Part shown: in pieces, positions 1-35,671 of the stretch
Layout of the letters: each line of letters opens with the position of its first letter
Numbering within the stretch: position 1 is the first letter of the stretch
Assembly: GCA_039028935.1 (NCBI GenBank)
Contig: JBCCHD010000035.1
Location: 1 to 35,671, forward strand
DNA from: Pseudomonadota bacterium
Lineage (GTDB): Bacteria; Pseudomonadota; Gammaproteobacteria; Steroidobacterales; SZUA-146
DNA length: 35,671 bases
Reading direction: 5' to 3'
The notes under the pieces: generated by a model
What the model saw: the letters and a program-made list of their open reading frames with translations, nothing else
Databases searched by the model: none
What the model was told of the DNA's origin: nothing
Position numbers and translations under genes: made by a program

Positions 1-199
1 CATCGATGTCCGGCTCGCCCTCACCGTCTGTGCCGTCTTGTGACAGTTCCTCCGAAGGCGTCGCGACGGCGCGCGCGCGCTCATCGGCTTCGATGTCACT
101 CAATGGGGGCGGTGCGTCGTCTTTGCTTGGCGCTTGGGCCAACACGCTTAACGAAACAAGCGCAACCATAACGGGCACACTTCGAAGCAGTTTAGTCAT
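1..199 (-). CDS. Exported hypothetical protein, C-terminus cut by window edge
   Basis: The frame is open from an ATG at 199 to the left edge without a stop, giving 66 visible residues. The N-terminus is a Sec-type signal peptide: basic MTKLLR, a hydrophobic stretch, then a likely cleavage after LAQA (about residue 23). What follows is acidic and low in complexity. An SD-like GGAG lies about 7 nt before the ATG, inside the end of the upstream SUMF gene, whose TGA ends only 3 nt before this ATG, so the two are probably co-transcribed and translationally coupled. I do not recognise the family, and its function cannot be judged from the visible part. Its position suggests it is a periplasmic member of the kinase/PEGA cluster. 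Confidence 0.7.
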   Translation of the reverse strand, partial: MTKLLRSVPVMVALVSLSVLAQAPSKDDAPPPLSDIEADERARAVATPSEELSQDGTDGEGEPDID

Positions 200-202
200 G
201 AG

Positions 203-2254
203 TCACTCCAAATAACGGGCGATACGAAATCCGATATCGTCACGCCCCTGTGTAGACGAATCACGATAGGTAAATCGCAGCTCGCCGATTTTCGAATGTT
301 GCCAACTCGAACCGCGCACAACGTGCGCATCGCCTGTGGCCTGGTCACCGACCTGATAGGCATCGTTCGTCCATTCCGACACGTTACCGGCCATATCGTA
401 CAACCCGGCGTCATCCGCCGCGAAACTGCCGACCGGTGCCGATGCGGCGTGGCCGTCATCGAAGTCGTCGATGACTTTGTTCACCAGTCCGATGGCGGAA
501 CGGCCGGCGAAATTTCCCGACGCCGGTGGCGGAGGCAACGCATCACCCCACGGGAGTAAGGACGGTTTGCGCCCGCCTGCAAATCGGGCCGCCCACGCCC
601 ACTCGGCCTCGGAGAGCAAACGGTAGCCGGTTGTTGCGGGTACCACAGGCTGCATGGTGCCACCGACGTCGCGGTAAGCGAGCGGCAGGCCTTCTTGTTC
701 GCTTAACCAGTTGCAGTAGCGGGTCGCGGCGTCCCAAGTGACGTTAACAACCGGCGCATCATCCGCATCCAAGGATACTTTAAACGCAGTGCCACTGGTG
801 TGGGTGGTGTCGAACGCTTTGAAGCGCGCGTTGGTCACTTCGTGAACACCGACATAATACAGGCGCGTGAGACTCACATCCCGCAACGTTTCATTCGCGC
901 GCCGACCTCGCACGCGCCGAGATGCCCCCATCTGGAACGGACGCGGTCGCTGCAACAACATCGTCTGACCGTCACTGGTAACAATCGTGCGCTTGCGAGC
1001 AAGTTCGGCCTCGCGCGCCTGATCAACTGTCAGAAGTTTAACGGTGAGCGTCTGCGATTCCTGTGGACTGGGCAACACATCAAGAGTCGCCGGCGCGTAA
1101 CCGGGTGCGCGCACGGTGAGCTGCTGATCGCGAACCGGTAGAGTTAACACCTCCCCCGACTTACCCAGACGTCGGTCGTCCTGCCAAATTTCAACGCTCG
1201 GTGGCGAACCCACCACCACGATATCACCGAGCAGCTGCTCGAGCGTCCAATTGATTTGTATGTCTTCATCACTTTTTGATGTGATGCGACGGCTCGCCTT
1301 CGCATACCCGACTTTGCTCGCGGCGACGGTGTAGGTTTTGCCAGGCGGTAGTTTGAATGTTTGTGGGGACATCCCACGGTAGCGGCCATCTACGGTGATG
1401 GCCGCGGCCGGCGTAGTCGATACAATGATCGTGCCGTCTGCCTTGGCGAGCACCACGGGGGGCAACTCAATCGCCTCGCCCGCGGTCACATTCAACGTTT
1501 TAAACCAGCTTTTGTATCCCCTGGCCTGTACGGTGAGTGGATGTTCACCGGCCAGAATTTCAAATACGCCGGGCGTTTCACCCAGCACCGTGTCACCGAT
1601 CAACACCTGCGCACCGACCGGCGTGGAGGTGATCGCGACGTCCGCCCAATTGGGTCGCAACGCCACGTCAATCGACTGCGAGGTGCCAAGGCCCTCAATC
1701 GTGATCTCGCCCGAGTAGTCCAAATAGCGCGGCGCCCGCACCGTGAAGGCATACTCGCCTGGCCTGAGTTCGATCGGCTCGCTCGGCAACGCCCTAGGGG
1801 CGTCGCGACCAAAGACAATATCGGCCGCGTCCACGCCCTGGGGCAGATTAACCGTCAGATAACCAGGTAGTTTTTCCAGTTCAAACGTATAACGCTGACT
1901 CGCCTCACGGCCAATCTCGATATCAACGTCCAGCGGATAGTATCCGTCTTTGCGCGCGTTGATCGCGAGCTTACCGCGCGGCATCAGGTAGTGGTCCTGA
2001 TAGCGAATGCGTGGCCAATTACCGCTCAATGTCGTGACATCGGGCACTGGCGAGATCTGCACCCAGACCGCTCGAGCGGTGAACACAAAATACAGCGCGA
2101 GTGCGGCAACGAGAAACAGAACAAACAACGCCACGCGCAACGGCGTGACGCGACGCGGTTTCGATGGTGGCGTGCCGCCCGGTGTATAGGCAATAACATC
2201 GATCGCATCCGACGCCGGCGTTGTGCCCGGCTCAATCGATGCCGGCTCGGCCAT
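203..2254 (-). CDS. Membrane-anchored four-PEGA protein with C-terminal SUMF/FGE-like domain
   Basis: This is a 683-aa protein. A cytoplasmic N-tail is followed by one membrane segment at about 41-61, then four tandem PEGA-like modules (about 131-200, 204-269, 273-340 and 343-408), and a formylglycine-generating-enzyme-like fold at about 425-681. Recognisable SUMF landmarks are the EVTNARF, VVNVTWDAATRYCNWLS, GYRLLSEAEWAWAAR, GLYDMAGNVSEW and VVRGSSW segments and the final GFRIAR. The cysteines that bind copper in active FGE are absent from the C-terminal part, so the domain is probably a binding or structural module, as in many bacterial SUMF proteins linked to kinases. The ATG immediately follows the TAA of the upstream kinase gene with no spacer. 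PEGA modules are commonly extracytoplasmic and cell-surface associated. I infer that the bulk of the protein is periplasmic and that it works with the kinase. Confidence 0.85.
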   Translation of the reverse strand: MAEPASIEPGTTPASDAIDVIAYTPGGTPPSKPRRVTPLRVALFVLFLVAALALYFVFTARAVWVQISPVPDVTTLSGNWPRIRYQDHYLMPRGKLAINARKDGYYPLDVDIEIGREASQRYTFELEKLPGYLTVNLPQGVDAADIVFGRDAPRALPSEPIELRPGEYAFTVRAPRYLDYSGEITIEGLGTSQSIDVALRPNWADVAITSTPVGAQVLIGDTVLGETPGVFEILAGEHPLTVQARGYKSWFKTLNVTAGEAIELPPVVLAKADGTIIVSTTPAAAITVDGRYRGMSPQTFKLPPGKTYTVAASKVGYAKASRRITSKSDEDIQINWTLEQLLGDIVVVGSPPSVEIWQDDRRLGKSGEVLTLPVRDQQLTVRAPGYAPATLDVLPSPQESQTLTVKLLTVDQAREAELARKRTIVTSDGQTMLLQRPRPFQMGASRRVRGRRANETLRDVSLTRLYYVGVHEVTNARFKAFDTTHTSGTAFKVSLDADDAPVVNVTWDAATRYCNWLSEQEGLPLAYRDVGGTMQPVVPATTGYRLLSEAEWAWAARFAGGRKPSLLPWGDALPPPPASGNFAGRSAIGLVNKVIDDFDDGHAASAPVGSFAADDAGLYDMAGNVSEWTNDAYQVGDQATGDAHVVRGSSWQHSKIGELRFTYRDSSTQGRDDIGFRIARYLE

Positions 2255-4573
2255 TTAGATGCGCTCCCGGCAAATCACTTCGATTGGCGCTAATGACTCG
2301 CCAGGTGCGAGATCAAAATTGATGCGCACATCGCGGTACCCCACCCGAGTGCCGACCACCGTGTACTGACCTGGACGGAGATCAAGTGTTTCGGAAGTGA
2401 GCGTGCCCAATCGACCGATCCGGTAAACGAGGACATCGGTTTTACCATCGGATCGCAATTCTACCCGCACGGGAATCTTGGCCGCTTCCATGTATTGACG
2501 CAACGTCGCAACCCGCCCGGACACGCTCGGGTCGCTCATATACGGATCGACACGCTCGAGCAAAGCCTGCGCATCGCGATACACACTGTCGCTGGCAAGG
2601 CGGGACGGTTGAGCAAGCAACATCGTGAGCGTTTCGTCGACCTCGGCATGTTCGCGCACGCGTCGCATCGCCGCAGCGGTATCGCTCGACGGGGCTTGAT
2701 CAAGAATCGCTTGATATTCACGTTCGGCCCCGCGCAAGTCGCCTTGGCGCTCAAGCTCCGCTGCCCTCGAGCGCAAGCGATTGACGTCTTTCAGTCGAAT
2801 GGCTGTGTCGAGCTGGGTCATCGCTGCAGCCACTTCTTGCGATTGGGGCTGAAGTCGTTGCGCTTTCTCAAAGGCATCTTGTGATGCTGCAAAATCGCCG
2901 CGGTCGAGCGCGGCGAAACCGGCCGACATGTGACGGGAGTAGGCGCTACGCGCTTGAGCGCGCGCCATCCGTTCGATACCGGCGCGTGCCGGCGCCCATT
3001 GACCGTCCAAACTCACCGCACGCTCAAACGCGTTTTTCGCGCCATTCACATTGCCGGTTTGCTCCAGGGCCTCACCTTCGGCCACCAATGCGAGGACCTC
3101 ATCGAGATTGGCGGCTCGGGTCAGTCCCTCGGTCGCCGCCGTGGATTCCGGTTCGATGTCGAGCGCTAATTGGTACAAGCGCGTTGCTTCAGTGCTGTCC
3201 GCCGCCGCGAGCTGGGCGCCCGCTGACTCGAGCGTTGTGGCTAAGATAGTACCGGCACGGGCCGCCAGCTCGTCCGCAATGGCCTTGCCCTCTTCGTAGC
3301 GTGTCAGCGCCAGTTCAAATTCGTCGCGGCGAAAGGCCTGATCGCCCTGCACAGCCAACACCTTAATTTGTTCGAAGTCGTCGCTTGCCCACACCGTCGC
3401 GCGCTCGTCTTCAAGAAAAAACTGCTGCTCGAGCAATGCTTCGAGCACTTCTTCGGCTTCTTTACGCAGTTTGGCCTGTTGCGCCAGTTTCCAAGGCTCC
3501 ACGCCGGCCGCGTCGGCGCTCTGACCGCCAGACGACGCGGATCGCGGCGAATCCGATGTCGTGGCGCGTTCTGAATCAGTCGCAATGGCCGGTACCGTCA
3601 CTTCCCGCTCAGACGCCAGTTTCGGCAGAAAATAAAACAATGCCGCTGCGCCGATCAATCCATACACCGCAAGCAGACCCAGGGCCTTACGACTGCGGGT
3701 CTCGACAGGCGGAGGCGTCACCGCCGCGTTATCGCCGGTAACGACCTGGATGTTGTCAAAATCATCGCCATCGCGGTCGGTGATGCGCTGTGCGTCGACC
3801 TCAAACTGATCGGGCGGCAAGGTCACGTTGCTTTGTTCCGATAACGCCTGCCGTAGACGCTCTGCCACGGCGGACATCCCCGAGGGACGTTGCGCCGCAT
3901 CGTGTCTGAGAAGTTCATCGATAAGTAGGGCCAACGAGCCCCCGGCTTTGCGCGCTTCGACCGCTTCGCCAGGCCATGTGCCTTCCGCCAATCGGTGTAG
4001 CGCCACACCAAACGAATACAGATCATCCGCTGGATCCGGCGGTTCGCCACCGCGTTGCTGTGGACTCATGCTGCGAGGCGAACCACCACTTCGCAATCCA
4101 TCCTCACCGCGCTCTGAAGCCACCCCAAAATCAATGAGTCGTGCGTGGCCTTGACCGTCCAACAGGACATTACTGAGTTTGACGTCGCGATGAACGACGC
4201 CCTGCGCATGCACGTGCGCAAGCGCCTCGGCCAGTTCAATCATCACCGGTAAAAAGTAGGTCGCTGGCCGGCCAATGAGATCGCCAGCCCGACCGCCCGT
4301 GAGATATTCAACGGTCAGCAGTGTTTGTGCGGCATCGTCGTGAAAATCAAACACCCTCACAACGCCCGGATGGGCACATCGCGCGCACATCGTGTGTTCG
4401 TTTTGCAGCAAGCGGTTGGCCGTGTGGTCAGATCCACGCGCAATTTTGATTGCCACGCGCGAACGTAACGACGCATCCTGAGCCAGCCATACCTGACTGT
4501 GTTCGCTGTTGTGGAGCAGTTCGACCAGGGTATAGCGGTCGACCAGCTTACGGCCTTTAACCAATGGTTCCAT
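2255..4573 (-). CDS. Transmembrane Ser/Thr protein kinase with periplasmic TPR and PEGA regions
   Basis: This is a 772-aa Hanks-type kinase. The N-terminal domain (about 12-245) has VAIK with Lys43, a likely helix-C Glu59, the catalytic loop HRDVKLSN (Asp130, Asn135) and DFG (Asp148), so it should be active. The glycine loop is poor (LLHNSEHSQVW instead of GxGxxG) and the APE motif is replaced by SPQ. One membrane segment lies at about 297-316. The outer part is rich in TPR-like and coiled helices (about 360-660) and ends in a PEGA-like beta module (about 690-765, with LRPGQYTVVGTRVGYRD). The gene is preceded by a weak ribosome binding site, lies 55 nt after a lipoprotein gene, and its stop directly abuts the PEGA/SUMF gene. 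It is likely a sensor kinase that reads an envelope signal. Substrates are not evident. Confidence 0.9.
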   Translation of the reverse strand: MEPLVKGRKLVDRYTLVELLHNSEHSQVWLAQDASLRSRVAIKIARGSDHTANRLLQNEHTMCARCAHPGVVRVFDFHDDAAQTLLTVEYLTGGRAGDLIGRPATYFLPVMIELAEALAHVHAQGVVHRDVKLSNVLLDGQGHARLIDFGVASERGEDGLRSGGSPRSMSPQQRGGEPPDPADDLYSFGVALHRLAEGTWPGEAVEARKAGGSLALLIDELLRHDAAQRPSGMSAVAERLRQALSEQSNVTLPPDQFEVDAQRITDRDGDDFDNIQVVTGDNAAVTPPPVETRSRKALGLLAVYGLIGAAALFYFLPKLASEREVTVPAIATDSERATTSDSPRSASSGGQSADAAGVEPWKLAQQAKLRKEAEEVLEALLEQQFFLEDERATVWASDDFEQIKVLAVQGDQAFRRDEFELALTRYEEGKAIADELAARAGTILATTLESAGAQLAAADSTEATRLYQLALDIEPESTAATEGLTRAANLDEVLALVAEGEALEQTGNVNGAKNAFERAVSLDGQWAPARAGIERMARAQARSAYSRHMSAGFAALDRGDFAASQDAFEKAQRLQPQSQEVAAAMTQLDTAIRLKDVNRLRSRAAELERQGDLRGAEREYQAILDQAPSSDTAAAMRRVREHAEVDETLTMLLAQPSRLASDSVYRDAQALLERVDPYMSDPSVSGRVATLRQYMEAAKIPVRVELRSDGKTDVLVYRIGRLGTLTSETLDLRPGQYTVVGTRVGYRDVRINFDLAPGESLAPIEVICRERI

Positions 4574-4628
4574 CGATACGCATCTTTTTGTTGTTTGCGA
4601 TTGCGGTATTCACGTGTACGTGTGCGGC

Positions 4629-5879
4629 TTACTCACTGACCGGGTCGTTGATGGACTTGGGTGGCAAAAAATTCATCTCGTCGTCGCCGACCTCGATGCC
4701 GGTTTCAGACGTATAGATCTCTCGCAACAGTTGGCGCCACTTGATGTACTGCTGATCCGCCGTGCCGCTCAATTCCACTGTGCGCCCCTGCACTTCAACC
4801 AGCAACGGTTTAACTTCAGCCGAAAATGAATCACCCAGCTCAGCCAGCGCGGCCGCGTTCAATTTGGATTGTTTACGCAGATCCCAGCCGCCCTTAATCA
4901 GGTTGATGCCGCCATAGAGTGCCGCGTTACTGCCATAGTAGGCTTCGCGCGTGCGCGCTTTATTGCGCTCTGCCGCGCCGGCGATCGCGATCAAAACACC
5001 GGCAGCGGTTGTCAAATTGGAGGTGCGGCGCAGCTCGCGAAGGACCACCGTTTCCTCATAACTGAAGCGCCGCCAGTCTTCGTATGGCGAACTCATTTCA
5101 TCGTGAAAGCTTTCGTAATGCTCATCGAGTAGGTCAATGAAGGCGTATTCCCGATCGCGAATTTTCTCAATGCGCCCCAACATTGGATCATCGCTCGAAG
5201 GCAAGCGCTTAATATTCACTCGGCTGTCCTCAACCTCGTAATACTCATTGTACGCATAGGGTGAAATCGCTGCCGCAAATCGAAGCTTCGACACTGTGCG
5301 AATGCGCTCGAGTTCGTCGCCCGATAGCGTGCGACGGGCTGCCAGTAGGTCATTCGCTATATTGTTGTATAAATCGAGAAACGGTTCAGCATCGCCCGTC
5401 ACGTCCTCATTGTAGGAGAGCTGTCCGGCGCGATCGGTGTAAGTCTTGTCGAGCCAGCGGCGACCCGTGGCGTCCTCAGCCACCACATCCACCTTCAATA
5501 CCTCGACATCGGACTGAATCAATTTGCCCGAAATAATCAAATCGACCGCGTCGGTGTCACGGGGGATAAGTCGAACGGCTCCCCAGTTTTCTGTATCTTC
5601 CAACACCTTGCGCAATTGATACGGGACGAACGCTGCCTCCGCTCGACGCACATCCCGATTGATGAAGCGCTTACTCGCTTCCTTAGGGTCCTCGGGCACA
5701 TTGGGATCAAACAATGTGATACCGATATCCATCAACTGCTCTTCAGACAACGTCTCCGCGGCCTTAATCGCCGGCTTGGCGGTCACATCAACGACGGTAG
5801 TCGAGACACAACCAGCTCCACATCCGATCATGGTCAACAGGATGGCGAATCGCCCGATTGCATGTGTACTTGCGGTCAT
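4629..5879 (-). CDS. Conserved-looking lipoprotein of unknown function (416 aa)
   Basis: The frame extends upstream to 5945. I place the start at the ATG at 5879 because GGGGAG lies 5 nt before it and the protein then begins with a proper lipoprotein signal peptide (MTASTHAIGRFAILL, with a lipobox Cys at 20 or 24). The mature protein is charged and mixed alpha/beta. It carries a short hydrophobic stretch near the middle (TTAAGVLIAIAGAAE) that could be a second membrane-interacting helix, and then a Gly/Tyr-rich segment. I recognise no family. It sits between another lipoprotein gene and the kinase on the same strand and is probably part of the same transcription unit. A role in signal input or anchoring for the kinase complex is inference only. 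Confidence 0.75.
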   Translation of the reverse strand: MTASTHAIGRFAILLTMIGCGAGCVSTTVVDVTAKPAIKAAETLSEEQLMDIGITLFDPNVPEDPKEASKRFINRDVRRAEAAFVPYQLRKVLEDTENWGAVRLIPRDTDAVDLIISGKLIQSDVEVLKVDVVAEDATGRRWLDKTYTDRAGQLSYNEDVTGDAEPFLDLYNNIANDLLAARRTLSGDELERIRTVSKLRFAAAISPYAYNEYYEVEDSRVNIKRLPSSDDPMLGRIEKIRDREYAFIDLLDEHYESFHDEMSSPYEDWRRFSYEETVVLRELRRTSNLTTAAGVLIAIAGAAERNKARTREAYYGSNAALYGGINLIKGGWDLRKQSKLNAAALAELGDSFSAEVKPLLVEVQGRTVELSGTADQQYIKWRQLLREIYTSETGIEVGDDEMNFLPPKSINDPVSE

Positions 5880-6053
5880 ATGTGCTCCCCGGCAGGGTGT
5901 TCCTACGAGTCGAACCAGTAGCGTCATCGTACGCTGATTGATCAACGACCCTCAATTTTTCCATCCTGGCCTGTTAACACCACGCGGGCCCTGCGCGGTG
6001 ACGACGGCGCCCGTCCAATCGTCGGTCGAACGCCACGATAAAAACGGAACGCG

Positions 6054-7625
6054 CTAGTTACCGGTCGCCTCTCGGTACGAGCGATACTCTTCCCATAAAC
6101 GTGCCCGCAGTTCGGGATTGGATTCGGCCATCGCCGCCTCGCGGAGCTGGCGAGCCACCACATCATCGCCCTGTGGATCGGGCAGATCGTCCGGCACTTG
6201 CGGTGCGTTACCCCGTTGATTGGAACCTACCGACTGGCCACTTTGCGAATCGGGATCGGTCGTGCCCGCTTCCGTGCGCACCGTGGTGTTACCCATGATC
6301 TCCCGACTCCCGCCACCGGGATCGCCCTGCCCCTCAACACCGCCTTCGATCGTCGATACTTGGCCATCGCCCTGGCGGCCGGAGCGCCGGCTGTTCGAAA
6401 TCGTGTTATCAAAATCGCCGAGCGTACGATTGAGCTCGCCCTCTAGATCCGCGACCGAACGACGCGGTGCGCCAGCCGACGCGGCTTCCCCCGACGACGA
6501 GCGGCGGCTGCCCGTGCGACCGCGGCGGGCCATGGCCTCGCGAGCGTCATCGTATTCAGGCGAACTGAAATCGGGTAGGCCACCTAAATCGATCACAGTT
6601 GCCAACAGTTCAACCGATTTTTCAAGAAACTCAACCATGGTCTCCATATCTTGGAAAACCACCTGCGAGCCGGGGGTTGGCTCGGACAATTCTTCGGGGA
6701 GATAGCCCAGCTCGACCGCCGCTTTGATGAGCTTGTTGCGCGCTTCCATCAAATCTTGCGCCGCTTTTGTCAGCGCCTCCCGCGCCGTTTGCTCGGCGGG
6801 CGTTTCGATTTTGATTTTTGGCGCTTCGCCATTGTTGATGTCGGCGCTGGCCGCTTCCAAACGTTCCGCGCTGTCCGCTAAGTCTTCGGCGCTTTGCGCT
6901 TCCCGCTCACGTTGCTCGGCACTTTCACGTCGTTCACTGCGACTTTGCTGTTCGCTCGCCGCTGCGTCCTGGGCCGCTTGAGATTCCGCCTCAAGCGCCG
7001 CCTGTGCTTCCATCACCGACTGCGCGGCGGCGGCAACCGCCGCGGCCGCGGCGGCCGCGGCGGATGAGCCGCCGGACGGCTCAGCGAAGGGATCATAATT
7101 TGGATCGCTTTCACTCGATGAGGCGGCGCCTTCATCGGCAACCTCCGCATCCTCACCCTCGCCTTCCTGCTCCTGATGCTCGCGAGACCGTTCCGCCATC
7201 TTTTCGCGTGCTTTGGCCAGCGCTTCGGATGCACGGGTAACCGCCTCGGCGGCCCGGGCAACGGATTCGCCGATTTCGGCCAGCTCACGGTCTTGATTAG
7301 TCTGATCGGCGGCCGATTGTTCGGTGCCTTCGCCCTCAGAATCATCCTCCGAAGAGGCGTCGCTATCGCTGTCATTCTGCGCGGTGGTCTCGGAGGGCTG
7401 CGAGGACTGTGACGGCGACGGCTTCGAGGAGGGCGCTGACGGTGCCGACTGCGGCGGCAGCGTGGGCGGCACCGGTGTCTGACTAGCGGTTGGAGGGCTC
7501 GGCGACCCCGTACTCGGCGAGGTCGATTCCGACGGACGCGATGACGAGGACTTGCATCCCGCAGCAGCAACAACAAAAGCGGCGATGACAGCGACAACAG
7601 CGCTGCGCTTGATTATCCGGTGCAT
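6054..7625 (-). CDS. Acidic Ala/Ser/Glu-rich coiled-coil lipoprotein (523 aa)
   Basis: The start is the ATG at 7625, with AGGAG 7 nt upstream. An upstream in-frame ATG at 7655 would spoil the signal peptide. Residues 1-24 form a lipoprotein signal (AAFVVAAAGC). A Ser/Pro/Gln-rich tether of about 80 residues follows, then long charged heptad-like helices (RAAEAVTRASEALAKAREKM and similar). These are interrupted by a poly-Ala run near residue 200 and an Asp/Gly/Arg-rich C-terminal tail. The composition resembles a long periplasmic spacer or scaffold rather than an enzyme. It is the first gene of the minus-strand kinase cluster. Low-complexity codon usage produces Arg/Pro-rich shadow frames that are not genes. 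Function unknown. Confidence 0.75.
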   Translation of the reverse strand: MHRIIKRSAVVAVIAAFVVAAAGCKSSSSRPSESTSPSTGSPSPPTASQTPVPPTLPPQSAPSAPSSKPSPSQSSQPSETTAQNDSDSDASSEDDSEGEGTEQSAADQTNQDRELAEIGESVARAAEAVTRASEALAKAREKMAERSREHQEQEGEGEDAEVADEGAASSSESDPNYDPFAEPSGGSSAAAAAAAAVAAAAQSVMEAQAALEAESQAAQDAAASEQQSRSERRESAEQREREAQSAEDLADSAERLEAASADINNGEAPKIKIETPAEQTAREALTKAAQDLMEARNKLIKAAVELGYLPEELSEPTPGSQVVFQDMETMVEFLEKSVELLATVIDLGGLPDFSSPEYDDAREAMARRGRTGSRRSSSGEAASAGAPRRSVADLEGELNRTLGDFDNTISNSRRSGRQGDGQVSTIEGGVEGQGDPGGGSREIMGNTTVRTEAGTTDPDSQSGQSVGSNQRGNAPQVPDDLPDPQGDDVVARQLREAAMAESNPELRARLWEEYRSYREATGN

Positions 7626-7944
7626 GGAGAACTCCTGCGAAATGTCCTGTAACAATAGACGATGTAAATCGGTTTTGGTTTCCTGATTACGTTAACTTTT
7701 TTGTCAACTCTTTCTAAATTTCCATGATCATACGCTCGAAGCGTAGCGCAAAGCGCGTACACTCGGTACATCGATGGCGACATGCAGTGGGCCGAATAAT
7801 ATGCGAAGCTCTTCGTAACGATGTGATCTTCGCCGACTGTCGATCGCCCTCCGCGACGCATGGACGAACGATGCGTCTTGGTTTAGCCTTTTGAATGCGG
7901 GTGATTGTCACCGCGTTCACCAGCGACTTGGAGAAACAAACGCC
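7626..7944. promoter_or_regulatory. Divergent intergenic region between two lipoprotein units
   Basis: These 319 bases should hold promoters for both directions. Two inverted repeats stand out. One is GTTAAC-TTTTTT-GTCAAC at 7691-7708; its minus-strand copy contains a TTGACA that could be a -35 box, but I see no convincing -10 at the right distance. The other is GACGCAT, a 9-nt spacer, then ATGCGTC at 7855-7877, about 70 nt before the plus-strand lipoprotein start. Either could be an operator. No RNA gene or credible ORF is visible here. Confidence 0.4.
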
Positions 7945-8628
7945 ATGCGCAGCAACTGGGTTCGATTAACATCACTTCTTTGTCTTACCGGCATTCTGGC
8001 TGCCTGCGGCAATTCGCCTCCGCAGCGCATGGATGTGAACAGCGACATTCCGACACCGGTCATCAGTAAGATTCCCGTCTCTGCGGGGGTCGTCTTTAAC
8101 GAACAGCTCACCAGCTTTACGACCACCGAGCGGCAACAGAACGGCAAGAAATGGCAGATTGGTCTGGGTAATACCAACCGCAAAATATTGAGCAATATTT
8201 TTGACAGTCTGTTCGAAGAGGTGGTCGAGTTTCCCAATGCCAAAGCGGCCGCCGAATCGACGGACATCGCCTTCACACTCGTGCCGCGCATCGACGACTA
8301 CTCTATGCTCAGTGCCGGTGATGCGGGCGGCAAGTTCTACGCGGTCTCGATGCGCCACTTCATTGACATCTACGCCACAGCCGGCAAACGCGTGGGCACG
8401 ATGGAGGTCAACAGCTACGGGCGTCAGCGTAAGGCCGGCGTCATGTCCGGTGGCGTCGCCGAAATCGACGCGGCGACCGACGACGCCTTTCGTGATTTAG
8501 CCGTCACGTTAGTGGTTGAGCTGCCGAACCAACTTAATCAGGCCGGCCTGACCGGCGCACCGGAGGACGACATCCTCGACGACATGGATGACTCAGACAC
8601 CGACGCTGATATGGGAAGTGCTGAATGA
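7945..8628 (+). CDS. Small lipoprotein of unknown function (227 aa)
   Basis: I chose the ATG at 7945 over the in-frame ATG at 7891 because it gives a clean lipoprotein signal peptide (MRSNWVRLTSLLCLTGILAAC, lipobox Cys about 21). A GGAG lies 12 nt upstream, which is rather distant. The mature part is about 205 residues with alternating strands and a helix (NRKILSNIFDSLFEEVVEF), and it ends in a very acidic Asp-rich tail. The pattern recalls small outer-membrane lipoproteins such as the YajG or LptE type, but I cannot assign a family. Its TGA overlaps the next ATG (ATGA), so it forms a two-gene unit with the following lipoprotein. Confidence 0.75.
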   Translation: MRSNWVRLTSLLCLTGILAACGNSPPQRMDVNSDIPTPVISKIPVSAGVVFNEQLTSFTTTERQQNGKKWQIGLGNTNRKILSNIFDSLFEEVVEFPNAKAAAESTDIAFTLVPRIDDYSMLSAGDAGGKFYAVSMRHFIDIYATAGKRVGTMEVNSYGRQRKAGVMSGGVAEIDAATDDAFRDLAVTLVVELPNQLNQAGLTGAPEDDILDDMDDSDTDADMGSAE

Positions 8629-9293
8629 AGATCAAATTGTGGCAATTCGCGCGCACCGCAGCGCTCGTCATCATCGCTACGCTGGCTATTCAATCGTGCG
8701 TCACCTCACGGGTGGATATGGCGTTTGAAAATCAAATCGACATTTCGGAGGAGTCTGGCGTTGTGCTACTCACCCGGCGCGACAACGTCAAAACCGAAAC
8801 CGAGGTACCGTTTGTCGACTGCGTTAAAAAACGCCTAACTTCTGGAAGCAATCCGATCGCACTTAAGGAAGAACAGGTGTTCCTTGACAGTTTGTTCCCG
8901 TGGTTTGAACCGCGTGTCGCCCCACTGACCGTTGAAGCCCTACCCGACCTGCTGGGCAAACCGGGCGTTGCGGACAAAGTCACCGATGCCGGTGTGCGCT
9001 ACGTGATGTGGCTCGGCGGTTCGGTTGAAACCAAAGATGGCGGCGGCTCCATCACGTGCGACACGACGGTGGGGTGTTTTGGTTTCACCTGGTGGGAAAA
9101 CGGGGCCATCTACGAAGCGTCTATTTGGGATCTTGAGAATTTGGAAAGCACGGGCGTTGTGAGCGCGGACGTAACTGGGCGTTCTTACATCCCCGCTATC
9201 GTGGTCCCAATCCCTCTTATCGCCCGAACGAAGACAGCGGCCTGTTCTGAAATGGCGGAACAAATAAAGGGCCAGTTTAACGACGCCACGTAG
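8625..9293 (+). CDS. Second small lipoprotein of the pair (222 aa)
   Basis: The start ATG overlaps the stop of the preceding lipoprotein gene by 4 nt, which indicates translational coupling. The N-terminus is a lipoprotein signal peptide ending at LAIQSC (Cys25). The mature domain has several Cys residues (in FVDCVKK, ITCDTTVGCFGF and TAACSEM) that could form disulfides in the periplasm. There is also a hydrophobic beta-like segment near the C-terminus (YIPAIVVPIPLI). No family is recognised. Genes in such tight pairs often encode interacting envelope proteins; that is inference here. Transcription converges on the TPR/TonB-C gene, with 69 nt between the stop codons and no strong terminator visible. 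Confidence 0.75.
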   Translation: MKIKLWQFARTAALVIIATLAIQSCVTSRVDMAFENQIDISEESGVVLLTRRDNVKTETEVPFVDCVKKRLTSGSNPIALKEEQVFLDSLFPWFEPRVAPLTVEALPDLLGKPGVADKVTDAGVRYVMWLGGSVETKDGGGSITCDTTVGCFGFTWWENGAIYEASIWDLENLESTGVVSADVTGRSYIPAIVVPIPLIARTKTAACSEMAEQIKGQFNDAT

Positions 9294-9362
9294 CCCACTC
9301 ATCGATCGCCCGCACTGCGGTGAGGCGGTCAACAGCGGATCGGTGCTCGTCGGAGCGTAACG

Positions 9363-10772
9363 CTAATCGGTGTTGTCCGGGGTGTCTGGTGTCGGTGACA
9401 CCGGTGCCTCACCCTCAGTCGTGGCTGTTCCCTCGACCGCGTTGGAGGCGTCGCCCGCCGCCTGTTCTCGTGCAGCACGAACATCGGGGGGTAAGCCCTC
9501 GCTCAGATCAAAACGAAACGCACGCCGAACGCCCGGCGTCGCCACGGCCTGACCGTTCACCACGCGCGGGCGATAACGTGCCGCTTTTAAGCGCGTGCTG
9601 AGTTCAACCGCAAACCGACGGTAATTCAAATCATCCCGAATCACGGTGACATTCTTAACGCGGCCGTGGGCGTCGACCGTAAATTCGAATTCGACAACCG
9701 CTACCCCTTCGGGCACCTGCGCCAAACGCGAACGACGGTACCCAATCGGTACGGGCTCAAACTCGATTTCTTTCGGCTGGGCAAACTGGGACGACGGTTC
9801 GCCCGTCGCCTCGATAACGGCGCCGGCCTGGGCGTACGCTTGTCGTGCGCGTCCGCGTTGCCCGCTGATCACGTACCAATCACCCAGCGCGCCCCAGGCT
9901 TCGGCGAGGTCGGCCTCGTCCGAAAAGGTCTGCGAATCATGAATTTGGATCACACGCCGAAGCGCGTTGGCGCCTGAGCGAGACATGATGCGATTGGCCC
10001 CACGTGGTGTGTTGGTGTAAGAGTCCGCGTAGTCGCGGAGCGGGCCAGTCAAGCGCAAATCGTCGGGACCGTAGGCACGTTCCATGATGGCGATCGACCG
10101 CCGATAGTTGTTGCGCGCAAGATCGGGGCGCCCCACCAACTCCAACCACTTGGCCTGTCGGCGCAGTGCCGGTAACAACCGCGGTGTTTCACCATACGTC
10201 TCTTCGTTCGCGCGCAGCAGAAACCGTTGCTCGCGTGCCGCTTTGCTTAACTCGCCACGGTTGTAGTGCAGTCGAGTGAGTCGATTAACAAGCGGGGTTT
10301 GAAGCAAATTGTAAATGCCAAAATTGCGATGGGTGAGGTCTTTTGCGGTGACCAATGCTTCCTCCGCTTTCACTGGATCACCGCCGAGCATTAAGGCGCG
10401 GCCGAGTCCCTCATAAGGCTGCACGAGGTACGGGCTGAACACGCCTTCTGAAGCGGATATTTCTTTAATCGCGCGTGAATACGCTTCGGCCGCTAGCTCA
10501 AAATTATTGAGCTTACTTTGCGCCTCACCAATACATAAAAACGGCCCAGCCAACACGCCCGAGTTGGTGACGAGCGCCGCGCGCTGCACGGTGTTTTCAC
10601 ACTCGATCAGCGCACCAGCGAAATCACCGCCTGCAAGCTTGGCTTGCGCCTGCGCGGGTATCAGCGAGGGAAGACGTTGAGGGTCAGCCGGCGCGACCGA
10701 TTGCGCGAACGCCCACGGTAACCACCCAACGCTGAGTAGCGTCGCCGCTGTGAAACGAATGAGACTAATCAA
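9363..10772 (-). CDS. Periplasmic TPR protein with TonB-type C-terminal domain
   Basis: This is a 469-aa protein with a signal peptide (cleavage near AFAQS, about residue 24). TPR-like helical repeats fill about 35-330, followed by a TonB C-terminal-like fold at about 340-430 (PEGVAVVEFEFTVDAHGRVKNVTVIRDD ... ARYRPRVVNG) and a disordered Thr/Pro/Glu tail. The fold is shared by TonB and by energy-transducer-like periplasmic proteins, but without an N-terminal membrane anchor and proline-rich linker it is probably not a classical TonB. The start is a TTG at 10772: no in-frame ATG precedes the signal peptide. It overlaps the end of the M48 protease gene by 8 nt, so translation is probably coupled to it. 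Confidence 0.8.
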   Translation of the reverse strand: MISLIRFTAATLLSVGWLPWAFAQSVAPADPQRLPSLIPAQAQAKLAGGDFAGALIECENTVQRAALVTNSGVLAGPFLCIGEAQSKLNNFELAAEAYSRAIKEISASEGVFSPYLVQPYEGLGRALMLGGDPVKAEEALVTAKDLTHRNFGIYNLLQTPLVNRLTRLHYNRGELSKAAREQRFLLRANEETYGETPRLLPALRRQAKWLELVGRPDLARNNYRRSIAIMERAYGPDDLRLTGPLRDYADSYTNTPRGANRIMSRSGANALRRVIQIHDSQTFSDEADLAEAWGALGDWYVISGQRGRARQAYAQAGAVIEATGEPSSQFAQPKEIEFEPVPIGYRRSRLAQVPEGVAVVEFEFTVDAHGRVKNVTVIRDDLNYRRFAVELSTRLKAARYRPRVVNGQAVATPGVRRAFRFDLSEGLPPDVRAAREQAAGDASNAVEGTATTEGEAPVSPTPDTPDNTD

Positions 10773-12264
10773 TGATCTTAACTTTCTGGCCAGGTTCAGG
10801 CTCGCCTTTGGGATAAAAGTCGTTGAGCAGACGAAGCTGCTCTTCGGCGTATTCGGTTAACGGTGACGCTGACGCCAGACGCCCCATGGTCGTGGCCGAA
10901 TTGGCTTCGACCACAGTGATGGCCGGAATTTGGGCGGACCGTAACCCGCGCGCGTCGAGTAAACGGAAACTCTTCATCGCACTCACGATTCGGTAGTTGT
11001 CACGGCGTCGAACGGCGTCTTCTGAGTTAGCGCCCGCAATAACATAGGCATACTCGTCATCGACGAACACGGCGTAGCGCACCGGGCGCTGACCGAAGGG
11101 TGAGTTAGCAACAGGCGCCAGCGCGGTGTAGCCCTGCATATTGCCTGCATTCAATGTCTGCCTTTCGCGCAGATTTCTTACGCCAATGCGTTCAGTCAGA
11201 ATGGTGATGGGGCTGACCGCCTCGCGCAATGGCTGACGCGAAACAATCAGCACCGATTGGCGATCGGGTGAAATGCTCTCTATTCGCCCACGATTGTTGC
11301 CAATTGACCAGCCTTTTGGAAAACGTATTCCAATCCCGTAATTGGCGTGTCGAAATTCGTTTTCAGATATGACGCCACCCGCGCCTACTTTGCCGTAGAC
11401 CATGCCGTCGATCTGATTGAGAAAGAAGTTGCGGTTGTCCTCGGCCACTGAAATACCATCGATTTTGTTGGCCGCCTCGACCACCTCCCGCAAACGCTTG
11501 TCATTGTCGGGGTGGGTGGAAAACAAACCGTGATACACCTGAGGCTCGCGGCCTTCCTCTTCCGCGCGGGCAATCTCGAACAGCTCTTGATTCTTCAGGA
11601 TGCGCACCACATCGATCATGGGCTCTGAGCCATAACCGGCACGCACCAGATATTCGGCGCCCTCCCGGTCCGCTTCGAGTTCCAAGTCGCGGCCATAACC
11701 GCGAATCAGCGCACCACCGACATAGTCGCTGAGCATCCCGCCGACCGCCCCGGCGGCGACGCCGGCCACGCCGCCGAGCGCATCAAGCACTTTGCCGCGC
11801 GCATCCTGACGCACTGCGTGGCGAGCCGTAATATGACCGATTTCGTGACTCAACACCGCCGCCAGCTCGGCCTCAGAATTCAGATACGCAATCAGGCCAC
11901 GAGAGATATACACATAGCCGCCTGGCGTGGCGAACGCGTTCACTTCGTCGCTGTCGAGCACCGTGAAGGTGTAGTCGAGATCCGGGCGATCACTGTGGGA
12001 CGCCAGTTTTTGGCCAATGCGGTCGACATACTCTTGAAGATCCGCATCGGGATAAGCGCGGTACTGCGCCATAATTTGAGGATGCATCTTGGCGCCCAGC
12101 TCGATCTCGTCCTCTTCGGACATGCTGACAAAATCAATGCCGCCTGTGGCCGGGTTCGACGCGCAGGAGTTCAGCAGCAGCACCAGACAACCCACCGAGA
12201 GCAGGCGAAACCAGCGCCAGGGGCTAAACAGCAAACGACTGGTCGATAATGGGGTGAATCTCAC
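10765..12264 (-). CDS. M48-family zinc metalloprotease lipoprotein
   Basis: This is a 499-aa protein with a lipoprotein signal (lipobox LLNSC, Cys34). The M48 peptidase domain follows, with the zinc motif HEIGH at 140-144 and the third-ligand motif ELEAD at 195-199. Helical Gly/Ala-rich segments lie between these, and a C-terminal region of about 220 residues follows. The arrangement resembles periplasmic quality-control proteases of the LoiP/BepA group. These degrade or help assemble outer-membrane proteins, which fits the envelope context. The start is GTG at 12264 with AGGAG about 8 nt upstream; the nearby ATG at 12269 runs into a stop after two codons. It is co-oriented with, and overlaps, the TPR/TonB-C gene. 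Confidence 0.9.
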   Translation of the reverse strand: MRFTPLSTSRLLFSPWRWFRLLSVGCLVLLLNSCASNPATGGIDFVSMSEEDEIELGAKMHPQIMAQYRAYPDADLQEYVDRIGQKLASHSDRPDLDYTFTVLDSDEVNAFATPGGYVYISRGLIAYLNSEAELAAVLSHEIGHITARHAVRQDARGKVLDALGGVAGVAAGAVGGMLSDYVGGALIRGYGRDLELEADREGAEYLVRAGYGSEPMIDVVRILKNQELFEIARAEEEGREPQVYHGLFSTHPDNDKRLREVVEAANKIDGISVAEDNRNFFLNQIDGMVYGKVGAGGVISENEFRHANYGIGIRFPKGWSIGNNRGRIESISPDRQSVLIVSRQPLREAVSPITILTERIGVRNLRERQTLNAGNMQGYTALAPVANSPFGQRPVRYAVFVDDEYAYVIAGANSEDAVRRRDNYRIVSAMKSFRLLDARGLRSAQIPAITVVEANSATTMGRLASASPLTEYAEEQLRLLNDFYPKGEPEPGQKVKIID

Positions 12265-12480
12265 GACATCGGCTCCTGAGTGGTATAACGCGAACCTTCC
12301 GAATAATAACCCGGAAACGTAACATTTCGGTGAATCGGCGTCTCACGTGGCCGATCTCTTGGGCACCGAATACAGGCGAAATGGCCTATCGAGGCCGCAC
12401 GCTACTATAATGTGACCACACAAAGGCCTTGGGGTTGCAATCCAGATGAGGGCGCGACCCAACCTCTTCACAGGGTGCCG

Positions 12481-12494
12481 AGCGTGTACACGCT
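12481..12494. promoter_or_regulatory. Perfect 14-bp palindrome, possible operator
   Basis: AGCGTGTACACGCT is identical to its own reverse complement. It lies about 50 bp upstream of the likely -10 box of the aldolase promoter, a usual place for an activator or repressor site. No regulator gene is adjacent, so its partner is unknown. Confidence 0.4.
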
Positions 12495-12543
12495 TGAAAC
12501 AGCAGAAATTGTGCGTTTCGACCAAAGCACTTTCGCCTGAAAC

Positions 12544-12552
12544 TGCTATACT
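12544..12552 (+). promoter_or_regulatory. Extended -10 promoter element for the aldolase gene
   Basis: TGC-TATACT matches an extended -10 element (TGN before a 5/6 TATAAT match). No good -35 box is seen 16-18 nt upstream, which is common for extended -10 promoters. Transcription would start near 12559 and leave a leader of about 105 nt. Confidence 0.45.
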
Positions 12553-12587
12553 CAGCGCCGCCGATCGATCGCCTGCGCGGCGCTGAG
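12551..12587. repeat. Perfect 11-bp inverted repeat in the aldolase leader
   Basis: CTCAGCGCCGC at 12551-12561 and GCGGCGCTGAG at 12577-12587 are exact reverse complements with a 15-nt spacer. The left arm overlaps the end of the TATACT box. If the promoter call is right, the repeat is more likely a DNA operator than an RNA hairpin. No T-run follows, so it is not a typical terminator. Confidence 0.5.
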
Positions 12588-12665
12588 TCCCCTCGGCTAC
12601 AGGCCGAAGCGAGGCAGCTTGCCTGCAAAGCGATCCATCCATCACCATCACACCGAGGATTTTTC

Positions 12666-13559
12666 GTGAGCACATTCGACCAACAATTAACTAAAATTCG
12701 ATCCAGCAAGGGCTTCATCGCAGCGCTTGACCAAAGTGGTGGCAGCACGCCTAAGGCACTGAGGCTCTATGGCGTTGAGGAAAGCGCCTACACCAACGAC
12801 CACGAAATGTTTGACATGGTGCACGCCATGCGGACGCGGATTATGACGAGTAAGAGTTTTACCGGCGAGCGCATACTCGGCGCCATTTTGTTTGAAAACA
12901 CCATGGATCGTAGGGTTGAGAGCCGTGACACGGCCGACTACCTGTGGTCGGTCAAACAAGTCGTACCGTTTCTTAAGGTAGACAAGGGTCTCGAAGAACC
13001 GGTGAACGGGGCGCAGATAATGAAGCCCATGCCTGAACTCGACGCGCTGCTCGTCCGAGCAAAAGACAAAGGCATTTTTGGCACCAAAATGCGCTCTGTC
13101 ATTAAGGAGGCGAATGCCGACGGCGTGAACGCGGTGGTCGACCAGCAGTTTGAGATCGGTCGACGCATATGCGCTGCCGGTCTGATCCCGATTATTGAAC
13201 CGGAGGTCGATATCCACTGCCCGGACAAAGAAGCGGCCGAAACGCTTCTCGAGGCGGCCATCCTGCGCCAGCTCAATGCGCTGGACGACAGTGAACGCGT
13301 CATGCTCAAGCTTACCTTACCCGAGAAAACCGACCTTTACGCGGGCTGCATCGCCCACGCCCAGGTGATGCGCGTGGTTGCCTTGTCAGGCGGCTACAGT
13401 CGCGAGGAAGCCAACCATCGACTGTCTGCGAATAAAGGCATGATCGCGAGCTTCTCGCGGGCGCTGTCGGAAGGTCTTAACGCCGGGCAGAGTGACGACG
13501 AATTCGATACGATGATGGATAATTCTATCGAGAGTATTTTCAACGCATCATCAACATGA
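12666..13559 (+). CDS. Class I fructose-bisphosphate aldolase
   Basis: This is a 297-aa enzyme that cleaves fructose 1,6-bisphosphate to glyceraldehyde 3-phosphate and dihydroxyacetone phosphate through a Schiff base. Characteristic segments are FIAALDQSGGSTPKAL near the N-terminus, GAILFENTMDR, PFLKVDKGLE, IIEPEVDI, and MLKLTLPEK, which holds the expected Schiff-base lysine. The length fits the short bacterial class I aldolases. The start is GTG at 12666 with GAGG about 8 nt upstream; no nearby ATG fits better. The gene stands alone between a possible regulated promoter and a strong terminator, so it is probably monocistronic, serving glycolysis or gluconeogenesis. Confidence 0.93.
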   Translation: MSTFDQQLTKIRSSKGFIAALDQSGGSTPKALRLYGVEESAYTNDHEMFDMVHAMRTRIMTSKSFTGERILGAILFENTMDRRVESRDTADYLWSVKQVVPFLKVDKGLEEPVNGAQIMKPMPELDALLVRAKDKGIFGTKMRSVIKEANADGVNAVVDQQFEIGRRICAAGLIPIIEPEVDIHCPDKEAAETLLEAAILRQLNALDDSERVMLKLTLPEKTDLYAGCIAHAQVMRVVALSGGYSREEANHRLSANKGMIASFSRALSEGLNAGQSDDEFDTMMDNSIESIFNASST

Positions 13560-13579
13560 AGATCGCTCGATCGCCGGAC

Positions 13580-13614
13580 AAAAAAAAACGCGCGGTGAAC
13601 CGCGCGTTTTTTTT
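13580..13614. terminator. Bidirectional rho-independent terminator
   Basis: CGCGCGGT and ACCGCGCG form a GC-rich hairpin, flanked by nine A on the left and eight T on the right. It can terminate the aldolase gene on the plus strand and the acyl-CoA dehydrogenase gene on the minus strand, whose stop lies at 13710. Confidence 0.93.
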
Positions 13615-13709
13615 ACCATCCATACCGCCCTGTTGGCGGCTCAACCATTATGAGCCGTCGAACGTCAGGCGGCTTAAACCCAATTCCCGATGCACGCGAA
13701 TCGTTCGGT

Positions 13710-14921
13710 CTAGCTAAACGCCTGAATACCCGTTTGGGCACGCCCTAAAATCAACGCGTGAATATCGTGCGTCCCCTCGTACGTATTGACGGCTTCCAGG
13801 TTCATCATGTGACGCACAACATGGTACTCGTCCGCGATGCCGTTACCGCCGTGCATATCACGCGCCGTGCGAGCAATATCGAGTGCCTTGCCACAGCTGT
13901 TGCGTTTGATCAGTGAGATCGACGTCGGATTGAGCGTGCCAGCGTCCTTGAGGCGCCCCGCCTGCAAGCAGGCGTGCAGGCCAATCGTGATCTCGGTCTG
14001 CATATCGGCCAGCTTTTTCTGCACGAGCTGTGTGGCGGCTAATGGTCGACCAAATTGATCACGTTCCAGGCTGTAACGACGCGCGGCGTGCCAGCAAAAC
14101 TCCGCGGCGCCCAAAGCGCCCCAGGCAATACCGTACCGTGCCGAATTCAAACAACCGAACGGTCCGCCCAACCCTCGCGCTCCTGGCAATAGGTGTTCGC
14201 TGGATACCTCAACACCATCCATGACGATCTCGCCCGTTACCGACGCCCGCAATGAGAATTTGCCGTCAATTTTTGGCGCACTCAGTCCAGCCATGCCTTT
14301 TTCAAGAATAAAGCCACGAATCACGCCGTCGTCTGTTTTGGCCCACACAACAAACACGTCGGCAATGGGCGAATTGGTGATCCACATTTTGCTGCCGGTG
14401 AGACGGTAACCACCGTCGATCGTCTGTGCGCGCGTTTGCATGCTGGCCGGATCAGAACCTGAATTCGGCTCGGTGAGTCCAAAACAGCCGACCCACTCGC
14501 CAGTCGCCAGTTTCGGTAGATATTTGAGTCGCTGTGCCTCGGAGCCATACGCATTAATGGGATGCATAACCAACGACGACTGCACGCTCATGGCCGAGCG
14601 GTAACCCGAGTCGACACGTTCGACTTCTCGCGCAATGAGGCCATAGCTCACGTAGTTGAGGCCGGCGCAACCGTAACCGTCGATCGTCGCGCCCAACATG
14701 CCCAGTTCACCGAGCTCAGTCATAATGTCCCGGTCAAAGGTTTCATTGCGATTCGCGTCCAGCACACGCGGCTGCAATTTGGACTGGCAGTAATCACGAG
14801 CGCTTTCCATGACGATCGTTTCGTCTTCGCTCAATGCGCCACACAGGTCGAGTGGATCTTCCCATTGAAAGGGCGCCGGATTGTCGCGGCCGGTGGGCAT
14901 GGCCGCCGCTTTGGTACTCAT
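13710..14921 (-). CDS. gcdH: Glutaryl-CoA dehydrogenase-type acyl-CoA dehydrogenase
   Basis: This is a 403-aa flavoprotein of the acyl-CoA dehydrogenase superfamily. Landmarks are [13 protein letters not shown] (FAD/substrate loop), [40 protein letters not shown], and the C-terminal [20 protein letters not shown], where the Glu of YEG is the expected catalytic base. The overall pattern matches glutaryl-CoA dehydrogenase, which converts glutaryl-CoA to crotonyl-CoA and CO2 in lysine and tryptophan breakdown. I chose the ATG at 14921 (GGAG 8 nt upstream) over a GTG two codons earlier, which would be too close to the ribosome binding site. It stands alone, 246 nt downstream of folE on the same strand. 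Substrate assignment rests on family resemblance. Confidence 0.9.
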
Positions 14922-15167
14922 TGTCACTTCTCCATTAAGTGAGGCTAATGCCTATCTGATGGCGTCAGTTTACCAGCCCGAGCCGGTCGATGGCACACCC
15001 TCGCGCACAAATTCAAGCGCCGCCAGGCCCACACCTCAAAGACCGTGGTGTGTTACCAAACACAGGCGTATTACGTTAAACCCAGAGGCTGTGGGGTACA
15101 GCGAGCACGTCGATCGACGCACCGCGTTCAATTAACGCCGGTTAATCGTGTTCGAAATACAGGCCGG

Positions 15168-15722
15168 TTACTGGATGAGATTTAAGAACTCGTGGCGCGT
15201 TTTGTGGCTTTCACGAATGCTGCCGAGCAAGGCGGATGTGCGCATCATAGAGTTTTGTTTTTCAACGCCGCGCATCATCATGCACATGTGACGGGCCTCA
15301 ACGACCACGCCGACCCCACGGGCCTGGGTCACTTCCTGCACCGCCAACGCGATCTCACGCGTGAAGTTTTCCTGGATTTGCAAACGCCGCGCATACATTT
15401 CAACGATTCGAGCAAACTTTGACAAGCCCAGCACCTTGCCGCTGGGGATGTAGCCAATATGGCAGTGTCCGTAGAACGGCAACAGGTGGTGCTCGCACAA
15501 GGAGTACAACTCAATATTGCGCACCAGCACCATCTCTTCCGAATCGGAACTGAACACCGCATTGTTGACAATTTCGTCCAAACTTTGGCTATACCCGCGC
15601 GTGAGATACTGCATGGCTTTGGCGGCGCGCTTGGGTGTATCAAGTAGGCCTTCGCGCGACGGCTCTTCGCCCAGCAAATCCAAGATGTCGCGATAATGCT
15701 TCGCGATGTGATCGGTGGCCAT
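15168..15722 (-). CDS. folE: GTP cyclohydrolase I
   Basis: This is a 184-aa enzyme converting GTP to 7,8-dihydroneopterin triphosphate, the first step of tetrahydrofolate synthesis. The zinc and active-site residues are present: Cys76 and His79 in [12 protein letters not shown] and Cys147 in [11 protein letters not shown]. The QENFTREIA and [10 protein letters not shown] segments are also typical. The frame extends to 15776, but the ATG at 15722 has GGGAG about 8 nt upstream and gives the normal FolE N-terminus. The leader holds a hairpin and a promoter-like -10. No other folate gene is adjacent. Confidence 0.95.
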
Positions 15723-15739
15723 GTTGTGTTCTCCCAGGC

Positions 15740-15758
15740 GTGCAGCCGCTCGCTGCAC
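15740..15758 (-). promoter_or_regulatory. Stem-loop in folE leader
   Basis: GTGCAGC and GCTGCAC pair perfectly around a 5-nt loop, between the likely -10 box and the ribosome binding site of folE. It might affect folE mRNA stability or translation, but no known riboswitch shape is recognisable. Confidence 0.35.
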
Positions 15759-15765
15759 AACGTGG

Positions 15766-15771
15766 AGTATA
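15766..15771 (-). promoter_or_regulatory. Probable -10 box of folE
   Basis: On the minus strand this reads TATACT, a 5/6 match to TATAAT, 44 nt upstream of the folE start. No clear -35 box is seen at standard spacing, so the call is tentative. Confidence 0.35.
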
Positions 15772-15895
15772 GCCACATTGACTGACGATTGGCATGGGCG
15801 ATGAAAATAATCTGTGGTATCGAGCGACTGGACGTCGCATTCAATCTACGCACCAAGTTGGGTCACTCGCCGCTGTTAGCCAGCGTGGTCGACCT

Positions 15896-15929
15896 CAACA
15901 AAAACCCGCCGAAAGGCGGGTTTTTGTTG
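15896..15929. terminator. Strong rho-independent terminator after prpD
   Basis: A perfect 15-bp stem (CAACAAAAACCCGCC / GGCGGGTTTTTGTTG) closes on a GAAA tetraloop, with T-runs available in both directions. It lies about 75 nt beyond the prpD stop on the minus strand and separates the prp operon from folE. Confidence 0.93.
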
Positions 15930-16004
15930 GTACACGTTCCCTGCAACTCTCCGAACGGTGTCAGCATGGGTTTGGGTGGTCAAAACAACGCAGTCCCTCG
16001 CTGC

Positions 16005-17489
16005 TTAGACGACCAACCGATCCATGAAGTCGATAACACTCGTCGCTTCAAGCGCTTTTTGGTTTTTGCACAGTGCGAAAATCTCTTCGCAGCGATGCGG
16101 GACAAAACGCGTGGCAAGATTGGACTGAAATTTCGCTTCGAGCACGGGGATACCCTCTTCTCGACGGCGACGATGACCGATCGGGTACTCGATCGCGACT
16201 CGCTCCGTGTGGCTACCGTCCTTGAAAAAGACCTGCATCGCGTTGGCAATCGACCGTTTGTCCGGATCGTGGTAATCGGCGCTATAGGACGTATCTTCTT
16301 CAATTTCCATTTTGTCGCGCAGCTCATCAATGATGGGATGCGCCTCGTGAAAATCGTCCTCGTAGTGTTCGGCGACAAGATTACCAAAGGCAAGTGGCAC
16401 GGCGGCCATATACTGTAGGCAGTGGTCGCGGTCGGCGGGATTGGCCAACGGACCGACTTTAGAAATGATACGAATCGCGGATTCGTGCGTGGTGATCACA
16501 ATTTTCTCAATCTCGTCCAAGCGACCCTTCACCTCCGGGTGCAATCGCACGGCCGCTTCGCAGGCCGTTTGGGAGTGAAATTCAGCCGGGAAACTAATCT
16601 TGAATAGGATGTTTTCCATTACATACGTGCCGTAGGGTCGCTGAAACTTGAATTCCCGATCCGCCGGATCTTTACACTTAAGATCAGCGTTGGTCTGACT
16701 GAAGCTGACGTCATAAAACCCCCACTGAGGCGCCGTCAACACTCCCGGGATGCCCATTTCCCCACGCAGCGTCATATCGGCCAGGCGCACACCCCGTGAT
16801 GTGGCATCACCGGCCGCCCACGATTTGCGCGAGCCCGCGTTTGGCGCGTGGCGATACGTACGTAGCGAAGAACCATCGACCCATGCTTGCGACACCGCGG
16901 CCATGATTTGTTCGCGATCACCGCCCATCATGCGTGTAACGACCGCCGTGGTGGCAACCCGTACCAGCAAAACGTGACACAAACCGACACGGTTAAAGCT
17001 GTTTTCAAGAGCCAGCACGCCTTGAATTTCATGGGCTTTGATCATGTATGACAGCACGTCACCCATCGTAAGCGGCGCCCGCCCATTGGCTACGTTAACC
17101 TGGGACAGATAATCCGCCACGGCCAAAATACCGCCGAGGTTATCCGACGGATGCCCCCATTCGGCTGCCAGCCACGTGTCGTTAAAATCGAGCCAGCGAA
17201 TGATGCAACCGATGTCCCATGCCGCTTTTACCGGATCCAGTCGGTATTGTGTGCCCGGCACCCGCGCGCCATACGGTACGGTCGTGCCTTCGACGATGGG
17301 GCCGAGGTGTTTGGTGCACTCGGGAAAGCGTAGCGCGAGGAGACCGCAGCCCAGCGTATCCATTAGACAATTGCGTGCCGTATCACGCGCCTCATCCGAA
17401 CCAATGCTGTCGTCCAGCACGTAGTCCGCAATATCTTGAATGACCTGATCGTAGTCAGGCCGGTTGTTCATATCGACGTTTGCGCTCAT
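16005..17489 (-). CDS. prpD: 2-methylcitrate dehydratase
   Basis: This is a 494-aa enzyme of the MmgE/PrpD family that dehydrates 2-methylcitrate to 2-methyl-cis-aconitate in the propionate-degrading methylcitrate cycle. It follows E. coli PrpD closely as I remember it: [126 protein letters not shown] and [11 protein letters not shown]. The frame runs further upstream into prpC; the ATG at 17489 is chosen by alignment to the usual N-terminus ([14 protein letters not shown]), though its ribosome binding site is weak. It is the last gene of the prpBCD run, 49 nt after prpC. Confidence 0.95.
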
Positions 17490-17538
17490 TGATTTCAGTC
17501 CGTATTGATTAGCAGTATTAAAAAAAGCGGTGTTCGAA

Positions 17539-18666
17539 TCAGCCGCGAGAGGCGAGTGGCACGACGCGCCGCGGCTCCGGCCCAATGTACTCGGCATTTG
17601 GTCGAATAATTCGATTGTCGGCGCGCTGTTCAAACACGTGCGCCGCCCAGCCGGTGGTGCGAGACATGACGAAAATAGGGGTGAACAATTTGGTGGGTAT
17701 ACCCATGAAGTGATACGCAGACGCGTGGAAAAAATCCGCATTACAGAACAGTTTCTTTTCACGCCACATCACTTCTTCACAGCGCACAGACACCGGATAC
17801 AACGTGGTATCGCCTACTTCGTCCGCCAATTTTTCCGACCACTTTTTAATAATGGCGTTACGCGGATCGGATTCGGTGTACACCGCATGGCCAAAGCCCA
17901 TAATTTTTTCTTTGCGCTCGAGCATGCCCAGAATTTCTCGCTCGGCCTCCTCTGGCGACGACCACTGCTCGATCAATGCCATCGCGGCTTCATTGGCACC
18001 GCCGTGAAGCGGACCACGCAGCGACCCAATGGCGCCGGTGATACAGCTATGGATATCGGATAACGTCGACGCGCACACGCGGGCGGTAAACGTGGACGCG
18101 TTAAATTCGTGCTCTGCGTAAAGGATGAGCGAAACCTGCATCACTCGCCGATGCAAGTCCGACGGCGTCTTGCCATGAAGCAAGTGTAGAAACTGTCCGG
18201 CGATCGTATCTTCGCCTGTATCGAGATCAATACGCACACCATCATGACTAAACCGGTACCAATAGCACATCATTCCTGGGAGCGTAGCAATGAGGCGATC
18301 CGCTTTATCTTGTGCTTGCGAGAAATCGGTCTCGGTTTCAAGATTACCGAGCACCGACACGCCTGTGCGCAATACGTCCATGGGATGCGCGTCGCGAGGA
18401 ATCAGTTCGAGCGCGGCTTTTAGCGCCGACGGCAAGTCCATTCGCTCACGAAGGCGCTGCTTGTACGCGGCCAGCTGCGCTTGATTGGGCAGCTCTCCGT
18501 GAAACAGAAGATAGGCCACCTCTTCAAAATCACAATGATCGGCCAAATCGTCCACTTCGTATCCATAGTAAGTCAGACCCGAGTGGCCCATTGCCACTGT
18601 ACAAATCGCGGTCTTTCCCGCCACCTGGCCACGAAGTCCGGCACCGCTTGCTTTCTTGTCCGCCAC
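17539..18666 (-). CDS. prpC: 2-methylcitrate synthase
   Basis: This is a 375-aa member of the citrate synthase family that condenses propionyl-CoA with oxaloacetate. It shows the citrate synthase motifs [12 protein letters not shown] and [14 protein letters not shown], and the segment near [16 protein letters not shown] that carries the catalytic Asp. The N-terminal [21 protein letters not shown] pattern and the prpB/prpD neighbours favour 2-methylcitrate synthase over ordinary citrate synthase. The start is GTG at 18666 with AGGAG about 6 nt upstream. It lies 58 nt after prpB and 49 nt before prpD on the same strand. Confidence 0.95.
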
Positions 18667-18724
18667 GCTACTCTCCTGAATCGAATAATGAATGATAGTT
18701 ACGTTTTAAATGTGACCATCGAGA

Positions 18725-19606
18725 TTATTTATTGCCAAACAGTTCGTCGAGCTTTTGCTCGAACTCGTGATAACCGAGATAGTCGTAGAGCTCTTCGCGC
18801 GTCTGCATAATGTCGACGACCTCTCGCTGGTGACCATCGTTAAGCAGCGCTTGGTAAACGCGCTCGGCGCCGCGATTCATCGCGCGATAGGCGCCGCAGC
18901 AGTACAACACGATGTCCACACCCACCTCACCCAGCTCCGGCGTGCTAAACAGCGGTGTTTTACCAAACTCGGTGATATTCGCCAGAATCGGCACACTGAC
19001 GCTTGAACGAAAGTCACGATACTGTTCGAGTTGATAAATCGCTTCTGGAAAAATCATGTCGGCACCGGCTTCAACGTACGCTGCTGCCCGATCTTGCGCG
19101 GCAGCCATACCCTCATTCGCGAGGGCATCGGTACGCGCCATGATGACAAAACTCTCGTCAATTCGGCCGTCCACCGCGGCTTTTATGCGGTCGACCATTT
19201 CACCAGTCGAGACGATTTCCTTGCCCGGACGATGGCCACAGCGCTTTTGAGCAACTTGATCTTCGATGTGCATACCGGCCGCACCGGCTTTGGCCATCGA
19301 ACGCACAGTACGAGCGATATTAAAGGCGCCGCCGAAACCGGTATCCGCATCGACCAACAATGGCAGATCCGTGACATCGGTAATTCGACGAATATCAATC
19401 AGCACGTCGTCTAGATTACTGATACCCAGATCGGGCATACCCAAAGAATTGGCCGCCACGCCCCCACCTGAAAGATACAACGCCTTGTGGCCAACTCGTT
19501 CTGCCATGCGCGCAGCAAACGCGGTGATCGCACCCACCACCTGCAGCGGCTTATGCTCGGCGACCGCCTGACGCAGCAAGTGTCCTGCTGTGGGTCGTGC
19601 TGACAT
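18725..19606 (-). CDS. prpB: Methylisocitrate lyase
   Basis: This is a 293-aa enzyme of the isocitrate lyase/PEP mutase superfamily that splits 2-methylisocitrate into pyruvate and succinate. The catalytic KRCGH motif is at 121-125 (Cys123). DADTGFGG (86-93), HIEDQV, MARTDA and [12 protein letters not shown] are also present. The ATG at 19606 has GGAG 7 nt upstream and is preferred over a TTG two codons earlier. It is the first enzyme gene after the GntR regulator, 62 nt downstream of it. Confidence 0.96.
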
Positions 19607-19668
19607 GTTCAATCTCCTCTCGCGCCCGGAAAAGTGCGCATCGTTACGTCGTTATCGCCAAAACGGCA

Positions 19669-20379
19669 CTAGGTTTCCGCCGCCATGTCGTCGCCCTGCC
19701 GGGTGGCATGCGCACGAACGCGGCGTTCGATGTTCAGGCGGGCCGCACTGATATGCCGTCGCATCAGTATTTCAGCCAGCTCGCCATCTCGTTCCTGGAT
19801 CGCCGCAAAAATACGTTGGTGCTCGACCAGTGCGCGGCGTGGGCGCCCGCGATGCGCACTAAATTTGCGTCGGTAAAGTCGCATAAGCGGATAATGGTCC
19901 TGACAGAGCGCGGTCGTTAACAAGGCGTTTCCGCATCCGGCGGCGATCTGAAAGTGAAAATCCAGATCGCCCTCTTGACGAAAATACTCGCGTCCCTCGT
20001 GTCGCTCGATCTCCTTCTCGTGCGTGGTAAGCAGGGCTCCGAGCTGATCGACTTGTGCATCGCTCATGTTCTGGGCCGCCAGGCGACACGTCATCCCTTC
20101 CAGCGCTTCGCGCACCTGATACAGCTCAATGAGCTGGTGCTCGGACAACGACACCACTCGCGCACCCGCATTGGGGGTCGTGGTGACCAAACGCTGAGAT
20201 TCCAGCCGCCGTAGCACGTCACGAATGGGTCCGCGGCTTGTACCAAACCGCATGGCCAATTCCGCTTCACGCAGTTTCTGGCCGGGCGCGAGCTCCCCTT
20301 CCACAATCGCGTGCTGCAGCTGCGCAAGCAGTCGAGTGGCGCGAGGTGCCGGGTTGGACTGGGTGTCGGTGGATTGCAC
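19669..20379 (-). CDS. GntR/FCD-family regulator, probable controller of the prp operon
   Basis: The protein has an N-terminal winged-helix GntR domain (LAPGQKLREAELAMRFGTSRGPIRDVLRRLESQRLV) and a C-terminal FCD ligand domain with metal-binding-like residues (DLDFHFQIAAGCGN and later His). The open frame begins at an ATG at 20514, but a good promoter and two operator-like palindromes lie inside that extension. I therefore prefer the GTG at 20379 (236 aa), which has only a weak ribosome binding site. GntR regulators next to prpBCD typically repress the methylcitrate genes and respond to a cycle intermediate. Here the regulator is first in the operon and probably autoregulates. The family and neighbourhood are solid; the start and effector are inferred. 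Confidence 0.85.
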   Translation of the reverse strand: MQSTDTQSNPAPRATRLLAQLQHAIVEGELAPGQKLREAELAMRFGTSRGPIRDVLRRLESQRLVTTTPNAGARVVSLSEHQLIELYQVREALEGMTCRLAAQNMSDAQVDQLGALLTTHEKEIERHEGREYFRQEGDLDFHFQIAAGCGNALLTTALCQDHYPLMRLYRRKFSAHRGRPRRALVEHQRIFAAIQERDGELAEILMRRHISAARLNIERRVRAHATRQGDDMAAET

Positions 20380-20392
20380 GAAAAGGCTCAGA

Positions 20393-20402
20393 TTGTCGAC
20401 AA
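20393..20402. promoter_or_regulatory. Operator-like palindrome 2 (TTGTCGACAA)
   Basis: This perfect 10-bp palindrome matches the TTGT-N2-ACAA layout often bound by GntR/FCD proteins. It lies just downstream of the predicted transcription start of the gntR-prp operon. Its centre is 63 bp, about six helical turns, from the other copy. Confidence 0.6.
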
Positions 20403-20433
20403 AACGGATCAGAACGACCCTGAAACTGGCGAG

Positions 20434-20462
20434 ATTTTGATGCGGATAAAGCGGATTGTCAA
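20434..20462 (-). promoter_or_regulatory. Predicted promoter of the gntR-prpBCD operon
   Basis: On the minus strand TTGACA (a perfect -35 box, 20462-20457) is followed by 17 nt and CAAAAT (20439-20434, 4/6 to the -10 consensus). The -35 box lies inside operator-like palindrome 1. A start near 20427 would give a leader of about 48 nt to the GTG at 20379. Confidence 0.6.
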
Positions 20463-20467
20463 CAATC
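20454..20467. promoter_or_regulatory. Operator-like palindrome 1 (GATTGT-CA-ACAATC)
   Basis: Two perfect 6-bp arms are separated by 2 bp, and the core is the same TTGT-N2-ACAA as the site at 20393-20402. It overlaps the -35 box of the gntR-prp promoter, so a bound regulator would block RNA polymerase. It is also about 115 bp upstream of the divergent TonB receptor gene. Confidence 0.65.
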
Positions 20468-20580
20468 AAGGTAGGCGCGAGCAACCGCGCTGACCAGTCC
20501 CGATCGCGCGACATTTCCGGTACACTCTCGATCCGGCCAAGATTCGTTCCAATGCCTCGCCTGCCAAGAGATCACCCGCA

Positions 20581-22638
20581 ATGACCGTCACCCGACTAAT
20601 CGCCGTCGCTTTATTGCCCCTGTTGTTGCATGGGCCCATCAAGGCGCAAACGCTGCAGGAAATCGTCGTCACCGCGACTCGCACGGACACCGCACTGCGC
20701 GAGTCGATTGCCGCTGTATCGGTAGTGGACGGTACACAGGTGCAACTTGGCCAACCGCAATTAGGGCTCGACGAATCGCTTAACCGTGTGCCCGGACTGT
20801 TCCTTCAAAACCGTTTTAACTTCGCTCAGGACCTGCGTATCTCCAATCGAGGCTTTGGCGCACGGGCCAGTTTTGGCATTCGCGGCACGCGCATACTGGT
20901 CGACGGCATTCCTGCAACGCTCGCCGACGGTCAAGGCAGTGTGGACGCCATAGACCTTGGTTCAATTCAACGCATCGAAGTGTTACGTGGACCGGCTTCA
21001 ACGTTGTTTGGCAATGCGGCGGGGGGCGTCATTGCAATTGAATCGGAGGTTGGCGCCGACCAGCCTTTTATTGAAGTGCGAAGCGCGTTGGGCGAATTTG
21101 GCTACGACAAAACCCAACTCAAGGCCGCCGGCAATGTGAATCGATTAGGCTATATGGCGAGTATTGCGCACATTGATGTGGATGGTTATCGGGACTTCAG
21201 TCAGGCGCGCAACACCTTAGTCAATCTGAAAGGTCGCTACGTCACGAGCCTGGCACCGGACGCAACACAATTTGACGTGTCGCTGAGTCACACCGACCAG
21301 CCCGAAGCCAACGATCCAGGTGGTATTGATTTGGCGCAGGCACTCGCCGCGCCCCAGTCAGCGCGCGACCGCAATGTGCAGCTGCGCACGGGTGAGGATC
21401 TGGATGAAACGCGACTGGGCGTGCGCGCGCTTCGCCGCTCCTTGTTTCGCGACCAAGATCGCTTCGCCGTGAGTTTGTTTTACGGTGAGCGGCAATTTGA
21501 CGGCCGAATTCCAACGGGTGATGGCGCCATCGTGTTTGATCGCCAATTTATTGGCGGCGGCCTGCAATATGACGTCAGCGCAATTTGGGGTGGCAAGCAA
21601 CATGACTGGATTATGGGAGTCGACGTCGAGATCCAAGATGACGAGCGCGAACGATTCCAAAACGTGAATGGTCTACGCGGTGCGGCCCTGCTCGCGCAGA
21701 GGGAAAAAGTGGAGAGCACTGGCGTGTTTATTCAAGACACGCTGCATCTGTCCGATCAACTCAATCTGGTTGTGGGTTTGCGCCACGACGCGATTCAATT
21801 TGCGCTCACCGATCGGTTTTTGAGTAACGGTGACGCATCCGGATCACGCACACTGCGGCATACGAGTCCAATTATCGGCCTCACCTGGCAGGGCAATTCA
21901 ACGCTCTCCGCTTACTTCAATCGTGCCACGTCGTTCGAAACCCCCACCACCACCGAGCTTGCTGTGGCCTCAGGCGGTTTCAACCCAGATCTCGAACCGC
22001 AGATCGCCGTTAATCACGAGATTGGTCTGCGCGGCGAGTGGGACGGTCTTGCCCCGAGTCACTGGTCCATCGCGCTGTACGCGATCGATGTTGACGACGA
22101 ACTCATTCCAATCGAGCAAGCAGATGGCAGCGATCTGTTTCTGAACGCCGGAAAGTCCGAAAGGCGCGGTGTCGAACTGGACGTACACACCACACTGTCT
22201 CCGACGTGGTCGGCCCATCTTGCCTACACGCTATCGGATTTCGAATTTGAGCAGTTTACAGACGGAAACGGCAACGTGCTGGATGGCTTAACCACCCCGG
22301 GCACGCCTCGTCACAACGCCACCCTGTCGTTTGACTATCGTCACGCTGGACGCTTTGTCACATTGGATGTCGAACACACGGGCCGCATTGTGTTGAACAA
22401 CGCCAACAGCGAACGGGCGCCGGCGAGCACACGCGTGTCCGTGCGTGCAGGACTGACTCGCACATTCGATCGATGGCAAATCTCTCCGTTCATTGGTGTG
22501 CAAAACCTCGGCAATGAGCGCTATTTTTCGAATTTGCGCACAAACGCCTTCGGCGGTCGTTTTTATGAGCCCGCCCCGGAGCGCTCCGTTTACGGCGGCA
22601 TCACCGTCCGTTATGCCCTGCCCGTAGGCGAACGATGA
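20581..22638 (+). CDS. TonB-dependent outer-membrane receptor, YncD/PqqU-like
   Basis: This is a 685-aa receptor. A signal peptide (cleavage near IKAQ, about residue 22) precedes a TonB box (LQEIVVTATR), a plug domain and a 22-strand barrel ending in an aromatic-rich strand. The plug segment (DESLNRVPGLFLQNR, then RGFGARASFGIRG, ILVDGIPATLADGQG, IEVLRGPASTLFGNAAGGVI), NAGKSERRGVELD and the C-terminal GGRFYEPAPERS resemble E. coli YncD. YncD has been renamed PqqU and reported to import pyrroloquinoline quinone. Related receptors take siderophores, so the ligand here is uncertain. No TonB, periplasmic or inner-membrane transport genes are adjacent. It diverges from the gntR-prp operon with about 200 nt between start codons. 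Confidence 0.88.
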   Translation: MTVTRLIAVALLPLLLHGPIKAQTLQEIVVTATRTDTALRESIAAVSVVDGTQVQLGQPQLGLDESLNRVPGLFLQNRFNFAQDLRISNRGFGARASFGIRGTRILVDGIPATLADGQGSVDAIDLGSIQRIEVLRGPASTLFGNAAGGVIAIESEVGADQPFIEVRSALGEFGYDKTQLKAAGNVNRLGYMASIAHIDVDGYRDFSQARNTLVNLKGRYVTSLAPDATQFDVSLSHTDQPEANDPGGIDLAQALAAPQSARDRNVQLRTGEDLDETRLGVRALRRSLFRDQDRFAVSLFYGERQFDGRIPTGDGAIVFDRQFIGGGLQYDVSAIWGGKQHDWIMGVDVEIQDDERERFQNVNGLRGAALLAQREKVESTGVFIQDTLHLSDQLNLVVGLRHDAIQFALTDRFLSNGDASGSRTLRHTSPIIGLTWQGNSTLSAYFNRATSFETPTTTELAVASGGFNPDLEPQIAVNHEIGLRGEWDGLAPSHWSIALYAIDVDDELIPIEQADGSDLFLNAGKSERRGVELDVHTTLSPTWSAHLAYTLSDFEFEQFTDGNGNVLDGLTTPGTPRHNATLSFDYRHAGRFVTLDVEHTGRIVLNNANSERAPASTRVSVRAGLTRTFDRWQISPFIGVQNLGNERYFSNLRTNAFGGRFYEPAPERSVYGGITVRYALPVGER

Positions 22639-22640
22639 GC

Positions 22641-22676
22641 CGATCTGGCGCCCGCGGTCGGTTGGCGCGCAGATCG
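22641..22676. terminator. Imperfect stem-loop between convergent genes
   Basis: CGATCTG...CAGATCG plus inner GCGCC/GGCGC form a roughly 12-bp stem with one bulge, directly after the receptor stop. It lacks a clear T-run, so it is only a possible terminator or mRNA-end structure. Confidence 0.35.
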
Positions 22677-22741
22677 AGACCAACTGCTTTATTTCGACGA
22701 CGACCGAGGCACTGCGATCCGCCCGTTACGCCACCTACTCT

Positions 22742-24922
22742 CTAACTGGCTTTTTTCTCCAGTCGTCGCGCGTGCAACAACGGCTCCGTGTATCCACTTG
22801 GTTGACGAGCGCCTTTGATCACCAAATCACAGGCCGCGGCAAACGCGATGCTCTGGTCAAGGTTGTCGCTCATCGGCTGATACGCCGGATCACCCGCATT
22901 TTGTCGGTCGACCACTTCAGCCATTTCACGCATCACGCCAACGATCTGCGCATCGGTGCAAATGCCGTGATGCAGCCAGTTGGCAAGAAGCTGGCTCGAT
23001 ATGCGCAAGGTGGCTCGGTCTTCCATTAAACCAACATCATTGATGTCCGGCACCTTTGAACAGCCCACACCCTGATCGATCCAGCGTACGACGTAACCCA
23101 GAATCGTCTGGCAACTATTGCGAAGTTCTTGCGCGACGGTGGCCTCGTCCAAACGGCTTGTCGCTAAGGGCGGCATCAGAATGTCCGCCAGATGCGCGTG
23201 GTCGCGAGTGATCAAGTCGCGCTGTACCGCCGACACGTCAATAGCGTGATAGTGCAGGGCATGTAGCGTTGCGGCGGTCGGTGAGGGCACCCATGCGCAG
23301 TTGGCGCCGGCGTCCAAATGTCCACGCTTGGTCTGCACCATTTCGTTTAACTCATCAGGCTTGGGCCACATACCTTTGCCAATCTGCGCTCGGCCCGGCA
23401 GCCCACAGCGAATCCCAACATCGACATTCCAACGTTCATACGCGTCGATCCAAGGTTGCGCCTTAATTTGATCTTTATTGAGCATGGGCCCGGCATGCAT
23501 GCTTGTGTGAATCTCATCACCTGTGCGATCCAAGAAGCCCGTGTTGATAAACACCAACCGGTCCTGAACGGCACGAATACACTCCTTGAGATTGACCGTC
23601 GTACGGCGCTCCTCATCCATCACCCCTACTTTCAGAGTAAACCGTGCTAACCCAAGCATATCCTCGACAAGACCGAACAACCGATCGGTGAACGCCACTT
23701 CGTCGGGGCCGTGCATTTTCGGTTTGACGATATAGACACTGCCGCTGCGACTGTTACGCGCGCCGGCCTGCTTTCGTAAATCGTACAGCGCGCACGTACT
23801 GGTTATAACGGCGTCGAGTATGCCCTCTGGAATTTCGCGTCCGTCGGCATACAGCACGGCATTATTGGTCATAAGATGTCCAACATTACGCACCAGCAAC
23901 AGGCTGCGACCGGGAAGCACTAATTCGTTTCCGTATGGATCGCTGTAAACCCGATCGCCAGCCAGCACACGCTCAACGGTTTTGTCCCCTTTGCTGAACG
24001 ACACACTCAAGGTGCCCCGCATTAAACCCAACCAGTTCCGGTAGACCGTTACCTTGTCGTCCGCATCGACCGCGGCCACAGAATCCTCACAATCTTGGAT
24101 CGTGGTGACGGCCGATTCGAGCCGCACATCCGCCAGGTGGGCATTCGCGTCGCGTCCGATCGGATGTTCATCGTCAATCACCAATTCGATGTGCAGCGAG
24201 TGATTGCAAAAGAGTAGCGTGAGTGCTTTGCCATCGCTGGTATGACCAACAAACTGCGCGGGGTCCTTGAGGACTGTTTCACCGTCCTCAAAAAGCACTT
24301 CGATACTAGTGACATCATCTTTGTGCTGAAGTTTGTACAGCGCCGCATCCGCATGACTCCCGCGCTCAAGCGGAATCGCAGTATCCAGAAAGTCCGCCGC
24401 ATAGCGAATAACGGCATGTCCGCGCGCGGGATTGTAGCCACCGCCACGGGTTTTGCCGTCAGATTCGTCGATCACATCGGAGCCATATAGCGCGTCGTAG
24501 AGGCTACCCCAACGCGCGTTTGCGGCGTTGAGCGCAAAACGCGCATTGCTCACAGGCACGACCAACTGGGGGCCGGCCACCTTGGCAATTTCGGCATCGA
24601 CGTGCTGAGTCGTAATGGAAAACTCGTCGCCCTCCTCCACTAGATAGCCGATATCACGCAGCATCGCGGTATACGCATCCGCATCCCACTCGGCGTCATG
24701 ATGCCGTGCATGCCAACGATCAATCTGCTCTTGAAGCGAGGCCCGAAGCTCGAGCAGTCGGGCGTTCTCAGGCGCCAACTCATTCACAATACGCTCGAGT
24801 CCCGACCAAAACTCACTGGCGTTGAATTCAATATCCGGTAGCAGTTCGTTTTCAACAAACGCTTTAAGCGAGGCGGCAACGTGAAGCGCACCTATCTCAA
24901 TGTAGTCGGATGGGGCAGTCAT
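22742..24922 (-). CDS. glcB: Malate synthase G
   Basis: This is a 726-aa monomeric malate synthase, condensing glyoxylate with acetyl-CoA to malate. Landmarks of isoform G are VPVSNARFALNAANARWGSLYDALYGSD, DCEDSVAAVDADDK, VYRNWLGLMRG, GRSLLLVRNVGHLMT, YIVKPKMHGPDEVAF, MDEERRTTVNLKECI, FINTGFLDRTGDEIHTSM and GANCAWVPSPTAATLHALHYH. The length matches the family. The ATG at 24922 has GGGAG 6 nt upstream; an in-frame ATG at 24940 lies before that signal. The gene is 98 nt downstream of the acyl-CoA ligase in the same direction, so it may be the distal part of the carnitine operon, consuming acetyl-CoA derived from acetoacetate. It may alternatively have its own promoter. Confidence 0.96.
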   Translation of the reverse strand: MTAPSDYIEIGALHVAASLKAFVENELLPDIEFNASEFWSGLERIVNELAPENARLLELRASLQEQIDRWHARHHDAEWDADAYTAMLRDIGYLVEEGDEFSITTQHVDAEIAKVAGPQLVVPVSNARFALNAANARWGSLYDALYGSDVIDESDGKTRGGGYNPARGHAVIRYAADFLDTAIPLERGSHADAALYKLQHKDDVTSIEVLFEDGETVLKDPAQFVGHTSDGKALTLLFCNHSLHIELVIDDEHPIGRDANAHLADVRLESAVTTIQDCEDSVAAVDADDKVTVYRNWLGLMRGTLSVSFSKGDKTVERVLAGDRVYSDPYGNELVLPGRSLLLVRNVGHLMTNNAVLYADGREIPEGILDAVITSTCALYDLRKQAGARNSRSGSVYIVKPKMHGPDEVAFTDRLFGLVEDMLGLARFTLKVGVMDEERRTTVNLKECIRAVQDRLVFINTGFLDRTGDEIHTSMHAGPMLNKDQIKAQPWIDAYERWNVDVGIRCGLPGRAQIGKGMWPKPDELNEMVQTKRGHLDAGANCAWVPSPTAATLHALHYHAIDVSAVQRDLITRDHAHLADILMPPLATSRLDEATVAQELRNSCQTILGYVVRWIDQGVGCSKVPDINDVGLMEDRATLRISSQLLANWLHHGICTDAQIVGVMREMAEVVDRQNAGDPAYQPMSDNLDQSIAFAAACDLVIKGARQPSGYTEPLLHARRLEKKAS

Positions 24923-25020
24923 GCTGAACTCCCTTGTCATTAAACATAAAAAGCCGAGGTTGAACTCGAGCGAGGCCCGAATTGTACAAGGAAGCCAGTG
25001 TAAATGGATACGTCGACGCG

Positions 25021-27135
25021 TTAATTCCTATGCGTTGCGCCCCAGCGAACCAGTGCATCCACCGCAACCGCACCACCTGCGCTCGATGCCGAGTCTTGTC
25101 GCGGCCGAACCATCAGTGGATTAACGTCAAGTTCGACCAGACGATCGCAATGATCAACTGCGAAGCGCGCAATCGCGGCGATAGCCTCCACCGCCGCATC
25201 GATATCCCCCACCGGTCGGCCGCGATAACCGGTCAACAGTGGATAACACGCTAGCTGGTGCAGCGCCTCTGTGATTTGGGCTTTCGTGACGGGCAGTAGC
25301 AACTGCACGCTGTCGTTCAAGAGTTCAACCAATACACCGCCGGCCCCGATCACCAACACCTGCCCAAAGGCCTCGTCAGCGCTCACGCCAACTAGTAATT
25401 CCGCCACCGCATCGGTCACCATGCTCTCGATCAGCACACGATTACTGATCACGCTGAGCTCAGCGGCCTGCGTGCGCGCGGCTTCTGAACTGGATACATT
25501 GAGCCGAACGGCATTGAGCTCAGTTTTGTGCGCAAGCGATTCGCCAAGCGCTTTGATCACGACGGGGAAGCCTACCGCGCGCGCCATTTCCGCCGCGTCA
25601 CGAACACTCCCTTCGCGCGATTCGGGGATCGGTACGCCATAGGCGGCGAGCAACTGCTTGCTTTCGTATTCATCGAGCGTGGCGCCGGGTACGAGCACAT
25701 GCGGTTGTGCCAAGGGCGCGAGTGAAGCATGGTTTTGTTGCGCGCGACCAACCGCGGCGGCATGGGCGATCGCCGTTAAACACTCTCTCAGTCCTTGCAT
25801 CGGTGCGACGCCAAGCTCCATAAGTCGCGCCCGCGCACTAGCCGGAAAATTCTCGGGTAGCGACGCCACCACTACGACCCGAGTGTCCGTCGCGTCCGAC
25901 GCGGCACAGAGCGCCCTCTCGGCGACTTTCCACGATTCGATCTCACAGGAATCGGGGGGTGGATAGTCCAAGATCAGCAGCGCGCATTCGAGCGGATCGC
26001 GAAGCAGAGTCGAGAACGCGGATGACAGCGTGTCGTAATCGCCCCATGAATAGGTGTGATAGTCCAAAGGATTGGAGATGTGGACACGATCACCCAAAAC
26101 CATCTGGAGTGCGTCGCGTGTATCGTTGGTCAATGACGGAAATCGCACGTCTAGCGGCTCTGCCAAATCAGCCAGATGCGACGCCTCCCCGCCGGAACAA
26201 CTCATCGATGCAAGTCGCGGGCGCGTATCGTTCACACTCGTCCGCTCCGATTTCAATACGCCGAACGATACAAATTTGAGCGTTTCAAGAAACTCCGAAA
26301 GCGTCTGACACCGGGCGATTCCATAGCGCTGAAACAACGTGTCGATTAACGCGTCTGGGCGCGCCAGTGAACGGGTATGGCTCAAGGCCATCTGGGCCCC
26401 CAGCGAAGAACTGCCGGTTTTCAATGCCACGAGCGGGATGCCTTGCGCCAAGGCACGAAGCGCTGCTTGCGTGAATTGCTCAAGATCGCTGATACCTTCG
26501 AGGTGCAAGCCAATGGCCGTCACGCGGTCATCGTCGAGCAGCGCATGGATGTAGTCATGCACGCCAAGCTGTGCGTTATTGCCCATTGCCACCACATAGC
26601 TAAACGTCAATCCTCGTTGCTGGAACGTGACGTTTATTCCAATGTTGCCACTTTGCACTAGCAGTGCCGGGCCGCTGGCTGTTTGCTCGCCTCCAAAATG
26701 ATCCGGCCACAGCGCGACGCCGTCCAAAAAGTTGAGAAAACCGTGACAATTGGGACCCACGATCGGCATGGCGCCAGCCTGTTGAACAAGCTGCTGTTGT
26801 GCCGCTTCTCCATCGCCGCCCGCCTCGGCAAAGCCCGAGGCGTAGCACACGGCGCCACCGGCGCCCAAGTGGGCAAGTTGTCCAACCGCCTCGATTGATT
26901 GTGCGCCAGACACACCCAAAAAGACCGCATCAGGAGGCGTTCGGAGTGCCTCAATCGACCGTACACAGGGCACCCCAGCCAGATCAGGGCGCGTAGGATG
27001 TACCGCGACGATCGTCCCACCGTAACCAATTGCGCGACACTTATTAATAACCGTCGCACCCGCAGCACCGCCGATCACCGCAATCGAACGCGGGCGCAAT
27101 AGGCGAGTGAGGTCAACGTGTCGCGTGCTATTCAC
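25021..27135 (-). CDS. NDP-forming acyl-CoA ligase (fused alpha-beta type)
   Basis: This 704-aa protein has the acetate--CoA ligase (ADP-forming)-like order. A CoA-binding Rossmann domain (about 10-105, RSIAVIGGAAGATVINK) comes first, then a succinyl-CoA-ligase-like domain (about 125-290), and a C-terminal ATP-grasp domain (about 480-690, DEYESKQLLAAYGVPIPES ... FPVVIKALGESLAHKTELNAV). The expected phosphohistidine is His253 in SHTRSLARPDALID, although the usual Gly after HT is Arg. I chose the GTG at 27135 (GGAAG 6 nt upstream), because the longer frame would overlap the CaiD-like gene by 38 nt. It lies 25 nt after that gene. In this operon it probably activates gamma-butyrobetaine, crotonobetaine or carnitine with CoA; the substrate is inferred. 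Confidence 0.85.
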   Translation of the reverse strand: MNSTRHVDLTRLLRPRSIAVIGGAAGATVINKCRAIGYGGTIVAVHPTRPDLAGVPCVRSIEALRTPPDAVFLGVSGAQSIEAVGQLAHLGAGGAVCYASGFAEAGGDGEAAQQQLVQQAGAMPIVGPNCHGFLNFLDGVALWPDHFGGEQTASGPALLVQSGNIGINVTFQQRGLTFSYVVAMGNNAQLGVHDYIHALLDDDRVTAIGLHLEGISDLEQFTQAALRALAQGIPLVALKTGSSSLGAQMALSHTRSLARPDALIDTLFQRYGIARCQTLSEFLETLKFVSFGVLKSERTSVNDTRPRLASMSCSGGEASHLADLAEPLDVRFPSLTNDTRDALQMVLGDRVHISNPLDYHTYSWGDYDTLSSAFSTLLRDPLECALLILDYPPPDSCEIESWKVAERALCAASDATDTRVVVVASLPENFPASARARLMELGVAPMQGLRECLTAIAHAAAVGRAQQNHASLAPLAQPHVLVPGATLDEYESKQLLAAYGVPIPESREGSVRDAAEMARAVGFPVVIKALGESLAHKTELNAVRLNVSSSEAARTQAAELSVISNRVLIESMVTDAVAELLVGVSADEAFGQVLVIGAGGVLVELLNDSVQLLLPVTKAQITEALHQLACYPLLTGYRGRPVGDIDAAVEAIAAIARFAVDHCDRLVELDVNPLMVRPRQDSASSAGGAVAVDALVRWGATHRN

Positions 27136-27160
27136 GGCATGCTTCCGACAGTGCTGCCCG

Positions 27161-27952
27161 TCAGCGGCCGCGCCAGACAGGGTCTCGCTTTTCAGCAAAG
27201 GCCTTGAAGCCCTCGAGATTATCCTCGCTGTTATAAAGCGTATCCACGGTGGCGAGCTGACTCTTAGTGATCGCGTTCAGAGCGTCTTGAAATTTCATGT
27301 TCTCGGCCTCGCGCACGACCTCTTTGATGGCCGCATAGACCAATGGCGGTCCGGACGCGAGCAATCGTGCGGTTTCCCAAGCCTTGTCGAGCAGTTCGTC
27401 CGCGGGTACCACATGATTCACAAATCCCCATCGATGTGCCTCGTGGGCGTCCAGCCATCGCCCGGTCAGCAGCATCTCCATCGCGATGTGATAGGGAATG
27501 CGCTTGGGGAGTTTGATTGATGCGGCGTCAGCCAGCGTGCCAGAACGTATTTCCGGTAGTGCGTACGTTGCATGATCCGCACTCAAGATGATGTCGGCAG
27601 ACAGCGCGAGCTCCAAACCACCACCACAGCATATGCCGTTGACAGCACACACCACCGGTTTATTGAAATTACCGAGCTCCTGAATGCCACCGAAACCGCC
27701 AACCCCATAGTCACCGTCGACCTCATCACCGTCCGCCGCCGCTTTCAAGTCCCAACCGGGACAGAAAAACTTCTCACCACTGGCGGTGATAATGGCTACG
27801 CGCAAGGTAGGATCGTCGCGAAAATCACGAAATACTTGACCCATTACGCGACTTGTTGCCAAGTCGATCGCGTTGGCTTTAGGACGGTCCAGCACGACTT
27901 CAAGCACACCGTCCTGCTGGCGAGTCTTAATCGGAGTAGATGTCTTCGTCAT
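27161..27952 (-). CDS. caiD: CaiD-like crotonobetainyl-CoA hydratase (carnitinyl-CoA dehydratase)
   Basis: This is a 263-aa crotonase-family protein. It tracks E. coli CaiD strongly as I remember it: LDRPKANAID, TSRVMGQVFRDFRDDPTLRVAIIT, GEKFFCPGWDLKAAA, GGFGG, and a C-terminal FAEKRDPVWRGR. The paired catalytic glutamates of the crotonase fold are present (Glu114 in GGGLELA and Glu134 in LPEIRSG). The known reaction interconverts crotonobetainyl-CoA and L-carnitinyl-CoA. AGGA lies 6 nt before the ATG. The gene is 116 nt after an acyl-CoA dehydrogenase and 25 nt before the ligase. The anaerobic cai operon of enterobacteria uses this step for carnitine reduction; here it probably runs in the hydrating direction. 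Confidence 0.88.
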   Translation of the reverse strand: MTKTSTPIKTRQQDGVLEVVLDRPKANAIDLATSRVMGQVFRDFRDDPTLRVAIITASGEKFFCPGWDLKAAADGDEVDGDYGVGGFGGIQELGNFNKPVVCAVNGICCGGGLELALSADIILSADHATYALPEIRSGTLADAASIKLPKRIPYHIAMEMLLTGRWLDAHEAHRWGFVNHVVPADELLDKAWETARLLASGPPLVYAAIKEVVREAENMKFQDALNAITKSQLATVDTLYNSEDNLEGFKAFAEKRDPVWRGR

Positions 27953-28068
27953 GACAATTCCTGTTGGAAAAAATTAATGTTAGATCCACCCCGTCACCGT
28001 GTACCGTCGGTGGATCAAGCGGCGCACCAAGCACACGCTCTACGCATTCGACCCTTGTGCTGGATACG

Positions 28069-29229
28069 CTATGATTCATGAGGTCGCAGTAGCTCACGAC
28101 TAATAATGTGGCGCTGAATTTCAGACGTGCCATCCCAAATTCGCTCCACGCGTGCGTCGCGCCAAAAACGCTCCAGCGGCAAATCTTGCATGAGCCCCAT
28201 ACCGCCATAAATCTGCAGCGCTTCGTCCGTGACACTCGCCAACATCTCGGTTGAAAACAGTTTCGCACTAGCAATGGCGCGATTGGCAGGCATGCCCTGC
28301 TCAAGCTGCCAAGCAGCGGCTAACGTCAAATAATCTGCTGCATCGATTGACGTCACCATGTCCGCTAGCTTAAACGACACGCCTTGAAACTTTCCGATCG
28401 GCTGGCCGAACTGTTTACGTTCAGCCGCGTAAGATACCGCGAGGTCCAACGCGCGACGGGCACGGCCAACGCACATAGCCGCCACGGTGAGACGTGTTCC
28501 TGCCAACCACGTATTGGCAAGCGCAAAGCCCTGATGCAAGCCGCCTAACATCTGTCGTTTATGCACACGACATTGATCGAAACTCAGTACGCAGTTGTGA
28601 TATCCGCGGTGCGAGACCGACTCGTAGCCTTTTTGTATTTCAAAGCCCGGCGTATCACGATCAACCAAAAAACAGCTGATTTTCTTTTTTGTTCCTTTGG
28701 GGGTTTGTTCTTCGCCGGTTGCAACGAAAACAATGACAAAATCAGCGATATCGGCGTGACTAATAAAGTGTTTGGTGCCGGAGATTATCCAGTCATCGCC
28801 ATCAGCTTTCGCCGCACATTGCATACCCCGCAAGTCTGAACCCGCACCCGGCTCGGTCATCGCCAGCGCGTCGTATTTTTCGCCACGCACGGCCGGCAAC
28901 AGGTACCGCTCACGCTGCTCGCCTTCGCACGCCGACAATATTCCGGAAGGCCGTCCAAAGAAAACCGTCAGTGCCATGGACGCACGGCCCAGTTCACGTT
29001 CAATAAGCGTAAAATTTAAGTCCCCAAGACCGCCGCCGCCAATGTCTTCTGGCATATTCGCGGCAAAAAAACCGAGCTCTTTGCACTTTCTTGCTATCTC
29101 ATCGCCTAGATCACGCGGCACGCTGCCCGTGCGTTCGACCAAGTCTTCATGGGGATAGATTTCTTGCTCGACAAACTTTCTGACGGTATCGACCAACAGA
29201 GTCTGCTCATCACTGAGACCAAAATGCAT
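28069..29229 (-). CDS. Acyl-CoA dehydrogenase of the carnitine cluster
   Basis: This is a 386-aa acyl-CoA dehydrogenase with the usual three-domain order and motifs (DALAMTEPGAGSDLRGM, SGTKHFISHA, ERKQFGQPIGKFQGVSFKLADM, QIYGGMGLMQDLPLERFWRDARVERI). At the site where short- and medium-chain enzymes keep the catalytic Glu (YEGTSEIQ), this protein has WDGTSEIQ, that is Asp366. The base may be elsewhere, as in isovaleryl-CoA dehydrogenase, or Asp may serve. The ATG at 29229 has GGAG 7 nt upstream; an ATG 15 nt earlier precedes that signal. It follows the carnitine dehydrogenase gene by 47 nt. A plausible role is oxidation of gamma-butyrobetainyl-CoA to crotonobetainyl-CoA. It is not a close CaiA match. 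Confidence 0.85.
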   Translation of the reverse strand: MHFGLSDEQTLLVDTVRKFVEQEIYPHEDLVERTGSVPRDLGDEIARKCKELGFFAANMPEDIGGGGLGDLNFTLIERELGRASMALTVFFGRPSGILSACEGEQRERYLLPAVRGEKYDALAMTEPGAGSDLRGMQCAAKADGDDWIISGTKHFISHADIADFVIVFVATGEEQTPKGTKKKISCFLVDRDTPGFEIQKGYESVSHRGYHNCVLSFDQCRVHKRQMLGGLHQGFALANTWLAGTRLTVAAMCVGRARRALDLAVSYAAERKQFGQPIGKFQGVSFKLADMVTSIDAADYLTLAAAWQLEQGMPANRAIASAKLFSTEMLASVTDEALQIYGGMGLMQDLPLERFWRDARVERIWDGTSEIQRHIISRELLRPHES

Positions 29230-29276
29230 TGCGCCACTCCTCATTCATTCTCAGTCGCCATCGTGTGCACGCGACA

Positions 29277-30734
29277 TTATTTTTTCTGACCCACATGCCG
29301 CCCCGCCCCGTCGGGCAACGGCAGCGCTTGATGCTGAGCATAAAGAGGCAGGAGTCGATCAAGCACGATCTGATCCGCCGCACACACCTTGCCGGCCTCA
29401 CTGTTCACATGCAGAAGCAATTGCTCAGCGGTTGCCACGCAGCAGTCGTCATCCGCGCGATGTATCGCGTGAAAAACATGGAGTCGCTTAGCGTCCGCGT
29501 ACAACAGTTGCGTGGTGCTGTACAGGTGCTGCCCAGCCTTGGCTTCGTTCAGATGACGGATGTGCGTCTCAACGGTGTAGTAACTCTTGCCGGTCGCCAC
29601 GTACTCTTGATCAACACCCAGGCGCTGCAGTAGGCAGTCGGAGGTATCGCCGAACACCTGAAGGTATCGAAACTCCGTCATATGACCGTTGTAGTCGATC
29701 CACCCTGGCAACACCGACAGCTGCAGCATACGCATTGGCGACGTGTTGTCGTGTGCCGAGTGTGATGTGTTGCGGAGCATTTCATCTTGCGCCGCCAGCA
29801 CTGTGCCCGCACCCCAGCGGCGACTTTTCAGTGCCCGTAGGATACCGACGAGGTTGTCATCGCGAATACGCTCAAGCTCTCGAATACCATAGGCCCCCGA
29901 CTGATCGTCGGATTGATCGGCGATTTTTTGCACAAGCTCTTCCGTCAGTTCGGGCACGTCCATGAGCTTTGTCCAGGGCCACTCTAGCGCCGGGCCGAAC
30001 TGGCGAATAAAGTGTGCCATGCCCTCTTCACCGCCCGCCAACCGGTAGGTCTCGAACAAACCCATTTGCGCCCAACGCAAACCGAAACCCAAGCGAATGA
30101 TGTCGTCAATTTCTTCGGTCGTGGCGACGTCGTCGTTAACTAGCCAGAGCGCTTCGCGCCACACGGCTTCAAGCAAACGATCCGCCACGTGTGCATCAAT
30201 TTCTTTTCGAACGACAATGGGCTTCATGCCGATGTTCTGCAATGTCGACCGGGCGGATTCGAGCGTTTGCTGTGCATCAAGACCCACGAGTTCAACCACC
30301 GGCAGCAGATAAACCGGATTAAATGGATGCGCCACGATAATAGCGCCTGGATGACGCGCACCCTCTCGCAGCTGCGTCGGCGTAAAGCCCGATGTGGACG
30401 ACGCCAAAATGGCGTGAGGTGCCGCTGCCTGAATATCGCGAAACACTTGGTGCTTAAGCTCGAGCACCTCTGGCACACTTTCTTGAATCCACTGCGCGTC
30501 GCTCACCGCCTCGGCCAGGGTTGGCGCAAACGTCAACGAACCTTCCTTTGGCAATGGCCAGTCCAGTGTCGCCGGCAAACTCATGCGCGCATTTTCGACC
30601 ACTTCGGATACTTTTCGTTTGGCTTGCGAGGCGGGGTCAAAAACCCGTACATCCCAACCCATCAACAGAAAGCGAGCTGCCCAGCCACCGCCGATAACGC
30701 CGCCACCGACAATCGCCGCTATGGGGGCCTTCAT
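29277..30734 (-). CDS. lcdH: L-carnitine dehydrogenase fused to hotdog thioesterase
   Basis: This is a 485-aa two-domain enzyme. Residues 1-315 form a 3-hydroxyacyl-CoA-dehydrogenase-like NAD domain (GGGVIGGGW at 10-18, ESVPEV, HPFNPVYLLPVVELV with catalytic-type His136 and Glu148). This oxidises L-carnitine to 3-dehydrocarnitine. Residues about 335-470 form a 4HBT hotdog thioesterase (VLPGWIDYNGHMTEFRYLQVF, with the DYNGHM signature at 347-352). In the characterised Sinorhizobium meliloti pathway the fused thioesterase hydrolyses betainyl-CoA to glycine betaine. Its ATG overlaps the BKACE stop (ATGA), so the two steps are translationally coupled. Confidence 0.93.
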   Translation of the reverse strand: MKAPIAAIVGGGVIGGGWAARFLLMGWDVRVFDPASQAKRKVSEVVENARMSLPATLDWPLPKEGSLTFAPTLAEAVSDAQWIQESVPEVLELKHQVFRDIQAAAPHAILASSTSGFTPTQLREGARHPGAIIVAHPFNPVYLLPVVELVGLDAQQTLESARSTLQNIGMKPIVVRKEIDAHVADRLLEAVWREALWLVNDDVATTEEIDDIIRLGFGLRWAQMGLFETYRLAGGEEGMAHFIRQFGPALEWPWTKLMDVPELTEELVQKIADQSDDQSGAYGIRELERIRDDNLVGILRALKSRRWGAGTVLAAQDEMLRNTSHSAHDNTSPMRMLQLSVLPGWIDYNGHMTEFRYLQVFGDTSDCLLQRLGVDQEYVATGKSYYTVETHIRHLNEAKAGQHLYSTTQLLYADAKRLHVFHAIHRADDDCCVATAEQLLLHVNSEAGKVCAADQIVLDRLLPLYAQHQALPLPDGAGRHVGQKK

Positions 30735-31642
30735 GCCGGCGCTCGTTTAACGAGACCCAGTTTGTCGCGGACCTGTTGGGGTGTCATCAATCGTCCGCCC
30801 ATTCGCGTAACAATACCGGCGGCGCGTTCAACCAGTTGCTCGTTAGTGGCCAGCACGCCTTTGTCGAGATAGAGATTATCTTCAAGTCCAACACGCACAT
30901 TGCCGCCTGCCAAAACCGCGGCCGCGACATACGCCATTTGATGCCGGCCGATCGAAAAAGCAGAGAACGTCCAGTCTTCCGGAATATTGTTGACCATAGC
31001 CATAAGCGTGTTGAGATCATCTGGCGCGCCCCAAGGGATGCCCATGCATAACTGCACGAGCGCTGGACCCGGCAGCGTGCCCTCTTCGACCAATTTCTTC
31101 GCAAACCACAAATGCCCGGTGTCGAACGCTTCAATCTCAACCCGCACGCCACACTCCACCATGATGTTGGCCATCGCGCGCAGCATCCCGGGCGTGTTGG
31201 TCATCACATAATCGGCTTCCGCGAAATTCATCGTGCCGCAGTCCAGTGTGCAAATCTCCGGACGACTGTCCAACACATGCGCCATGCGTTCCTCTGCACC
31301 GACCATATCGGTCTGCTCTGAATTAAACGGTAGAGGTTGCTCCGCCGGGCCGAAAACAATGTCACCACCCATGCCGGCCGTAAGATTCAACACTACATCC
31401 GTATCGCTGGCGCGAATACGTTCGGTGACTTCTCGATACAATTCAACCCGCCGTGATGGCGCTCCCGAATCCGGCTCGCGCACATGGCAATGCACCACTG
31501 CCGCACCCGCTTTCGCGGCCGCGATCGCACTGTTTGCGATCTGCTCCGGTGTGCGTGGCACGTGCGGCGATTTGTCTTGCGTGCCGCCCGATCCAGTAAC
31601 GGCACACGTAATAAACACATCTTGATTAGGAGAGAGCGGCAT
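30731..31642 (-). CDS. BKACE-family enzyme, probable 3-dehydrocarnitine cleavage
   Basis: This is a 303-aa zinc enzyme of the beta-keto acid cleavage (DUF849) family. The metal motif HCH is at 51-53 (AAVVHCHVREPDSG) and the likely third ligand is the Glu in NVRVGLEDNLY near residue 259. LTAGMGGD and EIEAFDTGHLWF are also typical. In the known carnitine pathway this enzyme uses acetyl-CoA to split dehydrocarnitine into betainyl-CoA and acetoacetate. The ATG at 31642 has GAGGA 9 nt upstream; an ATG three codons earlier directly touches that signal. It lies 34 nt after the dioxygenase gene and overlaps the carnitine dehydrogenase gene by 4 nt. Confidence 0.93.
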   Translation of the reverse strand: MPLSPNQDVFITCAVTGSGGTQDKSPHVPRTPEQIANSAIAAAKAGAAVVHCHVREPDSGAPSRRVELYREVTERIRASDTDVVLNLTAGMGGDIVFGPAEQPLPFNSEQTDMVGAEERMAHVLDSRPEICTLDCGTMNFAEADYVMTNTPGMLRAMANIMVECGVRVEIEAFDTGHLWFAKKLVEEGTLPGPALVQLCMGIPWGAPDDLNTLMAMVNNIPEDWTFSAFSIGRHQMAYVAAAVLAGGNVRVGLEDNLYLDKGVLATNEQLVERAAGIVTRMGGRLMTPQQVRDKLGLVKRAPA

Positions 31643-31676
31643 ACACAGCATTCCTCAACAAAGTAGCCATCGATAA

Positions 31677-32816
31677 TCAGGCTGGTAAATGGGGGGCGGT
31701 CTCGGGGTACTCGCGATACAGTACACGCAGGCGACTGTCGATTTCGTTCCAGTCAATGTAATAGCCCCGCAGATGCCGAGGCCCGGAGTTGGGGTCAAAG
31801 CCGGTGCGTCCATGAAGCACTCGCCGGTTGGCCATAATCACCATTTCACCCGGTTCGAGTCGATACTCGAAGCGATAGCGGTCGCTGCGAATGCGCCGCA
31901 TGAGATTCTGATACGCGGCATAAAACGTCACCATATCGTCCGGCTCCAGGTCAGGGATGTCCGCCAAGTGCGCGTTGAAGGTCAACGCATCAAACTGACC
32001 GTCGTCTTTTTGGCGAATCACCGGCCAACGGGCAATAAGGTCACAACTCTCATCGTAGAATCGCCACGGCACGCTGAACTTTTTGAGCACGTCAAATACG
32101 TCCGGCTCTTCATCAGCCAGATCGCGGCACACTTGGAAACCGTCCGCAAACACCGAATCGCCACCATCCGCGCCGTTGACAATGCAATGTAGAAATTGTG
32201 CGCCCGGAATGAGTTCTTGATTGGCCAGATCCGTGTGCAGAGGCAGTGACAATGCCGTGTAGGCAAGGTTGATCGGGTCCGGTTTGTTTTTCACCTCAAA
32301 CATCACGCCGTAATTCGTCTCGCGTTTAAATCCAATCAAATCGCCAAAACGCTCTCCGGAATGCGGGTCATCCGCAAGCCGATCGATCACTACAATTCCT
32401 ATTTGTTTGAACGCGTGCAACATGGCCGCAAGCTGACGCGGGTCGTCGCGGCAATCTTTCGCATGAAATCGGGGTAGCTCGCCGAGGGAATCGGCCGACC
32501 ACGTTTTTTGCATGACGTTCGCCGGGTCAAAGCGTCGCGTACCGAGTCGATGACGAAACAACCAATCGGCATCAAATGTGCAAGTCGAATCACTGCCCGG
32601 CCATTCAAGCGATAGCGAGTCCGCGGTGAAACGCACATTGTGGGGGCGGATATCCAGCGCAACGCTAGTTAAATCAAATGTGCGTTCTTTGGTGTCGGGG
32701 TGAAATCCGCTTGGATCGTTATCACGAAGCCAGATGTAGGGGTAGAGCGATTCTGCGCCGTTTTCAAACGACGCGGATAAGCCAATGTCACCCTGTTCAA
32801 TTGCTTTGAGTTTCAT
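31677..32816 (-). CDS. Gamma-butyrobetaine hydroxylase-like 2-oxoglutarate dioxygenase
   Basis: This 379-aa Fe(II)/2-oxoglutarate enzyme resembles BBOX1, which hydroxylates gamma-butyrobetaine to L-carnitine. The N-terminal beta domain (LYPYIWLRDNDPSG ... FDLTSVALDIRP) precedes the TauD/TfdA-like catalytic domain. The iron ligands are His194 and Asp196 (LPLHTDLANQ) and His336 (MANRRVLHGRTGF), and the 2-oxoglutarate-binding Arg lies in RHLRGYYIDW. The N-terminal cysteines that bind zinc in BBOX1 are replaced. The ATG at 32816 has AGGTG 7 nt upstream and is preferred over a GTG two codons earlier. It is the first enzyme gene of the carnitine operon, preceded by a leader with a short ORF. Other trimethylated amines are possible substrates. 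Confidence 0.9.
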   Translation of the reverse strand: MKLKAIEQGDIGLSASFENGAESLYPYIWLRDNDPSGFHPDTKERTFDLTSVALDIRPHNVRFTADSLSLEWPGSDSTCTFDADWLFRHRLGTRRFDPANVMQKTWSADSLGELPRFHAKDCRDDPRQLAAMLHAFKQIGIVVIDRLADDPHSGERFGDLIGFKRETNYGVMFEVKNKPDPINLAYTALSLPLHTDLANQELIPGAQFLHCIVNGADGGDSVFADGFQVCRDLADEEPDVFDVLKKFSVPWRFYDESCDLIARWPVIRQKDDGQFDALTFNAHLADIPDLEPDDMVTFYAAYQNLMRRIRSDRYRFEYRLEPGEMVIMANRRVLHGRTGFDPNSGPRHLRGYYIDWNEIDSRLRVLYREYPETAPHLPA

Positions 32817-32870
32817 AGACACGCACCTGCGGCCGAAGCGGCCTCATGTCGATGAGAGAATTCGCGGCGG

Positions 32871-32920
32871 CACGCGTCACCGCCACCCGCACGGGCCCAT
32901 TAGCCCGCTGGTCACGCGTG
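32871..32920 (-). repeat. Inverted repeat over the stop of the short leader ORF
   Basis: CACGCGTCAC at 32871-32880 and GTCACGCGTG at 32911-32920 pair at 9 of 10 positions. Inside the 30-nt loop CGGGC/GCCCG (32892-32896 and 32903-32907) form a second stem. The stop codon of the 19-codon ORF lies in the first-transcribed arm. There is no following T-run, so it is not a simple terminator; control of translation or RNA stability is possible. Confidence 0.45.
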
Positions 32921-32971
32921 TGGTGGTGGCCACCAGTCCAGTATTTTTTTGTAGGCTTGGTGCTGAATCAT
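32912..32971 (-). CDS. 19-codon short ORF, possible leader peptide
   Basis: An ATG at 32971 is preceded at 7 nt by AGGAG, the best-placed ribosome binding site in the region. It encodes 19 residues, MIQHQAYKKILDWWPPPHA, ending at a TGA at 32914-32912. The peptide has two adjacent Trp and three adjacent Pro codons near its end, where a ribosome might pause. It overlaps the inverted repeat at 32871-32920. It lies 95 nt before the dioxygenase start, in the same direction. I do not recognise the peptide. It could be a regulatory upstream ORF, a small functional protein, or chance. Confidence 0.4.
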   Translation of the reverse strand: MIQHQAYKKILDWWPPPHA

Positions 32972-33092
32972 GCCTGGACTCCTGCAATATTTTGCCACGC
33001 TACTCCAAGATGCGAGCCGGGGCAATAATATTCGCGACAGCGGCGTGCCCGTCACGGCTCTGGTGTGGTGCAGCAATCGATTAACGTAAAAC

Positions 33093-33121
33093 GCCGCGCC
33101 GGTTACCCGACACGGCGCGGC
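33093..33121 (-). terminator. Terminator hairpin after sat-cysC
   Basis: GCCGCGCCG and CGGCGCGGC form a perfect 9-bp stem around an 11-nt loop. On the minus strand it is followed by G then TTTT. It lies 18 nt beyond the stop of the ATP sulfurylase/APS kinase gene. Confidence 0.75.
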
Positions 33122-33138
33122 AAAGAGTGTATGCACAC

Positions 33139-34851
33139 TTAGCGGATATAGCCTAACTGCTCCAGTTCGATCAACATGCGATGCGCGGCAAGATCCGGCG
33201 TCATTTTATCGGTATCGATCACAAGCTCGGGGTGCTCCGGAACATCGTATGGATCATCGATGCCGGTGAAGCCTTTGATCAGACCCGCCCGCGCTTTGGC
33301 GTAAAGCCCTTTGCGATCGCGTTCCTCGCACACATCGAGTGGGGTCGACACATAAATCTCAATGAAGCCGCCTTGGGCCGACACCATGTCGCGCACCTGA
33401 CGCCGCGTTTCCGCGTAGGGCGCGATGGGCGCGCAAATGGCGATACCCCGGTTCTTCGTGATTTCACTCGCCACAAAACCAATGCGTTGAATATTGAGAT
33501 CGCGATGTTCTTTCGAGAACGTCAATTCACTCGAGAGATGTTTTCGCACTACGTCGCCATCCAGCAGGGTCACGGGTCGGGAACCGTCCTCAAGCAGCTT
33601 GATCATGAGCGCATTGGCAATGGTCGATTTTCCGGACCCCGAAAGGCCCGTGAAGAAAACGGTAAAACCTTGCTCATGTTTTGGCGGGTGCGCGCGGCGC
33701 AACTCTTCAACGACTTTGGGATAGGAAAACCACTCCGGAATGTCCAGCCCTTCGCGCAAACGACGACGAAACTCGGTACCGGACAGATTGAGCACAGTAT
33801 CGGTTTTTTCGACCGCGTCTGCCGGCATATACTCTGCTTTGTTCTCGACATAGACCATCATCTTGAACGGCACCATGGCGATATCCAGTTCCTGCTCGTG
33901 TTTGAGATACAGCTCTTGTGCCTCGTAAGGCCCATAGAAGGGATTGCCGTCCCGATCATTACCAGGTCCTGCATGATCGCGACCCACGATAAAATGGGTG
34001 CAGCCATAGTTCTTACGAATGATCGCGTGCCATAGTGCTTCACGCGGTCCACCCATGCGCATGGCAAGATTCAGCAAACTCAGCTGCGTGGTTTGCTCAG
34101 GATACTGTTCAAGTACGTGCTCATAACAGCGTACGCGTGTGAAGTGATCGATATCACCGGGCTTGGTCATGCCCACCACCGGCTGAATAAGCAGATTGGC
34201 GCCCACCTCGCGCGCCGCGCGAAACGTCAATTCCTGGTGCGCACGATGCAGCGGGTTGCGCGTTTGGAAGGCCACGACTTTACGCCAGCCTAACTTGCGG
34301 AAACGCCCCCTAAGCTCAGAGGGCGTATCACGCAGCAGTTTGAAATCATAGTAGGTTGGTGGCTCAATGCCTCGCACCGTGCCGCCAAGATAAACCGGAT
34401 GCGACGTGTGTGCGAGATGGGCGACCGCCGGATGCAACTCGTCAGTCGTACCATAAACCAATTGTGCTTCGGCCATGCGGTCGGGCGTGTACTTATCGTT
34501 GATCTCAAACGTGGCCAGCAGCACGCCTTCTAGGTCACGCAACGCAATGATGGCACCTGGTTCGACCGTGTCGGCGAATGCCTGGCTGACATCAAGCGTT
34601 ATGGGAATCGGCCACAGCACACCGCTGGTGAGTCGCATGGTTTCGCAAACGCTTCGGTACTCCGCTTCGGTTAGAAAACCGTCAAGCGGCGAGAACGCGC
34701 CGTTCATGAGTAGATCGAGATCGCAAATCTGACGCTGGGTCAGATCCCATGACGGATAGTCCTTGGCCCGTTCCTTTTCGAGATCCGCTTTATCTTCCGA
34801 TAGAAACAAATCGTTGAGTTTCCCGCCGTGCGGTTCTTTGAATGCGCCCAC
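33139..34851 (-). CDS. Bifunctional ATP sulfurylase / APS kinase
   Basis: This 570-aa fusion makes APS from sulfate and ATP, then phosphorylates it to PAPS. The N-terminal sulfurylase has LMNGAFSPLDGFL, the nucleotide motif QTRNPLHRAH at 196-205, and HFIVGRDHAGPG. The C-terminal kinase (about 395-570) has the P-loop GLSGSGKS at 402-409, LLDGDVVRKHLSSELTFSKEHR and FIEIYVSTPLDVCEERD. The frame extends to 34893, but the GTG at 34851 has AGGAAG 6-7 nt upstream and gives the usual N-terminus (GAFKEPHGGKLNDL). The TetR gene ends 41 nt upstream on the same strand, so they may be co-transcribed. No PAPS reductase or sulfotransferase is in view. Confidence 0.95.
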   Translation of the reverse strand: MGAFKEPHGGKLNDLFLSEDKADLEKERAKDYPSWDLTQRQICDLDLLMNGAFSPLDGFLTEAEYRSVCETMRLTSGVLWPIPITLDVSQAFADTVEPGAIIALRDLEGVLLATFEINDKYTPDRMAEAQLVYGTTDELHPAVAHLAHTSHPVYLGGTVRGIEPPTYYDFKLLRDTPSELRGRFRKLGWRKVVAFQTRNPLHRAHQELTFRAAREVGANLLIQPVVGMTKPGDIDHFTRVRCYEHVLEQYPEQTTQLSLLNLAMRMGGPREALWHAIIRKNYGCTHFIVGRDHAGPGNDRDGNPFYGPYEAQELYLKHEQELDIAMVPFKMMVYVENKAEYMPADAVEKTDTVLNLSGTEFRRRLREGLDIPEWFSYPKVVEELRRAHPPKHEQGFTVFFTGLSGSGKSTIANALMIKLLEDGSRPVTLLDGDVVRKHLSSELTFSKEHRDLNIQRIGFVASEITKNRGIAICAPIAPYAETRRQVRDMVSAQGGFIEIYVSTPLDVCEERDRKGLYAKARAGLIKGFTGIDDPYDVPEHPELVIDTDKMTPDLAAHRMLIELEQLGYIR

Positions 34852-34892
34852 AATTGTCTTCCTTTTGTTATGTAATCGATGCCGCGGCATCA

Positions 34893-35492
34893 TTAATAGG
34901 ATGGTTGTAATCCTGTTAACAGCATGTCCGTGCAGTGCTGCACGACGCCAAATAAATCAAGATCGGGATCGCGAACGAGTAGATGCCCCCAGGCATTGCA
35001 CAGGCCAATGATCGACTGGGCGCCCATGCGGCAGTTCACACTCGAGCCTACGTCACCGTCGGACTGTGCCACGAGCAATATGTCCTCGAGTGCCTGCCGA
35101 TAGCCGCTGCCCAACGCTTTGAGCGTGGACCGTTTCTCTTTCGGTAAATACAGACGCTCATCGTTATAGACTTTCAGCGCCTCATTATTCTCTCGATAGC
35201 ACGACAGATGCGATGTCACGCTTGCCAGCAGTTTGGCGGCGAACGGTTGATTCGATTCAACGATTGATTGCATACGGGCCGCGTAGTCGCTCAATCCAAG
35301 CAAACACACCTCGTGTAGTGCCTCCTCTTTCGAGGAAAAGTAGTAGTACAAGCTGCCCTGCTGTATGCCCAGGCGCCCGGCGATATCGCGGGTCGTGGCG
35401 CCGTGGAAACCCTTTTCTGCAAACACGCTGGCGGCCGCCCGAATCGCGGCGATGCGCTGCTGCTGATATTTGTCGTCGTCGGTACTGGCCAT
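34893..35492 (-). CDS. TetR-family transcriptional regulator
   Basis: This 199-aa protein has an N-terminal TetR helix-turn-helix (RIAAIRAAASVFAEKGFHGATTRDIAGRLGIQQGSLYYYFSSKEEALHEV, about 13-62) and a divergent helical ligand domain. The ATG at 35492 is preceded by GAGG at about 12 nt, a rather long spacing. The gene lies 41 nt upstream of the ATP sulfurylase/APS kinase gene. It has its own promoter with a palindrome over the -10/-35 spacer, so autoregulation is likely. The ligand is unknown. Targets could be sat-cysC, a divergent gene beyond the window, or the carnitine genes, but no copy of its palindrome was noticed elsewhere here. Confidence 0.9.
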   Translation of the reverse strand: MASTDDDKYQQQRIAAIRAAASVFAEKGFHGATTRDIAGRLGIQQGSLYYYFSSKEEALHEVCLLGLSDYAARMQSIVESNQPFAAKLLASVTSHLSCYRENNEALKVYNDERLYLPKEKRSTLKALGSGYRQALEDILLVAQSDGDVGSSVNCRMGAQSIIGLCNAWGHLLVRDPDLDLFGVVQHCTDMLLTGLQPSY

Positions 35493-35518
35493 GCGGGTGT
35501 TTTCCTCACTCGAACACG

Positions 35519-35540
35519 AATTCTATAGGTCTATTGAATT
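35519..35540. promoter_or_regulatory. 22-bp near-palindrome, probable TetR operator
   Basis: Half-sites AATTCTATAG and CTATTGAATT, separated by GT, are inverted copies differing at one position. The site covers the -10 box and fills the spacer up to the -35 box of the tetR promoter, the classic place for autorepression. Confidence 0.65.
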
Positions 35541-35547
35541 ATTGCAA
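35520..35547 (-). promoter_or_regulatory. Predicted tetR promoter
   Basis: On the minus strand TTGCAA (35547-35542) is followed by 16 nt and TAGAAT (35525-35520), a 5/6 match to the -10 consensus. This gives a short leader before the ATG at 35492. Confidence 0.55.
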
Positions 35548-35671
35548 GGCCCATTCATAGTTTTTCATTTATTGTATTATATTTATATGGTTACATAATA
35601 TTTTGATTTTGAATAAATCGATCAATTTATAGTTTTCTGTTAAATAGAAATCGTCTGTTTGAGCCGCTGCG
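35548..35671. other. AT-rich intergenic sequence to the window edge
   Basis: This stretch is far richer in A+T than the rest of the window and contains runs such as TATTATATTTATAT, plus an ATAAAT/ATTTAT inverted repeat. No ORF or RNA gene is apparent. It probably holds promoters for a gene beyond the right edge. Confidence 0.5.

Follow-up and report, generated by a model that had tools for sequence, protein, structure and literature searches.

A predicted gamma-butyrobetaine-to-glycine-betaine operon led by an uncommon BBOX-like dioxygenase in a gammaproteobacterium

From the data presented here, we propose that positions 25021-32822 of the window (the whole 35,671-nucleotide stretch of contig JBCCHD010000035.1) are likely a six-gene catabolic operon for the conversion of gamma-butyrobetaine, crotonobetaine and L-carnitine to glycine betaine, in which the leading dioxygenase is accessory and beside which malate synthase G is only adjacent. 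What is new here is a known five-enzyme set preceded by an uncommon BBOX-like dioxygenase; the CoA-dependent route itself is already known. A combined BBOX and CoA-route operon was not found in the open-licence literature searched, as far as its accessible passages go.

The seven genes of the run are all minus-strand genes and follow one another as stated in the preliminary description (Table 1). From head to tail they are separated by 25, -4, 32, 116, 25 and 80 bp, taking GTG 27135 as the start of the ligase gene, which we judge likelier than TTG 27198, where its open frame begins. The strong hairpin after SAT/APSK sets the run apart from the upstream genes. Another hairpin, with a distant T run (z -1.8), lies in the 116-bp gap between the acyl-CoA dehydrogenase and hydratase genes, and because of it a single transcript is uncertain. 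A foreign island is unsupported by composition, the GC and GC3 of the module being near the values of its neighbours. One congeneric genome (G002) lacks the carnitine operon at the corresponding site, and another (G001) has fragments of the BBOX, acyl-CoA dehydrogenase, hydratase, ligase and carnitine dehydrogenase genes in the same slot; these broken-looking pieces could be true deletions or a mixed assembly.

Table 1. Features of the gene run and its boundaries, from head to tail
Feature	Coordinates	Strand	Remarks
Terminator-like hairpin after SAT/APSK	33091..33118	-	Upstream boundary of the unit; z -3.3 for the folded stretch
BBOX-like Fe(II)/2-oxoglutarate dioxygenase	31677..32822	-	Heads the run; start GTG 32822 or ATG 32816
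BKACE	30731..31651	-	PF05853, 336 bits, over cut-off; 72% to the S. meliloti cluster gene
Carnitine 3-dehydrogenase fused to thioesterase domain (CDH-TE)	29277..30734	-	NF005716 over cut-off; 3HCDH_N + 4HBT_2
Acyl-CoA dehydrogenase (ACAD)	28069..29244	-	Putative gamma-butyrobetainyl-CoA dehydrogenase, from identity to relatives
CaiD-like hydratase	27161..27952	-	Putative crotonobetainyl-CoA hydratase; the model of that name is the best NCBIfam model, below cut-off
NDP-forming acyl-CoA ligase	25021..27135	-	CoA_binding_2, Succ_CoA_lig, ATP-grasp_5; putative gamma-butyrobetainyl-CoA synthetase (BcoAB type)
Ligase-malate synthase gap	24941..25020	-	Only TGTACAAT of the window; weak hairpin with T run (24969-24954; z -0.9, folded stretch)
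Malate synthase G	22742..24940	-	Curated model over cut-off; judged outside the carnitine unit

In the proposed pathway, the ligase would convert gamma-butyrobetaine to gamma-butyrobetainyl-CoA, which the acyl-CoA dehydrogenase would desaturate to crotonobetainyl-CoA and the CaiD-like hydratase would hydrate to carnitinyl-CoA. The thioesterase domain of CDH-TE may then release carnitine, and its dehydrogenase domain would oxidise this to 3-dehydrocarnitine. BKACE is predicted to cleave 3-dehydrocarnitine with acetyl-CoA, giving acetoacetate and betainyl-CoA. From the latter, glycine betaine may again be released by the thioesterase domain. The leading dioxygenase would be an accessory enzyme that hydroxylates a trimethylammonium acid, either gamma-butyrobetaine or a related betaine, into the same trunk. 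Demethylation of glycine betaine is probably the task of a corrinoid methyltransferase cluster located on a different contig; the genome contains an MttB-type/corrinoid/RACo cluster and three BCCT transporters.

The five enzymes of this pathway, i.e. ligase, ACAD, hydratase, CDH-thioesterase and BKACE, are encoded in one cluster. CDH-TE scores 754.9 bits against the carnitine 3-dehydrogenase model NF005716 (cut-off 592). The ligase, ACAD, hydratase and dioxygenase are matches at the family level, and all of them fall short of the specific curated cut-offs; for instance, the hydratase reaches 310 bits against CaiD (NF002936, cut-off 500) and the ACAD 166 bits against CaiA (NF002885, cut-off 540). 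The ACAD is 61-75% identical to 13 relatives from genomes of the order and class and 70-79% identical to the 80 relatives of a second set, as against 25-37% for the other dehydrogenases of its own genome.

The loci of these 80 relatives carry the main evidence for a pathway unit. The ligase is present in 75 of them, the hydratase in 72, and BKACE and CDH in 56 each; all five core genes occur together in 51/80 loci and in 47 of the 61 that have full flanks. The same five of the seven genes are grouped in dozens of genomes, more than chance would allow. The five-enzyme core, in which a ligase of this type accompanies CDH and BKACE, is thus a layout widespread in Alpha- and Gammaproteobacteria. 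The conserved linkage bears out the earlier proposal that the CoA-route genes form one pathway unit with CDH and BKACE, and the BBOX-like gene stands with them; the search for a conserved gene order, which had been suggested as a check, found the five core genes kept together, whereas the dioxygenase and malate synthase G have no part in this conservation across the compared loci. Ligase identity in the 80-locus set is as low as 38-52%. The dehydrogenase-hydratase-ligase order of the window recurs in four loci (L039, L040, L044 and L059), in one of which (L039) two adjoining genes have DAO and GCV_T domains of the kind found in dimethylglycine/sarcosine dehydrogenases. CDH was not seen at 24/80 loci, some on contigs that end close by, nor at 14 of the 61 loci with full flanks; in these 14, therefore, the CoA trio may have another role. 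CDH lies within ~11 kb on the same contig in 10 of 13 other class genomes carrying the ligase, and within the order it was found at E<=1e-60 in just three of 59 genomes, including this one.

A similar route is known in other systems. The gamma-butyrobetaine/L-carnitine cluster of Sinorhizobium meliloti (strain Ak57) has the same five genes, co-directional, and its products are 72% (BKACE), 57% (CDH), 57% (TE), 76% (ACAD), 76% (hydratase, annotated caiD) and 43-46% (ligase) identical to those of the window. Its order is regulator-BKACE-CDH-ACAD-ligase-caiD; in other words, the ligase precedes the hydratase in S. meliloti, whereas it follows it in the window. A GlxA-family regulator adjoins the S. 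meliloti cluster, unlike in the window, and a BBOX-like gene was not found at the S. meliloti locus (L181). The gamma-butyrobetaine-to-glycine-betaine route of S. meliloti was reportedly described by Bazire et al. in 2019 (J Bacteriol 201:e00772-18). In other accessible text, bcoAB is named in an acknowledgement, and the S. meliloti CDH SM2011_c01638 is given as dual-function. In strain HK4, according to the available part of the source, gamma-butyrobetaine is converted to L-carnitine by CoA thioesterification, desaturation and hydration, followed by carnitine degradation (PMC3546705). The route proposed for the window would use the same CoA chemistry, which in HK4 is known, in the passages available, as chemistry, while in the window it is read from genes. 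Because the gene set is widespread and both the S. meliloti route and the HK4 chemistry are known, the CoA route, its ligase and the linkage to carnitine genes are not new, contrary to the preliminary description, which did not know the layout as described. That description also envisaged substrate use under varying oxygen. We have no positive evidence for this: HK4 grows aerobically (PMC2131755, in the part available, where a table places HK4 under gamma-butyrobetaine hydroxylase), and NarG, the single marker searched for, was not found over cut-off in the genome. The cai operon of E. coli shares related dehydrogenase and hydratase chemistry with the window; however, in the passages at hand it is reductive and uses CaiB/CaiC. 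A reductive operon of the CaiABCD type is rejected here because neither CaiB nor CaiC is among the seven genes and the CaiA and CaiD cut-offs are missed.

The uncommon part of the operon is the leading BBOX-like dioxygenase: in a profile search, a BBOX-like gene was found near the cluster in only one of 99 other loci. Around ten loci of other BBOX-family genes (nine in other genomes, flanks <=11 kb), a carnitine-type BKACE or CDH was not found; this set leaves out L174 of genome G417, a BBOX-family locus with carnitine-type BKACE/CDH. The protein keeps the iron ligands HxD...H (H196, D198, H337), the 2-oxoglutarate arginine (R349) and the first anion-binding asparagine (N185). It also keeps the aromatic residues Y171, F175 (Trp in the human enzyme), Y188 and Y355, which we take to align with those surrounding the trimethylammonium group in human BBOX. 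Sequence family, iron ligands, aromatics and first asparagine are shared with human BBOX1 (PDB 3ms5/4bg1) and TmpA (6npb), whereas their second anion-binding asparagine is replaced by alanine with a neighbouring histidine, and the N-terminal cysteines of human BBOX1 are absent. In the accessible sections of PMC9296572, the aromatic residues are common to BBOX and TmpA, Asn191 and Asn293 hold the anionic group of the BBOX substrate, and the TmpA residues are Asn187, Asn287 and Arg288. Counted on the alignment, the Asn293 position is A284 in the dioxygenase, with H285 beside it, so that it has N185, A284 and H285 in place of the TmpA trio and one of the two BBOX asparagines. The dioxygenase scores 279.3 bits against BBOX (TIGR02409, cut-off 414.75) and 285.4 bits against TmpA (NF049936, cut-off 400). 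A TmpA function is rejected because this cut-off is missed and Arg288 is replaced; phosphonate genes occur in one of four annotated regions around relatives of the dioxygenase (L183, ~8 kb away).

Two readings of the dioxygenase have to be weighed. It may be a genuine gamma-butyrobetaine hydroxylase that yields carnitine directly, alongside the CoA route, a reading that we find credible but a little short of probable. The retained iron ligands, arginine, aromatics and N185 argue for it, as do the 25-bp gap to BKACE, the neighbourhoods of most BBOX-clade proteins, which in the accessible text point to carnitine metabolism, perhaps with the exception of more divergent members (PMC9296572), and the joining of BBOX, CDH and BKACE in Arctic SAR11 islands (PMC12421898), where the ligase, acyl-CoA dehydrogenase and hydratase are, unlike in the window, unnamed in the passages available. 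However, the missed BBOX cut-off, the better PDB match to TmpA (185 versus 163 bits), the change of Asn293 to Ala284 with adjacent His285, and the seeming redundancy of two routes to one product speak against it. Alternatively, and as a similarly tentative proposal, the substrate may be another trimethylammonium or N-methylated acid, which would broaden the range of the same trunk. In accord with this, the altered anion site is kept in the subfamily (His285 in 7/7 sequences, Ala284 in 6/7), the best class-sample relative (G200, 53%) adjoins a BCCT transporter gene, and relatives at 40-51% identity sit outside carnitine clusters; however, the sequence names no substrate, and the leading position in a carnitine operon suits gamma-butyrobetaine best. 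Because the dioxygenase is under the BBOX cut-off and without one anion-binding asparagine, the oxygen-dependent entry from gamma-butyrobetaine put forward in the preliminary description is no more than plausible, with the gene at the operon head in its favor. That a single operon holds two hydroxylations of gamma-butyrobetaine, one a single O2-dependent step and the other four CoA- and water-dependent steps, which meet at carnitine, is possible rather than probable.

Malate synthase G, which had been placed at the operon end, is probably a mere neighbour. As a seventh member it would drain acetyl-CoA from acetoacetate, and the 80-bp gap, the shared strand, and its being the only malate synthase found in a genome with an isocitrate lyase-family protein (contig C20) would fit such a role. 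This reading is nevertheless quite unlikely, and we reject membership: no match to malate synthase G was found in the 80 dehydrogenase loci or in another set of 18 loci, in G002 malate synthase G comes immediately after SAT/APSK, without carnitine genes, and TGTACAAT lies upstream of malate synthase G in 3/3 congeneric genomes. The weak hairpin and T run ahead of the gene also stand against it. Its position next to SAT/APSK thus seems to be ancestral. Least likely of all, and very improbable, is that the ligase, ACAD and hydratase are ordinary short-chain fatty acid enzymes beside carnitine genes by chance: their missed carnitine-specific cut-offs and the CDH-less full-flank loci fit this, but the linkage is kept across Alpha- and Gammaproteobacteria, S. 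meliloti included, BKACE and CDH were not found at the seven loci that hold paralogues in this genome (L002-L008, flanks of 1.5 kb), and synteny speaks against chance clustering of fatty-acid genes.

Taken as the six-gene operon that we favor, the run extends a gene set already known for carnitine precursors, which both rhizobia and Gammaproteobacteria have kept. This conservation of the core helps to annotate genes that now bear only the label acyl-CoA dehydrogenase or ligase. Should gamma-butyrobetaine be the substrate of both entries, the organism would be a clean case for asking why an oxygenase shortcut is kept beside a CoA route. If it is not, the dioxygenase would mark a subfamily whose anion site is altered and to which no substrate has been assigned.

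We conclude that the window holds the known five-enzyme pathway in a gammaproteobacterium, plus an uncommon added dioxygenase whose putative substrate is a trimethylammonium acid. The seven genes that the preliminary description placed in one co-directional run are present in that order, and its gene names agree with our family searches of the window. In these, carnitine 3-dehydrogenase (CDH), BKACE and malate synthase G score above the curated cut-offs. The other four, namely the dioxygenase, acyl-CoA dehydrogenase, hydratase and ligase, fall into the expected families but stay below the specific cut-offs. The earliest possible start of the ligase overlaps the hydratase gene; in most relatives the alignment to the ligase starts at about residue 23-30, and a start at the GTG at 27135 leaves a 25-bp gap. 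The 116-bp dehydrogenase-hydratase gap contains a hairpin with the stem GGTGGATC and a T run some bases beyond (z -1.8).

Features of the window and of compared loci
Feature	Sequence	Coordinates	Strand
BBOX-like dioxygenase	window	32822-31677	minus
BKACE	window	31651-30731	minus
CDH with fused thioesterase	window	30734-29277	minus
Acyl-CoA dehydrogenase	window	29244-28069	minus
Hairpin	window	27960-28070	minus
CaiD-like hydratase	window	27952-27161	minus
NDP-forming ligase	window	27135-25021	minus
Malate synthase G	window	24940-22742	minus
2-Methylcitrate cycle set	window	16005-20514	minus
Protein kinase-domain protein, then PEGA and FGE-sulfatase domain protein	window	203-4573	minus
Second quaternary-amine cluster	own genome G000, contig C42 (L173)	8000-27000	
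Split ligase	S. meliloti Ak57 (L181)	13388-15414	
Dioxygenase relative	Rhizobium leguminosarum (L184)	10004-13975	

In the CoA route, the hydroxyl group comes from water and electrons pass to ETF. The 2019 work of Bazire on S. meliloti reportedly describes five enzymes that together convert gamma-butyrobetaine into glycine betaine in seven steps. According to the available text of PMC12482172, citing Bazire 2019, the SM2011_c01638 dehydrogenase acts on both carnitine and betainyl-CoA; bcoAB, named in the acknowledgement in the accessible part of PMC8364193, would from its gene position be the NDP-forming ligase of the cluster. In strain HK4, 4-(trimethylamino)butyrate is CoA-thioesterified, dehydrogenated and hydrated to carnitine, which is then degraded (PMC3546705, available portion), and the strain grows aerobically (PMC2131755, available portion). 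In the own genome, a search with one marker, NarG, gave no match over the cut-off. The preliminary description's proposal that the cell may use these betaines under varying oxygen is a speculative one. In S. meliloti Ak57 (CP090106.1, labelled pSymB, 3.7 Mb), a regulator, BKACE, CDH and acyl-CoA dehydrogenase are followed by a stretch without a listed gene and by caiD; tblastn fills this stretch with the ligase, in two pieces in different frames. This split ligase is absent from the gene table and reflects a frameshift or sequencing error in the strain; that of an Ensifer locus (L041) is a single uninterrupted frame of 682 residues.

The window dehydrogenase has Asp (IWDGTSE) at the site of the catalytic-base Glu (IYEGTSE) of butyryl-CoA dehydrogenase; Asp is found in 74 and Glu in seven of the 81 loci with the motif (99 scanned, L039-L136 plus L181, duplicates included). 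A scan of named genomes was built on an alignment of 14 dehydrogenases, and the best 80 of at least 581 confirmed stretches were kept, a sample that leans to close relatives with many rhizobia. Of these best 80 loci, 75 carry the ligase, 72 the hydratase, 56 BKACE, 56 CDH and 46 a detectable thioesterase domain. The whole set of dehydrogenase, hydratase, ligase, CDH and BKACE occurs in 51/80. Full flanks are available for 61 loci; 47 of these have the whole set and 14 lack CDH. Four of the best 80, one labelled Woeseiaceae, share the dehydrogenase-hydratase-ligase order of the window, and most others have dehydrogenase-ligase-hydratase. In a class sample of 369 genomes, CDH matched at E<=1e-90 in 13 and the ligase at E<=1e-130 in 14 (own included in each); in 10 of the 13 other ligase-bearing genomes, CDH shares the ligase contig and lies no more than about 11 kb away, and G212, G251 and G322 have none within that distance, the G251 contig being 5.5 kb. 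In an order sample, CDH was found at E<=1e-60 in 3/59 genomes, own included, and not in the two other genus members, one of which carries fragments. The five-enzyme cluster is rare within the host's order.

The residues of the dioxygenase were read from an alignment to human BBOX and the related TmpA, with roles as printed in the available part of PMC9296572. The iron ligands, the 2OG Arg, the aromatic residues and the first Asn are kept; the second anion-binding Asn is replaced by Ala284, followed by His285 (human N293/A284 match counted by eye), and His285 is invariant in 7/7 aligned members, Ala284 in 6/7. With the aromatic and iron residues kept and the second Asn lost, the dioxygenase looks built for a trimethylammonium acid yet fails a defining feature of both known enzymes. 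Tblastn gave no match to it in any of the best 80 of at least 581 loci. A profile of ten family members found such a dioxygenase in 1/99 loci (these 80, 18 further loci and L181, some short or overlapping), that of genome G417, whose gene is itself part of the profile. The G417 protein is ~31% identical to the window's and scores 395 against the TmpA cut-off of 400; its gene is flanked by the CoA genes on one side and BKACE-CDH on the other. Of the layout described at first as unfamiliar, the dioxygenase is the uncommon part; CoA genes with CDH and BKACE are widespread.

Homologues at E<=1e-20 occur in 26 of 66 whole genomes (those of 48 of the best 80 loci plus 18 with G handles), own included; the best, in G464 and G117, reach 47%, those of other genomes 26-38%. 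No carnitine genes adjoin the G464 and G117 dioxygenase genes, and both genomes have a carnitine cluster elsewhere. At E<=1e-70, five of the 369 class genomes have a homologue, own included, the top one (G200, 53%) adjoining a BCCT transporter. The R. leguminosarum relative lies near gfa and S-(hydroxymethyl)glutathione dehydrogenase; these formaldehyde-oxidation genes might hint at a demethylating relative.

Malate synthase G, proposed as the end of the run, is probably a neighbour and not a member of the carnitine unit. In congener G002, malate synthase G (70%) comes immediately after SAT/APSK (82%), the gene upstream of the run, and no carnitine gene separates the two; a TonB receptor and GntR gene lie downstream, as in the window. 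The operon was either lost from G002 or never present in it. In congener G001, one contig end carries SAT/APSK followed by pieces of the BBOX and acyl-CoA dehydrogenase genes, a short hydratase end and part of the ligase, and a second contig carries CDH and ligase fragments, then malate synthase G. The fragments (L208, L209) are fused, and represent either real operon decay or an assembly artefact or mixed assembly. TGTACAAT lies upstream of malate synthase in 3/3 congeneric genomes, where its TACAAT is 46-64 bp from the end of the extracted stretch. The two strands of the whole window together contain a single copy of this sequence, and loci L207 and L208 have one copy each. The window's malate synthase G is the sole one found in its genome, which has an isocitrate lyase-family protein on contig C20. 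Near the operon is the 2-methylcitrate cycle set, with PrpD-like, PrpC-like and PrpB-like genes and a GntR-like regulator; all but the PrpD-like gene were named by inspection of the sequence. From the contents between SAT/APSK and malate synthase across congeners, the operon with its dioxygenase occupies one slot in the genus; one species has it whole, another has it in pieces and the third lacks it.

Contig C42 of the own genome carries an MttB-family methyltransferase, a corrinoid protein, a methyl-THF:corrinoid-type methyltransferase and RACo, as well as a DmdA-like protein and FAD oxidase-like genes. This cluster also has a BBOX paralogue in which 3/4 aromatic positions are Phe/His/His. 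It resembles the MtgBCD glycine betaine demethylation system of marine bacteria, as far as described in the available text of PMC12478193, and would complete the route beyond glycine betaine.
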